The notes below the pieces were generated by a model, which saw only the letters and a list, made by a program, of their open reading frames with translations, ran no database searches and had not been told where the DNA came from. This document shows positions 1 through 64,000 of a stretch of 64,000 nucleotides of DNA, piece by piece. A program made the translations under genes and the position numbers. The DNA comes from Legionella antarctica (lineage in GTDB: Bacteria > Pseudomonadota > Gammaproteobacteria > Legionellales > Legionellaceae): the NCBI RefSeq assembly GCF_011764505.1, contig NZ_AP022839.1, positions 2,897,001 to 2,961,000 of the forward strand, given 5' to 3'. Each line of letters starts with the position of its first letter. The stretch's first letter is position 1.

Positions 1-430
1 TAAAAAAGTTGATGGAAATGATGGGGTTATCGACTGTTTACCCAAAGCCAAATACAAGCGTTCCCAATAAGGAGCATGAGGTGTTCCCTTATTTATTAAA
101 AGAGGTGGATATCACCAAACCAAATCAGGTTTGGGCCGCAGATATCACCTACATCCGCATGAAAGGAAAGCATGTGTATTTAGTAGCTATTATGGACTGG
201 TATAGTCGTTATGTGATTGGATGGGCTATTTCACCTACTATGGAGGCTGAATTTTGTATTGAGGCGCTTAGAAACGCTTTGCTGCATTCGCGTTGTGAGA
301 TCTTTAACACGGATCAGGGTTCTCAATTTACCTCAAAAGATTGGATAAATACGCTAAAATCTCACCACATTTCTATCAGCATGGATGGGCGAGGACGTTA
401 TTTAGATAATATATTTATCGAGCGATTGTG
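1..430 (+). pseudogene. IS3-family transposase OrfB fragment
   Basis: This is the integrase-core part of an IS3-family OrfB transposase. The reading frame is already open at the left edge (Lys-Lys before the first possible start at 9), so the N-terminus lies outside the window. The catalytic Asp-Asp-Glu residues are visible: AADITYI near the start, FNTDQGSQF in the middle and NIFIERLWR at the end. Homology stops just after IERLWR at about 430. The frame then runs into the antisense of the neighbouring methyltransferase gene and stops at 458. The element therefore lost its 3' end when it fused to, or was deleted into, that gene. It is not expected to be functional. Confidence 0.85.
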
Positions 431-899
431 GCGGATCAATGATTTTGTCATACACTAATAATTCGGTTGCCTCTACATGGAAACACCCGAATTGCCCAGG
501 ATCGATTTTAAGATCTGCATAGAGGCAATTTTCAACAGAAATACCAGGTAAAATAATTGTTTCAATCGAATTTTTTTGAGCTGCAATTATAGCTTGTAAA
601 CCTGGGTCTGCGAAAATTGTAGGATGTCCATAAAGTACTACAGTGATGAAATTATAAGTTCCCAAGTCAGTAAGAATTTTATCTCTTATTTTGTCATAGG
701 AATTCTGCCGATCAATTTCAGAAAAATATATCGGCTCAAGAGATTCTGACAATTTAGAATAGCGCTCTATCCATTGTTTGGTAACAGGTTCGTTAACTAA
801 GTATAAAACTTTATCTGCACTGGTAGTATACGTCTTAAATTCAGTTGTAAAATGGGATATAGATTTAATACCTGAACCAACTAAAGCTAATTTCTTAAT
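430..899 (-). pseudogene. Borosin-type peptide alpha-N-methyltransferase, 3'-truncated
   Basis: This encodes the N-terminal ~156 residues of a SAM-dependent methylase of the tetrapyrrole-methylase fold. Visible motifs are the N-terminal glycine loop KKLALVGSGIKSISHFTT, then SADKVLYLVNEP, then VVLYGHPTIFADPGLQAI, and ILPGISVENCLYADLKIDPG followed by EATELLVYDKIIDP. The order and wording match backbone N-methyltransferases of borosin RiPPs (OphMA and the split SonM type) as I remember them, more closely than cobalamin-pathway enzymes. The frame is open from a TAA at 918-920, with no ATG, GTG or TTG before residue 50. An AAGGA six bases upstream points to ATT (897-899) as the start. The 3' part is replaced by an IS3 fragment, so the family's C-terminal region is missing. 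The stop is 15 bp from the upstream peptide gene, suggesting one operon. Probably a decayed gene. Confidence 0.75.
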
Positions 900-913
900 G
901 ATAAATCCTTTTA

Positions 914-1096
914 CTATTTAACCACTCTGGACATATCAGCAAATTGTTCAGAACTATTGGATAAGGCCGCTCTTATTTTTTGATTGTTTTTAGCCTTAAA
1001 TGTCTCAAGCAGGCCGATCGATTGGAGAATGTTATCTTTGTTACTGGAGAATATGGCTTGTTTAGCCAAGTTTTCGAATTTAATCAAGACGCTCAT
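914..1096 (-). CDS. Candidate borosin precursor peptide (60 aa)
   Basis: This is a small ORF with a clear ribosome site (AAGGGTG) ahead of its ATG. It lies immediately upstream of the borosin-type methyltransferase, with a 15-bp gap and the same strand. The peptide is a helix-prone, Lys/Asn-rich leader-like stretch (roughly residues 1-45) followed by a Ser/Gln/Met-containing tail ending RVVK. In split borosin systems a short helical recognition domain carries a C-terminal core whose backbone amides are methylated by the adjacent enzyme. The size, position and composition fit that plan. I do not recognise the sequence itself, and the core segment is a guess (about the last 15 residues). It could instead be an unrelated small protein. 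Confidence 0.55.
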   Translation of the reverse strand: MSVLIKFENLAKQAIFSSNKDNILQSIGLLETFKAKNNQKIRAALSNSSEQFADMSRVVK

Positions 1097-1230
1097 AATT
1101 CACCCTTGTATGGCATATTATGGAAGAGTATAAGTAATATAGAATAAAAAAACCATAGGTAAAAGTAGAAGTGTTATTACCTTACATGAATATTTATGAC
1201 TTCTTATGTTCACTTATTAACTGTTTTATA

Positions 1231-2389
1231 CAGGACTTACGAAAAACCTCTTGCTTAGGTAAATAGATCAATCAAACAGGAGAAATTTCTCAAGTAGCTG
1301 AGGTCGATTAGATGATTTAAAATGGAATGATAGTTTACTATGATGAGCAATATTTTTTACCTGATAGAGACTAGCCATCGCCCGCCCGAGAAAGCCATTT
1401 GGCCGATTAGATTACTGCCAATATCTGTTAAGTAGCCAGATTAATTACACACTAACCAATTATGCAGAGCATGTATCCCATGTAAGTCATGATTTGGTGA
1501 AGCTCTATCTAGAAAGAGAACGATTAACAGCGAGTGACGTATGGTTACAGTTTAAACCAGATATAGTGGTGAGTAATGAAGGTTTTGTTGTATTTGATGA
1601 TACGGTTCTTGATAAGAGCAATTCACAACATATTGAGTCGGTGTGTTGGCAGTATAGCGGTAATGCCCATGGTGTTATTCGTGGAGTTGGACTGGTGAAC
1701 TGCATTTATGTTAATCCAGAGACAGAGCAATTTTGGATTATAGACTTTAGAATTTTCGACCCTGAAAAAGATGGGAAAGGCAAAGCTGACCATGTCAAAA
1801 ACATGCTTAATAATATTATTTTTCATAAGAAATTAGCCTTTAAAACTGTTTTGATGGATACTTGGTATGCTACCAGCATGCTGATGTTACTTATCAATGA
1901 CCATAAAAAGATATTTTATTGTCCGATGAGAAAAAGTCGTTTAGCTAAACTTAAGGACTCAGAGGATGCTTACCAACCGCTACCTAGCCTTGAATGGAAC
2001 GAAGCTGAGTTAAAGGGATGCCAGAGCATCTGCAGATGAAATTGTTTTCTGTTGCTATTTCCCCCAATAGAACAGATTTTGTTGCTACTACTAATGATAT
2101 TTCACAGACATGTTCTGACGATACGAAAAAAATTTGTGCTATTCGATGGTATGTGGAGCAATTTCATCGTGAAGTCAAACAGCTCACTGGAATTGATAAA
2201 TGCCAGTGTCGCAAGCAACGGATACAACGTAATCATATCACCTGCGCTATTCATGTGTGGGTTAACCTGAAAAAAATCGCTTATCAAACTGCACAAACCG
2301 TATATCAAATTAAAAAGAAGTTACTTAAAAATTATCTTATTAATGAACTACAAAACCCTTCCGTTTTGATGAGTTTTTCGTAAGTCCTG
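1231..2389 (+). mobile_element. IS701/IS4-superfamily insertion sequence, inactive
   Basis: The element is bounded by perfect 16-bp inverted repeats, CAGGACTTACGAAAAA at 1231-1246 and its complement at 2374-2389, giving 1159 bp. Inside is one DDE transposase frame on the plus strand that is broken (see 1408-2383). The family is inferred from transposase wording. No convincing target-site duplication was seen next to the ends. Confidence 0.75.
1408..2383 (+). pseudogene. IS701/IS4-type transposase, frameshifted
   Basis: Recognisable transposase sequence starts around 1410 (DYCQYLLSSQINYTLTNYAE) with no credible start codon. It continues through VVFDDTVLDKS, where the first catalytic Asp is likely, then QYSGNAHGVIRGVGLVNC and FKTVLMDTWYATS with the second Asp. 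The frame ends at 2039. The C-terminal part resumes in another frame from about 2018 (IRWYVEQFHREVKQLTGIDKCQCR, with the catalytic Glu region) and stops at 2383. A small indel near 2015 therefore separates the two parts. The N-terminus also looks eroded. The gene is not expected to yield active enzyme. Confidence 0.75.
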
Positions 2390-2417
2390 GTTTCTTTGTT
2401 CGTACCTGCAAACCTTC

Positions 2418-3665
2418 CTAGTACAACGTTTCACTGATTCTGTCCTGTTGCATTAAGGACAGGATACAGCTTTTTTAATTTAATTCTGGCATCCGCAGTT
2501 GTAAATTGCCAATCAATTGTTGCTTCCTCTGCGTTTCTTTGCTGGTTCCATTCGGATATTTCACGAACAAAGGTCTCTTTATCAGGAATCCGTCGATCAA
2601 GACATTGCCTGCTTAAATGGCTTAGTTCAATCTCAGCCATATTTAACCAGCTTCCATGCTTTGGCGTATAATGAATTTCAAGTTTATCCAAAATTCTTTT
2701 GGCTTCCACCGGCTCAAAAGCTTCATATAAGGATGAACCAGCATGAGTGTTCAAATTATCCATGATCAATATAATGATATCCGCTGAGGAGTAATGGGTA
2801 TCGAGCAACTCTCTGATAAAGTGCGCCCAGTCAATTTTTTTACGCTGCTCCGTTACCTTTGTTGTTCGTTTTCCCTTTAAAGGCTCACAACTTAAAAAAA
2901 TATTACACGTACCATTTCTTTCATATTCTGCATCATAACGTAAACTCTCACCTGGGCTTGCTGGAATTGGTGTTCTTGTTTCTTTGATCAACTGTTTACT
3001 TGTTTCATCCATACAAACAACGGGACGTTTTGAATCATAGGGTCGTTTATAAATATCCAAAACATCTTCCATTTTACAAACAAATTCAGCATTAGCCTCA
3101 GGGATACACCATTCTCTCTTTTGCCATGGCTTTATTTCGTTTTTTTTAAAACCCTACAAATTGTTGAAGGTGAAACACTGTCAATAATTTCCAACGCCAC
3201 TAATTTATGTGCTAACAATTTTAGCGTCCACCGACTCCTACCCTCTGGTGGTGTTGAGCAGCATAATGCAACCAAATGAGCCTCTTGTTCGCCGTCAATT
3301 TTACGAGATTTTGGATTGGCATGTGGCCTACGTGATAGTGCTGATTCCATACCTTCCTCAACAAATCGTTGGCGTATCCGAGCAACCGTTTTACTACTCA
3401 CATGCATTTCAGTAGCTATTTCTTCATCCGTTTTTTGTTTTAATTTTGTATCATTTGCATCTGCAGACAATAACACTCGCGCATGCATTAATTTATTTGC
3501 CGCTTTTTTCCCAACTCGAATCAAAATCAACAATTCTTCTCGTTCTTCTAATGTTAATTTTACGATATACTTTTCCATGTGTGCTGCTTTCCAATGCGCC
3601 TCAAGAACGCGGAAGGTTAGCACACCTTGCCATAACAGGACAGAATCAGTGAAACGTTGTACTAG
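2418..3665 (-). mobile_element. IS630-family insertion sequence, apparently complete
   Basis: Perfect 32-bp inverted repeats lie at 2418-2449 and 3634-3665; both outer ends read CTAG, so a TA target duplication is embedded in the end, as is usual for IS630/mariner elements. The interior carries one transposase split into two overlapping-type frames across a run of eight T on the plus strand (3140-3147). Intact ends and clean frames suggest recent insertion. Confidence 0.85.
2431..3623 (-). CDS. IS630-family transposase in two frames
   Basis: The upstream frame (3132-3623) has helix-turn-helix regions (HVSSKTVARIRQRFVEEG; SPSTICRVLKKTK). The downstream frame (2431-3072 from its first Met) has the DDE core: VVCMDETSKQ for the first Asp, IILIMDNLNTHAGSSLYEAF for the second, and HGSWLNMAEIELSHLSRQ with the Glu. 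Protein-like sequence in the second frame starts before its Met (NEIKPWQKREWCIPEANAEF), right after the A8 run at 3140-3147. A single-base slip there joins the two halves into one ~390-residue transposase. The stop codon lies inside the inverted repeat. Programmed frameshifting is likely; a fixed inactivating indel is the alternative. Confidence 0.8.
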
Positions 3666-3682
3666 GGTCTGTTGACAATTTT
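3664..3682 (+). repeat. 19-bp IS-end-like repeat, copy 1
   Basis: The sequence AGGGTCTGTTGACAATTTT abuts the right end of the IS630 element. An exact inverted copy occurs at 31607-31625. It resembles the terminal repeat of an IS5-type element, but no transposase is attached to either copy here. The following ~115 bp to the OPT gene hold no recognisable coding sequence. Confidence 0.6.
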
Positions 3683-3798
3683 AAGTGACTCAGTCGAGCA
3701 CCGTGTTTTAGGGAAGCTTCGATCTGGATTGCTTCGCAAACGCTTGCAAAGACACGCCTTTATGCAATAAATAAAATGTGTTCACAGAACCTGGGAGT

Positions 3799-5799
3799 TT
3801 AAATTTTATTGATACAGACTCTTCGGTTTATCCACCAGGCCAGGACTAAAGTGGATAATACCCCCAGATACGCGCCTGTTTCCTTCCAGTCTGGGCCGAC
3901 TAGCTGTAAGGCATCGGGGCTTTGTAAAATTGAAAACGGGATGGCCAGCATCACATCCATAATGGCAGATCCGGCAACAAGGCCACAGGCTATCAGGGTC
4001 CCTCTTTGTTTTCGGGTAACTGCTTCTGCTTCAGTCATTTTTGTGCGTACCAGACGTTTTTGGACAAGCAAGGCAATCATTCCCCCGATAAACAAGGGGA
4101 ACGAAGAAGCCAATGGTAGGTACATACCTATAGCTATCCCTAAAATCGATAAATTAATAAAGCGTTTTAATTTAAGAATATGATTTAAAAAAAGGGCCAG
4201 TAAAATTATACAAGAACCAATTAACATCATTGTCCAGGGAAGGGAGTTGCTAAATACCGCTTCGGTAATCGCTGCCATCAATGCTGCGGTTGGAGCAGGC
4301 AAGGACTGACTTATATCCATCCCGGGATGAGGCATTACTCCGGCAATACCGTATACATTAAACAGCAATTGCATTACAGGAGGAATGACAAGTGAGGATA
4401 CCACGACTCCTAATAACAACATCACTTGTTGTTTCCAGGGTGTGGCACCGACCAACTGACCAACTTTCAAATCCTGAGTATTATCATTAGCAATAGCCGC
4501 AATCCCGGTAACCACCGATCCTATTATAATCGTAATTGCTTCTGCAGCCTGAATTTGATGGGCATTTAATGGAAGAGGCAATAGATGATCAATAGCTGTC
4601 AGTAATAACCAGGCAGCAAACAACATTCCGGAAATAACTACAGAGCTTCCTGGACTTGCAGTAACCCCTACCATTCCTGAAAAATAAGCGGTAATGACGG
4701 AAAATAAAAAGCCAATAAATAGCACATACATCACCCCGCAAAATATTATTGTGGGTGAATAATCATTGTCTAAACCAACTTGACCCAAGGGAAATATAAA
4801 CTGAAAAAATAAAAACAGAATCGCAGCCATGACGCCAATACCCATCAGGATAAATGGCATGGGAATGTCTTGATCAGTACGTGGCAACTCTGCATCTTTT
4901 TTTCCTTTGGAGATAAAGGCCTTAAAAGAAATGCTGATGCTTTTGGATAAAGGTTTTATCAGTTTTAAAAAAGTCCACATCCCGGCAAACAACATGGCTC
5001 CAATACCCAAATAGCGCATCTCACTACTCCATAATAATGCAGAGGCTTGCTCGGGTGGGTATTGATTTAAAAATTCGGGATAAAATTGACTTACTAGAGG
5101 TAAGGCAATCAACCAGGAGATAACTGCACCCAAAAAGATGCTTATGGCCATATCGTGACCGACAAGATAACCAGCTCCTATCATCGTTGCAGAAAACCCC
5201 GCTCCCAAACCGAATAAGGAGCGTTTCACCACAAACCAATAACTCCAGCTACTGGCAATTAACTTAAAACCAATTTGGAATAACTCGATTAAAGCACCTA
5301 TTGCTCCGCCAATAAAAATATCTTTGATTCCTATTTTATCGGCAGATGATTTCAACACCTCAGCAATAGCGCGGCCCTCAGGAAATTTTAACGCCTTCTC
5401 GTGCACTAAAATACGCCGTAAGGGGATAGAAAACAAAACACCTAAAATTCCGCCGCAAGCAGCAATAAAAAAATTAGTCAGATAATCAAAATGATTCCAG
5501 TACCCAATTATAACAAGCGCTGGAATGGTATAAACAATGCCCCCAGCTACGGCTTCACCAGCAGAAGCTGCTGTTTGCACTGCATTATTTTCAAGAATGG
5601 TGGAGTTACGAAAAAAACGCAAAATACCCATTGAAATAATAGCAGCGGGAATAGATGCAGAAGTTAAAATTCCTAATTTAAGCGCCAGGTATGCATTGGA
5701 CATAGCCAATAATACCGTGAGTATTATGGCCAGAAGGATCACTCGAAATGTTAACTCTGCTACATTTTGATTTGCCGCTATAAATGGTGTATCAGTCAT
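3799..5799 (-). CDS. OPT-family oligopeptide transporter
   Basis: This is a polytopic inner-membrane protein of the oligopeptide transporter (OPT) family, which takes up small peptides or metal-ligand complexes by proton symport. It is about 666 residues and almost wholly hydrophobic segments. Family-like stretches include LTFRVILLAIILTVLLAMSN at the N-terminus, NNAVQTAASAGEAVAGG, FPEGRAIAEVLKS, and ANDNTQDLKVGQLVGATPW in the second half. I place the start at ATG 5799, which overlaps the stop of the preceding gene (TAATG) and has GGAG seven bases upstream; a GTG at 5811 is the alternative. It is the last gene of the SDR-hutI-DUF3298-OPT operon. A link to histidine or peptide use is plausible, since Legionella grows on amino acids. 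Confidence 0.85.
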   Translation of the reverse strand: MTDTPFIAANQNVAELTFRVILLAIILTVLLAMSNAYLALKLGILTSASIPAAIISMGILRFFRNSTILENNAVQTAASAGEAVAGGIVYTIPALVIIGYWNHFDYLTNFFIAACGGILGVLFSIPLRRILVHEKALKFPEGRAIAEVLKSSADKIGIKDIFIGGAIGALIELFQIGFKLIASSWSYWFVVKRSLFGLGAGFSATMIGAGYLVGHDMAISIFLGAVISWLIALPLVSQFYPEFLNQYPPEQASALLWSSEMRYLGIGAMLFAGMWTFLKLIKPLSKSISISFKAFISKGKKDAELPRTDQDIPMPFILMGIGVMAAILFLFFQFIFPLGQVGLDNDYSPTIIFCGVMYVLFIGFLFSVITAYFSGMVGVTASPGSSVVISGMLFAAWLLLTAIDHLLPLPLNAHQIQAAEAITIIIGSVVTGIAAIANDNTQDLKVGQLVGATPWKQQVMLLLGVVVSSLVIPPVMQLLFNVYGIAGVMPHPGMDISQSLPAPTAALMAAITEAVFSNSLPWTMMLIGSCIILLALFLNHILKLKRFINLSILGIAIGMYLPLASSFPLFIGGMIALLVQKRLVRTKMTEAEAVTRKQRGTLIACGLVAGSAIMDVMLAIPFSILQSPDALQLVGPDWKETGAYLGVLSTLVLAWWINRRVCINKI

Positions 5800-6497
5800 T
5801 AATGACTCCACACAATTTTAGCAAGCTCAGGTTTCATTATGGAAGCTATTTTAGCTCGGGGTATGGCAACAGTTTGCTCACCATAAACATATGCTGCAAC
5901 TTGATAACTGTTAAATATAATAGCTATTCCCTCACCAGTAAAAGACCAGACCTGATAATTATCCTCTACTGATTTGGTACCTTCCCTAATCCATTTTTCA
6001 TCAGATATTTTTTTCGCAGTGATTGCGTTATTACAAAATGCCGCGATGGGGGTTAAATAATCAGCACCGGAAACGAATAAATCAGCCAGTTTAACTGGAT
6101 GACCTGCAACAAAATTTTCAACAACTACAGTATTGGAAGGATGAGCAGCGCCACGATGGTAGATTGACACATTAAAACGAACGCTTAGCGCATGTTTAGA
6201 CTTATAGGGAACTGTATAAGTAATATTTAAACCTGTTTTTCCTGGTGCGTCAGCAGGTGTATCGGCATCCTCAGCTAATTCCTTTATAAATTCCTGTTGC
6301 GTTTTTTCAATAAGGTGTTTTATCGTTGAATTCACTACCCCAGATTGAAACCCTTGTGGATATTTAATGTCCACAATGTAATCAGCAGTTTCTTTTTTAA
6401 CAGCTACAGGAGTAATCGCTTGAGCAAATGCCACATTCAACAGGAGACCTAAAGAAAAACATATTTTTAAAGAACTCTTGGATGGATACTGCATCAT
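5799..6497 (-). CDS. DUF3298-domain exported protein
   Basis: A 232-residue protein with an N-terminal signal peptide (hydrophobic KICFSLGLLLNVAFAQA, cleavage probably after AQA). The body resembles the DUF4163/DUF3298 arrangement of RsiV-like proteins: an N-terminal region with YIVDIKYPQGFQS, then FNVSIYHRGAAHPSN, VVENFVAGHPVKLADLFVSG, and near the C-terminus IIFNSYQVAAYVYGEQTVAIP. That domain is extracytoplasmic and in RsiV binds lysozyme; no such function can be assumed here. AGGAG precedes two adjacent ATG codons (6497 and 6494), either usable. The stop overlaps the OPT start, and hutI ends 7 bp upstream, so it is co-transcribed with both. Confidence 0.75.
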   Translation of the reverse strand: MMQYPSKSSLKICFSLGLLLNVAFAQAITPVAVKKETADYIVDIKYPQGFQSGVVNSTIKHLIEKTQQEFIKELAEDADTPADAPGKTGLNITYTVPYKSKHALSVRFNVSIYHRGAAHPSNTVVVENFVAGHPVKLADLFVSGADYLTPIAAFCNNAITAKKISDEKWIREGTKSVEDNYQVWSFTGEGIAIIFNSYQVAAYVYGEQTVAIPRAKIASIMKPELAKIVWSH

Positions 6498-6504
6498 TTT
6501 ACTC

Positions 6505-7731
6505 CTAATAAATATTGTTAATTGCTACCCATTCTCCCGCTATCATTGTTCGATGCGAAAGTGGATACGCAAAATAATAACAGAGTGCCGCGCTATCATT
6601 TATAGACCACAAAACTAAATCAGCAACCTGGCCCTGAGCAATGCTTCCGACTTCTTTATCCAGTCCTAACGCTCTGGAAGCCTGAAAAGTTACCGAAGCC
6701 AATACTTCAGGCACTGACAAGGAAAACAATTGGCAAGCCATACTCATCATCAACAATAAAGACGTCGTTGGAGATGAACCGGGATTGCTGTCGGTGGCAA
6801 TAGCCATCCCAACTCCGGCTTGCCGTAATAAATCTACTGGGGGTTTATTTTTTTCCCGAAGAAAATAATAAGCGCCAGGAAGCAAAACCGCAACGGTATT
6901 GGTTTTCGCCATGGCAGAAGCTCCTCGCTCATCGAGAAACTCCAAATGATCGCAAGATAATGCCCCTAATTGTGCCGCTAATCTACTCGCGCCCAGATTA
7001 GACAATTGCTCTGCATGACATTTTATAGGTAAATTCAAAGCCTGAGCAGCAAGAAAGATTTGCTCTGTTTGTTTTAGTGAAAAGGCAATCGATTCACAAA
7101 AAACATCAACGGCATCCGCCAGACGTGTTTCTTTGACTGCTGGCAACATCTCAGAACACAAATAATCAACATATGCTTGACTGTTTCCATGATACTCAGG
7201 GCCAATGGCATGAGCACCTAAAAAGGTTGTTTTTATTCTTAATCCCGTTATCTGGCCTAAATACCGGGCTACGCGAAGCATTTTCAGTTCGTTTGGTAAG
7301 TCCAAACCATAACCTGACTTAATTTCAACTGTAGTTACTCCCTCATTTCTCAAGGCAAGAACTCTTGGCAGGGATTGCTCAATTAATTGTTCTTCAGATG
7401 CAGCACGGGTTTGGTGAACAGTAGATAAAATTCCACCCCCGGCTCTGGAAATTTCAGCGTAACTCACTCCCTCCAGCTTCAACTTAAATTCAGCAGCTCT
7501 ATTACCAGCATAAACTAGATGGGTATGACAATCGATTAAACCTGGAGTAAGTAATTGCCCGTGACAATCTTCTTTTACCTGTGCACCTTCAATAAAATGC
7601 GTGGGTAAGTCAGCTGTCAAACCACACCATTTTATGCTGCCATGTTCTATAGCAACAGACTGGTTGTGTAATTGCAAACCCCGATGGTCGACAGTAGTAG
7701 CATTAAATAATAATTTATCGCAGGTAAACAT
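6505..7731 (-). CDS. hutI: Imidazolonepropionase
   Basis: HutI hydrolyses 4-imidazolone-5-propanoate to N-formimidoyl-L-glutamate, the third step of histidine degradation, in the cytoplasm. The ~408-residue protein has amidohydrolase hallmarks: the metal-binding [19 protein letters not shown] early on, [20 protein letters not shown] and CDHLEFLDE in the middle, and [13 protein letters not shown] toward the C-terminus. I chose the ATG at 7731, giving [10 protein letters not shown]. It overlaps the upstream gene's stop as TAATG, which implies translational coupling; the longer frame reads into the SDR gene. It sits between an SDR and a DUF3298 gene. hutG is divergent at 8635, while hutH and hutU are not in this window. 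Confidence 0.92.
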
Positions 7732-8492
7732 TAGAAGTCCCAATGCAATACTTGGTGAGGAGGTCTTAACCAATCACCGTGATGAGCCGTATCATAAATA
7801 TCCCACTCCTGTGAGGAATAGGTTTCACGGTCAAGATCTAATAATAGCCAAGTCAGAAATTCAGCTAGTGTTTCTGGTGCTATTAAACGATTGTGTTGCT
7901 TTAAGCGTGTATAATAATCAACATCTTCAGGACTCATATTGACGCTTTGCCTGATAATAACCTGTAATTCGGTATCTATTATCCCGGGTTTTACACTGGC
8001 AAAGGAAACCGATTTGGATTCCAGTTGCCAACATTGAGTCAGCATGGCTAAAGCCGCTTTAGAAACGCAATATGCGGTCCATCCCTTCACTGCAAAATAA
8101 GCTGCTGCGGAGCCAATGTTTAATACTCGCCCATCGATTAATCTATCAAAGAGAATTTGTGGTAAAAAAAGTGGCGCATTCAAATTAGTATTCAATGCAT
8201 GATGCCATTCTTCCGGCTGGATGTTCTGGACAGCAGCAAGAGGGGAGATAGTTCCTGCGCTATTAACCAATCCTTCAATTTGCGGTATATTGCTAACAAA
8301 TGCTTTGATCGAATGGAGGCCTTCATTTGTGGATACATCGGCACAAAAATATTCAATTAAGGGGGAAATTGAAGCTGTTTCTTCTAATAATTGCCTGCGG
8401 CGCCCAACAATTAATACAGATTTACCACGCTTTGCTAAAGCTAAAGCCAAGGCTTTTCCTATTCCGCTGCCCCCGCCGGTAATAATAAACAT
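7731..8492 (-). CDS. Short-chain dehydrogenase/reductase
   Basis: A classical SDR oxidoreductase of about 253 residues. It has the N-terminal cofactor loop [25 protein letters not shown] after beta-2, which suggests NADP(H) preference, [11 protein letters not shown], and the catalytic Ser-Tyr-Lys in [10 protein letters not shown] and AYCVSKAAL. The C-terminal part includes [10 protein letters not shown]. The substrate cannot be told; small-carbonyl or sepiapterin/benzil-type reductases have similar lengths. I prefer ATG 8492 over a TTG at 8513, since it begins directly with the first beta strand. It is the first gene of the hutI operon with TAATG coupling to hutI, so a role in amino-acid breakdown is possible but unproven. 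Confidence 0.85.
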
Positions 8493-8634
8493 GCTATTCT
8501 CATACGCTATCAATCAATTGATGAAGATAATAACAGACATTAGACTAACTTGGGATGTTTTTTACCGATGAAACCAGCTCTTACAGAAATAGCTTGTATT
8601 ATAAATATATCAAAGTTTAAAACAGGAGAATCTA

Positions 8635-9597
8635 ATGTTTGAAAACCTTTCTAATTATCAACCAGCTAAACCCTCACTTTGGCAAGGTCGAAAAGACAGC
8701 TTCAATGCAGAACGATTTTTTCAAAAAATGACGTTTATTCAACATCAAAATGAACTGATCACTGAGGATAAAAAAACTGTTCTTCTTGGATTTGCCAGCG
8801 ATGCCGGGGTCATCCGTAATCAGGGGAGAGCTGGCGCAAAACTGGGCCCTGATCAATTAAAAATCCAGCTGGCAAAATTACCCTGCCCTATGGAAGGACC
8901 CTATCTTGACCTGGGCAATATAATTTGTGAGGCAGATGATGCTCTCGAATCAGCCCAACATCAATTCGCTGAGTTAATTAAATTTTGTCATCAGCACGGC
9001 CATAAAACTATTGCTTTTGGAGGAGGACACGAAATAGCCTGGGGTCACTATCAAGGATTAACTCCCCACTATTCCAAACTAGGTATTATTAATTTTGATG
9101 CCCATTTTGATTTACGCCCTTATCATAAAGGTCAGCCAGGCACATCAGGAACTCCTTTTTCCCAAATTGCCACTTTTTGTGACGAACGTCATTTATCATT
9201 TGATTATTGTTGTATTGGTATTCAAAAATTTGGCAATACACCCACCTTGTTTCAACGAGCTAATGATCTTAATGTTAACTATCTGTTTGCTGAAGATCTC
9301 TATGCCCAAAGCCAGGCCTGGCAAATTGCATTCCTTGATGATTTTATGTTAAATCTGGATCATATTTATCTGACAATTTGTCTTGATGTTTTAGCTGAGT
9401 GCTTCGCTCCGGGAGTTAGTGCCCCTCAGACTATGGGTCTTACTCCATGGCAAATCCTGCCCCTGTTGAAATACATCATCCAAAGTGGCAAAGTAGTCAG
9501 TTTAGATATTGCTGAACTTTCACCGCCTCTAGACCAGGATCAAAAAACTGCTAGACTAGCGGCTCTTATTATCGCAGAATTGTTAGATACTAATTAA
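8635..9597 (+). CDS. hutG: Formimidoylglutamase, arginase/ureohydrolase family
   Basis: HutG hydrolyses N-formimidoyl-L-glutamate to glutamate and formamide, completing histidine degradation. The 320-residue sequence has the ureohydrolase manganese motifs: AFGGGHEIAWGHYQGL, IINFDAHFDLRPY, and CLDVLAECFAPGVSAPQTMG. In the last, the first Asp of the usual Asp-x-Asp pair is Cys; I believe some HutG proteins share this, but it should be compared. The start is supported by AGGAG seven bases upstream. The gene is divergent from the SDR-hutI operon across a 142-bp spacer. The spacer contains CTTGTATTATAAAT, a possible regulator half-site or promoter element. Confidence 0.9.
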   Translation: MFENLSNYQPAKPSLWQGRKDSFNAERFFQKMTFIQHQNELITEDKKTVLLGFASDAGVIRNQGRAGAKLGPDQLKIQLAKLPCPMEGPYLDLGNIICEADDALESAQHQFAELIKFCHQHGHKTIAFGGGHEIAWGHYQGLTPHYSKLGIINFDAHFDLRPYHKGQPGTSGTPFSQIATFCDERHLSFDYCCIGIQKFGNTPTLFQRANDLNVNYLFAEDLYAQSQAWQIAFLDDFMLNLDHIYLTICLDVLAECFAPGVSAPQTMGLTPWQILPLLKYIIQSGKVVSLDIAELSPPLDQDQKTARLAALIIAELLDTN

Positions 9598-9609
9598 GGA
9601 GTGTATTTC

Positions 9610-10578
9610 ATGAGGAAAACCATGCTGTGGGGCGCTTTATTGACTTTAACCTGTACTCAGGTACAAGCTGTTGCCACGACACAACCTACTCAGTCACAAA
9701 CTCCAGGTTCCCCTGCGACATCAGTGACTACCAACCCAAGCACTCAAGAGCCGGTTGTTATCCAAACAAACCCTGACACGCAACCTGTTCAGGGAAACGA
9801 ACAGGGCCAACCTCAAGTAGTTCAACCCAGTCAAAACATACAAAACCCGCAACAAACTCAGCCGGTACAGCAAACACCATCTGTAGAAGCACCGACAACA
9901 GTACAACAACCCGCTGTACAAACCCCAGCAGCACAAGCCCCGACTATAGAGCCCCAAGCTCAGCCAGCTCCAGTCATCGATTGCGACTATAAAATTCCGG
10001 CAAACATCAAAACCGTGGAACAGTCTTTGGTTATAAGCTGGTCGGAAAAAGCAGTAACTCAGGCTTTTGATTTTGATCCGGCTACTTTAGACACCCAAAT
10101 GCAAAAGCTAAAAGCCTGCTTTACCGATCAGGGGTGGACAGGTTTTAGTTCAGCATTAGAAAAATCAGGTAATTTAGAGGCTATTAAAACCCAGAAATTA
10201 ACCGTGAGCAGCCAGCTTGATGGACAACCTCAAGTTACGGAAGCTAAGGATAATCAGTGGAAAATTACCCTGCCTTTACAAGTCGTTTATCAAAACGCTA
10301 AAGAGAAAGTTACTCAATTACTTAGCGTTAATTTAACTGTTAGTCGTAAAATAACAGGTGATCTGGGAATTGCACAGATGATTGCTACCCCACGTACTGC
10401 CACTACGATACAACAGCCCGATACATCTACATCGCCAAATGCTGGAACGAGTAACGTAACCACGCCTGCTAATACAACGACACCAACTAACACGACTTCC
10501 CCCCAACCCGCCGAAACTCCGGTAACCAACCAACCGGCCAGTAATTTCCCCACGACTAATCCTGGCGCGACTCAATAG
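9610..10578 (+). CDS. IcmL/DotI-like secreted protein with low-complexity arms
   Basis: A 322-residue protein with a signal peptide (MRKTMLWGALLTLTCTQVQA). A ~100-residue Pro/Gln/Thr-rich stretch follows, then a folded core, then a second Thr/Pro/Asn-rich tail. The core (about residues 125-255) resembles the periplasmic domain of IcmL/DotI, the type IVB secretion component: ISWSEKAVTQAFDFDPATLD, CFTDQGWTGFSSALEKSGN, KLTVSSQLDGQPQV and WKITLPLQVVYQNAKEKVTQ. Unlike true IcmL it has a cleavable signal rather than a membrane anchor and carries the low-complexity arms. The start at ATG 9610 uses AAGGAG at 9596-9601. It lies 12 bp after hutG. Legionella encode several stand-alone IcmL-like paralogues of unknown role. 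Confidence 0.75.
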   Translation: MRKTMLWGALLTLTCTQVQAVATTQPTQSQTPGSPATSVTTNPSTQEPVVIQTNPDTQPVQGNEQGQPQVVQPSQNIQNPQQTQPVQQTPSVEAPTTVQQPAVQTPAAQAPTIEPQAQPAPVIDCDYKIPANIKTVEQSLVISWSEKAVTQAFDFDPATLDTQMQKLKACFTDQGWTGFSSALEKSGNLEAIKTQKLTVSSQLDGQPQVTEAKDNQWKITLPLQVVYQNAKEKVTQLLSVNLTVSRKITGDLGIAQMIATPRTATTIQQPDTSTSPNAGTSNVTTPANTTTPTNTTSPQPAETPVTNQPASNFPTTNPGATQ

Positions 10579-10593
10579 CTTAAACAGGGAAAT

Positions 10594-10620
10594 GCAGCAT
10601 CCCGTATTACTGGATGCTGC
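10594..10620. other. Hairpin between the IcmL-like and FadL-like genes
   Basis: GCAGCATCC (10594-10602) pairs perfectly with GGATGCTGC (10612-10620) across a 9-nt loop, 16 bp after the IcmL-like stop and 18 bp before the porin start. No T-run follows, so it may be an mRNA-stabilising or attenuating stem rather than an intrinsic terminator. Confidence 0.5.
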
Positions 10621-10638
10621 TCAAATATAGGGAAAATC

Positions 10639-11811
10639 ATGCGCACACAATTCATGGGTTTATTATGCATGTTGGCTTTAAATGCACATGCAAACGTGAT
10701 CCAGTATTTTGCGGGAATAAGTTATAACAATCCCTCAGAGTTGTTTAAAGTAAAAAACGACCTGTTCCTTATTGGTAGCACTGGTTCATATGCTGATTTA
10801 AAATTTACAGGAAGTGTTTTAAATTTCAATACATTGCAATACGATTCAGGAACTAATCATTCACAAACCTATACGCCATTACCCTACGGTAGATTAGCCA
10901 AACGATTTAATGAAAAAATTGTATTTGCTTTGGATGTTACTCAACCGTTCAATTCTAACTTAAACTGGGGTAATCATGCATTCACTCGCTATGCGAATAC
11001 CCAAAATTATCTGACCGATGTTGATGTCAGTCCCAAAATTTCCTACGCTTTAAGTCAAAAATGGAAAATTGGTGGTGGCTTGAATTTTAATTTTTTAGCA
11101 AATAATGAAGTGAATTTTGCGGTTCCAACAGGTCAATTCACTTCAGATATTCTTACTAATCCAACCTCCAGTTTCGGCTTAGGGTTTAACCTGGGTGCAA
11201 CCTACATTATAAATAAAACCAACTTTCTTGGTCTTACCTATTACTCGAGAATTCGACAGAACACCAAAGGAACGAGTACTCTTGGCCCATTAGTCAATCC
11301 TAACCTGGAATTCAGTTTCTTCATGCCAACCACGATAGTTGCAAATTACGTTCATATCTTCAGCCCTGAATGGCTGATTAGTGTGTCAGGATATCGCTCT
11401 GACTGGAGCGTCAATCAGCAAGTACGGCTTTATAATACTGCGGTTCCTCCTCCAATGAGTAATTTTGTTTTTGACATGCATTTTGGTAACTCCTATGCCT
11501 TTATTGCTGCAGTACGTAAGCAAGTGAACGAACAATTAGGGTTAACCTTAGTAGGGATGAGAGATGGGGGCCCGGAAAAAGATAATTTAAGAACGATTAC
11601 GTTTCCTTCCTATGCACAATACTTCATAGGTCTTTCAGGAGATTATCATTTTAATAAAAGTACATCCATTGAACTGTTATGTGGGCATCTTATCTCACAT
11701 CCCAGCATTCAAAATCGGGTAGTTGTTACTAATACGTCTATTCCGTTTACAACTGGTAAAGTAAATATTAATGTAGAAGTTGTCGATCTAAAACTAAAAA
11801 TAGAGGCCTAA
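10639..11811 (+). CDS. FadL/OmpP1-like outer-membrane transport protein
   Basis: A 390-residue outer-membrane beta-barrel protein. A signal peptide (about residues 1-18, ending NAHA) is followed by an N-terminal hatch-like region with NNPSELFKVKNDLFLIGSTG. Many alternating amphipathic strands follow (KISYALSQKWKIGGGLNFNF, FGLGFNLGATYIINKTNFLG) and a C-terminal strand ends LKLKIEA. This layout fits the FadL family, which passes long-chain fatty acids or other hydrophobic compounds across the outer membrane. The conserved FadL NPA motif is only loosely matched by NNPSEL, so substrate assignment is weak. RBS AGGGA precedes the ATG. Confidence 0.7.
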   Translation: MRTQFMGLLCMLALNAHANVIQYFAGISYNNPSELFKVKNDLFLIGSTGSYADLKFTGSVLNFNTLQYDSGTNHSQTYTPLPYGRLAKRFNEKIVFALDVTQPFNSNLNWGNHAFTRYANTQNYLTDVDVSPKISYALSQKWKIGGGLNFNFLANNEVNFAVPTGQFTSDILTNPTSSFGLGFNLGATYIINKTNFLGLTYYSRIRQNTKGTSTLGPLVNPNLEFSFFMPTTIVANYVHIFSPEWLISVSGYRSDWSVNQQVRLYNTAVPPPMSNFVFDMHFGNSYAFIAAVRKQVNEQLGLTLVGMRDGGPEKDNLRTITFPSYAQYFIGLSGDYHFNKSTSIELLCGHLISHPSIQNRVVVTNTSIPFTTGKVNINVEVVDLKLKIEA

Positions 11812-11869
11812 AGCAAGGAGTGGTCGACACCAATATGTGATCTGAATAAGAAGCACTTGTGCATTAAAA

Positions 11870-12013
11870 AATCCTCTGGATAGGACGCAGAAAGCGCTGT
11901 TTAGGCAGTTTAATTTTTTGAGGATCGTTCCCGGCCAACCTGGGGCCTGATAAGTATCGCTTGGGATATTGCCCTCAGGTTAAGGCGGAAACCTTAACCT
12001 AGCGCTTCAAGAA
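11870..12013. ncRNA. Structured intergenic segment, candidate RNA
   Basis: The 202-bp gap between the porin gene and the L,D-transpeptidase gene is GC-richer than its surroundings and rich in complementary arms. AAGCGCT near 11893 pairs with AGCGCTT near 12001; CCTGGGGC near 11939 pairs with GCCCTCAGG near 11971; and AGGTTAAGG (11977-11985) pairs perfectly with CCTTAACCT (11992-12000). The last two stems overlap by 3 nt, so they may be alternative folds. No ORF fits. I see only faint resemblance to 6S RNA and assign no family or strand. Confidence 0.35.
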
Positions 12014-12619
12014 TTAACGTTGGGCCACAACTGGTTTACTTACTCCATTTTGATCAGGATAAGCCAATATTATTACTTTAGTACCCACCCGAAGAAACTC
12101 CTCATTAAGCCATTTGGCAGCACTGGGGAGAATGCGTACACAACCATGACTTGATGGATGATCAGGAACTTCATAAGCAGCATGAATGGTAAATCCTCGG
12201 TAGAAATACATGCAATAAGGCATTTTCGCTCCGCCTTTAGTGTCTACAGGATACTCCCCGGAACGACATTCTGCTCCACGCTTGTTATAAATTCGAAAAG
12301 TACCTGTTATAGTCCGGCACGATTGAGTTGAGTTTCCCTCACAAAAATCCACTCCTGCAGACCCGCTTCCTGTCAAAACCCGCTTACCCTCTTCATCATA
12401 GGCAGCCCATGCAGAAGCTTTAGGATCGAAAATAAATTGCCTTTCTCCCGGCGCTTTAATCTGCATTGGGAAGTATTCACGTCCTCTTTTATCTCTTAAA
12501 TAATGAGTTGTTCTATGTACGTAACCAGCATCATCAGTAATTAAAGTAGATTCATCGAATTCAACGCATGAAGTTAAACCGAGACAAAGCAATAAAGCCA
12601 CCCCAAACAACTTGTTCAT
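12014..12619 (-). CDS. L,D-transpeptidase (YkuD domain) lipoprotein
   Basis: A 201-residue exported enzyme expected to act on peptidoglycan in the periplasm, making 3-3 cross-links or attaching proteins. A lipoprotein signal ends LGLTSC, so Cys18 is the likely lipidated residue. The YkuD core is in the C-terminal half: FYRGFTIHAAYEVPDHPSSH followed by GCVRI, where the HxxSHGCVR pattern contains the catalytic Cys. The segment FRIYNKRGAECRSGEYPV before it matches the usual strand order. It lies downstream of ettA on the same strand, but a terminator at 12641-12689 separates them, so it probably has its own promoter. Confidence 0.85.
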   Translation of the reverse strand: MNKLFGVALLLCLGLTSCVEFDESTLITDDAGYVHRTTHYLRDKRGREYFPMQIKAPGERQFIFDPKASAWAAYDEEGKRVLTGSGSAGVDFCEGNSTQSCRTITGTFRIYNKRGAECRSGEYPVDTKGGAKMPYCMYFYRGFTIHAAYEVPDHPSSHGCVRILPSAAKWLNEEFLRVGTKVIILAYPDQNGVSKPVVAQR

Positions 12620-12640
12620 TTAAGTATTATCTCCACAAAC

Positions 12641-12689
12641 AAAAAAATCACCCTTCAAATCTGATTTAAGTTTTGGAGGGTGTGATTTT
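12641..12689 (-). terminator. Intrinsic terminator after ettA
   Basis: On the minus strand AAATCACACCCTCC pairs with GGGTGATTTTTTT across an A/T-rich loop, giving a stem followed by seven T. It sits 10 bp past the ettA stop. Confidence 0.7.
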
Positions 12690-12699
12690 AAATAATTAT

Positions 12700-14373
12700 C
12701 TAATCCTTTAGTCGTCGATATTTGATCCGCGATGGTTTATTAGCTTCATCACCTAAGCGGCGCTTCCTATCCTCTTCATAATCACTGTAATTTCCTTCAA
12801 AAAAGGTGATTTGTGAATCGCCTTCAAAAGCCATTAAGTGAGTACAAATACGGTCTAAAAACCACCTGTCATGAGAGATTACAATCGCACAACCAGGGAA
12901 GTTTAGAATAGCATCTTCCAAGGCACGTAAGGTCTCTACGTCTAAATCATTACTGGGTTCGTCAAGTAATAAGACGTTGCCACCACTTTTTAGTAGTTTT
13001 GCCAAATGGACTCGATTACGCTCCCCTCCAGAGAGTTGCGACATTTTCTTTTGTTGATCCGTACCTTTAAAATTAAATCGCCCAACATATGCTCGAGACG
13101 GCATTTGAAAACTGCCTACTTGCATGATGTCGTGACCATCAGAAATTTCCTGCCAAACTGAATTGTTCGCATCCAGATTATCACGCATCTGATCTACATA
13201 GGCTAATTTGACTGTATCTCCAATACGAATAACCCCGTTATCGGGCTCTTCTTGACCTGTAATCATTTTTAAAAAAGTCGACTTACCAGCACCATTAGGG
13301 CCAATAATCCCCAGTACACCACCTTTTGGTAACTTAAAATCCAGATTATCAATTAGAATTCGGTCACCGAACGATTTACAAATTTTTTCACCTTCAAGCA
13401 CCAGATCTCCCAAGCGCTCTCCTGGGGGTATATAAATTTCATTGGTTTCATTACGCTTTTGGAACTCCTTGGAGTTCATCTCTTCAAAGCGAGCTAATCG
13501 TGCTTTATTTTTTGCATGTCGCCCTTTAGGTGAGGTACGGACCCATTCTAGCTCTGCTTTGATGGAACGCTGATGGGAGTCTTCCTGTTTTTTCTCCATG
13601 CTCAAACGCTCTTCTTTTTGCTCCAGCCAAGCAGTGTAATTGCCTTTATAGGGAAAGCCTTCACCTCTGTCCAATTCTAAAATCCATTCAGCAGCATTAT
13701 CCAGAAAATATCGATCATGCGTAATGGCTACTACTGTGCCTGGAAATCCTTCCAGAAAATGCTCTAACCAGGCAACACTTTCTGCATCCAAATGGTTAGT
13801 TGGCTCATCGAGTAATAACATGTCAGGATTGGAAAGTAATAAGCGACACAAAGCAACACGTCGACGCTCCCCTCCTGATAATTTACCAACAAGAGCATCC
13901 CATTCTGGTAATCTTAGTGCATCTGCAGCAACTTCCAATTTTCTATCCAGATCCCAGCCACCGCCAGCTTCAATTTCATTTTGCAATTCACCTTGCTCCG
14001 CAAGCAAGGTATTCATTTCATCATCACTCATTGGTTCTGCAAAGCGCATACTAATTGCATCAAAACGGGCTAATTTGTCTTTCATTTCCACCACGCCCTC
14101 CTCAACTACCTCGCGGACTGTTTTTTCCAGATCCACTTCAGGCTCTTGGGCGAGATAACCTATTTTAATTCCAGGCTGAGGTCTTGCTTCCCCATCAAAA
14201 TGAGTGTCAACTCCCGCCATGATACGTAATAAAGTTGACTTTCCTGAACCATTTAAACCTAAAACCCCAATTTTAGCTCCAGGATAAAAACTTAATGAAA
14301 TGTCCTTTAAAATAAATCGTTGATTTTCAACAATCTTGCTCACCCGATTCATCGTGAAAATATATTGTGCCAT
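12700..14373 (-). CDS. ettA: Energy-dependent translational throttle protein, ABC-F family
   Basis: EttA is a cytoplasmic ABC-F ATPase that binds the ribosomal E site and gates the first elongation cycle according to ATP/ADP level. The protein has two nucleotide-binding domains: Walker A GLNGSGKSTLL and GPNGAGKSTFL, signatures LSGGERRRVALCRLL and LSGGERNRVHLAKLL, and Walker B MLLLDEPTNHLD and VLLLDEPSNDLD. The arm and linker between the domains contain MEKKQEDSHQRSIKAELEWV. Start ATG 14373 gives MAQYIFTMNRVSKIV, the family N-terminus, and has AGAGG upstream; the 12-residue longer frame lacks support. tdh ends 25 bp upstream, so kbl, tdh and ettA may be one transcript. Confidence 0.95.
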   Translation of the reverse strand: MAQYIFTMNRVSKIVENQRFILKDISLSFYPGAKIGVLGLNGSGKSTLLRIMAGVDTHFDGEARPQPGIKIGYLAQEPEVDLEKTVREVVEEGVVEMKDKLARFDAISMRFAEPMSDDEMNTLLAEQGELQNEIEAGGGWDLDRKLEVAADALRLPEWDALVGKLSGGERRRVALCRLLLSNPDMLLLDEPTNHLDAESVAWLEHFLEGFPGTVVAITHDRYFLDNAAEWILELDRGEGFPYKGNYTAWLEQKEERLSMEKKQEDSHQRSIKAELEWVRTSPKGRHAKNKARLARFEEMNSKEFQKRNETNEIYIPPGERLGDLVLEGEKICKSFGDRILIDNLDFKLPKGGVLGIIGPNGAGKSTFLKMITGQEEPDNGVIRIGDTVKLAYVDQMRDNLDANNSVWQEISDGHDIMQVGSFQMPSRAYVGRFNFKGTDQQKKMSQLSGGERNRVHLAKLLKSGGNVLLLDEPSNDLDVETLRALEDAILNFPGCAIVISHDRWFLDRICTHLMAFEGDSQITFFEGNYSDYEEDRKRRLGDEANKPSRIKYRRLKD

Positions 14374-14398
14374 AAATATTCTACCTCTTAAAAAACTG

Positions 14399-15421
14399 CT
14401 ACCAATCAAGTATTACTTTTCCAGATTGACCCGATGCCATAATTTTGAATGCCTCTTGAAAATCATCTACCGGAAAATGATGCGTTATGACTGGCTCAAT
14501 ATTCAGACCGCTTTGGATCATGGCAATCATTTTATACCAGGTTTCAAACATTTCCCTACCATAGATCCCTTTAATAACCAGTCCCTTAAAAATAACCTGA
14601 TTCCAGTCTATGGCTGTTTCATTAGGCGGAATACCCAGCATGGCAACATGGCCGCCATGATTCATGGCTTTCATTAAATCATTCAAAGCCGTTGGATTTC
14701 CTGACATTTCCAAACCAATGTCAAAACCTTCTAACATACCTAGTTCGGTAGCAACATCACTTAATTTTTCATGTCTGACATCGACAGCTTTAGTGACTCC
14801 CATTTTTCTGGCTAATTCCAGACGGGTCTCATTGACATCAGTAATCACTACATGTCGTGCTCCTATGTGTCTCACAATAGCAGCGGCCATAATTCCGATG
14901 GGGCCTGCGCCTGTAATTAACACATCTTCTCCGACCACATCAAATGCAAGGGCACAATGAGTGGCATTACCTAACGGGTCAAAAATTGAAGCCTGATCTC
15001 CGGTAATATTATCGGGAAGGACAATAACATTCGATGCAGGAAGAACCAAATATTCGGCAAAACAACCGGGTCTATTCACACCAACACCCTGAGTATTGCG
15101 ACATAAATGGCGTTTTCCAGCACGGCAATTACGACAAAATCCGCAGGTTATATGCCCTTCCCCAGAAACCTTTTGGCCAACTTTTAATCCTTGCACTTCC
15201 TGACCAATTTCTACAATTTCCCCATAAAACTCGTGTCCTACCGTCATAGGAACCGGAATAGTAGCCTGAGCCCATTCATCCCAGGTATAGATATGGATAT
15301 CAGTACCGCAAATTGCTGTTTTTTTTATTTTAATTAAGACATCGTTTACGCCGCACTCAGGAACAGGTACATCATGCATCCAAATTCCAGGTTCTCTTTT
15401 TGCTTTGACTAATGATTTCAT
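14399..15421 (-). CDS. tdh: L-threonine 3-dehydrogenase
   Basis: Tdh oxidises L-threonine with NAD+ to 2-amino-3-ketobutyrate, which Kbl then cleaves. It is a 340-residue zinc medium-chain dehydrogenase. Catalytic zinc residues are in [14 protein letters not shown] and [12 protein letters not shown]; the structural zinc cysteines in [15 protein letters not shown]; and the Rossmann motif in [14 protein letters not shown]. The C-terminal [20 protein letters not shown] is typical. I start at ATG 15421 ([12 protein letters not shown]), with GAGGAA upstream; the frame upstream is open but not family-like. kbl ends 31 bp before it, giving the classic kbl-tdh order. Confidence 0.95.
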
Positions 15422-15452
15422 GTCGTTCCTCAATAATAGATCGCTGATGCAG

Positions 15453-16637
15453 TTATATAGCTGAAAATTCTTTACCCGCCGTTTCAAATGCCTGTAGTGC
15501 TTGATCTAGATGATGTACCTCAAGAGCCGCTGACATTTGGGTTCGAATACGAGCCAGTCCTTTAGGTACTACAGGGTACGAAAAACCAACCGCATAGATA
15601 CCTAACTCTAATAAGCGATTAGAGATGCGTCCAGCTAGACTGGCATCTCCCAACATTACAGGAATGATTGGGTGTTCACCCGGAATTAGCTTGAAACCTA
15701 ATCGAGTCATTCCTTCGCGAAAATAACGGCTATTACTCTTCAATTTTTCAGCCAAACTATTACTTTTGCTCAAATTATCCAAGACCGCACAGGAGGTATG
15801 AGCAATAACTGGAGCCAAGGTATTAGAAAATAAATAAGGCCGGGATCGCTGACGCAACCATTCAACAATGACACTATTTGCCGCGGTATATCCACCGGAC
15901 GCTCCACCTAAAGCCTTACCCAGAGTGCCTGTAATGATATCAATCCGGTCGCTCACCCCAAAATACTCTGGGGTTCCTCGGCCAGTTTTTCCCATAAAAC
16001 CAACAGCATGTGAGTCATCTACCATGACCATAGCATCGTATTTATCAGCTAATTCACAAATAGCAGGAAGATTCGCTAAAATACCATCCATAGAAAAAAC
16101 ACCATCGGTGGCAATCAGACGAAAACGAGCATTTTTGGCAGCGATTAATTGCTCTTCCAATGCCTTCATATCATTATTGGCATATCGGTATCGCGCGGCC
16201 TTACATAATCTGACTCCATCAATAATACTGGCATGATTTAATGCATCACTGATAATGGCATCTTCTTCACTTAGCAGGGTTTCAAAAAGACCTGTATTAG
16301 CATCGAAACAGGAAGAATAGAGTATTGTATCTTCTTTAGTTAAAAACTGGCTGATTTTTTTTTCAAGCTGCTTATGAGGTGTTTGGGTTCCGCAAATAAA
16401 TCGAACAGAGGCCATACCATAACCATACAGATCCAGAGCTTTCTTTCCTTCGGCTATTAGTTGTGGATCATTGGCTAAACCTAAATAGTTGTTTGCACAA
16501 AGATTAATCACCTGTTTATCATTGACCATTACATCTGCTTGTTGCTTACTGGAAATGATTCGCTCTGATTTAAATAATCCTTCATCCTTGAGTGTTTCCA
16601 GTTCAGTTTGCAAAAAATTAATGAATCGCTCAGGCAC
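15453..16637 (-). CDS. kbl: 2-amino-3-ketobutyrate CoA ligase (glycine C-acetyltransferase)
   Basis: Kbl is a PLP enzyme of the alpha-oxoamine synthase family that cleaves 2-amino-3-ketobutyrate with CoA into glycine and acetyl-CoA. The full 394-residue sequence is present: [15 protein letters not shown] near the N-terminus, [33 protein letters not shown], and the PLP lysine in [16 protein letters not shown]. The start codon is GTG at 16637 with AAGGAG eight bases upstream. It is the first gene of the kbl-tdh pair. Amino acids are the main carbon source of Legionella, which fits threonine catabolism. Confidence 0.95.
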
Positions 16638-16823
16638 TCTACTCTCCTTGGGATATATAAAATTGAAAATAATACCAAATTTTAGACATTGTCACCATGA
16701 AATGCTATTAAGAAAAATCAGAACAATGTATTTTGCAATATTATTCTTAGCGTACGCGCTAAATTCTTGCTAAAATCGAGCCAAAGTTTTAACCTATCAA
16801 CCAAAATTAACTCGGTAGAACAA

Positions 16824-17477
16824 ATGAGCAATCACAGTGCACGCATTAATATGGTCAAACAACAGCTAAGAACAGGCGATGTTTTAAACGAGTCCATCCT
16901 GAATTTATATGATTTAATCCCACGCCATGAATTTGTCCCCGAACATCTGGCCCATTTTGCCTATTCAGACATGCAAATCCCCCTGGCTCACGGCCAGCGT
17001 ATGTTAACCCCCCTTGAGGAGGGAAAAATATTACAGGGACTTGAACTACTTGGAACTGAAACCGTTTTGGAAGTAGGAACCGGCAGTGGATTCTTAACCG
17101 CCATGTTAAGTAAGTTGTGTAAAAAAGTAATTAGCATTGACTATTATCCTGAGTTTACATTAAGTGCTGCTCGTAAATTACAAACCCATCATTGCGATAA
17201 TATAGAATTACACACGGGTGATGCCTGTCGCGGATGGCTGGAAAAAGCGCCCTATGATGTGATGGTCTATACTGGCGCTCTGGAAAAGCTCAACGAAACA
17301 CACAAGCTGCAAATATTGCCAGGTGGAAAATTATTCGCTATAGAAGGTAAATCTCCAGTCATGCAGGCGTTTTTATACAGCTTGGATCACCATGATACCT
17401 GGGAAAAGTCCATGCTTTTTGAAACTGATATCCCCCCCCTTTTGGACCAATTAAAGCCAAAAGAATTTGTATTCTAG
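16824..17477 (+). CDS. Protein-L-isoaspartate O-methyltransferase-like protein
   Basis: A ~217-residue SAM methyltransferase of the Pcm family. It carries MVKQQLRTGDVLNESILNLY and IPRHEFVPEHLAHFAYSD, typical of the Pcm N-terminus, then the SAM loop VLEVGTGSGFLTAMLSKL and the acidic residue after beta-2 in VISIDYYPEF. Pcm normally repairs isoaspartate in aged proteins. Its placement 9 bp ahead of tolC recalls other gammaproteobacteria where a pcm paralogue precedes tolC. ATG 16824 is chosen because it starts the conserved region; an upstream start at 16767 adds 19 unsupported residues. Confidence 0.85.
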   Translation: MSNHSARINMVKQQLRTGDVLNESILNLYDLIPRHEFVPEHLAHFAYSDMQIPLAHGQRMLTPLEEGKILQGLELLGTETVLEVGTGSGFLTAMLSKLCKKVISIDYYPEFTLSAARKLQTHHCDNIELHTGDACRGWLEKAPYDVMVYTGALEKLNETHKLQILPGGKLFAIEGKSPVMQAFLYSLDHHDTWEKSMLFETDIPPLLDQLKPKEFVF

Positions 17478-17486
17478 GAAGTTTTA

Positions 17487-18857
17487 ATGAAAAAACTGCT
17501 GTTATTTTGTATGGTTACTCTGAGTCTGTCAACACCCTGTTTTGCAATAGACCTTATGGATATCTACAAACAAGCTCTTGAAAATGATACGGTGTTTAAA
17601 AATGCATATGATACTTATATGTCCAGCACAGAAGCCATTCCTCAAGCTCGATCGGCACTTTTTCCCCAGGTAGGTATCAATACCCAGGCAGGTCGCAACG
17701 TACAACTCATTTCAGACGGTACCTTTGGTGTCAACGTTTACTACAGTAATACTCAATGGCAAGTGACTGCTTCTCAAGCTGTTTTTAATTATCAGGCATG
17801 GGCAAAGGTACAACAAGCAAAAGCATCGGTAAAAGCATCCCAGGCAACTTTTAATGACGCAGCTCAAAATTTAATTTTAAGAACCGCAAAGGCCTATTTT
17901 GAAGTGTTACTGGCCAAAGATACCCTTGAATTTGCAGAAGCAAAAAAGCGGGCAAACAAACGCCAATTGGATCAGGCAACTCAGCGTTTTAATGTTGGGC
18001 TGGATGCCATAACGTCTGTATACGAAGCCCAGGCCGCGTTCGATCAATCTGTTGCCACAGTCATTTCTGCGCGAAATAACCAAATCAATCAAAATGAAAA
18101 CCTGAGAAAACTAACCAATCACGTTTATGAAGGCTTGGCACGCTTGCGTGATAGCACCATTCCCTTGGTTAAACCTGAGCCTGATGATGTAAATCAGTGG
18201 ATTGATACAGGACTTAAGCAAAATTACAAATTATATGCAGCAAAATACAATCTTGAAGTTGCTAAAGAAAATGTGAAAGCACTATCAGCAGGTAATTGGC
18301 CTGTTTTCGCCATTCAAAGTAATGCCACACAAACGCGTAATATTGCCAATGGTCCTGACACTTTTTTCGTTCCTGCCAAGCAAACTCAAGCAAACGTTGC
18401 CCTAGCGATGAATTTCCCGATTTTCCAGGGAGGATTAGTTCAATCACAAACACGTCAGGCGCAATTTAATTTCCAGGGCAGCAGCGAACAAATGGAACAA
18501 ACCTACAGAGATGTAGTTGTAAACAGTCATATAGCATTTAATACAATTACCGATGGAATCAGCAAAGTAAAAGCTGACAGGCAAACTATTATTTCCCAAA
18601 AAAACTCGCTGGATAGTACTGAGGCTCAATTTGAGGTTGGTACGCGCACCATGGTTGACGTCGTTAATGCACAACAACGCCTTTTTGAAGCCCAGGAGCA
18701 ATTGGCAAGTGATCAGTATAATCTGATCAACTCCATGCTCACCTTAAAATACCTGGCCGGCACATTGAATGTAAATGATCTAGAGCTGGTTAATTCATGG
18801 TTAGCTACTACACGAGTAAAAGGATTTGATTCTGTAGCAAGCGATGCCTCCAAATAA
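17487..18857 (+). CDS. tolC: TolC-family outer-membrane efflux protein
   Basis: TolC forms a trimeric outer-membrane channel and periplasmic tunnel used by type I secretion systems and efflux pumps. The 456-residue protein has a signal peptide ending PCFA, then [20 protein letters not shown] and two repeated OEP domains. The first has [17 protein letters not shown] and [14 protein letters not shown], and the second has [16 protein letters not shown] and [20 protein letters not shown]. The start follows AGGAAG. It is likely co-transcribed with the Pcm-like gene upstream and with ttcA 17 bp downstream. Legionella uses TolC for type I export of RtxA and for drug and bile efflux. Confidence 0.92.
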
Positions 18858-18874
18858 CTTATTCAGGATGTTCC

Positions 18875-19720
18875 ATGTCTTCTAATTTATCTTTAATTGA
18901 AAAAAAATTATTACATTACACCGGAAAAGCAATTGCTGATTTTAATATGATTCAGCGGGGAGACCGTGTCATGGTCTGTCTTTCCGGTGGTAAAGATTCT
19001 TTTACCATGTTAACAATTCTTGAGCATCTGCGACGCCGTTCGGGTAATAAATTTGAAGTATTTGCCTTTACCCTTGATCAAGCACAGCCAGGTTGGGATG
19101 ACTCAACTCTGCGCAACTGGCTTGCAGATAAAAAAATTCCCTATGAAATACTTACCCGGGATACCTACAGCATAGTAAAAGAAAAAGTTCCTGAAGGGAA
19201 AACCTATTGTTCCTTATGCTCACGATTACGACGTGGAATTATCTATCGCTATGCTGAAGAAAAAGGGTATACCAAAATCGCACTGGGTCACCATCGCGAT
19301 GACTTGATCCGCACTTTAATGATGTCTATCTTCTACAATGGCGATATCAGATCAATGCCACCCAAGTTACTTAGTGATAATAAAAAACATATAGTCATTC
19401 GTCCCATGTGCTATGTTCAGGAAAAAGATATAATTACTTTTGCTAATGAACAGGCATTTCCAATTATTCCCTGCAATCTATGTGGCTCCCAGGAAAATTT
19501 GATGCGTAAGAAAGTGGGTCGTTTGATCGATCAGCTGGGTGCTGAAAATCCCAAAGTACCCAGTAACATCCTTCACGCTCTCCAAAGCCTCAAACCAAGC
19601 CAACTAATGGATCAAAGCATGTGGAATTTCAAAAATCTGGAGAAAGAATTAATAACTCCTAATCCTGTCGATGAGTCAGAAGTATTCCAAGCAGATGAGT
19701 TTGAAGTTATTGAGGAGTAG
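18875..19720 (+). CDS. ttcA: tRNA 2-thiocytidine biosynthesis protein TtcA
   Basis: TtcA inserts sulfur at C2 of cytidine-32 in certain tRNAs, using ATP and a [4Fe-4S] cluster. The 281-residue protein has the PP-loop [13 protein letters not shown] near residue 35 and the two cysteine motifs that hold the cluster, [10 protein letters not shown] and [14 protein letters not shown], with [13 protein letters not shown] between them. Length and order are normal. It lies close behind tolC on the same strand. Confidence 0.95.
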
Positions 19721-19773
19721 CGTTTTTTGCAACAGGATAAGAAGTTATTCTATATATTTTAGAAATTGTCTAT

Positions 19774-19794
19774 CGGTGGGAGTCGAACCCACCG
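19774..19794 (-). other. Isolated tRNA T-arm-like hairpin
   Basis: On the minus strand CGGTGGG-TTCGACT-CCCACCG forms a perfect 7-bp stem with a 7-nt loop matching the T-loop consensus TTCRANY. The bases after it (CGATAGA) could be an acceptor 3' strand, and TCTATCA occurs ~95 nt upstream, but no D-arm or anticodon arm can be drawn. It looks like a tRNA 3' remnant, possibly an old attachment site, lying between ttcA and the 3' end of the large effector-like gene. Confidence 0.35.
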
Positions 19795-19879
19795 AAATTA
19801 ATACAATCAATAGGAAATGTTAATTTTTATCCCGGGTTATTTGAGCCAATTTATATACTGACTGATAGACCAGTGAATA

Positions 19880-22800
19880 TTAATTACGAATTACCAAGGG
19901 TTGTTCATTTATGCTCCCTGTACTTTCAGGCTCCTTGTCTTTTCTCTTTTTAAAGAAATTATTTACCCCTCCAATGATTTTATTCGTGGCATTAAATAGC
20001 TTATCGATAACACTAGTATCCATTTCCATTTCAAAACATCTGACTGAGTTGATATCATCAAAGTCATTAACAATCATTTGAGAAAAACACGAAAGCATGT
20101 AATTAAGAACCACCTCATCCTGATCTTTCTGACTCATCTTTTTAAAATCTCCGTCACTCTCTAATTTTTTCCACATGTAAAAATTAATGCTGCGTCCATG
20201 ATTAGGATCATAAAAATACGCAGTTTTTTTCTTTGGATCGTAACGTAAAAAGATTGCATGACCCCAAGATGCCTCATCTGGTGTTTGGGTGCCATCTTTT
20301 TTCATCGATTGATGCCCAATGGATATTTTTATAATTCCAGAATTTTTTAATTTTGACTTCTGTTGCTGAGTGACAGCGCTATAAAGTACTTGATAGATTG
20401 AAGTGCAACTGAAAGCGGGTTCATCTGCAAAACGCGCATCTGCATGTAGTTGTTGAATTTTCTTTAGATGAAGACGTTTTAACACAGCTTGAGATAGACC
20501 ATTGTTACTGGCTATCCCCACATCTACTTGATATAAAGCTTGGGTATAGCGATCTTGTGGTGAGATTTTCACTTCCGCTTTCCAGTGTAAATCTGAAAGT
20601 GTCTCATTTCGGGCTATGCTGGTCATTTCTCGAGTAATCACTCTGTAAGCATTTGCTTGACACACTCCATTTCCTAATATCTCGCAATCCCCGCCAATAA
20701 ATCCCTGAATATTTTCATACTGAATTGGATTTCCCCAAACCTTAAAAAATTCAATGTCTTGATTAACGTCTGTTGGCAGCATTGTTTGTATATGACTGGA
20801 AAACATACCATTTGAAGGGGATAGAACCTCTTTTACCTTGACATACTGATCCGTTAATACAGCCAACCTGTCTTTGTTGTCTGTAATTTTTTTATCTATA
20901 AAGCGACCTAAAGTATGCAACAGTCTGCTTTTTGATCGTTGCAAAGAGCTTTCAATATGCTGAGAGATATTTTCATTAGAGTCATTGAGTTTCTTTTTGC
21001 ATTTCTCAGATTCTTGTTCTATCAAATCACTTGCTGTTGAGAGAATTTCTTGTCTCGCTTTAGTTAGCATGTGAATCAAGGGAACTAAAGAAGGTTCACC
21101 ACCCGCAGCAATAATCTTTTCCTTCAAAGCCATGAGCTCAATCTGATGTTGCAGCTCTTTTAGTGTTGGGATCTCATTTTCGGCCTGACCATTAAGTACT
21201 GCATTTTGTATCACATGTTTGATTTTTTGCTGGACCAGCTCTTTATTCACTTTAATTTTGTTAGGGTCTAAGCCAAGAGCCGAAAAAACAGCCATTTCAT
21301 GTGGGTTTTGGAGGAATTTTTCAGGGTGCGCAATTTGCTGATGTACAAAGGCTCGCTTTAACACAAGAGAAAAATCCTCAAAATACTCTTTAGATAACTG
21401 AGTTAGAGCACGCTTTAACTTCGGGAACATTTTAATTACTACTTCTTCTTGAGCGGTAACCTCACCTTGCTTGAGTTTTACAGTTAATTTGGCCATTTCT
21501 TCATTGTATTGCTGGAGTGTCATTTCTCCTTGAGCATATGCGATAATACGAAGTTTATCAGACTCAGTCATCATCCGATGGCTATCACGAATGTCAGTTC
21601 CGATAACATCCCAATCGCAAATCATTAGTTCAGCTTTTTCTTTACCAGCAATAGATTCCAAGCGATCATAAAGATCGATAAGGGCTGCACGATTACACGC
21701 TGAGCGAACATTCACCACAAATTGATCCAGTACCAAAACATTCTTAGGGTTATCGTTTATTGCAGGTTTATCTGTCATATGCTCAATAACATGCTGAATG
21801 TCACGAACTATTACAGGAGCTAACCTGGCTGCATGGTCAACATGCTCGTCCTTCATCATCTGGGTTACTAGCTGTATCGGATTTGTATTAACCAGTGAGA
21901 GAGATTCAAGAACAGTATCTTCATCTGCGATTTTTTTTAATTGCACCGACAAGATTTGAAAAAATGCTTCATTATCTATTTGTTTTGAACCTGTTTCAGA
22001 ATGAGTTCGCTCGATTGCAACATCAAAACCCGCTGGTGAACCCTCCCACTTTTTTTTCATATCTTCAATCATAACTATCCTGCTATGCTGTTGCTCAGCA
22101 ACAAGAATTATTTTTTCCATAAACTCATTTATCTCAGATATTAAGCGTAATGGTGGCGTGTTATCATCAAGACGTTTGGAGGTAGGCCAGTGGCTTTCAT
22201 ACAATTGTTCAAAAGGTACATTTGAACAATATTCTGCGCATTTTTGTCTCAGTTGATCAAGGATGGTCGTGTTTATTACTGCTAACAACTGGTTAACTGA
22301 ACTTCGATGTATTGTTTGCCAATATTCAAAACTGTCAGGATGAATATTAAGCTGCATGCTGTCTGGAAACAGCTCTTTTTCTTTTATCAATTGTATAACA
22401 GCGGAACTATTAAAAGCACTTAATTTCTCAGGGCTGCTCCCTGGGTTAAAGCCTTGCCAAAGCTCAGCCAGATAAGTCTTGGGGCATGATTTCATTAAGG
22501 AGAAAGCATCTAAAGCCAATAACTCTTGCTTAAATTGCTCCAGATTAATGATCAGTTGCTGTTTGTATTCATTTATATTTGGAAGTGTATCTTGGTTCTG
22601 GGCATAAAAATGGCGTGCTGTTTTCTGAAAAAGCCATTTTTTCAGAACTTCGATATTAAAGATTCTTAATTGCTCCTCACTTACTTCCTGGGGCCAATCG
22701 CCATTCTTTTTCCAATAATCACCAGTATTAAAATAGTCACATATTTGTCGTAGAGAAATCACATCCTCTATGGATTCTAATGCAGTGGGAACTGCACTCA

Positions 22801-23005
22801 TCATCCATGCCATTTTAGGATTATATGCAACGTTTATTGCCTTTACATACTCTGAGAAGCGATTTGATTCAACATTATAGTTGTCATCATTTGTGTTAAC
22901 TGTAGGGTATATCTCTGGAGGTGGAGGTGGGATGAAATCTTCATCAATGAAGTGTGGAAAATCATAAACAAAAATATGTGTTCCACTAGATACATAAGAA
23001 GGCAT
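19880..23005 (-). CDS. Putative Dot/Icm effector with C-terminal YopT/C58-like cysteine protease
   Basis: A 1041-residue soluble protein with no signal peptide or membrane segment. Residues ~60-770 are helical and rich in charged residues, with possible coiled coils (for example around residues 640-720). I do not recognise this part. The C-terminal ~270 residues carry a papain-like triad in YopT/AvrPphB style: Cys782 in GNGVCQANAYRVI, His916 in SWGHAIFLRYDP and Asp933 in AYFYDPNHGR. The spacings (134 and 17 residues) are close to those of C58 proteases. The tail ends in a polar KKRKDKEPESTG stretch followed by INEQPLVIRN, compatible with a type IVB signal but not a textbook E-block. It stands alone on the minus strand. 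A conserved YopT domain in a Legionella-type large protein suggests a translocated effector cleaving host proteins. Confidence 0.7.
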   Translation of the reverse strand: MPSYVSSGTHIFVYDFPHFIDEDFIPPPPPEIYPTVNTNDDNYNVESNRFSEYVKAINVAYNPKMAWMMSAVPTALESIEDVISLRQICDYFNTGDYWKKNGDWPQEVSEEQLRIFNIEVLKKWLFQKTARHFYAQNQDTLPNINEYKQQLIINLEQFKQELLALDAFSLMKSCPKTYLAELWQGFNPGSSPEKLSAFNSSAVIQLIKEKELFPDSMQLNIHPDSFEYWQTIHRSSVNQLLAVINTTILDQLRQKCAEYCSNVPFEQLYESHWPTSKRLDDNTPPLRLISEINEFMEKIILVAEQQHSRIVMIEDMKKKWEGSPAGFDVAIERTHSETGSKQIDNEAFFQILSVQLKKIADEDTVLESLSLVNTNPIQLVTQMMKDEHVDHAARLAPVIVRDIQHVIEHMTDKPAINDNPKNVLVLDQFVVNVRSACNRAALIDLYDRLESIAGKEKAELMICDWDVIGTDIRDSHRMMTESDKLRIIAYAQGEMTLQQYNEEMAKLTVKLKQGEVTAQEEVVIKMFPKLKRALTQLSKEYFEDFSLVLKRAFVHQQIAHPEKFLQNPHEMAVFSALGLDPNKIKVNKELVQQKIKHVIQNAVLNGQAENEIPTLKELQHQIELMALKEKIIAAGGEPSLVPLIHMLTKARQEILSTASDLIEQESEKCKKKLNDSNENISQHIESSLQRSKSRLLHTLGRFIDKKITDNKDRLAVLTDQYVKVKEVLSPSNGMFSSHIQTMLPTDVNQDIEFFKVWGNPIQYENIQGFIGGDCEILGNGVCQANAYRVITREMTSIARNETLSDLHWKAEVKISPQDRYTQALYQVDVGIASNNGLSQAVLKRLHLKKIQQLHADARFADEPAFSCTSIYQVLYSAVTQQQKSKLKNSGIIKISIGHQSMKKDGTQTPDEASWGHAIFLRYDPKKKTAYFYDPNHGRSINFYMWKKLESDGDFKKMSQKDQDEVVLNYMLSCFSQMIVNDFDDINSVRCFEMEMDTSVIDKLFNATNKIIGGVNNFFKKRKDKEPESTGSINEQPLVIRN

Positions 23006-23321
23006 AATAATATCAACATAATTTAAACAATTTGTGCATTGTACATTAATGCATCGAAATTATACAACCAAATAATGCACTTATTTGTTAAATTATGCCC
23101 AAATAGGAACTTATCATTTCGGTAATTAACCAGCATACTGGACCAACTACATGACTTCGTTCTGTAGAGAACTCTTCAAACAGTATTTATCGTACTCGTT
23201 ACCTATTTATCCGTTTACCCATACAATGTGGTATTTTAATGCCTTTAAATTGGACAATTTTATTTATATTAACGTTGTTTTTGTATAGAAATTGAAAATT
23301 TGGGTATCATTAGCGTAAATT

Positions 23322-23350
23322 AACAAAGTGCGATAGAATCACACTTTGTT
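23322..23350. other. Hairpin in the 395-bp gap before the SulP-CA gene
   Basis: AACAAAGTG (23322-23330) pairs perfectly with CACTTTGTT (23342-23350) across 11 nt, about 50 bp before the start of the SulP-carbonic anhydrase gene. It could be a 5'-UTR stem or the end of an upstream transcript. The rest of 23006-23400 is AT-rich and presumably carries both divergent promoters; I see no ORF in it. Confidence 0.45.
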
Positions 23351-23400
23351 TATAAAATGAATTGCCAAGACTTAAACTACATACGCCACTAGGAATTTAG

Positions 23401-25707
23401 ATGAGACAACAGAAAATGAATACCCGTATATTTCGTATATATACTAAACGCTATTTAAAATTTGATATTGTGGCCGCGATAGTTGTATTTCTTGTAGCAA
23501 TACCTCTGTGTTTGGGTATAGCTTTGGCTTCTGGTGCCCCCTTATTTTCAGGAATATTAAGTGGAATCATAGGTGGTATTATCGTTGGTAGTTTAAGTGG
23601 CTCTCAGGTAAGTGTTAGCGGTCCTGCTGCGGGTATGGCTGCCGTTGTCGTGGCCGCAATTGTCCATTTGGGTGATTTCAATACTTTTTTGTTGGCTTTG
23701 GCTTTAGCAGGCATTCTCCAAATAGTGATTGGTATTTTTAAAGCAGGTTTCGTTGCCGATTATGTACCATCCAACGTTGTTCAAGGTTTACTTTGCGCCA
23801 TAGGCATTTTATTAATTATCAAACAATTACCATTAGCTTTCACTCTTTCAGCTGATTTTAATGAACTTAAAACCCATCTATTAGAAACCACAGAAGGTCT
23901 TACTTTAAGCCCTATATTAGCCCTGTACCACCATCATATCAATTCAGGTGCCATGTTAATTACCAGCATGTCTTTAGCTATTCTAATTTTCTTTGATTTA
24001 ACTAAAAATAAAATTTTGAAAGAAATTCCTGCTCCCATTATAGTTGTTATCATTGGCGTTTTCTTAAATCAAATTTTTATCTGGACCGATTTACCCTTAG
24101 TACAAAATTCTCCCCAACTGGTTAACATTCCGAAAACAACGGGTTTGCACGATTTCTTTAGTCATCTGGAATTTCCTCATTGGTCTTCCTGGTCTAATCC
24201 CCAAGTGTATCTCTATGCATTAATATTGGCTATTGTTGCTTCACTGGAGACCTTGCTAAATTTGAAAGCAGGAGATCGATTGGATAAAAAAAGACGCAAC
24301 AGTTCTTCTGATCAAGAGTTAATAGCCCAGGGAGTAGGTAATCTGACCGCGGGTTTAATTGGAGGGATTCCCATTACTTCAGTGATAATTAGAACGTCGA
24401 TCAACATACAGGCAGGTTCTAAAACCAGGGTTTCTACTATTCTACACGGTGTTTTTATCTTGATTGCGGTCATGCTCTTGCCGGGAGCTTTGAATAAAAT
24501 TCCCCTATCTTCTCTGGCGGCGATTTTAATCTACACTGGTTATAAATTAAATAAACCAGCCATTTATCGCCATATCTACTCTCAGGGTAGAGATCGGTTT
24601 ATCCCATTTATAGTAACCGTTGTGAGTATTATTGCTTTTAACCTACTTGCTGGAATTTTAATAGGTCTGTCTATTAGTCTGTTCTATATATTAAAATCAA
24701 ACAGCCAAACCCGAATCAATATCTTTAAAGAAATCTATCCCAATGGAGTTACCAGTCGTCTGGTGCTTCCGCAACAAATGACTTTCCTGAATAAAGCAGC
24801 TTTAGTTGCCGAATTGGAATCTATACCCAGATTTGCGCAACTTGTTATCGATGCGCGCTACAGCCAATACATTGATAAAGAAATTCTGGAGTTATTAGAT
24901 GTATTCAAAGACGAACAAGCACCCAGTAAACATATTTCTTTGAATTTAACTGGCTTCAAAGAAAGTTATAAAATTCATAACTACATCGATTTTATTAACG
25001 TCACTACTTATGACGTGCAATCAAACCTTACCCCGGCAGAAGTATTAAATATTTTGCATGAAGGAAATCAGCGTTTTCTTCACGACACCCGTATTCACCG
25101 CTCGAATCACATTGACATCAAACATACTGCTAAAATGCAACATCCTATAGCAGTTGTTCTTGCATGTATTGATTCAAGAGTGCCTGTAGAAACCATTTTT
25201 GATATGACTTTTGGTGATATATTTTGCGTGCGTATTGCCGGTAATGTCATTAATGCTGATATTCTGGCCAGTATCGAATATGCCTGTAAGGTAGTAGGAG
25301 CCAAGCTTATAGTTGTTTTAGGCCATACTCGATGTGGAGCTATCCAATCTGCCTGTGATGGAATCGAGGCAGGACATATTACTCAGTTACTTGCAAAAAT
25401 AAAGCCTGCTTTAAAAGCTGAAACCCAAACTGAGACTAACAGAACTGGGCTAAACACCGACTTTGTAAACCATGTTACAGAATTAAATATTGCGAATACG
25501 CTGCAATGTATTTACCTGCAAAGTGATATTGTAGGCACCATGATAAAAGAGGATGAAATTGGTATGGTAGGGGCGATGTATGATGTGAACAGCGGTAAAG
25601 TAAAATATAAAAACTATACTGAAGAACTGATTCAGCTGGACGTCAAATCAACTAAAGAATTAGCCAGCAAGCTTGACCAGGTTCTGCAAGAAGCAAAAAT
25701 AAACTGA
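23401..25707 (+). CDS. SulP-family transporter fused to beta-carbonic anhydrase
   Basis: A 768-residue fusion. Residues ~20-440 are a SulP anion-transporter membrane domain with about ten or more hydrophobic segments, including LSGSQVSVSGPAAGMAAVVV, VPSNVVQGLLCAIG and the conserved region ASLETLLNLKAGDRLDKKRR. Residues ~450-560 form a STAS-like linker (LVIDARYSQYIDKEILELL). Residues ~565-760 are a beta-carbonic anhydrase with the zinc ligands and dyad in CIDSR (Cys589, Asp591, Arg593) and GHTRCG (His642, Cys645). Such fusions probably move bicarbonate and interconvert it with CO2 at the inner membrane. AGGA lies just before the first ATG (23401); a second ATG at 23416 is possible. It appears monocistronic. 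Confidence 0.9.
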   Translation: MRQQKMNTRIFRIYTKRYLKFDIVAAIVVFLVAIPLCLGIALASGAPLFSGILSGIIGGIIVGSLSGSQVSVSGPAAGMAAVVVAAIVHLGDFNTFLLALALAGILQIVIGIFKAGFVADYVPSNVVQGLLCAIGILLIIKQLPLAFTLSADFNELKTHLLETTEGLTLSPILALYHHHINSGAMLITSMSLAILIFFDLTKNKILKEIPAPIIVVIIGVFLNQIFIWTDLPLVQNSPQLVNIPKTTGLHDFFSHLEFPHWSSWSNPQVYLYALILAIVASLETLLNLKAGDRLDKKRRNSSSDQELIAQGVGNLTAGLIGGIPITSVIIRTSINIQAGSKTRVSTILHGVFILIAVMLLPGALNKIPLSSLAAILIYTGYKLNKPAIYRHIYSQGRDRFIPFIVTVVSIIAFNLLAGILIGLSISLFYILKSNSQTRINIFKEIYPNGVTSRLVLPQQMTFLNKAALVAELESIPRFAQLVIDARYSQYIDKEILELLDVFKDEQAPSKHISLNLTGFKESYKIHNYIDFINVTTYDVQSNLTPAEVLNILHEGNQRFLHDTRIHRSNHIDIKHTAKMQHPIAVVLACIDSRVPVETIFDMTFGDIFCVRIAGNVINADILASIEYACKVVGAKLIVVLGHTRCGAIQSACDGIEAGHITQLLAKIKPALKAETQTETNRTGLNTDFVNHVTELNIANTLQCIYLQSDIVGTMIKEDEIGMVGAMYDVNSGKVKYKNYTEELIQLDVKSTKELASKLDQVLQEAKIN

Positions 25708-25856
25708 CCGAAACTCTCTTTGTGGTATCAATAGCGCATGGTAGTGCAAAGTATGTTAAAAGACACACGCTTTTTGTAATATACTGTGATAGAGAGGATA
25801 CGATCAAAGACCTCAACTTAGTTGAGCAGGGATAACGCTCTAAGAAAGGTAATTAT

Positions 25857-27335
25857 ATGTCTTTTTTTCGCTTCTTAAATGGATTCAATCAGTTGTTTAA
25901 CCGAGGCTATGATCGAAATGATAGTCTCATCGTTTCTGAATTGAGATTACGTCAAATTGAAGATTTTGAGAAACAATTTCAAAAAAACCAAGAGGCGCTC
26001 TACTATTCCAAAGAAATGCTACAAGACATAGCCAATAAAAAATTGAGGGCATTATTACATCACGCCAAATCAAAATCTCGTTGGTATAAAAAAACCCTGG
26101 CAAAAATCAATGTAGAGAATTTTACCAAAGAGCGATTGGTCGATCTTCCTACTATAAATAAAACTATTCTAATGGAACATTGGGATGCAATAGTAACCAA
26201 CCCCAAGCTTTCACTAGCCTTGGTTGAAAAGCATCTGAGTAAAAAAAGTGATAAGACCGACACCATGTATCTATTCTCCCGTTATCATGTAGTTTCAACT
26301 GGAGGAAGTAGTGGCAAACGAGGCATATTTATTTATGATTGGGATGAATGGATTACATTTCACACATCGTTTATCCGCTATCCGCTCTACAATAATGAAC
26401 GCACGTATCTTGTAACTAGCAAACTGAATACAAATCCCAAAATTGTTAGTTTGTTTGTAACAAATACGGCAGTTGCAGCCTACTCATTAGCAAAAACCTT
26501 TTGGCGAAATGATGAAAGTGTGTATTTTCTGCCCATGGCGGTGACGCCATTAAACATAGTTATTGCTCGTCTCAACCAAATTATGCCTGATATCTTAACT
26601 GCAGCCCCTTCATATCTTCACAAAGTATGTCAATTAGTTCAAAAAAGACAAATAAAAATTGAGCCCAAGATCATTTTTATTGGTGGAGAGCCACTTTTTG
26701 AGCAAACCCAGGCTTTAATCAAAGAAACTTGGCCTAAAGTACATATTTTTAATCTATTTGGTTGTACTGAAGGAGTAACGGGGCTAAATTGCCGAGCCAA
26801 TACAGATGAGATGCATCTGAATGAGGATCTATGTATTGTCGAGCCGCTGGATGAACAAAATCGCCCTGTTGATCTAGGGATTATGGCGTCCAAAATTTAT
26901 TTAACCAATTTGTATAATTATACTTTGCCACTGATCCGTTATGAAAATTTCGATGATATTTTGTTTTTAAATAAAACCTGTGATTGTGGAATCCAGCATC
27001 AGCTTATAAGAGCCCCTAGAGGTCGTCCTGGATGTGACTTTAATTATCCCGGGAATATTTTTGTACATCATTCTCTTTTTTTACCACCGCTTTTGCTTGA
27101 AAAAAACATTCAAGAATATCAGGTGGAACAAACAAAGAAAGGGGTCAATATTAAGATTTTAGCCACTGGTTTTATAGACAAGTTAAAATTACAGGAAAAT
27201 ATACGATTACGACTAAGCAAAGCAGGCCTCTTTGATGCCAAAGTGAATATCATTGAGGTATCTGAAATAACCTATTTATATTCCGGTAAGCTAAATCGTT
27301 TTATACCTTTGAACCCTGATTCAGCTATTGAATAA
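25857..27335 (+). CDS. PaaK/CapK-like adenylate-forming ligase
   Basis: A 492-residue member of the phenylacetate-CoA ligase-like branch of adenylating enzymes, which activate a carboxylate as acyl-AMP and pass it to CoA or another acceptor. Visible motifs are the ATP loop VVSTGGSSGKRGIFI (about residue 145), AAPSYLHKVCQLV, FIGGEPLFEQTQ, FNLFGCTEGVTG for the nucleotide-binding region, LIRYENFDD, and the paired cysteines TCDCG typical of PaaK relatives. The N-terminal ~90 residues are helical. The substrate is unknown. It faces the ketosynthase gene with only 8 bp between stops, so functional membership in the cluster is likely but not certain. It could supply the starter acyl group for the ketosynthase. 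Confidence 0.75.
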   Translation: MSFFRFLNGFNQLFNRGYDRNDSLIVSELRLRQIEDFEKQFQKNQEALYYSKEMLQDIANKKLRALLHHAKSKSRWYKKTLAKINVENFTKERLVDLPTINKTILMEHWDAIVTNPKLSLALVEKHLSKKSDKTDTMYLFSRYHVVSTGGSSGKRGIFIYDWDEWITFHTSFIRYPLYNNERTYLVTSKLNTNPKIVSLFVTNTAVAAYSLAKTFWRNDESVYFLPMAVTPLNIVIARLNQIMPDILTAAPSYLHKVCQLVQKRQIKIEPKIIFIGGEPLFEQTQALIKETWPKVHIFNLFGCTEGVTGLNCRANTDEMHLNEDLCIVEPLDEQNRPVDLGIMASKIYLTNLYNYTLPLIRYENFDDILFLNKTCDCGIQHQLIRAPRGRPGCDFNYPGNIFVHHSLFLPPLLLEKNIQEYQVEQTKKGVNIKILATGFIDKLKLQENIRLRLSKAGLFDAKVNIIEVSEITYLYSGKLNRFIPLNPDSAIE

Positions 27336-27343
27336 TATAGAGG

Positions 27344-28648
27344 CTAATGTTCATCATAGCTTTGCATCACCAGATGGGTGTTGCTTCCTCCTGCACCATA
27401 ACTTGAAACGCCAGCTAAATAGTACGGTTTTGTTTCGGGAAAATCTTGAAACTCCGTGGCAATATATAGTGGCGAGTCTTCCAACATAAAATCCGGATTC
27501 GGAGTCTCGAAGTTAATTGATGGAACAATAGCCTTATTTTTTAGCATCAGTACTGTTTTGATGATTGACGCCATACCGGATACAATACCCGTATGGCCCA
27601 GATTACTGATTACCGAGCTTATCGGACAACGATTGGTCATTCTAACGTCTTTAAATGCTTTTTTCAGTGCATATATTTCTGTCGCATCTCCTAGCTTGGT
27701 TGCGGCGCCATGAGCTGCAATATAGTCGAGATCACCTGGAGCAATACCTGCATTATTCCAAGCCGACTGCAGACAAGTATATTGACCATGAATTCCTGGT
27801 GCCATGAATCCTTCTTTTGAAGAATTACCATCATTATTCATAGCTGATCCGATAATCACCGCATGGATTTGATCATTATCTGCAATGGCATCTTCAAGCC
27901 GCTTTAAAACAACCAACCCAGCACCATTTGAGTATAAAGTACCGGAAGCTAAAGCATCAAAGGAATGGCAATGACCGTCAGATGAAAATAATCCGTTCTC
28001 TTCATAAATATAACCAGTTTCCTGGGGTAAATCGATTAAGACCGCGCCAGCAATTGCCATATCACATAGATTACTATTTAACTCGCGACAGCTCTGTATA
28101 ACAGCGGTTAAAGAAGATGAGCACGCTGTATATAAATCAATTGAACTTCCTTGAAATCCAAATTGATAAGAAATATAAGGAGCAATGACTTTTGAATAAT
28201 ATCTTTCTATTGCTTTTTTAGTATCAATCGCCTGGTAATATGCGGCACCTAAGAAATGAGCGGCTGGTTGATTATTTGCGCCAATATAAACAGCCGTTTT
28301 TTTGATGTTATTTGACTCACTCCTCATCCTACTCAAAGCACAATGGGTTAAATGCGACATCACTTTACCCTGCACACCCAAGACTTCAAAATTTTTGGTA
28401 GTATTTTTAAATGGAGGGGTATTAAATGATTCTAAGTTATCTAATATTCCTCGGTAGGGTTTGTAGTGATCAGCAGTGATTAATTCCTCTGAAATACCTG
28501 ATCGCCTTAACTGAACTGGTGAGAATTTACTGACAGCCTCTTTGCCAAACTTTAACAGATCCCAATATTCATCAAGATCATTAGCTCCAGGAAATTTTAC
28601 TGCCATACTAACAATAGCAACTTTGTTTGAGTGGTCATTCACATCCAT
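27344..28648 (-). CDS. Free-standing modular-type beta-ketoacyl synthase
   Basis: A 434-residue ketosynthase resembling the KS of type I polyketide synthases (VAIVSMAVKFPGANDLDEYW at the N-terminus) but with no acyltransferase, reductase or carrier domain attached. The active-site Cys176 is in DLYTACSSSLTAV. The two histidines are His313 in AAHGAATKLGDATE and His352 in SNLGHTG. Two departures stand out: the usual lysine of SVKSNxGHT is Ile347, and the MDPQQRLLLE helix is replaced by a different sequence around residues 90-105. It may condense an acyl starter with an aminomalonyl unit from the neighbouring enzymes, by decarboxylation. Start ATG 28648 has a GGGGGC-like site upstream. It lies last in the minus-strand operon after a 198-bp gap. 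Confidence 0.85.
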   Translation of the reverse strand: MDVNDHSNKVAIVSMAVKFPGANDLDEYWDLLKFGKEAVSKFSPVQLRRSGISEELITADHYKPYRGILDNLESFNTPPFKNTTKNFEVLGVQGKVMSHLTHCALSRMRSESNNIKKTAVYIGANNQPAAHFLGAAYYQAIDTKKAIERYYSKVIAPYISYQFGFQGSSIDLYTACSSSLTAVIQSCRELNSNLCDMAIAGAVLIDLPQETGYIYEENGLFSSDGHCHSFDALASGTLYSNGAGLVVLKRLEDAIADNDQIHAVIIGSAMNNDGNSSKEGFMAPGIHGQYTCLQSAWNNAGIAPGDLDYIAAHGAATKLGDATEIYALKKAFKDVRMTNRCPISSVISNLGHTGIVSGMASIIKTVLMLKNKAIVPSINFETPNPDFMLEDSPLYIATEFQDFPETKPYYLAGVSSYGAGGSNTHLVMQSYDEH

Positions 28649-28758
28649 AATTTAAAGCCCCCATTTATGTGGTCTACTGACCACTTATCTCCAGAACGCC
28701 TACGTACCGAGACATCGAAAGACCCGTTGTCCACAGCTTCATTCAATTAGTTTTAATC

Positions 28759-28781
28759 TAGCCTATTTTAAATATAGGCTA
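28759..28781. promoter_or_regulatory. Dyad between adenylation and ketosynthase genes
   Basis: TAGCCTAT and ATAGGCTA flank a 7-bp TTTAAAT spacer, a perfect 8-bp inverted repeat in the 198-bp gap upstream of the ketosynthase gene. It could be an operator for an internal promoter or an mRNA stem. No T-run marks it as a terminator. Confidence 0.35.
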
Positions 28782-28846
28782 TGTTCTTAATTTAAATGAG
28801 ATGGCTATCAAATCCTGGTCATCTTATTCCCTGCAGGTTACTTAGA

Positions 28847-30388
28847 TTAAATGAAACTCATGAGTTGCGCTTTATCTATTTTTCCATTTTCTTTTCTTGG
28901 CAATGAACTTAACCAGATATAATGCTCAGGAACCATATAATCAGGAATTCTGGTTTTTAAAAACGATTTAAGCTCAGCATTGTTAAGCTTTATTTGTTTG
29001 TTATCAGCAATTAGAAACGCGACCATTCTATGATCAAGAGAATCCACTTTCTGGCAGACAACGACTGCATCCTGAATATTGGGATGATCTAATAAATGGT
29101 ATTGTATTTCGTCTAATTCAATACGCATGCCATGTAATTTTACTTGATCATCCTTGCGGCCCAAAAATATTAATTCATTTTCTTTATTCCAACAGACTAC
29201 ATCTCCAGTGCGATACATTTTTTCTCCTGGCAGGTAAGGATTATCTAAAAACGATCCCTGGGTAAGTGCTGGATTATTTAAGTAACCTTGAGCTAATCCA
29301 ATCCCGGAAATGAATAGTTCTCCTGGTTCGAAGCCCGTTGGATTGAGCTGCTCATCTAACACAAAAAGTTGAATATGCTGGATGGGCTTTCCAATTGGAA
29401 TAGTGCGATAGTGTTTTTTTTTTTCACAAATAAAACAGGAAACATCTATTGTGGTCTCTGTGGGGCCATATAAATTGACTAATAGGGTTTCATGATCCCG
29501 AAATAGCTTATTAAATAAATTAACGCTTCTTGCATCCAGCGCCTCTCCGCTTGAGAACACATATTTTAAGGATTCCAAACGATTCATCAAAAAGTCTTCT
29601 TTAATATAACTTAAAAAGATACGTAATACCGAAGGTACAAAATGAATGACGCTTATCTGATATTGCTCAATCATACGAATAAATAACTTAATATCATGTT
29701 CTTTTTTTTGTGGTAAAAGAACCACTGCTGCACCCGCAACGGACCACCAACATGTCTCCCAAACCGAAATGTCAAAACAAATGTGCGTTTTATGAAACAC
29801 GACATCATGAGTTTGTAATGGAAAGGTATGTTGCATCCATACAATCCGATTAACCAGGGCCAGATGGGAAATCATGACCCCTTTAGGTTTGCCTGTAGTA
29901 CCTGAAGTGTACATCACATAGGCTAAATCGTGCTTCTCTCGAAGCAGGTTTAAATTACCCCATTGTTCATGGCTCGTGTTTTCATGAATGCTCAATATTT
30001 GAAGCTCATTTTTATCATCTAACTCATATTTTGCTGTCACTAATGAATTATCATCAACAATTAAAAATTTTACTCGCCCCTCTTCCAGGATAGTTTGATT
30101 TCTAATTGGAGGAGCCTGGGGATCCAACGGCAAATAGGCTCCCCCAGCCTTTAATACTGCAAAGATTGCCACTAACATGTCAAAAGAACGCATGAGTTGG
30201 ATACCGACAATTCCATTTAATGACAACCCTCTTCTCTGCAAATGTCTTGCATATTGATTGGCTTGTTTATTAAAGGCATCATAAGAAATGTCACGATCTT
30301 CCAGATAAATAGCTGTATTTTCTGGATATTGCTTTACTTGCTCTTCGAATAGGGAACAAATTGTGGTGTATTGATCAAAGGATTTCAT
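28847..30388 (-). CDS. Stand-alone NRPS adenylation domain, predicted serine-specific
   Basis: A 513-residue adenylation enzyme without condensation or carrier domains, expected to make an aminoacyl-AMP and load a separate carrier protein. Core motifs are A3 YVMYTSGTTGKPKGVMISH, A4 FDISVWE, A5 NLYGPTETTID, A7 YRTGDVV and A10 NGKIDK. Reading the ten pocket positions against GrsA/EntF gives Asp206, Ile207, Trp210, His249, Phe278, Ser280, Leu306, Ile314, Asp315 and Lys503. That is D-I-W-H-F-S-L-I-D-K, close to the serine codes of EntF and SyrE. L-serine is therefore the predicted substrate. It lies 15 bp after the acyl-CoA dehydrogenase gene. With that enzyme, the hydroxyacyl-CoA dehydrogenase and the carrier protein it forms the seryl-to-aminomalonyl-ACP set. 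Confidence 0.88.
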   Translation of the reverse strand: MKSFDQYTTICSLFEEQVKQYPENTAIYLEDRDISYDAFNKQANQYARHLQRRGLSLNGIVGIQLMRSFDMLVAIFAVLKAGGAYLPLDPQAPPIRNQTILEEGRVKFLIVDDNSLVTAKYELDDKNELQILSIHENTSHEQWGNLNLLREKHDLAYVMYTSGTTGKPKGVMISHLALVNRIVWMQHTFPLQTHDVVFHKTHICFDISVWETCWWSVAGAAVVLLPQKKEHDIKLFIRMIEQYQISVIHFVPSVLRIFLSYIKEDFLMNRLESLKYVFSSGEALDARSVNLFNKLFRDHETLLVNLYGPTETTIDVSCFICEKKKHYRTIPIGKPIQHIQLFVLDEQLNPTGFEPGELFISGIGLAQGYLNNPALTQGSFLDNPYLPGEKMYRTGDVVCWNKENELIFLGRKDDQVKLHGMRIELDEIQYHLLDHPNIQDAVVVCQKVDSLDHRMVAFLIADNKQIKLNNAELKSFLKTRIPDYMVPEHYIWLSSLPRKENGKIDKAQLMSFI

Positions 30389-30403
30389 TTATAAATCCCC
30401 ATA

Positions 30404-31528
30404 CTAATTGACACAAAGCTTGGAAATGAGAATTTCGTGCATTTGTGAGGTTCCCTCGATAATCTCCATTACTTTAGCATCCCTATAATATCGTTCAACA
30501 GGATGAGTTTCCTCAAACCCAGCTGCACCAAATATTTGCAACGCATGATTAGATACAGATACTACCATTTTTGACGCAACGTATTTTGCTACCAAGGTTT
30601 CAGCAATATAAGCTGGATTTTTTTGCTGTCTAAGTAACCCTGCATAAAAACACAATTCTCGCGCAGCTTTAACCTGCACCACCATTTCAGTTATCATTTT
30701 TTGAATCAACTGATGCTCATCTAATGTTCGATTGAATTGTGTTCTTTCTTGAATGTAATCACGAGCTGCATCCAAACATGCTTGCCCTAAACCAACACAT
30801 CCACACGCAGTGGTATAGCGTCCTTCATCCAAAGCAGTTTGGGTAACATAGGTTAAACCCATACCGATAGTGCCTAATAAATTTGTTTTAGGAATTGGGC
30901 AATTATCAAAAAATATTTCTGCCAACATATTCGAGCGTAAACCTAAAAAGCCAGACATCGGAGAAACAATCACACCTGGTGTATTTTTTTCAACTAAAAC
31001 AGTAGTTAGGTGTCCCTGGTAGTTTGCTAAAACTAAAAACAAATCGGCTATTTGCCCTAAAGTAATGTATTTTTTACTCCCTTTTAGAATAAATTCACCG
31101 CTTATATCCAACAATTGAGTTTCAACATGTTCCAAATCACTACCAATATTAGATTCAGTTAATGCTATTGCAGCCAGGGTTTTCCCTGTTGCAATCCGGG
31201 GCAACCAATTTTTTTTCTGCGCTTCCGAACCAAACTGAATAAGTGACTTACTCACCATACCTAGTACCGTTAAAATATTTGCCAAGGAACAAAGCTCCTT
31301 GGCAAATGATTCATGCATTATACCAATGGTCAATTCATCCCATTGTTGCCCACCAAATTGTTTAGGAATACACGCGCCCAAAAAACCATTCTGGGCTAAT
31401 GTATAAAAAAAATCACGGGGAATGCTTTGTTCTTTATCAAATATTTTCGAATGAGGGTGAAGCGAATTTTCTACGAAATGATTAAATAATCGCTTCTGCT
31501 TCATGTATTGATGTTGGTAATCAGGCAA
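30404..31528 (-). CDS. Acyl-CoA dehydrogenase-like flavoenzyme acting on carrier-bound substrate
   Basis: A ~374-residue FAD-dependent acyl-CoA dehydrogenase homologue. Visible are AAIALTESNIGSDLEHVET for the flavin and substrate loop, GSKKYITLGQIADLFLV, VGLGQACLDAARDYIQERTQ, and near the C-terminus VERYYRDAKVMEIIEGTSQM, where EGT holds the usual catalytic Glu. In zwittermicin-type pathways such an enzyme (ZmaI-like) helps oxidise carrier-bound serine to aminomalonyl-ACP, and the FkbI type does the equivalent for methoxymalonyl-ACP. I choose TTG at 31528 as start because AAGGAG lies seven bases ahead. The longer frame to 31588 reads through IS-remnant sequence. It is 15 bp upstream of the adenylation gene. 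Confidence 0.82.
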   Translation of the reverse strand: MPDYQHQYMKQKRLFNHFVENSLHPHSKIFDKEQSIPRDFFYTLAQNGFLGACIPKQFGGQQWDELTIGIMHESFAKELCSLANILTVLGMVSKSLIQFGSEAQKKNWLPRIATGKTLAAIALTESNIGSDLEHVETQLLDISGEFILKGSKKYITLGQIADLFLVLANYQGHLTTVLVEKNTPGVIVSPMSGFLGLRSNMLAEIFFDNCPIPKTNLLGTIGMGLTYVTQTALDEGRYTTACGCVGLGQACLDAARDYIQERTQFNRTLDEHQLIQKMITEMVVQVKAARELCFYAGLLRQQKNPAYIAETLVAKYVASKMVVSVSNHALQIFGAAGFEETHPVERYYRDAKVMEIIEGTSQMHEILISKLCVN

Positions 31529-31643
31529 AATTTCTCTCCTTAAGGTATATTGACTGGTCTTTCGATGTGTCGGAACAAGTCCCGGCACAACGGGTTTTTA
31601 AAGCTCAAAATTGTCAACAGACCCTGGCGAATGCCAACAGACC
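31529..31643. repeat. IS-end-like remnant inside the biosynthetic operon, with 19-bp repeat copy 2
   Basis: The 115-bp gap between the two dehydrogenase genes contains, at 31607-31625, the exact inverted copy of the 19-bp sequence at 3664-3682. A related GGTCTGTTGGCATTCG lies next to it toward the hydroxyacyl-CoA dehydrogenase stop. Further along is a CACATCGAAAGACC segment that partly recurs near 28710 (GACATCGAAAGACCC). This looks like the footprint of a lost insertion sequence. No transposase sequence remains. Confidence 0.5.
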
Positions 31644-32498
31644 TTATTCATATTGATAAAATCCTTTTTTTGTTTTTTGTCCAAGAAGCCCAGCATCTAC
31701 CATATTTTTCAATAACCAGCAGGGTCGGTATTTCGGATCGTTTAGCTCTGAATACAATGTTTCTAAAGAATAGAGAACCGTATCCAAACCAATTAAATCT
31801 GCAGTATGCAATGGTCCCATTTTATGTCCAAAGCATTGTTTAAATAGAGTATCTAGATCTTCGATTGATACAATGTTCTCCTGTATCATAAAGATGGCTT
31901 CATTAATAAAAATCATCATTGCACGATTACTCACAAAACCAACTGAGTCCTTAACAACGATCATTTTTTTGTGCACTTGATCCAGTAACGATTTAGTTTT
32001 TTCTATTGTCGATTCGTCAGTGTGATATCCCTTAATTACCTCTACCATAGGCATTATCGGCGCTGGGTTCATAAAGTGTACACCTATAACACGTTGAGGA
32101 TGCTCAACCAGTGACGCTATTTTAGTAATCGAAATGGAAGAGGTATTTACCCCAAAAATACAGGTTGAGCTGCATTGTTTATTTAATAGTTGATACAAGG
32201 CTTTTTTTTGCTCCCAATTTTCAGGGATATTTTCAATAATATATTCAGATTGCTGCAGTCCATCCAACTTTGTTGTAAAAGAAATTGATGCCAACATTGT
32301 TTCAATGACCTGTTTAGAGGGCAAACTCTTGGTTACTACCTGATAGTGTAAATTTTTAGCTATAGTGTCTTTTGCTTTATCTAATTGAGATTGGAGATTA
32401 TCAATTAAAGTGACATGAAATTTGTATTGCGCGAAAAGTTGTGCAATACCTGAACCCATTGTCCCAGAACCAAGAAGAGTAATTTTTTTTTGTCTCAT
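31644..32498 (-). CDS. 3-hydroxyacyl-CoA dehydrogenase-like enzyme of carrier-bound substrate
   Basis: A complete 284-residue NAD(P)-dependent dehydrogenase of the 3-hydroxybutyryl-CoA dehydrogenase family. It has the Rossmann loop LLGSGTMGSGIAQLFAQYKF, NTSSISITKIASLVEHPQR, the catalytic-His segment VIGVHFMNPAPIMPMVEVI, DSVGFVSNRAMMIFINEA and the C-terminal LLGQKTKKGFYQYE. Homologues in the aminomalonyl- and hydroxymalonyl-ACP pathways oxidise the beta-hydroxyl of a carrier-bound acyl group. With the serine-type adenylation domain nearby, the seryl hydroxymethyl group is the likely target. Ordinary butyrate or fatty-acid metabolism is the alternative, but there are no thiolase or crotonase genes here. 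It is 61 bp after the carrier-protein gene. Confidence 0.85.
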   Translation of the reverse strand: MRQKKITLLGSGTMGSGIAQLFAQYKFHVTLIDNLQSQLDKAKDTIAKNLHYQVVTKSLPSKQVIETMLASISFTTKLDGLQQSEYIIENIPENWEQKKALYQLLNKQCSSTCIFGVNTSSISITKIASLVEHPQRVIGVHFMNPAPIMPMVEVIKGYHTDESTIEKTKSLLDQVHKKMIVVKDSVGFVSNRAMMIFINEAIFMIQENIVSIEDLDTLFKQCFGHKMGPLHTADLIGLDTVLYSLETLYSELNDPKYRPCWLLKNMVDAGLLGQKTKKGFYQYE

Positions 32499-32559
32499 GG
32501 TAGCGTGTCCAATCTGGATGTACTATACAGCCAAACTTTATCACAATTATCAAATTGAA

Positions 32560-32799
32560 TTATAGTTTACTAAAAATAAAGTGAGCGATGTCATCAATAC
32601 TAGTTAGCTGATTTGGATCAAACTCTCCCACATCAAGATCAATTTTATATTTCTTCTCTATAAAAACTAATAATTGAATGTAAAATAAAGAGTGCATTGC
32701 ACCTGTATCAAAAATATTATCAGAATAGCCAATATCCCTAACTCTAAATGAATTGAGTAAAAATAGTTTTACTTCATTTTTAATATGCTGAATTTCCAT
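32560..32799 (-). CDS. Acyl/peptidyl carrier protein
   Basis: A 79-residue stand-alone carrier protein. The segment IFDTGAMHSLFYIQLLVFIE fits the carrier-protein attachment site; Ser39 in the GAMHSL motif would take the phosphopantetheine arm. Helices and acidic stretches (GEFDPNQL, TSIDDIAHFIF) match the four-helix fold. AGGAGG five bases before the ATG indicates strong translation. It is the first gene of the minus-strand operon, with a 184-bp upstream region to the LysR gene that should hold the main promoter. It is expected to be loaded with serine by the adenylation enzyme and then oxidised on the carrier. No phosphopantetheinyl transferase is in the window. Confidence 0.85.
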   Translation of the reverse strand: MEIQHIKNEVKLFLLNSFRVRDIGYSDNIFDTGAMHSLFYIQLLVFIEKKYKIDLDVGEFDPNQLTSIDDIAHFIFSKL

Positions 32800-32983
32800 C
32801 AGATCCTCCTGCTTATAAGAATCATCTTATTATTCAATACTAAGGCCTACGTATACGGATAAAAAAAGTGATGTATATTGATATTATGCAATTATAGGCA
32901 GCGTGTCTCTTTTCTTTTCAGATACTTACAATTGGCCAAAGTCCAGATACTAAGTTGAGGTTACAAAATTTTTTCCGGATCAA

Positions 32984-33865
32984 TCATAGTTCTGCAGGCA
33001 AATCTTGACTCATAAATTCTACCCATGTTTTTACCTTCGGTTGCATATAGCGCCCGGGATGGTAATACAAAAATACTGGAATCGGTGGTACACGATAATG
33101 CTCCAGAACCTCTATTAATTCACCTTTAGCGAGAGCAGACGCCACTTGATAATGATGCAATGCAACAATGCCTAAACTGTTTATGGCACAATTCAACATT
33201 GCCTGAGCATCATTTAAATATAACAGAGGTTTAAAATAAACGACTTCTCCGGATTGAAAAATCCAACAATCATTAGGTGTTCTCATCGTATGGGTAATGT
33301 AGTCATGTTTTTGTAAATCAGAAGGTTGTTCAGGCCGACCATGAGCAGCCAAATAATCAGGAGAAGCACAAAATACATAGCGAGTCGATGTAATTTTCTT
33401 TTGAATTGAATTAGAGGCTACTTGTGCAGACATCCCAAATACCACATCCAAATCTTCTTCCAGGAGATGGGGTATTTGTTCGTCAATTTTTAAGTCCAGT
33501 ATGACTTGCGGGTAAGCTACTCTGTATTCTGGTAAACGAGGTATTATAATGTGTTCCGCAAAATAACGTGCACTCTTCACGCGCAGTAAACCAGCCGGCT
33601 CCGATTTGGCAGCTGCAACAACACCATAAGCCTTCTCTAAAGCGAGTAAAACCAATAGAGCCTCATTGTAATAGTTTTCTCCTGTTTCGGTAAGGGTTAC
33701 ATGGCGTGTAGTTCGATTTAGGAGCATCACACCAAGATCAGCCTCCAGCAAGCTTATCTGCTTACTTACCGCGGCTCCGGAAATATGCAAAGCTTTTGCA
33801 GCTGCTGTAAAACTGGCACATTGAACTACTTTGCAAAAGGTTTGGATGAGTCCTAAGGTATTCAC
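32984..33865 (-). CDS. LysR-family transcriptional regulator
   Basis: A 293-residue LysR-type regulator. The N-terminal winged helix-turn-helix is evident (FCKVVQCASFTAAAKALHIS, GAAVSKQISLLEADLG, LLNRTTRHVTLTETG), followed by a ligand-binding domain from about residue 90. It is transcribed in the same direction as, and 184 bp upstream of, the aminomalonyl-type operon, and divergently from proS. Control of the cluster is possible but rests on position only. A LysR gene usually regulates the divergent neighbour, here the housekeeping proS, which makes the cluster a more sensible target. Confidence 0.85.
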   Translation of the reverse strand: MNTLGLIQTFCKVVQCASFTAAAKALHISGAAVSKQISLLEADLGVMLLNRTTRHVTLTETGENYYNEALLVLLALEKAYGVVAAAKSEPAGLLRVKSARYFAEHIIIPRLPEYRVAYPQVILDLKIDEQIPHLLEEDLDVVFGMSAQVASNSIQKKITSTRYVFCASPDYLAAHGRPEQPSDLQKHDYITHTMRTPNDCWIFQSGEVVYFKPLLYLNDAQAMLNCAINSLGIVALHHYQVASALAKGELIEVLEHYRVPPIPVFLYYHPGRYMQPKVKTWVEFMSQDLPAEL

Positions 33866-33949
33866 AGTGCGTTCCTAAATTTAATCGCAAATTGCCTCAT
33901 GATAAGTATATAATAGCTTCTTTTCAACTTAGATTATCCAGGAGCAGAA

Positions 33950-35656
33950 ATGCGTGCGTCTCAATGGTTTTTAGCAACCCTGAAAGAAACTCCTAATGAT
34001 GCTGAAATTACCTCTCATCAACTAATGTTAAGAGCAGGTATGATTCGTAAGCTAGGCTCGGGGCTTTATACCTGGATGCCACTGGGCCTTAAAGTATTGC
34101 GTAAAGTAGAAAATATTGTCCGCGAAGAAATGGATCGGGCAAAAGCCATGGAAATATTGATGCCCGCGGTACAACCTGCAGAACTATGGCAAGAGACAGG
34201 ACGATGGGATACTTTCGGCGGTCAATTACTGACCATGCGAGATAGCAATGAAAGAGACTATTGCTATGGCCCTACTCATGAAGAGGTCATCACTGATTTA
34301 ATGCGTCATGAACTGCAATCTTACAAACAATTACCAGTAAATTTTTATCAGATTCAAACAAAATTCCGTGATGAAATCAGGCCACGCTTTGGTGTAATGC
34401 GTGCGAGGGAATTCATAATGAAAGATGCTTATTCCTTTCATCTAAGTCCTAAAAGTTTGCAGGAAACCTATCAAGCAATGTACCTGGCCTACAATCGAAT
34501 ATTTGATCGCATGGGTCTTAAGTATCGTGCTGTGGAGGCAGATTCGGGTGCTATTGGCGGCTCTGCTTCTCATGAGTTCCAGGTATTGGCTGAGACAGGT
34601 GAAGATCTGATTTTTTATAGTGATGCCAGCGATTATGCGGCAAATATTGAAAAAGCTACCAGTTTAAATCCCCCCAAGGCAAGCGAACCAACTACTGAAG
34701 CCCTGCAATTGGTTGATACTCCAGACGTAAAAACCATTACTGATGTTGCCAATTTCCTGAATATAGAGTGCAATCAAACGATCAAAACCTTGATTGTAAA
34801 AGGAAAAGAACATCCGATGGTGGCTTTGATTTTAAAAGGGGACGATGGACTCAATGAGGTTAAAGCCATAAAAAATCCTTTAATTGATTCACCCCTGGTC
34901 TTTATAGATGAAGAAACCGTTCTCAAAACTTTAAAAGCCCCAGTAGGCTCATTAGGTCCCATTAATTTGGATATCCCTGTCATCGTTGACCACTATGCTT
35001 TAGCTATGCCTTCTTTTGTTTGTGGGGCCAATCTTGCTGACAAACATTATATCAATGCAGCATGGGATAGAGATGCCAGTTATAACGAAGTAGATGATTT
35101 ACGTAATGTTAAAGAAGGTGACCTTAGCCCTGATGGTAAGGGAAGGCTTCACTCTTGCCGTGGTATAGAAGTTGGCCACGTTTTTCAGTTGGGTGATAAA
35201 TATGCCAAAGCCATGAATGCTTCCGTAATTAATGAGCAAGGTCAATTGCAAACCATGATGATGGGATGCTATGGTTTAGGCATTACACGGGTCGTCGCTG
35301 CAGCTATTGAGCAACATCATGATGATCGGGGCATTATCTGGCCTCAAGCTATAGCTCCTTTTCAATTGGTCATTATTCCAATTAATGGGCATAAATCTCA
35401 GGCTGTTAAAGATAAGGCCGATGCTCTTTATCGACAATTTAGTGATTTGGGAATAGATGTTTTATTGGATGACCGAAATGAAAGAGCAGGTATACTGTTT
35501 GCTGATAATGATTTAATCGGTATTCCTCATCGCTTGGTAGTCAGTGATAGAAACCTGGAACAGGCAATTGTGGAATATAAAGCCAGAACATCTAGCGAGT
35601 CCCAACAATTAAGTCTGGATGAAGTGATCAATTTTATTTCAGGATTGGTTCAATAG
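33950..35656 (+). CDS. proS: Prolyl-tRNA synthetase
   Basis: ProS charges tRNA-Pro. The 568-residue protein is the bacterial type with an editing insertion. Class II motif 1 is near [20 protein letters not shown]; motif 2 includes [20 protein letters not shown]; and motif 3 is [17 protein letters not shown]. Residues ~240-390 form the INS (YbaK-like) domain that clears Ala-tRNA-Pro. The anticodon-binding domain is at the C-terminus, with [30 protein letters not shown] precedes the ATG. A hairpin at 35685-35715 follows. Confidence 0.97.
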
Positions 35657-35684
35657 ACGAATGACACTACCTTAAAGTATTGAC

Positions 35685-35715
35685 CTACATACCACGATTT
35701 ATGCGCGGTATGTAG
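35685..35715 (+). terminator. Hairpin after proS
   Basis: CTACATACC (35685-35693) pairs perfectly with GGTATGTAG (35707-35715) around a 13-nt loop, 28 bp after the proS stop. It lacks a clear T-run, so it may act as a weak or Rho-linked terminator between the convergent proS and the large minus-strand gene. Confidence 0.4.
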
Positions 35716-35767
35716 CGCGATGTTTCTGCTAATTTGATTTTAAGACTTAATAGCAGACATCCCGCAA

Positions 35768-38700
35768 TCACAGCTTTTCACAACAACTAAAAGCTTGACT
35801 TGTTGCTTCAAACTCATTCTCTTCTAATACAGAAGCCTCCATGGTTAGCTGTGTACCACTCAGACGAGCAAAAGACTGACTTGCCTTAAAATTTCTCAGC
35901 TCAATCTCAAAATCATAGAGCTGATCGAGATTTTCAAATCGCTTTATAAAAACACCATTTTTACTGTGTTCTTCATCTATTTTTTCTGCTAAATATTCGA
36001 TTTGATCAGCCAAGGGTTTAGTACCATTAACAGCTTCGATTTCAAGAGCAGCCAAATGAGAGGCTAACTCTTGAATTTTTTTATCTATTTGCGGCTGCAG
36101 AATAGTACTTAACTGAGTATCAGGTATTCCCTTTAATCCAGCAAATTGATAACGCCAATCCTCACTTGTCTCTTGTGGAAATAACGGTCTGACCAATAAT
36201 GACACAAATCTGGAGAAAAAGGATGGAGCGGGTTCTGAGTTTATTCCCCTTATTTTATTATATAATTCAATAAAATCTGATTTTAACTGCTGGTCTTTTA
36301 AGTGATTTATTTGCTCCAGAGTAAAATCAGTCGAATCAAAATCCTTTAATAAATTTCTATCAAAAAAGAGATTTTGTTCTTTTTCAGAAAAACCGTTTAA
36401 ATCATCAGGTACTTTACCCGCAACATAATCTTTTAAAAGGAGTACTTCCTGAATTAGAGCATGATAACTTTCAGGAAATAACGATTGATCCACTTGTTTG
36501 TATTCTCTGGAGTGAAGCAAAGGTAATTGCTTTTGTTGTAATTCTTGCAATATACGGATTCGGGCATTATTTTGCTCTTGCAGGCTTTCTAAGCCTGTAC
36601 GCTCTTGATTAAGAACTGGAACTCTTGAATTGTAACGCATAAAACTATCAAATAAAGGAATAGAGCCAGAACCCTCTATGATTAGATCATAATATTCATG
36701 AAATCCGGTATGAACAGGTGTTATCCTGACACTACCAACCACATACCCCTCTATTCCTTGAAAATGTTCCTGTAATTTCGCCGCTTTATAATCAAAATGA
36801 TTGGTTTTCTTGATTAATTCCTGATGTTTTTGAGAAAATTTATTCCAAATAGTACGAAGCTCACCTCTCAACTCTATAACAGGTTTATAGACTTGCGAAT
36901 TAGATTGATTTAATTCTTTACTGGTCCTGGAAAGAAAATAATATAAATCGTCAATAACATAGACTGTGTTGTTATCACGTTGAATAGAATGAATTTGATC
37001 TTTAATAGTATTCCATTGCAGATTATTTTCTAGCCATGGATTGTGTTGCTCCTCTATTTGGTTCAAAGCAGACTTAAATTGTTTTTTCATCAAATCAGAG
37101 TGCGCATCTTCTTGGCATTTATGAATAAAAGAACCATCCAATTGGTCTTGCCCACTTCCAATAACTGTTAACGTTTCTAACGTTTCTAACGTTTGATTAA
37201 TCAAAGTACTGGTGTTTTGATGACCAAAAGAAAATATCCAAAGTCCTTCAAGTTGTGCTTGATGCTGAATCAAAAGTTTATAAAGATTTTTAAGTGCCAA
37301 TTGCCGAGAAGGAGTATCCGTTGCCTTTTTTACCTCGTCAACAGCAATTAATATCTCTTGCGCTGCAGTTTTTACAGCAGTTCGTTCAAGCCAATAAAAG
37401 AAACCTCTATTCTCTTTGAGGGACCAAGATAAACTAAGCTCAAGATTTTCAGCGATTTCGAAGGCAACATTGCCTATGTATGTTCCTTTAAGCTCTTGCA
37501 ACTCTTTAGTTTCAGGAATACCTGAATACTTGTAAATTCGTATCAATTCGCAAAGGATGGGTTGCATCCGATATTTTTCCGGAAGATCTCTCGCGTGATA
37601 ATCTTTTAAAACTTGTTCAAGAGCTAAAAAATTTCCTGCTGTGCTCAGTCTTTTAATGAACAAATATTTTACATTGGCACTTAAAGAAGAGCGTTCGATT
37701 TCTCGAATAGTATCTTTAACCAGCAATTTAAGCTGACTCTTGGCAAAACCTGATCTGTATTCATTCTTTGAAACATCAGAGTAAACGAGCATGGCTCCGT
37801 TCACATCTAATCCAGAATCCACCACCCTGCTTGTTTTTTTCTGTTCAAGGGCTGTAGTTTTTTTATGATGACGAAGGGCTAGATTTTGGAGTCGCAATTG
37901 ATCACTTAACATCACGCCTTCTAAATAGTTACGACGCAGTGCATTCACCGATTCTTCCTGAATTTTACTTTCGGTTTTTTCCTTAAGCACATTACGATGA
38001 GTTTTCCAAATTAACTCAATACCTTTTTCATAATCCTGTAATGCATTATCTAGTGCCGCTGTTTGTAATTTTTTATTACTATCGCGTCTTACGTAGGGAT
38101 TGGAATAAACATGTCCAGGATCAGAGTCCGTTAAACATTTACTCCATTGATCAACAAGAGAAACTATCAAATCTTCTCTTTGCACAAATAACTCATGATC
38201 TAATTTTTTCCAAACATTTTGGGGGTAAAGCAGATGTAAAAATGCTTGCCATTCATCAAATTGCTTCAATACCGTCAGTTGCATGGTGGCAACTGTTTGA
38301 GTGTAGTAACGTTCAACCGCCAATTCCTGATTCTTTTTTCGCTGAATCCTGCCCACTTCATCCAGAATACTCTTTCGATTTGCTTCCGGCTGGAAAGGCC
38401 ATGAATTTGAAAAAATTGTTCCTTCTTCCTCATAGATAGCAACATATTGGCCGGGTTTACCATTAGGTGATAATTGATCGATAAACTTGCCTGTTTTACC
38501 GGGTGCCTCAAGAAACGTTTGAATACCTAAAAATCCATGTTCATGTTCTGTATTAAAAGTAATATCTTTAATTAATAAAGATGTAGCAATCGTAATAGTG
38601 TTTATTTGACCCGCACAATTTACTGCCCAATTTATTCTGGTTTCTTCTGATTCCTCACCTGTGAAAGCGCCCATCCTAATGTCATTGCCATCATTTTTAA

Positions 38701-41242
38701 ATTGGTTACTTAACTCATGGAATAAGTCTTTCACATGGTTTTCATCAGTCGCGAGCAAGACCACAGGTTGACCCGATCGAGCCTGGGTCACAATTCTCTT
38801 TATCTTTTCCAGATGCTCTGCTTTTTTAACAACGAGTGGCGTGTCAATTGAGTCACGTTCACTTTTTTTGTGATGCGAGGGCATTTGGAATGCAACCTCA
38901 GCATTTAATAGATTATTCTGATCATCTAAAGAGCGAGCTATGCGGGTAAAAATACCAACGATACGGCCATGTTCTTTATAATGGTCAAATAAATCTTTGG
39001 CGGGTACTGAATCTATAATTTCCGTTTCTGATTCAATCAAAAAAGTCTTGGAAGGATATTTTTTTTGTAAATGAGCATGTATAAAGTGCTGTGCATCTCT
39101 GCCGAATATGCAATCCGTTTGGGGAACTGATTGATATCCAGGTACCGCAATACCAGAGGTTTGAGTTAAATAAACATCAAAATCCTCACCTTCCACTAAT
39201 TGCTGGACTCTGCATGCCAGATTAATCCAGGAATTGAGTTTTAAATCTGATAAATCTATTAACTGTTCGCGTTGCAATTCAGTCGTTGCGTGTGTATTAA
39301 GAAATCGTTTTAAATTCTCTCTATCTTGCTCCTCATCCCACACATCACCTGATGAGGAATCTAAATTTTTAAACTCTTTTTGTTTAATAAATTCATCAAC
39401 TAAAGGATAAATCCATATATAGGGATTGGGTACAGTCTCATTCAAATCATCTTCATTTTTACTGTTCTCTACAAGATCAAATACTATTCTGTCATCTACA
39501 GTGGAAAAATCTATTGCATTGATAATTAAGTTACTTGATAATGGCTGCCCCAGTTTTTTGACTGTTAAAGCGTCACTTTCGCTAGTAGCACGTGAGCGAT
39601 AAATAACCAAATCAACAACAGTTGAATAATTAATGCCTCCAACCTGAAAAGTTCCTGCTGGATCATCAGCCTCTATTACTGCTGTGGGAATATCAAGCAC
39701 AGTAAAAAAATGATTTACTCCGTTATCCAGATAATTCTCTTTTACTAACCCTCTATTACCCATGCACACATCTACTGTACCGCCATCAGCTGCAACCCAC
39801 TGCATAGCTGCCAACAGAGGGGTGGTGGCATTTTTTCTTTCCTCGCTACCAATTTCTAATAACATGTTAGACTGTTGATTTTGCATGGACATTAAAATCG
39901 ATAAGATCTGCGTTGTATCAATGAATTGGCCTGTAGTACGGAAGTATTGCTCTCGCATCACTGCCAGTAAATTTAACTGTGCTTTCGTTTTTGCATGTTC
40001 AATCAAAACTGGATTTCTTACTCGAGCAATTAATAACTTTGATAATGTATTTAATTCTGACCTGCTGACATTGGTTAGATTAGTGTACTGTTTATTGTCA
40101 ACAGTTAAAGGATGGTCCTTACCTATCGCATTAATATAAATTACTTGCTGAGCAAGGCTATGCAGAGGCGCGTTGGTTAAACGGCCTTCGTCAACCAAAT
40201 TTTTCATTTTGGTTATTACTCGATGTACCTGAGCAGTATCAAATTGCTCCTCAAGAATTTTTTGGGATGATTTGATTAAGATCCCATGCGTGTCATATTG
40301 AGGCGCTCGTATTGCTTTAGGATCTTTATCAAAAAAATCAATATATTTTTTTAGTTCTTTTTTATTCTTACCCAGCTCAATAACCAATTGGTTTAAATCT
40401 GGATAAGGCAGATTATCAAATAAACTAGCAATCGAATTCAGCATAGTTCCATGAGCTACAAGACCCTTGTGTAAATCCAACAATAATCCTAAATCTTCTG
40501 ATTTTGAATTTTCTCCAAAAGAGATAAGAATTTTCATCCATAAGCTTAAAGTATGCTCATTAGTTAACTCTAACGTTCCAAGCAAATTATGAAATCGTAT
40601 CAATTCATACGTACCGTTCGCCCTGTAAGCTTTTAAGAGCAAAGTTAACCCATAAACTAAAGTAGGCACTTCTTTGCCTTTCGTTGCAATCACTGCATTA
40701 AGCTTATCAGTTAATGATCTCAGTAGTGCTGAATCAAGCTCAGGATCTGCCTGTTCAACGACCCTATGTACCAGATCTATTATTAAGCCGTCTTCTGGGG
40801 CAAACGTGGATAAACCAGTTGTCTTTGCTCTTCTTTCAGCAGTTTTTTCAAGAGGTCGTTTGAAGATCTGTAAACCCAAGGGACTTACTTTTTTTTCTTC
40901 AACCCAGTTTTTTTTCGCTTTTCTTATACTGACGGGCAGTTCTTCTGTAAAATCAGAACAACCATGTTGACCTGTATTTTTCAGATAGACTTTATTGAGC
41001 AATTGATTAAAAGCCGCTTGCTTTTTACTTAAAGGTTCAGGTATTAAATTAAGCTTGTAAATACAACGGCGTTCTGTTTGAAGAAAATCAATCAGATCGC
41101 TATTATTCTGTGAGTTGATCGCATCATAATTGATTTTCAAATGCACTGTTGCTGGCAACGGATCTTTTTCATAGTTAGTTTCTAAATAACTCGTAAAATC
41201 TTTAATACTAGTAAAGCTTAATTCATTTAGAATAATCTTCAT
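35768..41242 (-). CDS. Giant protein with degenerate SecA-like motor, putative Dot/Icm effector
   Basis: An 1824-residue soluble protein. Residues ~430-960 follow the order of SecA: a DVQL-like stretch (TTGQFIDTTQILSILMSMQN); a Walker-A position reading EIGSEERKNATTP instead of GEGKT (465-472); DGGTVDVCMGNRGLVKENYL in place of VHVVTxNDYLAxRD; FGRDAQHFIH and GRIVGIFTRIA (~710-770) like the pre-MTGTA region; SGQPVVLLATDENHVKDLFH; TITIATSLLIKDITFN for TVTIATNMAGRGTDI; and FIDQLSPNGKPGQYVAIYEE for the QLRGRSGRQGDPG segment. The catalytic lysine, DEAD acidic pair and final arginines are lost, so it is probably ATPase-dead. The rest is mostly helical. The C-terminus is Glu-rich (MEASVLEENEFEATSQ), like a Dot/Icm E-block. 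GGGAGAAG precedes the ATG. It stands alone. Confidence 0.72.
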   Translation of the reverse strand: MKIILNELSFTSIKDFTSYLETNYEKDPLPATVHLKINYDAINSQNNSDLIDFLQTERRCIYKLNLIPEPLSKKQAAFNQLLNKVYLKNTGQHGCSDFTEELPVSIRKAKKNWVEEKKVSPLGLQIFKRPLEKTAERRAKTTGLSTFAPEDGLIIDLVHRVVEQADPELDSALLRSLTDKLNAVIATKGKEVPTLVYGLTLLLKAYRANGTYELIRFHNLLGTLELTNEHTLSLWMKILISFGENSKSEDLGLLLDLHKGLVAHGTMLNSIASLFDNLPYPDLNQLVIELGKNKKELKKYIDFFDKDPKAIRAPQYDTHGILIKSSQKILEEQFDTAQVHRVITKMKNLVDEGRLTNAPLHSLAQQVIYINAIGKDHPLTVDNKQYTNLTNVSRSELNTLSKLLIARVRNPVLIEHAKTKAQLNLLAVMREQYFRTTGQFIDTTQILSILMSMQNQQSNMLLEIGSEERKNATTPLLAAMQWVAADGGTVDVCMGNRGLVKENYLDNGVNHFFTVLDIPTAVIEADDPAGTFQVGGINYSTVVDLVIYRSRATSESDALTVKKLGQPLSSNLIINAIDFSTVDDRIVFDLVENSKNEDDLNETVPNPYIWIYPLVDEFIKQKEFKNLDSSSGDVWDEEQDRENLKRFLNTHATTELQREQLIDLSDLKLNSWINLACRVQQLVEGEDFDVYLTQTSGIAVPGYQSVPQTDCIFGRDAQHFIHAHLQKKYPSKTFLIESETEIIDSVPAKDLFDHYKEHGRIVGIFTRIARSLDDQNNLLNAEVAFQMPSHHKKSERDSIDTPLVVKKAEHLEKIKRIVTQARSGQPVVLLATDENHVKDLFHELSNQFKNDGNDIRMGAFTGEESEETRINWAVNCAGQINTITIATSLLIKDITFNTEHEHGFLGIQTFLEAPGKTGKFIDQLSPNGKPGQYVAIYEEEGTIFSNSWPFQPEANRKSILDEVGRIQRKKNQELAVERYYTQTVATMQLTVLKQFDEWQAFLHLLYPQNVWKKLDHELFVQREDLIVSLVDQWSKCLTDSDPGHVYSNPYVRRDSNKKLQTAALDNALQDYEKGIELIWKTHRNVLKEKTESKIQEESVNALRRNYLEGVMLSDQLRLQNLALRHHKKTTALEQKKTSRVVDSGLDVNGAMLVYSDVSKNEYRSGFAKSQLKLLVKDTIREIERSSLSANVKYLFIKRLSTAGNFLALEQVLKDYHARDLPEKYRMQPILCELIRIYKYSGIPETKELQELKGTYIGNVAFEIAENLELSLSWSLKENRGFFYWLERTAVKTAAQEILIAVDEVKKATDTPSRQLALKNLYKLLIQHQAQLEGLWIFSFGHQNTSTLINQTLETLETLTVIGSGQDQLDGSFIHKCQEDAHSDLMKKQFKSALNQIEEQHNPWLENNLQWNTIKDQIHSIQRDNNTVYVIDDLYYFLSRTSKELNQSNSQVYKPVIELRGELRTIWNKFSQKHQELIKKTNHFDYKAAKLQEHFQGIEGYVVGSVRITPVHTGFHEYYDLIIEGSGSIPLFDSFMRYNSRVPVLNQERTGLESLQEQNNARIRILQELQQKQLPLLHSREYKQVDQSLFPESYHALIQEVLLLKDYVAGKVPDDLNGFSEKEQNLFFDRNLLKDFDSTDFTLEQINHLKDQQLKSDFIELYNKIRGINSEPAPSFFSRFVSLLVRPLFPQETSEDWRYQFAGLKGIPDTQLSTILQPQIDKKIQELASHLAALEIEAVNGTKPLADQIEYLAEKIDEEHSKNGVFIKRFENLDQLYDFEIELRNFKASQSFARLSGTQLTMEASVLEENEFEATSQAFSCCEKL

Positions 41243-41398
41243 GTAGACACTTCTCCCAATAATAAATGTCTTTATAGCTAGTTATTGCACAAAATCATAG
41301 CATACGAATGCTTAAGAAAATATGAAATAAAGATTCAAGATAAAAAGAGTTATTCGTTCATGAGAATAAAATAAGGGGCGTTGAGATGCCAAACATCA

Positions 41399-43201
41399 TT
41401 AAAGCAGAAGTACCGAGTTTAACAATTGTTGGGTATAGGCGTGCTGTGGTTGCTTAAGGATGTGTTCACAGGTCCCAAACTCAACGGCCAGACCGTCTTT
41501 CATTACCAATACCTCATCTGCAATGTATGATACAACGCTCATATTATGAGTAATAAACAAAAAAGAGAGGCCAGTTTCCTGTTGTAATTCTTTTAATAAA
41601 TTAAGAATTTGTGCTTGAACAGAGATATCCAGCGCACTGGTTGGTTCATCGCAAATTAAAATATCAGGTTCTGTAGCTAAGGCCCTGGCAATACAAATTC
41701 GCTGTCTTTGACCTCCCGAAAATTGATGAGGGTATCGATCTAAACTGGTACTGGGTAAATTAACCAGATTAATCAGCTTTTTCTGCCTTGTTCTGATAAT
41801 TGCTGGCTTCATTCCCTGGGCCTGCATGCCCTCAGCTATTATTTCTCCTACCGTCATGCGCGGATTCATAGAAGAAAAGGGATCTTGAAAAATAATTTGA
41901 ACTTTTTTTCTATATTGCCTTAAAGCCTTCCAGCCAAGAGATAAAACATCTTGATCCCTATAAATTATCTTTCCACCAGCTGCAGGTAATAAACGCAATA
42001 ATGCCCTGCTGGCACTGGTCTTTCCACAACCGGACTCGCCAACTAAAGCTAAAGTTTTTCCTTGCTTCAAACGAAAAGACAAATCATCAACGGCCTTAAA
42101 TATAACTTTGGGACTAAATATTCCTTTTTTTTGCTCAAAATGCACCGATAAGTTCATTACTGTAAATATGGTTTCGGCTTGTTCACGAGCAGTATCCCAA
42201 ACCAGTTTATTTTTCTCTAATAAAGGTAATTGTTTCAATTCAGGATATAAATGACAACGTAAACTACGATTATTTATTGGTTGTAATTGCGGTTCTTCAA
42301 CAGTGCATCGTTCAAATGCATAGATACATCGGGGATGAAATCGGCAACCTGATGGTAAAGCATCTAAAGTAGGTACACTACCGGAAATCACCGATAGTTT
42401 TTCTTCACGTTTAGCAAAAGAAGGTAACGATGCGAGCAATTGCTGAACATAAGGGTGGCCAACCTGAGAAAAAAATTCATCGACTAACGCCTGTTCCACA
42501 ACTTGTCCTGCATACATCACACATACTCTGTCTGCCATTTCCTTTACTACACTCAAATCATGAGTAATCAATAATAAACTCATCTGATGTATGCGTTGTA
42601 TTTTTTTCAATAAAGCCAGAATTTGCGCTTGAATTGTCACATCAAGAGCAGTAGTAGGTTCATCTGCAATTAGGATATCCGGCTTGCATGCTAAGGCCAT
42701 GGCAATAACCACGCGTTGCTTTTGTCCACCAGAAAGTTGATGCGGGTATTGATGAATTCTTATTTGCGGTTGAGGCATTTCTACTTCGTTCAGAAGATCT
42801 AAAAGTGCCTCTTTAAGTTTAGTTGCTGAACACGCATGGTGCCTTACCAGAATTTCAGAAATTTGTTCACCTATCGTCATCACGGGATTTAAAGCAGTCA
42901 TAGGCTCCTGGAAGATCATTGCCAGTTTACGCCCCCTTAACTGCCTCATCATATGCTCAGGCAAAGTTAAAATATCTTCTCCATTAACACTGATTTGGCT
43001 GTCAATGCCATAAACACCTGTTCGAGGCAGCAGACGCATCAAAGCCAAAGAAGTCAGCGACTTCCCACATCCCGACTCACCTAATAAAACCAAAGTTTCA
43101 CCTGGATTTAGGTTAAAACTAACCTTGTCTATTGCCGAGATCATTTTATTAGGACTTTGGAAGGCAACTGATAATTGATGTATTTCTGCTATATTTTGCA
43201 T
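41399..43201 (-). CDS. Fused double-ATPase peptide ABC transporter subunit (YejF/DppDF type)
   Basis: A 600-residue cytoplasmic protein with two complete ABC ATPase domains of the oligopeptide/nickel transporter family. Walker A is GESGCGKSLTS near residue 40 and GESGCGKTSAS near 390. The signatures are LSGGQKQRVVIAMAL and FSGGQRQRICIARAL, and Walker B is ILIADEPTTALD and ILICDEPTSALD. Each half ends with the family's C-terminal oligopeptide region; the first retains SGCRFHPRCIYAFERC, with its cysteine cluster. It should power uptake of peptides with permease and binding-protein partners, none of which is adjacent. It is divergent from parE. Confidence 0.9.
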   Translation of the reverse strand: MQNIAEIHQLSVAFQSPNKMISAIDKVSFNLNPGETLVLLGESGCGKSLTSLALMRLLPRTGVYGIDSQISVNGEDILTLPEHMMRQLRGRKLAMIFQEPMTALNPVMTIGEQISEILVRHHACSATKLKEALLDLLNEVEMPQPQIRIHQYPHQLSGGQKQRVVIAMALACKPDILIADEPTTALDVTIQAQILALLKKIQRIHQMSLLLITHDLSVVKEMADRVCVMYAGQVVEQALVDEFFSQVGHPYVQQLLASLPSFAKREEKLSVISGSVPTLDALPSGCRFHPRCIYAFERCTVEEPQLQPINNRSLRCHLYPELKQLPLLEKNKLVWDTAREQAETIFTVMNLSVHFEQKKGIFSPKVIFKAVDDLSFRLKQGKTLALVGESGCGKTSASRALLRLLPAAGGKIIYRDQDVLSLGWKALRQYRKKVQIIFQDPFSSMNPRMTVGEIIAEGMQAQGMKPAIIRTRQKKLINLVNLPSTSLDRYPHQFSGGQRQRICIARALATEPDILICDEPTSALDISVQAQILNLLKELQQETGLSFLFITHNMSVVSYIADEVLVMKDGLAVEFGTCEHILKQPQHAYTQQLLNSVLLL

Positions 43202-43381
43202 GTTTTAATCGTCTATTTACAATTCGTTCACTGTACCAAGAGAATGGTTTAACTGGCAACTAAACAGATAATGGTAAAAATAACAAAAAATATAAATTCA
43301 TTTTTTCAATTTTTATGTAACCTACTCAGTTCGTAAGTGAATTATGTTAAAATGGATCTAGTTTATCATTGAGTGAATACC

Positions 43382-45262
43382 ATGGCAGAAACTTACAATG
43401 CGGAAGCGATTGAAGTCTTAAATGGCCTTGAGCCTGTTCAACGACGTCCCGGTATGTATACCGACACTACCCGCCCAAATCATTTGGCACAAGAAGTCAT
43501 AGATAATAGTGTCGATGAAGTACTCGCCGGATTTGCAAGCCATATCCGAGTAACTCTTTTTGAAGACGGTTCAGTTGAAGTTGAAGATAATGGACGAGGT
43601 ATGCCCGTGGATTTACATCCTCAGTTAGGTTTGAGTGGTGTTGAGGTGATCATGACTCGTCTTCACGCCGGCGGCAAGTTTTCTGATAAAAACTACAGCT
43701 TTTCTGGTGGACTGCACGGGGTTGGGGTATCAGTGGTGAACGCTTTGTCTGAGCGCCTTGATGTGACAATTAAACGTAATGGTATTGTCTACCAAATGTC
43801 ATTTGCGAATGGTGATAAACTATGTGAGTTAAATGAAGCAGGCATCACTAAAAAACGAGAAACAGGGACAATTATTCGTTTTTGGCCTAATGCCAAATAT
43901 TTTGATACAACTAAAATATCTTTAAAGCATCTTACTCATGTATTAAGAGCAAAAGCGGTTCTATGCACTGGTTTGTCTATGACCTTTATCAATAAGACAA
44001 CGAATGAAGAAACTTATTGGTGTTATGAACACGGCTTAACGGATTACTTAAGCCAGACATTACCTGACAATTACCTACCAGAAGAACCTTTTTCGGGCGA
44101 ATTTAAAAATGATGAAGCCACCGTGGATTGGGCTTTGGTTTGGTCAGAAGCCGCGAACAGCAGCTTAAATGAAAGCTATGTCAACCTGATTCCAACAGTG
44201 CAAGGTGGAACCCATGTTAATGGATTACGCTCTGGCTTGTTTGATGCCATGGCTGAATTTTGTGAATTAAGGAATCTGTTACCCCGTGGCGTGAAACTAA
44301 CCGCTGATGATCTCTGGGAGCCCTGTCAGTATGTCTTATCAGTTAAAATGAAAGAACCTCAATTCGCCGGACAAACTAAAGAACGATTAAGCTCACGGCA
44401 AACAGCTGCCTTTGTAAGTAATGTAATCAAAGATGCTTTTTCTTTATGGTTAAATCAACATCGAAACCAAGGTGAGGCAATAGCTTCATTAGCAATAGAC
44501 CGCGCACAAAAACGTTTAAAACAGGCGAAGCAAGTTGCCCGAAAACGTGTCAGTCAAGGACCCGCTCTTCCCGGTAAACTGGCAGATTGTTTGCAAACAG
44601 ATTTAAGTCAGGCTGAATTATTTTTAGTTGAAGGGGATTCAGCAGGAGGCTCTGCAAAACAAGCACGTAATAAAGATTTTCAGGCTATCTTACCCTTACG
44701 GGGTAAAATTCTTAATTCCTGGGAAGTGGACTCCAACCAGGTCCTGGCCTCCCAGGAAATTCATGATATTTCGGTAGCCATAGGAGTTGATCCAGGCTCT
44801 GATGATCTTACAGGCCTGCGTTATGGTAAATTATGTATTCTCGCTGATGCGGACTCGGATGGCGCTCATATCGCCACCCTGATTTGCGCCTTATTTTTAC
44901 GACACTTTAAACCGTTGGTTAAAGCTGGACATGTTTTTGTCGCTATGCCCCCACTATTTAGAATTGATGCCGGAAAAATTGTCCATTATGCCCTGGATGA
45001 TGAAGAAAAAAATCGTGTTGTTGAGCATCTATCTAGAACAACAAAAGCAAAAGTAAACGTCCAACGTTTTAAAGGCTTAGGTGAAATGAATCCTATTCAA
45101 TTACGGGAAACTACTATGGATCCGGATACTCGACGCCTGATTCAACTCACTCTTGATGATGAAGAAGGCACCGAAGCGCTTATGGATATGTTGCTCAATA
45201 AAAAACGCGCTGGGGATAGAAAAATCTGGCTGGAAACCAAAGGTAACTTGGCAGAGGTCTAA
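43382..45262 (+). CDS. parE: DNA topoisomerase IV subunit B
   Basis: ParE is the ATPase subunit of topoisomerase IV, which separates linked daughter chromosomes. The ~626-residue protein has the GHKL ATP site (EVIDNSVDEVLAGFA, VEDNGRGMPVD, GGLHGVGVSVVNALS) and the TOPRIM domain (FLVEGDSAGGSAKQARN and ILADADSDGAHIATL). It ends at about the usual length for ParE (~630), shorter than GyrB, and lacks the ~170-residue insert of proteobacterial GyrB. I use ATG 43382 (MAETYNAEAIEVL), though a GTG at 43373 is also in frame. The 233 bp after it hold no gene that I can support. Confidence 0.93.
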   Translation: MAETYNAEAIEVLNGLEPVQRRPGMYTDTTRPNHLAQEVIDNSVDEVLAGFASHIRVTLFEDGSVEVEDNGRGMPVDLHPQLGLSGVEVIMTRLHAGGKFSDKNYSFSGGLHGVGVSVVNALSERLDVTIKRNGIVYQMSFANGDKLCELNEAGITKKRETGTIIRFWPNAKYFDTTKISLKHLTHVLRAKAVLCTGLSMTFINKTTNEETYWCYEHGLTDYLSQTLPDNYLPEEPFSGEFKNDEATVDWALVWSEAANSSLNESYVNLIPTVQGGTHVNGLRSGLFDAMAEFCELRNLLPRGVKLTADDLWEPCQYVLSVKMKEPQFAGQTKERLSSRQTAAFVSNVIKDAFSLWLNQHRNQGEAIASLAIDRAQKRLKQAKQVARKRVSQGPALPGKLADCLQTDLSQAELFLVEGDSAGGSAKQARNKDFQAILPLRGKILNSWEVDSNQVLASQEIHDISVAIGVDPGSDDLTGLRYGKLCILADADSDGAHIATLICALFLRHFKPLVKAGHVFVAMPPLFRIDAGKIVHYALDDEEKNRVVEHLSRTTKAKVNVQRFKGLGEMNPIQLRETTMDPDTRRLIQLTLDDEEGTEALMDMLLNKKRAGDRKIWLETKGNLAEV

Positions 45263-45495
45263 TTGCAAGGAGCCCGTTGGCTAAAGGCCTATCCTCTGAT
45301 TTGTTCGAATGGATTTTTTTGGATAACGATCTGGTTATAGGTGTCATTCCTAGTCTATTTTTCTGCTTTAGTGCCTGGGCGCGGTAAGCAGACAACAGGG
45401 GTATCAATCAATCCTAAAGGGTTATAAGTTTCTTTTTTACCCCGATACATCAGCTGGAAAATGACGAAACATAGATGACCCAGGCTATATATTTT

Positions 45496-47607
45496 TCAAT
45501 TCCACTTTAATAACGGCACTATATTAGAGTAATCATCCGTCCATAAAAACTGCTTCTTTTCATCCGTTGGCCGCCAAGCATTATCTGTTAATTCAAGAAT
45601 TAAATCTTGGTTGGAAGTAAGGACAGCCCACTCGGATTGAAACTGTCCAAATTTGGAATTTCCCTTATCCAACAAATACAATACCTGTAGATTTAAAAAA
45701 TGCCCTGCTGCATTAAGGACAGGTAATAAATCAAGATGCCTGTTACTAATATTGACTAATATAACACCATCAGGAGCGATTTTATTCTTATAAAGAGTAA
45801 ATGCTTCCAGAGTCATCAGATGTACAGGAATAGAGTCTGAATTAAACGCATCCAGGATTAATAGCTTCTGTGATCCGTCAGCTATTTTTGCTAAAGCCAG
45901 TCGTCCATCATTTTTGATGATTTCTGTATGGGGATGACAGTCACGCAAATAGGTAAACAGTTCAGTATTTTTTGCAATATCAACCATTTGCTGGTCAATC
46001 TCAATAACGTTGACAAAATCTGCTTTACGAAATTGACACAGCATAGTTCCGGCTCCTAACCCTATAATAGTCACAGACATCGAATGAAACTGCTTTTTCA
46101 TCGTTTCAACCACAGCCCTAGTTGCGCCGTAATATGATCTATAGCCACTGATTGGTTTCTTCTCATTGAGAAATTGTAATCCATGAACAGTAGACTGACT
46201 AACCAACGCATGCACCTCCTGTTTTGCCAGCACCTGCTTTACCCCATAGAAGTTACGTTGTTGCAATAAAATCTTGTTTTGATTAAACAGGGGTAAAAAA
46301 ATTAGTGAGAATAAAATAGACATCGAAATAAACAAACAAAGTTTGTTTTGTCGCACTAAAATTATCAGCCCTAAGGCTATAATTGCAATCAGTTGAAAAG
46401 TGGAGGTTCCCTTAATGCTAGGAATAAAATAGTGGACTACAACCAGGGCTAAAATCAATAAAGGCAGCCAAGCTGCTGACTTGTATTTCGTAGCAGGCAA
46501 AACAAGTAAACTTAACAATATAGCTAAAGGATATTCATAAACCTGGTTAAACAAGTGTGGCGCTAAAATTCCATTAAAAATACCAGCCAACACACCACCA
46601 ATGGCCAAACAAAAATAAAACAAGGTAAGTGATTGAGGTTTGGGTCTTCTCTGAAATAATTGGCCATGACAAAGAACCGCTAAAATAAAGAAACTTGCTA
46701 AATTAAACAGTACCATTTCCCAAGCCTTCAACTCACTTACACCGAGGATAAATCCGAGAATGGTAAATATCAGGAAAAACATATAGTTTCTAATAACCCA
46801 TGTCTGGGAAATTAAAGGTTTTTTGGAAAATGTGACCACAAAGGAAAGTAGATACAAGGCAAGTGGCAAGACCCAAAATAAAGGCGTAGCTGCTACATCT
46901 GTTGTAATATATAGAGTGACGCCCAACATCAAACTACACGGGATAAAACTTAAAAAAACCCAATACAACATCTCCTGCCAGTGTTCTATCGTTACCTTTT
47001 TTTCTGTTTGAGGTAAAGGCTGATATCGAGCTGCAAACAGGATAATCGTCAATAAACACAAATAGCAAAAATAACCTATGCTCCAAAGATGAAATTGAAT
47101 AGATAAACCCATAAAGCGTTCAATCACCCAAGGATAGAGAATTAAAGCCAATAAGCTACCTAGATTACTGGCTATGTATAAAAAATAGGGATCTGTAGCT
47201 CCTTTTCCCTGAGTCTGGCTGTATGCAAATTGCAACAATGGTGCTGATGCCCCAATAACAAGTACGGGTAAGCCTATTTGAGTAAATAGGTTATGCAAAA
47301 TACCCCATTCGGGTTGAACATCCATATTTAATGGGTGAAATATAATCGGAAGAGCTATTAAACTTAAGACAACCAGTACCGTATGTATCAAACGCCATAC
47401 AGTAGGTTTGTTAAAGAAGCTTAGCAACCAGACATAACCATATGAAACCAGCATTACAAGCTGAAAAAAAAGCATACATACTGTCCATACAGCTGGAGTG
47501 CCACCATAAACGGGTAGCAACGTTTTAGCCACCATTGGCTGAATGCTGAATAACAGTACTGCGCTTAAGAATAAGCTTACCGGGAATAAAAAACCTAACA
47601 CTAGCAA
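45496..47607 (-). CDS. Membrane protein fused to a spermidine-synthase-like domain
   Basis: A 703-residue protein. About residues 1-420 contain a dozen or so hydrophobic segments resembling the MFS-like membrane part of fused spermidine synthase proteins (SIQPMVAKTLLPVYGGTPAVW at the N-terminus is characteristic). The C-terminal ~230 residues have a Rossmann methyltransferase-like fold: VTIIGLGAGTMLCQFRK, VNVIEIDQQMVDIAKN and LLILDAFNSDSIPVHLMTLEAF, as in SpeE, ending with WTDDYSNIVPLL. The SpeE GGGDG loop is GLGAG here, so true aminopropyl transfer is doubtful. The function of the family is not established. The gene is on the opposite strand to parE and stands alone. Confidence 0.8.
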   Translation of the reverse strand: MLVLGFLFPVSLFLSAVLLFSIQPMVAKTLLPVYGGTPAVWTVCMLFFQLVMLVSYGYVWLLSFFNKPTVWRLIHTVLVVLSLIALPIIFHPLNMDVQPEWGILHNLFTQIGLPVLVIGASAPLLQFAYSQTQGKGATDPYFLYIASNLGSLLALILYPWVIERFMGLSIQFHLWSIGYFCYLCLLTIILFAARYQPLPQTEKKVTIEHWQEMLYWVFLSFIPCSLMLGVTLYITTDVAATPLFWVLPLALYLLSFVVTFSKKPLISQTWVIRNYMFFLIFTILGFILGVSELKAWEMVLFNLASFFILAVLCHGQLFQRRPKPQSLTLFYFCLAIGGVLAGIFNGILAPHLFNQVYEYPLAILLSLLVLPATKYKSAAWLPLLILALVVVHYFIPSIKGTSTFQLIAIIALGLIILVRQNKLCLFISMSILFSLIFLPLFNQNKILLQQRNFYGVKQVLAKQEVHALVSQSTVHGLQFLNEKKPISGYRSYYGATRAVVETMKKQFHSMSVTIIGLGAGTMLCQFRKADFVNVIEIDQQMVDIAKNTELFTYLRDCHPHTEIIKNDGRLALAKIADGSQKLLILDAFNSDSIPVHLMTLEAFTLYKNKIAPDGVILVNISNRHLDLLPVLNAAGHFLNLQVLYLLDKGNSKFGQFQSEWAVLTSNQDLILELTDNAWRPTDEKKQFLWTDDYSNIVPLLKWN

Positions 47608-48041
47608 CCCTTGGAAAATAATCTATTAAAATCAACTGGATATAGCGAATCCATTCTGTCTTCCTATTCTAATAGAATATTATTATTGAATCCATCCTTT
47701 GTAATAAAGCGCGGTATGAAGGAGTGGAGTTTTCAAACACAGTGCGTCACATAGCTTTATTAAAGACGCAGCTGCAAATCAGAAAATTAATTTGGCATTA
47801 CCACGAGGGCAGAACCACTTCAAGGATAAACTTTAATTATGAAGCTTATGCCGATTTATTCTAGATCATTAATGAAGCTTGCTCAGCACTCGCTTTAAGC
47901 GGCGTTCCGGGATTCCGAACCCCAAAATAATAATTTAATTTTTAGATATGAAATTCGGTGTCATTCCCCTCATCGTCACCCTCCATGACTGAATTGGTTG
48001 ACCCTTGAAAATTACTTGACTGCAATCTATTCTGCATTTTA
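47608..48041. other. 434-bp intergenic region
   Basis: This gap lies between two minus-strand genes: the start of the spermidine-synthase-like gene on the left and the end of the helicase gene on the right. It should hold the promoter of the former. No ORF with a ribosome site, no RNA gene and no clear terminator was seen. Confidence 0.5.
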
Positions 48042-49688
48042 TCAACCCATCCTTAAACGAGCAGATTGGTGCGTTGCTGGCACTTCCAGTCCAAAGCTTT
48101 GCAGTAAGGTTTGACCAATCTCATAGACTTGCTGCAATCCTTTGGTTTTGTCATTGGAATAAGAATAGTCCGTCCAAGCTCTTTCTTCTCGGGCCAAGAG
48201 TCCTTCTATGGCTTTCCATTGTGCATAGAATTTCGTTCTTTTCAATGACAGGTCATATTCCTCCAATTCACTCCCATAAAATTGAAAGTTAGAAGAATGA
48301 GAAAGGTATTGAGAATAGACATCAAAGGCTTCATCTATGGAGCGCATAGCCTCACCCCATTCGTTTTTATTGCCTGGGTAAATTGTCTCATTTTCTAGCA
48401 TAAAATCGTACAATAATTGGATGGAAGGTTTCATGAACGCCTGCATATTGGCGATGAGGTTTCGATTGAGCTTTGCTTGGATGAATGGTTTAAGGAATAA
48501 AGGATGGGCACGGTGTAGTGCTTTTCTATCTCTGCGGCAGCTGCCGAATTGACTAAAATCCATATCCTCAAACCCTAGGACATAGCCAATTTTATCGGCC
48601 TGATCTGCATTTTTCCTTAGTACTCGTCCGGCCATCTGAACGTATATGTCAGGATTGCTACATTTTTTAGCAATGATAGTCCAGTTCAAGCGAGGATCAT
48701 CAAATCCGACTAAGCACATCCCCACGGCGAGAATGACGGCTCCTTCGTGATGTTGTTTCGCTGAAAAAGCTTTTATTCTCTGCTCAAGCCCTGAGCTGTT
48801 AATTTTAGAGTTAATGGTAAACGTTGCAATGTTGGCCTCTCTAAGAATCTTTTCAGCCCGTTCAGTATCCGCAATGTGGGGTAAATAAATAATCCCTTTT
48901 AAATCAAGGAGAAATTGACCGTTAGGATGACGTTTTGTTCTCAGAATTGAGGGCATTTGATCGATAAAGGAATTCAGTTCTTGCGGCGGTGATATGGAGC
49001 ATTTAAATCGCTCTATAAGCAGTGGGGCCAGCACTTTATCTTCCGTTGCTTCCTCTCGGCTATAGCAGTAAGTTCGCTGAGGAAAGATGTCACTCATTGG
49101 CGGAGTTGCAGTGAGTCCAATGGTTGGACAATCACTCATCTCCATGAATTTTTTAAGCGTGTCCTTATTTGTAAGGTGAGATTCGTCAGCCATCGTTAGA
49201 ACAACGTTCATCAGCTTCGACATGCTACGCGTTATGTATTGACCAAAGCTTTTGGAGCAAAAAATAAAAATGCCTTTGTTATTCGTCAGGTCGCTATCGA
49301 TGACTTTTTGTACGGAAGCATTGTTTGCCTTTGAGCTGACTTTGATGATGCGATCGACAGGAATGTTTAGGTGGTCTTCGTTCCCAAATCGATTGCAATA
49401 GTCAATCATGTCCTCATAGGTTTGAGTAACCAGACTTTGGAATGGCGTAACAATGATGATAGAGCCATTGCCTGGGCGGTTATACATGAGATTGGCCAGA
49501 ACAAATTGAATCATGGTTTTGCCTGTGCCTGTTGCCAGCACCAAGCTTCCATTTTTTTGGGTGAGGTTTTGTAAACTCTGGATGGCTTGTTTTTGATGGG
49601 GGCGCAAGTAGGGAAACGCTTGCAAATTCTCTTCAATGGCCGTTTTTAAAGAGTCTAGGGGAGATAATGGCGAAACTTCGGCATCCAT
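48042..49688 (-). CDS. DEAD/DEAH-box (ResIII/SF2) helicase
   Basis: A ~548-residue superfamily 2 helicase. The N-terminus has YLRPHQKQAIQSLQNL, Walker A LATGTGKTMIQF, GSIIIVTPFQSLVTQTYEDM and the DExH box LTMADESHLTNKD. Further on are IGLTATPPMSD for motif III and, in the second lobe, VILAVGMCLVGFDDP and VQMAGRVLRKNADQ for motif VI. This fits the restriction-enzyme-III-like group that moves along DNA. No nuclease or methylase partner is nearby. The frame to 49706 uses a start inside the adjacent IS3 end, so I take ATG 49688 as the first host codon. The native promoter or N-terminus may have been removed by the insertion. The other neighbour was the Sel1-repeat gene, now on the far side of the IS. 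Confidence 0.8.
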   Translation of the reverse strand: MDAEVSPLSPLDSLKTAIEENLQAFPYLRPHQKQAIQSLQNLTQKNGSLVLATGTGKTMIQFVLANLMYNRPGNGSIIIVTPFQSLVTQTYEDMIDYCNRFGNEDHLNIPVDRIIKVSSKANNASVQKVIDSDLTNNKGIFIFCSKSFGQYITRSMSKLMNVVLTMADESHLTNKDTLKKFMEMSDCPTIGLTATPPMSDIFPQRTYCYSREEATEDKVLAPLLIERFKCSISPPQELNSFIDQMPSILRTKRHPNGQFLLDLKGIIYLPHIADTERAEKILREANIATFTINSKINSSGLEQRIKAFSAKQHHEGAVILAVGMCLVGFDDPRLNWTIIAKKCSNPDIYVQMAGRVLRKNADQADKIGYVLGFEDMDFSQFGSCRRDRKALHRAHPLFLKPFIQAKLNRNLIANMQAFMKPSIQLLYDFMLENETIYPGNKNEWGEAMRSIDEAFDVYSQYLSHSSNFQFYGSELEEYDLSLKRTKFYAQWKAIEGLLAREERAWTDYSYSNDKTKGLQQVYEIGQTLLQSFGLEVPATHQSARLRMG

Positions 49689-49725
49689 ACGGTTTGATGT
49701 GGTCAAGCAAATTGATACACACCAG

Positions 49726-50601
49726 TTAAGCGACTTTTTTTAATTGTATTATTTGCTCATTTTCAAACTGATTTGGACTTTTATATCCAAGGAATGAATG
49801 TAAGCGGTTACTGTTATAAAACATTGTAATATAATTCAGGATGTCTTGTTGTGCCTCAAAGCGAGTTTGGTAATTGCGCCATTGGACTCGCTCTTGTTTT
49901 AACCTCCCGAAAAAGCTTTCAGCAACAGCATTATCCCAGCAGTTACCTTTACGACTCATACTACCGATGCAACCATAAGTAGTTAATAGCATGCGATAAG
50001 CATTACTCGCATATTGAACGCCTCGATCGGAATGGGTTATTACTCCAGTATTGGGTTTGCGTTGCCAAAGCGCCATTTTAAGGGCGTCACAAGCCAGGCT
50101 TGCCTTCATCCGCGAACTCATACTCCAACCGATAACTTTTCTTGAAAACAAGTCGATAACAACAGCTAAATACAACCAACCCTCTTGTGTCCAAATATAG
50201 GTAATATCGGAGGCGTAAGCTTGATTAGGCTTTTCTACAATAAACTGTCTATTAAGTACATTTTCAAATATAGGCTGCTTATGCTTGCTGTTTGTTGTTA
50301 CCCTATATTTCTTTCTGTAACGTGCGTGTATTCCTGCTTCCTTCATTAGATTTCGGGCTTTATTTCTCCCAACAGGATAACCTAATGCATTTAATGCTTT
50401 TTTCATTCGACGGCTTCCATAAGTATAATGGCTTGATTCTGCTAATTTTTTAACCCAATCAAGCATCTCCACATGCAATGGATCTGGTGGTTTATTACAT
50501 TTAAGATAATTGTAAAAACCACTTCTTGTAACACCCAGCAATTGACACATCACGTCAATTGGCCAGGCCTTCTTATTCTGGGCAATAAATGAATATTTCA
50601 C
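49726..50601 (-). CDS. IS3-family transposase OrfB
   Basis: A 291-residue integrase-core transposase subunit. An N-terminal HTH_21-like region (MLDWVKKLAESSHYTYGSRR, ALNALGYPVGRNKARNLMKE) is followed by the DDE core: YASDITYIWTQEGWLYLAVV for the first Asp, VITHSDRGVQYASNAYR for the second, and NCWDNAVAESFFGRLKQERV for the Glu. All three catalytic residues are intact. Its ATG overlaps the orfA stop (ATGA). The run of six A then G in orfA (near 50632) is a candidate slippery site for the OrfAB fusion transposase usual in IS3 elements. Confidence 0.92.
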   Translation of the reverse strand: MKYSFIAQNKKAWPIDVMCQLLGVTRSGFYNYLKCNKPPDPLHVEMLDWVKKLAESSHYTYGSRRMKKALNALGYPVGRNKARNLMKEAGIHARYRKKYRVTTNSKHKQPIFENVLNRQFIVEKPNQAYASDITYIWTQEGWLYLAVVIDLFSRKVIGWSMSSRMKASLACDALKMALWQRKPNTGVITHSDRGVQYASNAYRMLLTTYGCIGSMSRKGNCWDNAVAESFFGRLKQERVQWRNYQTRFEAQQDILNYITMFYNSNRLHSFLGYKSPNQFENEQIIQLKKVA

Positions 50602-50888
50602 TTCATTTCTTTTGCAAAGAAGGCCGTCGCCTTTTTTAATATTTCTTTTTCCATTGTTACGCGTCTTAATTCTTCTCGTAAACGACGTATCTCTAGTTGT
50701 TCGTCAGTTAATTTACCATTACCTCTAAATGCTTGCCCTTCCTCTTTGGAGTGTTCTTTGATCCACCGGCTTATCAACCTGGAATCAATGCCCAGACTTT
50801 GTGCAGCTTCTGATTGCGTATAATTCTGCTCCAAAACAAGACTAATAGCGTCTAGTTTAAATTCTTTAGTATATTTCGTTGCACCCAT
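50598..50888 (-). CDS. IS3-family transposase OrfA, copy next to OrfB
   Basis: A 96-residue helix-turn-helix protein (YTQSEAAQSLGIDSRLISRW) with a C-terminal leucine-zipper-like helix (LTDEQLEIRRLREELRRVTM) that directs transposase to the IS ends. It is identical in sequence to the second copy at 51058-51348. Confidence 0.92.
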   Translation of the reverse strand: MGATKYTKEFKLDAISLVLEQNYTQSEAAQSLGIDSRLISRWIKEHSKEEGQAFRGNGKLTDEQLEIRRLREELRRVTMEKEILKKATAFFAKEMK

Positions 50889-51057
50889 TTTATTACCTCC
50901 AGTTAAGATGATTATCTCTTATCTGGAGTGTACAAATCCATTAGACCACATCAATTACATTTAAGATAATTGTAAAAACCACTTCTTGTAACACCCAGCA
51001 ATTGACACATCACGTCAATTGGCCAGGCCTTCTTATTCTGGGCAATAAATGAATATT

Positions 51058-51348
51058 TCACTTCATTTCTTTTGCAAAGAAGGCCGTCGCCTTTTTTAAT
51101 ATTTCTTTTTCCATTGTTACGCGTCTTAATTCTTCTCGTAAACGACGTATCTCTAGTTGTTCGTCAGTTAATTTACCATTACCTCTAAATGCTTGCCCTT
51201 CCTCTTTGGAGTGTTCTTTGATCCACCGGCTTATCAACCTGGAATCAATGCCCAGACTTTGTGCAGCTTCTGATTGCGTATAATTCTGCTCCAAAACAAG
51301 ACTAATAGCGTCTAGTTTAAATTCTTTAGTATATTTCGTTGCACCCAT
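51058..51348 (-). CDS. IS3-family OrfA, duplicated copy without full OrfB
   Basis: This is a second, identical 96-residue OrfA in the tandem repeat. Its following orfB stops being orfB after ~36 codons at the duplication junction (50954) and runs into the first copy's inverted repeat. It can give only OrfA, which in IS3 elements tends to repress transposition, and a truncated OrfAB. Confidence 0.85.
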   Translation of the reverse strand: MGATKYTKEFKLDAISLVLEQNYTQSEAAQSLGIDSRLISRWIKEHSKEEGQAFRGNGKLTDEQLEIRRLREELRRVTMEKEILKKATAFFAKEMK

Positions 51349-51378
51349 TTTATTACCTCCAGTTAAGATGATTATCTC

Positions 51379-53268
51379 TTATCTGGAGTGTACAAATCCA
51401 TTAGACCACATCATGCTATCGTCCAATTCAAGTTCAAGGTGTTTGCGTTTGAGGGATCCCTCTGCGATGTCTTTACCCTGGGGTAAAGGCAATAATCCGA
51501 AGTCAGTAATTGACGAAAGAGTCGATAGGGCAGAGTTACATTCCTCAATCAGTTTTTCAAACCGTTCTGCGGGCAGATTTAGATTTTTTTTCTGGGAAAT
51601 TTTCAAAAAATGGCTCATTAAACGGAACCATCTCGGTGCCCTGTTAGATGAGTGGGAAGCCATGTCACTCAATTGTATCACCATCTCGTGAAGTTTATGC
51701 CAATGGGCTTCATCTTCCAGAAAATGATGGCATTCAAATTTAATAAAGCTGATATCTTCACTGTTCGCTTGCAAAATGACGGCGCAGGCCTCTTCTACTT
51801 TGCCTTGGTGCATCGCTAAATGGTAACGAAATCCTGGGTGTTTAGCTTGATTACAAATTAAACCATCAACGCCATGATTCCCAGGCAAATATTTTGCAAC
51901 GAGACGATACAGCTTCGCAGCTTTTGTATAATCGGGTTGCGGTTTTTGTTTGACGAAGGTAAATGCTAAAGAAGAGAGCATTTCTAACTGATTAGCCTGC
52001 CGCAATAGTTTGACGGCTCGATCTAAATCTTCTGGTCCGCCTTGTGCGCGGATGTGCATCAGGGCACGTTTAGTAAAGGCTGTTATATCTCGCATTGCCA
52101 TGGCTTGTTCATAGAGCGTAACAGCAGCAGAGAAATTGACTGGCCCACCTTCACCAGCTTGATGCAACAAAGCTCGCAAGCTCATAGATTCAGCGCTATT
52201 AAGTGTAATGGCTTGATCAAGGAGTTCAATCCCTTTAACAATATCTTTTGCCCCGCCTTCACCCTTGATATACATCATGGCGCGTAAATACATTGCCCGA
52301 GTATTTTCCATAGCAATGGCCGGCTCAAGGAGTTCGATGGCTTTAAGATCATCTTTTGGCCCGCCCTGACCGAGGCAGTGAGTATATGCGCGCGTAACCA
52401 TGGCGGAAACATTACCCCAGGCAATGGCTTGCTCAAGGAGGTCGATGCCTTTAGCCAAATTTTTGCAATCGCCTTCACCGAGGCCGTTTAGACGTGCGTT
52501 AGCAACCTTCTCTGGATCATTTCCCCATGCAACCGCAAGGTCAAAAAGGTCGTTGGTTTTATCAAAATCGTGTCTTAATCCCTGGCGGGTAAGGTGCAAT
52601 TGGGCTAGTAAAAGCATACATTGAGTATTCCCTAATGAGCTGCCTTTCTCTAACAGCTTGACGATTTCGACGGCATTCTCAGCTGTTTGGGACACATGGT
52701 GCATACGAAATTCCGCGTAGACAAACATAGCCTCTGTACTATTATCAGCGATGGCTTCCTGAAGGAGCTCGATGGCTTCATCTCGCTTTTGTGGATCCTT
52801 TTGAATATAGAGGTATAGATTTGCCAGGCATGCCTTTGCGCTGGAATTCTTCAGAGCAATGGCCTTCTTATACAATTCAACGGCTTTATCCAATTCTTTA
52901 GGGCCACCCAACCCCTTTGAATACATATTAGCGCGACTAACAAAAGCGGCGTCACTTCCCCTCTCAATAGCTTGCTCCAATAGCTCTATGGCTAGGTTGT
53001 CCTCATTAAGCTGTTGATAGATTAAGGCACGTAGGTATAGTGTAGGGCCATTTGGCTTAGAGTCTGTTTCATAGTCATCAATAAGAGCCGTGATTACTGG
53101 AATCGCTTCCTTTTTGTGCATCTTTATAAGAAAAATCCAATGGTGTATAAATTGGTAATTTCCTCTAAGCATGAGATGGGTGATGGCAACAAGCTTATCC
53201 ACACCGCTGCTATTGGATTGGGCAATACTGTCGAGGGTCATCTCGGATGTGTATGCAGAGTTTGGCAT
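51379..53268 (-). CDS. Sel1/TPR-like repeat protein, C-terminus altered by IS
   Basis: A 629-residue cytoplasmic protein built from ~36-residue helical repeats of the Sel1-like type, e.g. AVELYKKAIALKNSSAKACL, GIDLLEQAIAWGNVSAMVTR, AIELLEPAIAMENTRAMYLR and GIELLDQAITLNSAESMSLR, with at least eight units between about residues 80 and 420. The last ~200 residues are non-repetitive. Such proteins are adaptors; in Legionella several (LpnE, EnhC, LidL) act in host interaction, but this one has no signal peptide. The final ~11 codons, after LELELDDS, are encoded by the IS3 end, so the native C-terminus is lost or changed. The start ATG 53268 has AGAGAAC upstream, a weak site. Confidence 0.78.
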   Translation of the reverse strand: MPNSAYTSEMTLDSIAQSNSSGVDKLVAITHLMLRGNYQFIHHWIFLIKMHKKEAIPVITALIDDYETDSKPNGPTLYLRALIYQQLNEDNLAIELLEQAIERGSDAAFVSRANMYSKGLGGPKELDKAVELYKKAIALKNSSAKACLANLYLYIQKDPQKRDEAIELLQEAIADNSTEAMFVYAEFRMHHVSQTAENAVEIVKLLEKGSSLGNTQCMLLLAQLHLTRQGLRHDFDKTNDLFDLAVAWGNDPEKVANARLNGLGEGDCKNLAKGIDLLEQAIAWGNVSAMVTRAYTHCLGQGGPKDDLKAIELLEPAIAMENTRAMYLRAMMYIKGEGGAKDIVKGIELLDQAITLNSAESMSLRALLHQAGEGGPVNFSAAVTLYEQAMAMRDITAFTKRALMHIRAQGGPEDLDRAVKLLRQANQLEMLSSLAFTFVKQKPQPDYTKAAKLYRLVAKYLPGNHGVDGLICNQAKHPGFRYHLAMHQGKVEEACAVILQANSEDISFIKFECHHFLEDEAHWHKLHEMVIQLSDMASHSSNRAPRWFRLMSHFLKISQKKNLNLPAERFEKLIEECNSALSTLSSITDFGLLPLPQGKDIAEGSLKRKHLELELDDSMMWSNGFVHSR

Positions 53269-53498
53269 GGTTCTCTTCTATAGGGGGATTTTTGAACAAA
53301 TAGTATCGTAGTATATAATTTTTTTATTAACGAATTATTAGGTATCAAAAACATACTTATCCCGATTCTTGGTACCGGACAAATTTTTTTAAAAAAGAGG
53401 AATTAAGAACAAAATAACTCGCTGATATTAAATGTATTTCATATGATTTTTCCGTAAGCTGGGCTTTCTTTGCCGGAAGACCGGAGGGCTTGCGTTCC

Positions 53499-53593
53499 GT
53501 AAACCCTGATATAACCTGCTTAATATAACGATTAAGCCACAGCCGAATCGTTATAATGTTCCTATTTAAATGGCACGATATTTCAGGGTTTAC
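53499..53593. repeat. Nested inverted repeat (95 bp)
   Basis: The outer arms are GTAAACCCTGA (53499-53509) and TCAGGGTTTAC (53583-53593). The inner arms are TATAACGATT (53524-53533) and AATCGTTATA (53546-53555) around a 12-nt centre. Both pairs are perfect and centred at nearly the same place, so the whole unit could fold as one long interrupted hairpin, as in a MITE-like or REP-like element. Confidence 0.6.
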
Positions 53594-53966
53594 ATACCTG
53601 ATGCAGCTAACAATACATAATGCGCTCGTTCACCAATATTTGATTTTCGTTCGAGTCTTAATCAGCTTAATGCTGCTCGCTCTTCTTCGTTTAGCGATAT
53701 CCTTATCATGTCTATTTTTTTCTTCTTAATTTTGAGTGGCTAAAGATACAACATATGTTGGTTTTGCGCTAAATCATTAATGAAGACTGCTTAGTTGATA
53801 CCCTAAAAACCAAAACAATCCGTTTTCACTCCCTCAAACTTTGTTTACAGTGCCATACATCGCAGACACGCTAATAATTTAGGGATGTAATCCGCTAGTT
53901 ACTCATTAGCCAACTTTCACCTCTTAGAGGTATAGATCATATTGTCATAAAAGAGGCAATAAAGCT

Positions 53967-53975
53967 TGCTATAAT
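53967..53975 (+). promoter_or_regulatory. Extended -10 promoter for the transglutaminase-like gene
   Basis: TGCTATAAT is a full extended -10 element (TGnTATAAT), 34 bp before the ATG at 54010. TTGTCA at 53942 is too far upstream (22 bp) to be a good -35, which fits an extended -10 promoter that does not need one. Confidence 0.55.
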
Positions 53976-54009
53976 CTAATATACAGTGGACTGTTTATAG
54001 AGCAATATT

Positions 54010-55641
54010 ATGAGTTATGGAAATATCAAAGCTATGCTCAAGGAATCGAAAGAAACTGTCATAGAAAACAGTTGGTTGCTTCATACCGACAAAGAAATTA
54101 CCGACCTGAAATTAGGCTGGCGAGAACAAAGTAAAAAACAGCAGCTGGAACAATTTTATGACGGTCAGACTTTAATTGAGGAGAAACTTGGGCGGTTTGC
54201 CTTAAGCCTAATAAGCACCCCTTCTTTAACCCAAACTCAACAAGATAAGGTGCTAAGGATTTGGGGAAATACACACCGAAGCATGGCTGAGAAAGCAAGA
54301 GCCCTAATTCAACTTGCAGGTAAAACAGGTTACTTTGACCCTGCTCTGGTCAAGATTATGCCTCGGTTTTTGCAGTTATTTTCTAATGATCAGGCGCTTT
54401 TTGATTTCCTTCGAGCCCCTCAACAATTTATAAATCAAAATGATCACGTAACAGCTTATGACGTACAGCTTCTTGAGTTTGTTATTAAAGACCCTGTCAT
54501 ACACTATCTTCATCTTGGCCAACACGTTCAGCAAACATTTGAGTCAGAACTGACGCAAACCATGCAATCACTTCATCTGGAAAATTATGGTTGTCGAGAT
54601 GCCAAGCGCTTTGAACAATGCATTAAACCGAATGTAAAAGATGAGGTACTGGAACAATCCAAAAAAACCTTTTCGGGGGAAATAATTATTGGAATGGCTG
54701 GCGCATCAGACAATTACACTCGCAAACTCATTACAAGCACGGCCAAAGTTGTAAGAAAAACCAAAATGGGGGAATGTCATAGCTTCGCCCAGTTGGCTGC
54801 TGAACATTTACTGACACAAGCAGAGCAAAAAAAATTAAATCTGGATATAAAAATAGTCAGTCATGATGCGCAACTTGGCTCACATACGTTTCTTCTTATT
54901 AACCATTATACCGATGATTTGTACGACCTGTCTAATTGTATAATCGTTGATCCTTGGGCTTACTCTATGGGTTACAGAGACACCCAAGGTATTTTTACAA
55001 TCGATAATTACCCTTTTCCCAGTATGACCACTAACCTAACATGTTGTTATAACTCAATTAATGATGTAGAGCATTTGAATAGACGATATGACGTCAATAT
55101 TGACCCTGAAGAATTTGAAAAAATGAGGTCAAATATTCCCTTTCAAGAACCACCGGAACAGAAAGTCAATTCTGAGGAAGCAAGGCAATTTATTGAGTAT
55201 TTATATGGAGGTGTTCAAAACCTCATTCCCAACCCGATTAAAGAAGCCGCCCTTAAAGAAATCATTAAGGATCTCAATTTTGATGATATTTCTCCTTCGA
55301 AAGCGATTAAATTAGCGGCTGATATCTATTTTGCAGGTTTGGTTGAAGGAGGCCCTCAAGAAGGGTATAACTGGAGCAAACAAGAGAACCTTACAGGTGA
55401 TGTCCTTGGTACAGAAGAGCATTTTAAGGAGTATTTTGTGGAAGCATTCAATCGCTACCCTGAAGTCAAATCATTTTGGACAAATTATCTTCAAATAAAT
55501 CATCAAGAAGAAAACCTACAAACGGAGAAGATTACCGTTGAGTCTATATTAAAAATCGGTCAAGATTTAGCAAATGATAAGAATATGATGCATCAATACT
55601 CACCATCTAATCCGGACACATTTTTTAACATAAAATATTAA
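54010..55641 (+). CDS. Putative effector with transglutaminase/papain-like Cys-His-Asp triad
   Basis: A 543-residue soluble protein with no signal peptide. The N-terminal ~240 residues are helical and unrecognised. A likely catalytic core lies at ~250-330: Cys256 in KMGECHSFAQLAAEHLL, His292 in QLGSHTFLLI and Asp314 in CIIVDPWAYSMG. The order and spacing (36 and 22 residues) fit the transglutaminase-like/papain-like superfamily, and the DPW motif is frequent in bacterial toxins and effectors of that fold. Possible activities are proteolysis, deamidation or transglutamination; none can be chosen. The C-terminal ~200 residues are acidic. An isolated gene with its own promoter, of Legionella type, suggests a Dot/Icm substrate, but the last residues show no strong E-block. 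Confidence 0.6.
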   Translation: MSYGNIKAMLKESKETVIENSWLLHTDKEITDLKLGWREQSKKQQLEQFYDGQTLIEEKLGRFALSLISTPSLTQTQQDKVLRIWGNTHRSMAEKARALIQLAGKTGYFDPALVKIMPRFLQLFSNDQALFDFLRAPQQFINQNDHVTAYDVQLLEFVIKDPVIHYLHLGQHVQQTFESELTQTMQSLHLENYGCRDAKRFEQCIKPNVKDEVLEQSKKTFSGEIIIGMAGASDNYTRKLITSTAKVVRKTKMGECHSFAQLAAEHLLTQAEQKKLNLDIKIVSHDAQLGSHTFLLINHYTDDLYDLSNCIIVDPWAYSMGYRDTQGIFTIDNYPFPSMTTNLTCCYNSINDVEHLNRRYDVNIDPEEFEKMRSNIPFQEPPEQKVNSEEARQFIEYLYGGVQNLIPNPIKEAALKEIIKDLNFDDISPSKAIKLAADIYFAGLVEGGPQEGYNWSKQENLTGDVLGTEEHFKEYFVEAFNRYPEVKSFWTNYLQINHQEENLQTEKITVESILKIGQDLANDKNMMHQYSPSNPDTFFNIKY

Positions 55642-55707
55642 AATTCGATTAACCGAATTAGTAGAAATTTAAATTGGCCAGGATTGAAGACATTGAGATT
55701 GGAAATA

Positions 55708-55735
55708 AAAAACCCGCCATCAGGCGGGTTTTTTA
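55708..55735 (-). terminator. Bidirectional intrinsic terminator after groEL
   Basis: AAAACCCGCC pairs with GGCGGGTTTT around ATCA, flanked by A and T runs on either side. It ends the groES-groEL transcript and can also serve the convergent effector-like gene. Confidence 0.9.
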
Positions 55736-55751
55736 AGGATAGCAGTGCAGA

Positions 55752-57401
<1,650 letters not shown>

Positions 57402-57406
57402 TTAGA

Positions 57407-57697
57407 TTACTTCTCGATTACACCCATGATGTCGTCTTCACGCATCACGACTAATTCTTTACCGTCAATTTTCACTTCGGTACCAGAGTACTTGCCAAAC
57501 AGTACTACATCACCCAATTTAACCGCCAAGGCACGAACATCACCATTTTCTAGTACTTTGCCAGCGCCAATCGCGATGATTTCACCACGCATGGGTTTTT
57601 CAGCAGCGCTATCTGGAATAACAATACCACCAGCTGTGGTACGCTCTTCTTCCATACGACGAACTACAACACGATCGTGTAAAGGACGAATTTTCAT
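57407..57697 (-). CDS. groES: 10-kDa co-chaperonin GroES (HtpA)
   Basis: GroES caps the GroEL chamber. The 96-residue sequence is complete: [20 protein letters not shown], the mobile-loop segment [20 protein letters not shown], and the C-terminal [18 protein letters not shown] lies upstream of the ATG. It is the first gene of the groESL operon, under the sigma-32-type promoter at 57773-57800. Confidence 0.98.
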
Positions 57698-57772
57698 ACT
57701 TTTATCTCCTGATTAAATTAAACTCTGAATCATGAACATTGCCTAACAGAGTAAACAATGCCGATGAAAGTC

Positions 57773-57800
57773 ATATGGGGGCAGGAAGATAACTTTCAAG
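57773..57800 (-). promoter_or_regulatory. Sigma-32 heat-shock promoter of groESL
   Basis: On the minus strand CTTGAAA (57800-57794) is followed, after exactly 13 bp, by CCCCATAT (57780-57773). This is an almost perfect match to the RpoH consensus (CTTGAAA, N11-16, CCCCATnT). It sits 76 bp upstream of the groES ATG. No CIRCE repeat was seen, so heat control is through sigma-32 rather than HrcA. Confidence 0.9.
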
Positions 57801-57879
57801 GGTAAAACAAAAAATATTTTGGTTTTCTTGTTACTGGCACTACAATAAAGGCTAAACATCTACAGCATCAAGGCCCGGA

Positions 57880-59631
57880 ATGAACAAATGTCTCGTTTTA
57901 TTACTGTTTTACTGTACTGCTTTTATCATTCATGCTGATCCACTTCCCGCTGCAGAAGTATTTCAAGTCAACGTGAAAAAAGTAGATCCTAATACTTTTG
58001 TTATTGACTGGCAGATAAAACCAAATTATTTTTTGTATAGCGACCGTATCAAATTAATTCCCCAGCCTGACAGTAACATTCATTTAGGAACTCTTCGCTT
58101 TCCAAAAGCTCTAAATAAAACTGATAAAAAAGGCCATGTCTATACCGTTTATCGCAATCAATTATCTCTTCCGGTAGCTGTGTTAGGAAACACGCCTGGA
58201 GAGGCACTGCTCGATCTTCATTATCAAGGCTGTGCTGATGATGGATTCTGCTATCCACCCGAAATAAAACAAATCAAACTATCTGTAGATGAAAATCTGG
58301 CTCTATCAGCAGTTACTTTAGAAAAAATCACTCCCGAACCAGCTACTGATTCAACAGACCAGCCTGACGAGATCTCTCAAGTCTTTGCTACCCATAGCTG
58401 GGCAATGATTCTGCTCATTTTTTTTGGTTTTGGCATACTCTTATCCTTTACCCCTTGCATCTTGCCTATGGTCCCTGTGCTGTCAGGAATCATCGTTGGT
58501 CATGGCAAGACAGTGACTACACGCAAAGCATTTTTCCTTTCATTAAGTTATGTACTGAGCATGTCCGTTACTTATGCTCTGTTTGGGGCAGTAGTCGCAT
58601 TACTTGGTGCTAATTTACAAATAAGCATGCAATCACCTTGGGCTATTAGTCTGTTTAGTTTCATTTTTATTCTCCTTGCTTTATCGATGTTTGGATTTTA
58701 TGAATTCAAATTACCTGATTCATGGCAAACAAAAATTACTGGCTCAAGTCGTACGCAACGAGGTGGTCATTATATTGGTGCTGCGATAATGGGCTGTCTT
58801 TCTACTCTGATCTTATCCCCTTGCGTCACCGCTCCTTTAATTGGGGTCTTAACTTATATAGCACAAACCAAAAACGTACTTTTAGGCAGTCTCACCTTAT
58901 TTTTCTTAAGTTTAGGGATGGGAATCCCCCTGCTTCTTATTGGTACCTCCGCAGGAAAATGGTTACCTGAGTCCGGAAGCTGGATGAATGCAGTAAAAGG
59001 GTTCTTTGGAATATTACTACTTGCTGTAGCCATTTATCTGATGGCGCGAATTTTACCACCACAGCTCATCATGTTTTTATGGGCATGCCTGTTTATTTTT
59101 TCAGGTATTTATGCAGGGGCCTTAACATATTCCCAGACAAGTCGAGAAAAATTCTCTCAAGGTGTGGGAATTATTTTGTTAGGTTACGGACTATTGATCC
59201 TGATAGGTGTCAGCATGGGGTCTGCCAACCCCTTACAGCCCCTGTCTAATTTAGAAGCAGACCATAAGCAACCTGCCTTTTCTGCCAGGCCGATCCAGAC
59301 CCTAAGCGGTATTAAAGCCGCCATTCGTGAGGCAAAAGGAACACCTGTGATGCTTGATTTTTATGCTGATTGGTGTGCTTCGTGTAAATTTATGGAAGCA
59401 ACTACGTTTAAAAATAAACAAGTGATGAGCGCTCTAGAGTCTTTTAAAGTGATCAAAATTGATGTTACTGCTAACAGTACCGATAATAAGTCTATAATGA
59501 ATCATTATAAGGTGATTGCTCCACCTACGTTTGTATTTTTTAATTCGCAAGGCAACGAACTGGTAAATTTAAAACTGGTGGGAGAAAGTTCTGCTGAGAA
59601 GTTTTTACAAATTTTAAGCCAAATAAAATAA
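57880..59631 (+). CDS. dsbD: Thiol:disulfide interchange protein DsbD
   Basis: DsbD carries electrons from cytoplasmic thioredoxin across the inner membrane to periplasmic isomerases and cytochrome c maturation proteins. The 583-residue protein has a signal peptide (to about AFIIHA), an N-terminal immunoglobulin-like domain with the cysteine pair in GCADDGFCYPPE, a membrane domain of about eight segments with cysteines in SFTPCILPMVP and LILSPCVTAP, and a C-terminal thioredoxin domain with the active site DWCASCKFMEATTF. All three redox pairs are present. The start follows GCCCGGA. It is divergent from groESL with a 182-bp spacer. Confidence 0.93.
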   Translation: MNKCLVLLLFYCTAFIIHADPLPAAEVFQVNVKKVDPNTFVIDWQIKPNYFLYSDRIKLIPQPDSNIHLGTLRFPKALNKTDKKGHVYTVYRNQLSLPVAVLGNTPGEALLDLHYQGCADDGFCYPPEIKQIKLSVDENLALSAVTLEKITPEPATDSTDQPDEISQVFATHSWAMILLIFFGFGILLSFTPCILPMVPVLSGIIVGHGKTVTTRKAFFLSLSYVLSMSVTYALFGAVVALLGANLQISMQSPWAISLFSFIFILLALSMFGFYEFKLPDSWQTKITGSSRTQRGGHYIGAAIMGCLSTLILSPCVTAPLIGVLTYIAQTKNVLLGSLTLFFLSLGMGIPLLLIGTSAGKWLPESGSWMNAVKGFFGILLLAVAIYLMARILPPQLIMFLWACLFIFSGIYAGALTYSQTSREKFSQGVGIILLGYGLLILIGVSMGSANPLQPLSNLEADHKQPAFSARPIQTLSGIKAAIREAKGTPVMLDFYADWCASCKFMEATTFKNKQVMSALESFKVIKIDVTANSTDNKSIMNHYKVIAPPTFVFFNSQGNELVNLKLVGESSAEKFLQILSQIK

Positions 59632-59792
59632 ATATATATATATTCCAGCGCAATATTAAAGCATCGAAAATTTGGAGAAAGAGGGGCATGGCTTTTAAGA
59701 AAGCTAAAAACCATTGACGATGGTCTTGTCGTTATACGGTAAACAAGACTTGTTTGCTCCCATCTTTTTCAGGTTCAGAAAACAGGAATAAT

Positions 59793-59817
59793 ATGACTCA
59801 CATATCGAGTCATTTTT
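59793..59817 (+). terminator. Intrinsic terminator downstream of dsbD
   Basis: ATGACTC (59793-59799) pairs with GAGTCAT (59807-59813) and is followed by TTTT. It lies in the 349-bp gap between dsbD and rimO; the remainder of the gap (rimO promoter side) shows no further gene. Confidence 0.6.
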
Positions 59818-59980
59818 CGTTTGCCAGATATAATCTATCTCTCTCTTCATAAAGGAGCAAATCTTTATTTGCCATCTTTAAATACGTTTTATACATAATC
59901 TTTGAAACTTAGCTGCCTCTGTCGACAAACCTACTCAAAAAGCGATATAATTCGTTCACTTTTTTTACAGACAGAATTTT

Positions 59981-61291
59981 ATGAATCATAAGGTTGGTTT
60001 TGTTAGTTTGGGTTGTCCTAAAGCGTTGGTTGATTCTGAGAGAATCATTACGCAACTTCGTGCTCAAGGCTATGAGTTAGTATCCAGTTATCAGGATGCG
60101 GGTGTGGTAGTGATTAATACCTGTGGATTCATAGACAGTGCCGTTAAGGAATCTCTGGACACCATTAAAGAAGCCATGGCTGAAAATGGTCGCGTTATAG
60201 TAACCGGTTGTTTGGGAGCCAAAGCAGATATCATCAAAGAAGCCTGCCCGGATGTCCTCCATATTAGCGGGGCTCATGCATATGAAGACGTAATTAATGC
60301 GGTACACCAGCATTTACCACCACCGACAGATCCGTTTACTCAACTCATACCTCCTCAAGGAATAAAGCTGACTCCACGGCATTACGCCTATTTAAAAATA
60401 TCAGAAGGATGCAATCAAAAGTGTACGTTTTGCATCATTCCGACTATGCGTGGCAAATTACAAAGCTATCCTATGGCTCAAGTCCTGACTGAGGCAAGAA
60501 AATTAAAGGATGCTGGGGTAAACGAGATACTGGTTATTTCTCAAGACACCAGCGCGTATGGTGTCGATACACGTTACCAGGAGATTGAGTGGCAAGGAAA
60601 AACCATCAAAACCAGTTTTTATGATTTATGCCAACAATTGGGTGAACTAGGTATTTGGGTGCGTCTGCATTATGTTTACCCTTATCCTCATGTTGATGAC
60701 ATTATCCCTTTAATGCGTGATGATCTGATCCTCCCTTATCTGGATATCCCGTTGCAACATGCTAATTCACGAATTTTAAAGGCAATGAAAAGACCTGCCA
60801 GTAGTGAGAATACCTTACTACGTATTGCTTCCTGGAGAGAAGTTTGTCCTGATATTACCTTACGTTCAACATTTATTGTTGGTTTTCCAGGAGAAACGGA
60901 GGACGATTTTTCTGAACTTTTAGACTTTTTGGAAGCAGCTCAATTAGACAGAGTAGGCTGTTTCAAATACTCCCCTGTTGAAGGTGCAAAAGCAAATGAT
61001 TTGGCATCACCAGTGCCTGAAGAAATAAAAGAAGAGCGTTACCATCTATTTATGCAACTCCAGGCCGAAATCAGCCGCAACAAATTAAAAAACAAAATTG
61101 GCAGCACTCAAACCGTGCTTGTTGATGAAATAACAAAAGATCAGGTTATAGCCCGCAGTAAAAGTGATGCACCCGAAATTGATGGCTTGGTATATCTACC
61201 CCCAACTCCAGGGATTACCGTAGGATCTTTTGTCAAGGTAAACATTACAAATAGTGATGATTATGATTTATATGCTGAGAGGGCCTTGTGA
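59981..61291 (+). CDS. rimO: Ribosomal protein S12 methylthiotransferase RimO
   Basis: RimO is a radical-SAM enzyme that adds a methylthio group to an aspartate of ribosomal protein S12. The 436-residue protein has the N-terminal cluster domain ([46 protein letters not shown]), the radical-SAM cysteines in [36 protein letters not shown], and a C-terminal TRAM domain ending at about [19 protein letters not shown]. The order and length are typical. It overlaps convergently with glnE by 24 bp. Confidence 0.96.
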
Positions 61292-64000
61292 TTCACTTTG
61301 ATAAATGATATCACATATCTCTGCTACCTTAGCCTGTATTTCCTCACTGTCTATAGACTTGGACTGCAGTATTTTTTGATGTAATAAATAATGATAATGC
61401 TGGTAAGCTTCCTTTAATGTGATCCACTGCTCCTTAGTTAAAACATGGGCAAAAAATAACTGCTTCAGCTGGCTCAAAGTATGGGTATAGCGAGCCATTT
61501 CTGGCTGATTTAAATTGAGCACCAGAAATTGAACCAAGAACTCCAGGTCCAACAAACCACCCCGAGCATGTTTTATGGGATCGGTTTCTTGATACTGATC
61601 AATTTTTGCTCTCATTGCCAGCACCTCTTCTTGTACTGTTGCCCGGTTTTTTACTGAGGACAGGACTGATTTTTTTAGCCGTAAAAATGATTGTTTTATC
61701 TTGGGATCTCCTATAATAACGCGGGACTTTAATAACGCTTGATGCTCCCATGTCCATGCCTGATTTTTTTGATATGCAACAAATGCATCAACATGGCTGA
61801 CGAGTAAACCAGCAGCACCAGACGGCCGAAGGCGTGTATCCACTGAATACAAAACACCTGTTTGTGAACGAATAGTTAACATATGCAATATTTTTTGAGT
61901 CAACCGGGTAACTAATGCTTCCTCCGATGGCTCAACACTATGTAAAAAAACCAAATCCAAATCAGAAGCATAATTCATTTCCCGACTGCCGAAAGTTCCA
62001 TAGGCAATAATGGCAAAACGAGATTTAATCTGGGCCATTTCGTGATTACGTAAAGACAATTGCTCATTCGCTATGTCTAGTACCTGACTAACAATCACAT
62101 GAGCTACATCAGATAAAAACTGTCCAATTCGAACAGCAGGACACAAACCATAAAGCTCTGCACGAGCAGCCATAAGCCAATGGGTTAATTTGAATTGACG
62201 AAGAATTTCTTCTTGTAATTCCACATCGGAACTATGAGAACGTTTTTCTGTTAATACCTGCTCTAATTGAGATCTGGAAAGGGGACGCCAGTACTTTTCC
62301 TGATCTAGTAATACTTCTAATAAAAAAGGTTGATTCACCAATAATCCGGTGATAAATGGACTATTAGCAAACCAGAATAATAATTCCTTTAATGCATGAG
62401 GATTTTCAGTTAACAAAGCAAGATAGGCACTACGGCCTACAATATTTTCAAGTAAATGCATTACCTGTAATAACACTTCATCCGTCTTGGCAAAATGAGT
62501 TAACTCGGTTAGCAGCAGCACCATAAAACGATCCAGTCTGATACGTGCCCCTTGCGACAAGCGTCTGCAACGAGGACCATGCCTGAATGCGTGTAGCATT
62601 TGGTAACAATGTTGTGAGTTTTCAAATCCCCAACTAGTCAACAAATTAATTGCCATAGTGTCTTCAACATGTCCCTGCCAAAGACTGGCTAACTGATTTG
62701 CCAAGAGGCGTTTTTCATCTTCATAAGCCTCTACCCTGCCTAACACTAAATGAAAGGAATGACTAATAATACGTTGATATTGATGTAATTTAGCTAAAAA
62801 ATCCTCCCATGCAGAGTAGCCCATCGCCAATATAACTTGTGCTTTTTTTATTTCATCTTCGGGCAAGGAATGGGTTTGTTGATCATTCAGACTTTGCAAA
62901 ACATTTTCTAACTTTCGTAAATAAAGGTAGGCTTGCTTTAATGCATCACCGCGCGGTACCAATTGTGCCTGTTTTAAGGCCTCAAGGGCTGGCATTGCAC
63001 TTTGCTTGCGAAGCTGAGGTAATCGACCACCACGAATTAATTGAACATTTTGAATAATAAATTCTACTTCCCTGATACCACCCTGCCCACGTTTTATATC
63101 ATTTAAGCGTGGATTCAATTGAACTTCACGTTCTATCATGGCTTTCATGCTACGCAACGATTCAATAACACTAAAATCAACATAGCGTCGATATACAAAA
63201 GGAATAATCAATCGTTCATACCAGGGTAAAGTTCCCTCTCCAGTTTCAGAAATCACCCGTGCTTTGACCATTGCATAACGTTCCCAATCGCGTCCCTGTT
63301 CCTGATAATACGTTTCCATAGCAGCCAAACTGGAGACCAGAGGGCCACTATCTCCATTAGGTCGCAGTCTTAAATCAACTCTGAATACAAAACCATCTGC
63401 TGTCACCGCTTGCAATACCTGCACCAATTGTTGTACTGCCTTGCTGAAATATTGCTGATTGGGAATCACTTCTCCATCCGTATTACCTGCCATACTGTAA
63501 GCAAAAATCAAATCAATATCTGAAGAATAATTTAGTTCTCTTCCCCCCAGCTTTCCCATGGCAAGGATAAACATGGGGACTTCTTTACCGTGCTCATCTT
63601 TAGGTATACCGTAACGAACAGAAACGGAGCGACGACAATAGCTTAACGAATGTAAAAGAATAGCATCAGCACAATCAGACCAGGATCTCATTACCTCTTC
63701 AGTACTCGCCAGCCCCCCTAATTCAAGGAGTAGTAAGCGCAAAAAATGGGTATGCCGAAAATGACGCAATTCACGGAGGTAGAGATCTTGAGGCAAATCA
63801 GGGTTTATATTACTTATCGCATTAAAATAATCTTTTCTTTCCAATAAAGAACTGCAAGAGTCATTTGCTAATAAAGAAGTTAACAATGCAATTTGCCTGC
63901 AGGCATAATCACTAATAAGAACCAGTTTAATCACACTGTCTTTCAGAGGATGATTCAAGTCAGAAAGGTGCTTTTCAATAAACCAGGCTTTTGAAGATAA
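61268..64000 (-). CDS. glnE: Glutamine synthetase adenylyltransferase, 5' end outside window
   Basis: GlnE adds and removes AMP on glutamine synthetase in response to nitrogen status relayed by PII. The window holds ~910 codons of the C-terminal part; the frame is open to the right edge, so the true start lies beyond 64000. Two nucleotidyltransferase domains are visible. The N-terminal deadenylylase has [20 protein letters not shown] and [20 protein letters not shown]. The C-terminal adenylylase has [20 protein letters not shown] and [32 protein letters not shown] and [14 protein letters not shown] mark the helical segments after each. A TTG at 63958 is only an internal codon. The stop overlaps rimO convergently. 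Confidence 0.95.

What the first reader, a model, noticed from the sequence alone, without database searches (positions are those of the whole stretch)
27344..32799. Aminomalonyl-ACP pathway plus lone ketosynthase: a compact, possibly undescribed biosynthetic system
One minus-strand operon encodes a carrier protein, 3-hydroxyacyl-CoA dehydrogenase, acyl-CoA dehydrogenase, serine-type adenylation enzyme and a type-I-like ketosynthase. The first four equal the set known to make aminomalonyl-ACP from serine in zwittermicin A biosynthesis (seryl adenylation enzyme, ACP and two dehydrogenases). In known cases they feed huge NRPS-PKS lines. Here only a single AT-less ketosynthase is present, implying a one-step decarboxylative condensation that would give a short alpha-amino beta-keto product (aminoketone or a derived pyrazine/pyrrole). 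Such a molecule could be a signal or host-active metabolite.
Basis: partly seen in the sequence, partly recalled or inferred. Interest (0 to 1): 0.9.

Follow-up and report, generated by a model that had tools for sequence, protein, structure and literature searches.

The report
Stand-alone aminomalonyl carbon-joining gene cassette
A small block of six genes in some Legionella looks built to turn the amino acid serine into a reactive building block on a carrier protein and join it to another acid with one free-standing enzyme, a job otherwise described for giant assembly-line enzymes, so it may make a small, undescribed amino-ketone-type molecule.

Summary
The adenylation enzyme carries a serine code (DIWHFSLIDK; EntF gives DVWHFSLVDK); with the carrier protein, 3-hydroxyacyl dehydrogenase and acyl dehydrogenase it matches the aminomalonyl-ACP set of zwittermicin and colibactin. 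The free-standing ketosynthase (KS) keeps Cys-His-His. All six lie together in the same 11 of 45 genus genomes, at several different sites; in one species the block is inverted between shared flanks, in another PaaK heads the operon. A divergent locus (KS 44%, HAD 60% identity) in a 1.4-Mb gammaproteobacterium has the same five genes and a second stand-alone A enzyme, and no megasynthase in the 57 kb read. Twelve lone KSs form one clade (100/100), sister to KSs that follow A-PCP modules. Of 32 AT stretches in the 11 genomes, 30 have GHSxG; the only GYSxG one looks like malonate decarboxylase MdcH. Best reading: serine to aminomalonyl-ACP, then one decarboxylative condensation by the lone KS on that ACP, with a partner acid activated by the second ligase. 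Chemistry and product are unproven. New variant of a known kind.

The parts
32560..32799 (-). acyl carrier protein (79 aa), predicted pantetheine Ser37 in GAMHSL
   Evidence: PF00550 above cut-off; this Ser is identical in 12 of 12 sequences printed, including L161
31644..32498 (-). 3-hydroxyacyl-CoA-dehydrogenase-type enzyme (ClbD/ZmaG role: oxidises seryl-ACP)
   Evidence: PF02737, PF00725; 85-90% identity in 10 genus loci, 60% in L161
30404..31588 (-). acyl-CoA-dehydrogenase-type enzyme (ClbF/ZmaI role: aldehyde to acid); true start probably inside the listed ORF
   Evidence: PF02771/02770/00441; same 11 of 45 genomes as the KS
28847..30388 (-). stand-alone serine adenylation enzyme, code DIWHFSLIDK
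   Evidence: TIGR01733 388 bits; code by alignment with EntF
27344..28648 (-). free-standing ketosynthase, Cys176-His313-His352, no AT/KR/ACP domain
   Evidence: PF00109, PF02801; the three residues invariant in 11 and in L161
25857..27335 (+). PaaK/F390-synthetase-like adenylate-forming ligase, invariant Lys478; proposed to activate the partner acid
   Evidence: TIGR02304 97 bits, below its cut-off of 251.9; adjacent in 11 of 11 cassette genomes of the genus; alignment of 9
28649..28846 (.). 198-bp gap between A and KS genes with a stem-loop (28759-28781) and one copy of a 24-nt repeat (28704-28727)

Best explanation
A compact, dissociated (type-II-like) aminomalonyl condensation system. The A enzyme loads L-serine on the ACP; the 3-hydroxyacyl dehydrogenase and the acyl dehydrogenase oxidise the side-chain alcohol to a carboxylate, giving aminomalonyl-ACP. 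The lone KS, related to KS domains that accept aminoacyl chains from NRPS modules, is primed with a partner acyl or aminoacyl group (most likely an acid activated by the adjacent PaaK-like ligase, possibly seryl-ACP itself) and condenses it once with aminomalonyl-ACP with loss of CO2, directly on that ACP and without an AT, giving an alpha-amino-beta-ketoacyl-ACP. With no thioesterase in the block, release would be spontaneous or ligase-assisted and lead to a small aminoketone or a heterocycle from it. Shown: gene content, conservation, serine code, conserved catalytic residues, linkage, KS kinship. Inferred: every chemical step, the AT-free condensation, the role of PaaK, and the product.
For: Serine code in 11 of 11 genus orthologues (9 DIWHFSLIDK, 2 DVWHFSLIDK; EntF DVWHFSLVDK), G107 DIWHFSLIDK and G182 DVWHFSLIDK. 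No FkbH-like hit at E<1 in 14 sequences: the window, ten orthologous loci, and L161-L163 of G182/G107, against 55 of 72 outside loci with FkbH. KS and acyl dehydrogenase in the same 11 of 45 genomes; all six genes adjacent in 11 of 11 (PaaK in two frames in L043). Block inverted between the same flanks in L039. dN/dS 0.06-0.19 for the five genes tested. Independent locus L161: the same five genes plus a second A enzyme, PPTase and MFS exporter close by, oxygenase-type genes further on, and no megasynthase in the 57 kb read. Twelve lone KSs form one clade 100/100, sister 100/100 to nine A-PCP-KS proteins. AT motifs: 32 of 32 AT places found in the 11 genomes were read; 30 GHSxG, 1 GTSLG, 1 GYSLG; the GYSLG one (G013 only, below the Pfam cut-off) best matches malonate decarboxylase MdcH and adjoins an MdcB-like gene. 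ZmaF, the aminomalonyl-specific AT, is GYSLG (table in PMC4207774). G003, G016 and G040 have no AT inside a large synthase.
Against: No chemistry. All 11 genomes also encode condensation domains and at least one AT, so a separate assembly line could take the extender. The KS gene has its own gap and in L048 runs divergently, so co-expression is unproven. PaaK has no match in G182 (E<=0.001), and in nine genus genomes it exists without the cassette, in 8 of these near DIT1/PvcA-like and FMN-dehydrogenase-like genes, so its tie to this chemistry is not exclusive. The acyl-dehydrogenase branch is long (1.33) and only weakly placed, not inside a proven aminomalonyl clade. In the four-gene comparison the KS is no more conserved than the HAD. 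The AlphaFold model of PaaK was poor (mean pLDDT 46) and was not used.
Confidence: 0.58

Rival explanations
1. The cassette only supplies aminomalonyl-ACP, as in zwittermicin and colibactin, to a PKS/NRPS encoded elsewhere in the genome; the lone KS is an accessory or loading enzyme.
For: All described uses that I recall or found feed megasynthases; 59 of 72 outside loci have a KS or A match over 90 bits near the acyl dehydrogenase; all 11 genomes have C domains and ATs.
Against: Of 32 AT places read, 30 are GHSxG, 1 GTSLG, and the one GYSLG looks like MdcH. No AT-PKS protein in G003, G016, G040, and no second discrete AT in G015, G033, G043 (these three do have an AT in a large ORF), so no one kind of AT partner is common to all. 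The KS is as strongly conserved as the pathway enzymes. G182 has no megasynthase in the 57 kb read.
Confidence: 0.22
2. The KS condenses seryl-ACP (from the same A/ACP pair) with aminomalonyl-ACP, so one amino acid supplies both halves, and PaaK acts later, on release or acylation.
For: The KS sister group follows A-PCP modules; one A/ACP pair could make both partners; L063 combines the identical code DIWHFSLIDK with a related KS in one 3225-aa protein.
Against: Sister A-PCP-KS proteins have non-serine codes; PaaK would be left without an early role; no direct data.
Confidence: 0.12
3. The two dehydrogenases make another modified seryl-ACP (for example a dehydroamino acid), not aminomalonyl.
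For: Acyl dehydrogenases of the PigA/RedW type act on aminoacyl carriers (recalled; NCBIfam matches to both, far below their cut-offs).
Against: 3-hydroxyacyl dehydrogenase plus serine enzyme plus acyl dehydrogenase is the published aminomalonyl set (passages in PMC6395733 and PMC12390127); a KS with its decarboxylating residues fits a malonyl-type unit.
Confidence: 0.05
4. Fatty-acid-oxidation genes that happen to lie next to a stray NRPS A gene, or a decaying remnant.
For: HAD and ACAD belong to broad beta-oxidation families; G107 has broken copies.
Against: Linkage in 11 of 11 genomes at several sites, purifying selection, serine code, ACP, and no hydratase or thiolase domain among the eight proteins scanned in and beside the block.
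Confidence: 0.03

Closest known systems
Aminomalonyl-ACP extender pathway of zwittermicin A (ZmaG/H/I/J, AT ZmaF)
   Same: Serine adenylation enzyme, free ACP, 3-hydroxyacyl dehydrogenase, acyl dehydrogenase
   Different: No ZmaF-like AT found and no megasynthase at the locus; a free-standing KS and a PaaK-like ligase instead. Sequences of the zma genes were not compared
Colibactin aminomalonyl genes (ClbD/E/F/H with AT ClbG; roles partly recalled)
   Same: Same kind of dehydrogenase and carrier set; ClbC is among the PDB matches of the KS
   Different: Colibactin uses a large assembly line. Its genes were named only, not fetched
Hydroxymalonyl/methoxymalonyl-ACP (FkbH-FkbI-FkbJ-FkbK) modules
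   Same: Related acyl dehydrogenase, 3-hydroxyacyl dehydrogenase, ACP
   Different: No FkbH found; a serine A enzyme takes its place
Hybrid NRPS-PKS KS domains of Legionella (A-PCP-KS proteins, possibly cluster B of PMC5126622)
   Same: Sister clade of the lone KS, 100/100
   Different: Those are embedded in proteins of 2100-2340 aa with other A codes
PaaK/F390-synthetase-related ligases (TIGR02304, FlxY)
   Same: Adenylate-forming core by sequence and a conserved C-terminal Lys (motif reading recalled)
   Different: Below the family cut-offs; in 8 other genus genomes near DIT1/PvcA-like and FMN-dehydrogenase-like genes

Membership tests
Aminomalonyl-ACP biosynthesis | A enzyme specific for serine | tested here: met
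   Code equals EntF in 8 or 9 of 10 positions, V to I changes only; code positions recalled; prediction, no assay
Aminomalonyl-ACP biosynthesis | Free ACP + 3-hydroxyacyl dehydrogenase + acyl dehydrogenase together with the A enzyme | tested here: met
Aminomalonyl-ACP biosynthesis | Acyl dehydrogenase falls in a clade of proven aminomalonyl enzymes | tested here: inconclusive
   long branch, weak placement, no proven zma/clb enzyme in the tree
Aminomalonyl-ACP biosynthesis | Aminomalonyl formed on the ACP | not testable with these tools
   needs enzyme work
Aminomalonyl-fed modular PKS (zwittermicin/colibactin type) | AT selective for aminomalonyl-ACP (GYSxG, as ZmaF) | tested here: not met
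   32 of 32 AT places read: 30 GHSxG, 1 GTSLG, 1 GYSLG that best matches MdcH and is in G013 only
Aminomalonyl-fed modular PKS (zwittermicin/colibactin type) | Megasynthase encoded at the locus | tested here: not met
   ORFs of up to 20 kb around 11 cassettes: largest neighbours 1291, 1364 and 1824 aa, not domain-scanned; tblastn with the window KS and A gave no second KS or A there. G182: 57 kb, ORFs over 800 aa are pyruvate dehydrogenase and PutA types
Hydroxymalonyl/methoxymalonyl-ACP pathway | FkbH-like glyceryl transferase | tested here: not met
   no hit at E<1 in 14 sequences searched; 55 of 72 outside loci have it
Type II PKS/FAS condensing pair | KS with chain-length-factor partner, or FabF-type KS | tested here: not met
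   no second KS at the window locus; FabF models score far lower than type I ones
PaaK phenylacetate-CoA ligase | Score above family cut-off | tested here: not met
   25 bits against cut-off 646

The most novel reading that the evidence does not exclude
A new dissociated polyketide architecture: one free-standing, hybrid-type KS that uses aminomalonyl-ACP directly on its biosynthetic ACP, without AT or megasynthase, in a single C-C bond-forming step, giving a family of small alpha-amino-beta-keto metabolites in Legionellaceae and at least one distant small-genome gammaproteobacterium.
Probability: 0.5. Interest if true: 0.8.

Novelty: new variant of a known kind. Interest (0 to 1): 0.63.

Why it matters
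Aminomalonyl is a rare extender unit; the cases I recall or found (zwittermicin, colibactin) use it inside large NRPS-PKS lines. A five- or six-gene version would be a minimal system for studying how a KS handles an aminated extender, and it points to an overlooked class of small amino-ketone-type metabolites that genome-mining tools keyed to megasynthases may miss. It also bears on how free-standing condensing enzymes can arise from NRPS-PKS domains.

Tried and rejected
Rejected: beta-oxidation operon and decaying remnant (co-occurrence, serine code, dN/dS 0.06-0.19). Rejected: hydroxymalonyl route (no FkbH). Rejected: that PaaK is merely a neighbour (adjacent in 11 of 11, heads the operon in L048).

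Led nowhere: the ACAD tree did not place the Legionella branch firmly (long branch; joined with a Paenibacillus/Brevibacillus group at 91/89). Plasmid tblastn with the A enzyme and the ACAD gave only relatives under 60% identity, and no zwittermicin cluster among the 25 rows listed for each. The PaaK structure model was too poor to search with. The promoter scan was at chance level, 31 against 29.0 expected. A first FkbH motif scan found 2 of 72 loci and was replaced by tblastn with two FkbH-like proteins (55 of 72). The upstream-domain tags were unreliable because loci were cut; the A-PCP-KS reading of L019-L027 rests. The identity of G182 could not be found with the caps left.
Full report
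Observation. The KS matches only the N- and C-terminal KS domains and part of the KS extension; no AT, KR or ACP domain. Its Cys176, His313 and His352 are invariant in 11 genus orthologues and in a distant homologue; that these are the catalytic residues is recalled family knowledge.

Organism. 

Serine specificity. Aligned with EntF of E. coli K-12, the ten code positions (positions recalled) read DIWHFSLIDK in 9 of 11 genus orthologues, the window included, and DVWHFSLIDK in 2; EntF reads DVWHFSLVDK. The two further loci read DIWHFSLIDK (G107) and DVWHFSLIDK (G182). All departures from EntF are Val-to-Ile.

Known set. The passages read in PMC6395733 describe zwittermicin aminomalonyl-ACP formation by an ACP, an acyl-CoA dehydrogenase, a further dehydrogenase and the seryl-AMP synthetase ZmaJ; the passages read in PMC12390127 say that ClbD and ClbF are homologous to ZmaG and ZmaI and make the aminomalonyl unit of colibactin. 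The hydroxymalonyl route uses an FkbH-type enzyme; no FkbH-like hit at E<1 appears in the window, ten orthologous loci, L161, L162 or L163 (14 sequences), while 55 of 72 non-Legionella loci found by acyl-dehydrogenase similarity have one. The acyl-dehydrogenase tree leaves the Legionella branch long and weakly placed, so it neither supports nor refutes.

A sixth gene. A PaaK/F390-synthetase-like ligase (25857-27335, +) lies beside the KS. A KS orthologue (81-89% identity) and an acyl-dehydrogenase orthologue (75-85%) occur in exactly the same 11 of 45 genus genomes, and all six genes are neighbours in each. In ten the PaaK gene converges on the KS; in L048 PaaK heads the operon (PaaK-ACP-HAD-ACAD-A) and the KS diverges. 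In L043 PaaK is in two frames. Flanking ORFs fall into several groups: window with L039; L040 with L046, sharing some with L044 and L045; L041 with L042; L043, L047 and L048 with no flank shared. Between the window and L039 (L. maioricensis) the flanks (SulP-carbonic anhydrase; LysR, ProRS) are the same and the six-gene block is inverted. This marks 25857-32799 as a unit. dN/dS against the window is 0.06-0.19 for KS, A, ACAD, HAD (10 comparisons each) and PaaK (8 comparisons; L043 and L048 left out); dS reaches 1.4 for L048, near saturation. The chance of two sets of 11 in 45 coinciding is 1e-10 if genomes were independent, which they are not.

PaaK elsewhere. It occurs in 20 of 45 genus genomes at E 1e-20: the 11 carriers and nine others at 33-53% identity. 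In 8 of these nine it lies within about 4 kb of a DIT1/PvcA-like gene (isonitrile-synthase family) and an FMN-dependent alpha-hydroxyacid-dehydrogenase-like gene (two examples of each were domain-scanned); the ninth lies on a 4.9-kb contig beside an amidase. In 369 class genomes it was found only in the window's genome and, at 29%, in G280, with no KS or A neighbour recognised by eye. It therefore looks like a small-molecule ligase used in more than one pathway. An AlphaFold model was poor.

Wider distribution. In the order (143 genomes) the lone KS is in 12: the 11 and G107, another genus of the family. G107 keeps ACP, HAD and A, but its ACAD and KS each run over two frames and its PaaK lies elsewhere beside a 2090-aa ORF that begins like a KS. 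In 369 class genomes drawn evenly, only the window's genome and G182 pass E 1e-115; in 398 phylum genomes the 11 matches at E 1e-110 other than the window's own all lie in ORFs of 1387-3920 aa. At most 4 candidates per genome were scored there. So a lone KS of this kind is rare in these samples.

G182. This 1.4-Mb genome of another family has KS (44% identity), ACP (44%), HAD (60%), ACAD (53%) and A (47%) in one minus-strand run with the KS first. An N-terminal KS part and a 134-aa gene (DUF2992) are repeated next to it. The other strand nearby holds a second stand-alone A enzyme (code DVICMGGCLK), a 2OG-Fe(II) oxygenase, an MFS exporter and a PPTase; 2-15 kb further on are a second 2OG oxygenase, a haem-oxygenase-like protein (and a weaker one below cut-off), an alanine-dehydrogenase-like and a styrene-monooxygenase-like protein, whose part in the same pathway is a guess. 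No megasynthase is seen in 57 kb: tblastn with the window KS and A found only these genes, and the ORFs over 800 aa are pyruvate-dehydrogenase and PutA types. Here too the cassette is accompanied by one further adenylating enzyme, as with PaaK in Legionella. That is my main reason for proposing that the second ligase supplies the partner acid.

KS ancestry. In an IQ-TREE run (LG+F+R4, drawn with a midpoint root) the 12 lone KSs (11 genus, G182; the broken G107 KS was not included) form a clade with 100/100 support, sister with 100/100 to nine Legionella KSs that follow an A-PCP stretch. Those A domains have non-serine codes such as DAFCVGGAYK. PMC5126622 (section 17 read) predicts for its cluster B a valine extended once with malonyl; whether the nine are cluster B was not tested. 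By PDB sequence search the best KS matches are mostly AT-less or hybrid synthase proteins by title, ClbC among them (some type labels are recalled).

Is another synthase fed? All 11 genomes have condensation domains and ATs, so this cannot be excluded. PMC4207774 (passages read) lists GYSLG for the aminomalonyl-specific AT ZmaF. All 32 AT places found at E 0.001 were read (20): 30 GHSxG, one GTSLG (G013, L193) and one GYSLG (G013, L212, below the Pfam cut-off). The last would count against my reading, but it best matches malonate decarboxylase subunit MdcH (219 bits, cut-off 298) and adjoins an MdcB-like gene, and it is in one of 11 genomes only. G003, G016 and G040 have no AT in a large protein.

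Mechanism proposed. Ser + A + ACP gives seryl-ACP; HAD and ACAD give aminomalonyl-ACP; the lone KS, primed with a partner acid, condenses once with loss of CO2 to an alpha-amino-beta-ketoacyl-ACP; there is no thioesterase in the block, so release to an aminoketone or heterocycle would be spontaneous or ligase-assisted. Formation of aminomalonyl-ACP I hold at about 0.85, direct use by the lone KS at about 0.55-0.6, the product class at about 0.35; these are judgements.

Literature. Searches for aminomalonyl (23 papers), Legionella with polyketide and nonribosomal peptide (75 papers, 25 listed), two of Legionella / biosynthetic gene cluster / aminomalonyl (189 papers, 20 listed), and related terms listed no title or abstract that describes this cassette. 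PMC5126622 (abstract, sections 13, 16, 17, 20 and term passages read) includes L. parisiensis, a carrier species, but its main text holds no occurrence of ketosynthase or acyl-CoA dehydrogenase or aminomalonyl; its figures and supplementary tables were not seen. Most subscription papers are not in the library.

Noticed in passing
L145-L152 (8 genus genomes), e.g. L146:6428-10590: Conserved trio: PaaK-like ligase near a ~520-570 aa DIT1/PvcA-like (isonitrile synthase family) protein and an FMN-dependent alpha-hydroxyacid-dehydrogenase-like protein; a possible small isonitrile-type pathway.
   Followed up: partly
window 28704-28727 and 31553-31576: Inverted copies of a 24-nt repeat in two spacers of the cassette (0 expected by shuffles); the exact pattern was found only in the window's own loci among 200 loci.
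   Followed up: partly
L161:9695-12928: Repeat of a KS N-terminal part plus a 134-aa DUF2992 gene in G182.
   Followed up: no
L162 and L168 (G107): Decayed cassette (ACAD and KS each over two frames) while a PaaK-like gene sits beside a 2090-aa KS-like ORF elsewhere in the genome.
   Followed up: partly
L212:1050-2839 (G013): MdcH-like and MdcB-like genes of a malonate decarboxylase type, with a GYSLG motif.
   Followed up: partly
window 23401-25707: SulP-type permease fused to a carbonic anhydrase domain.
   Followed up: no
window 19880-23005 and 35768-41242: Two very large proteins (1041 and 1824 aa) near the region, not identified.
   Followed up: no
L063:1-12200: Gammaproteobacterial MAG with a 3225-aa protein holding an A domain of the identical code DIWHFSLIDK and a related KS, beside ACP, ACAD and FkbH-like genes.
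   Followed up: partly
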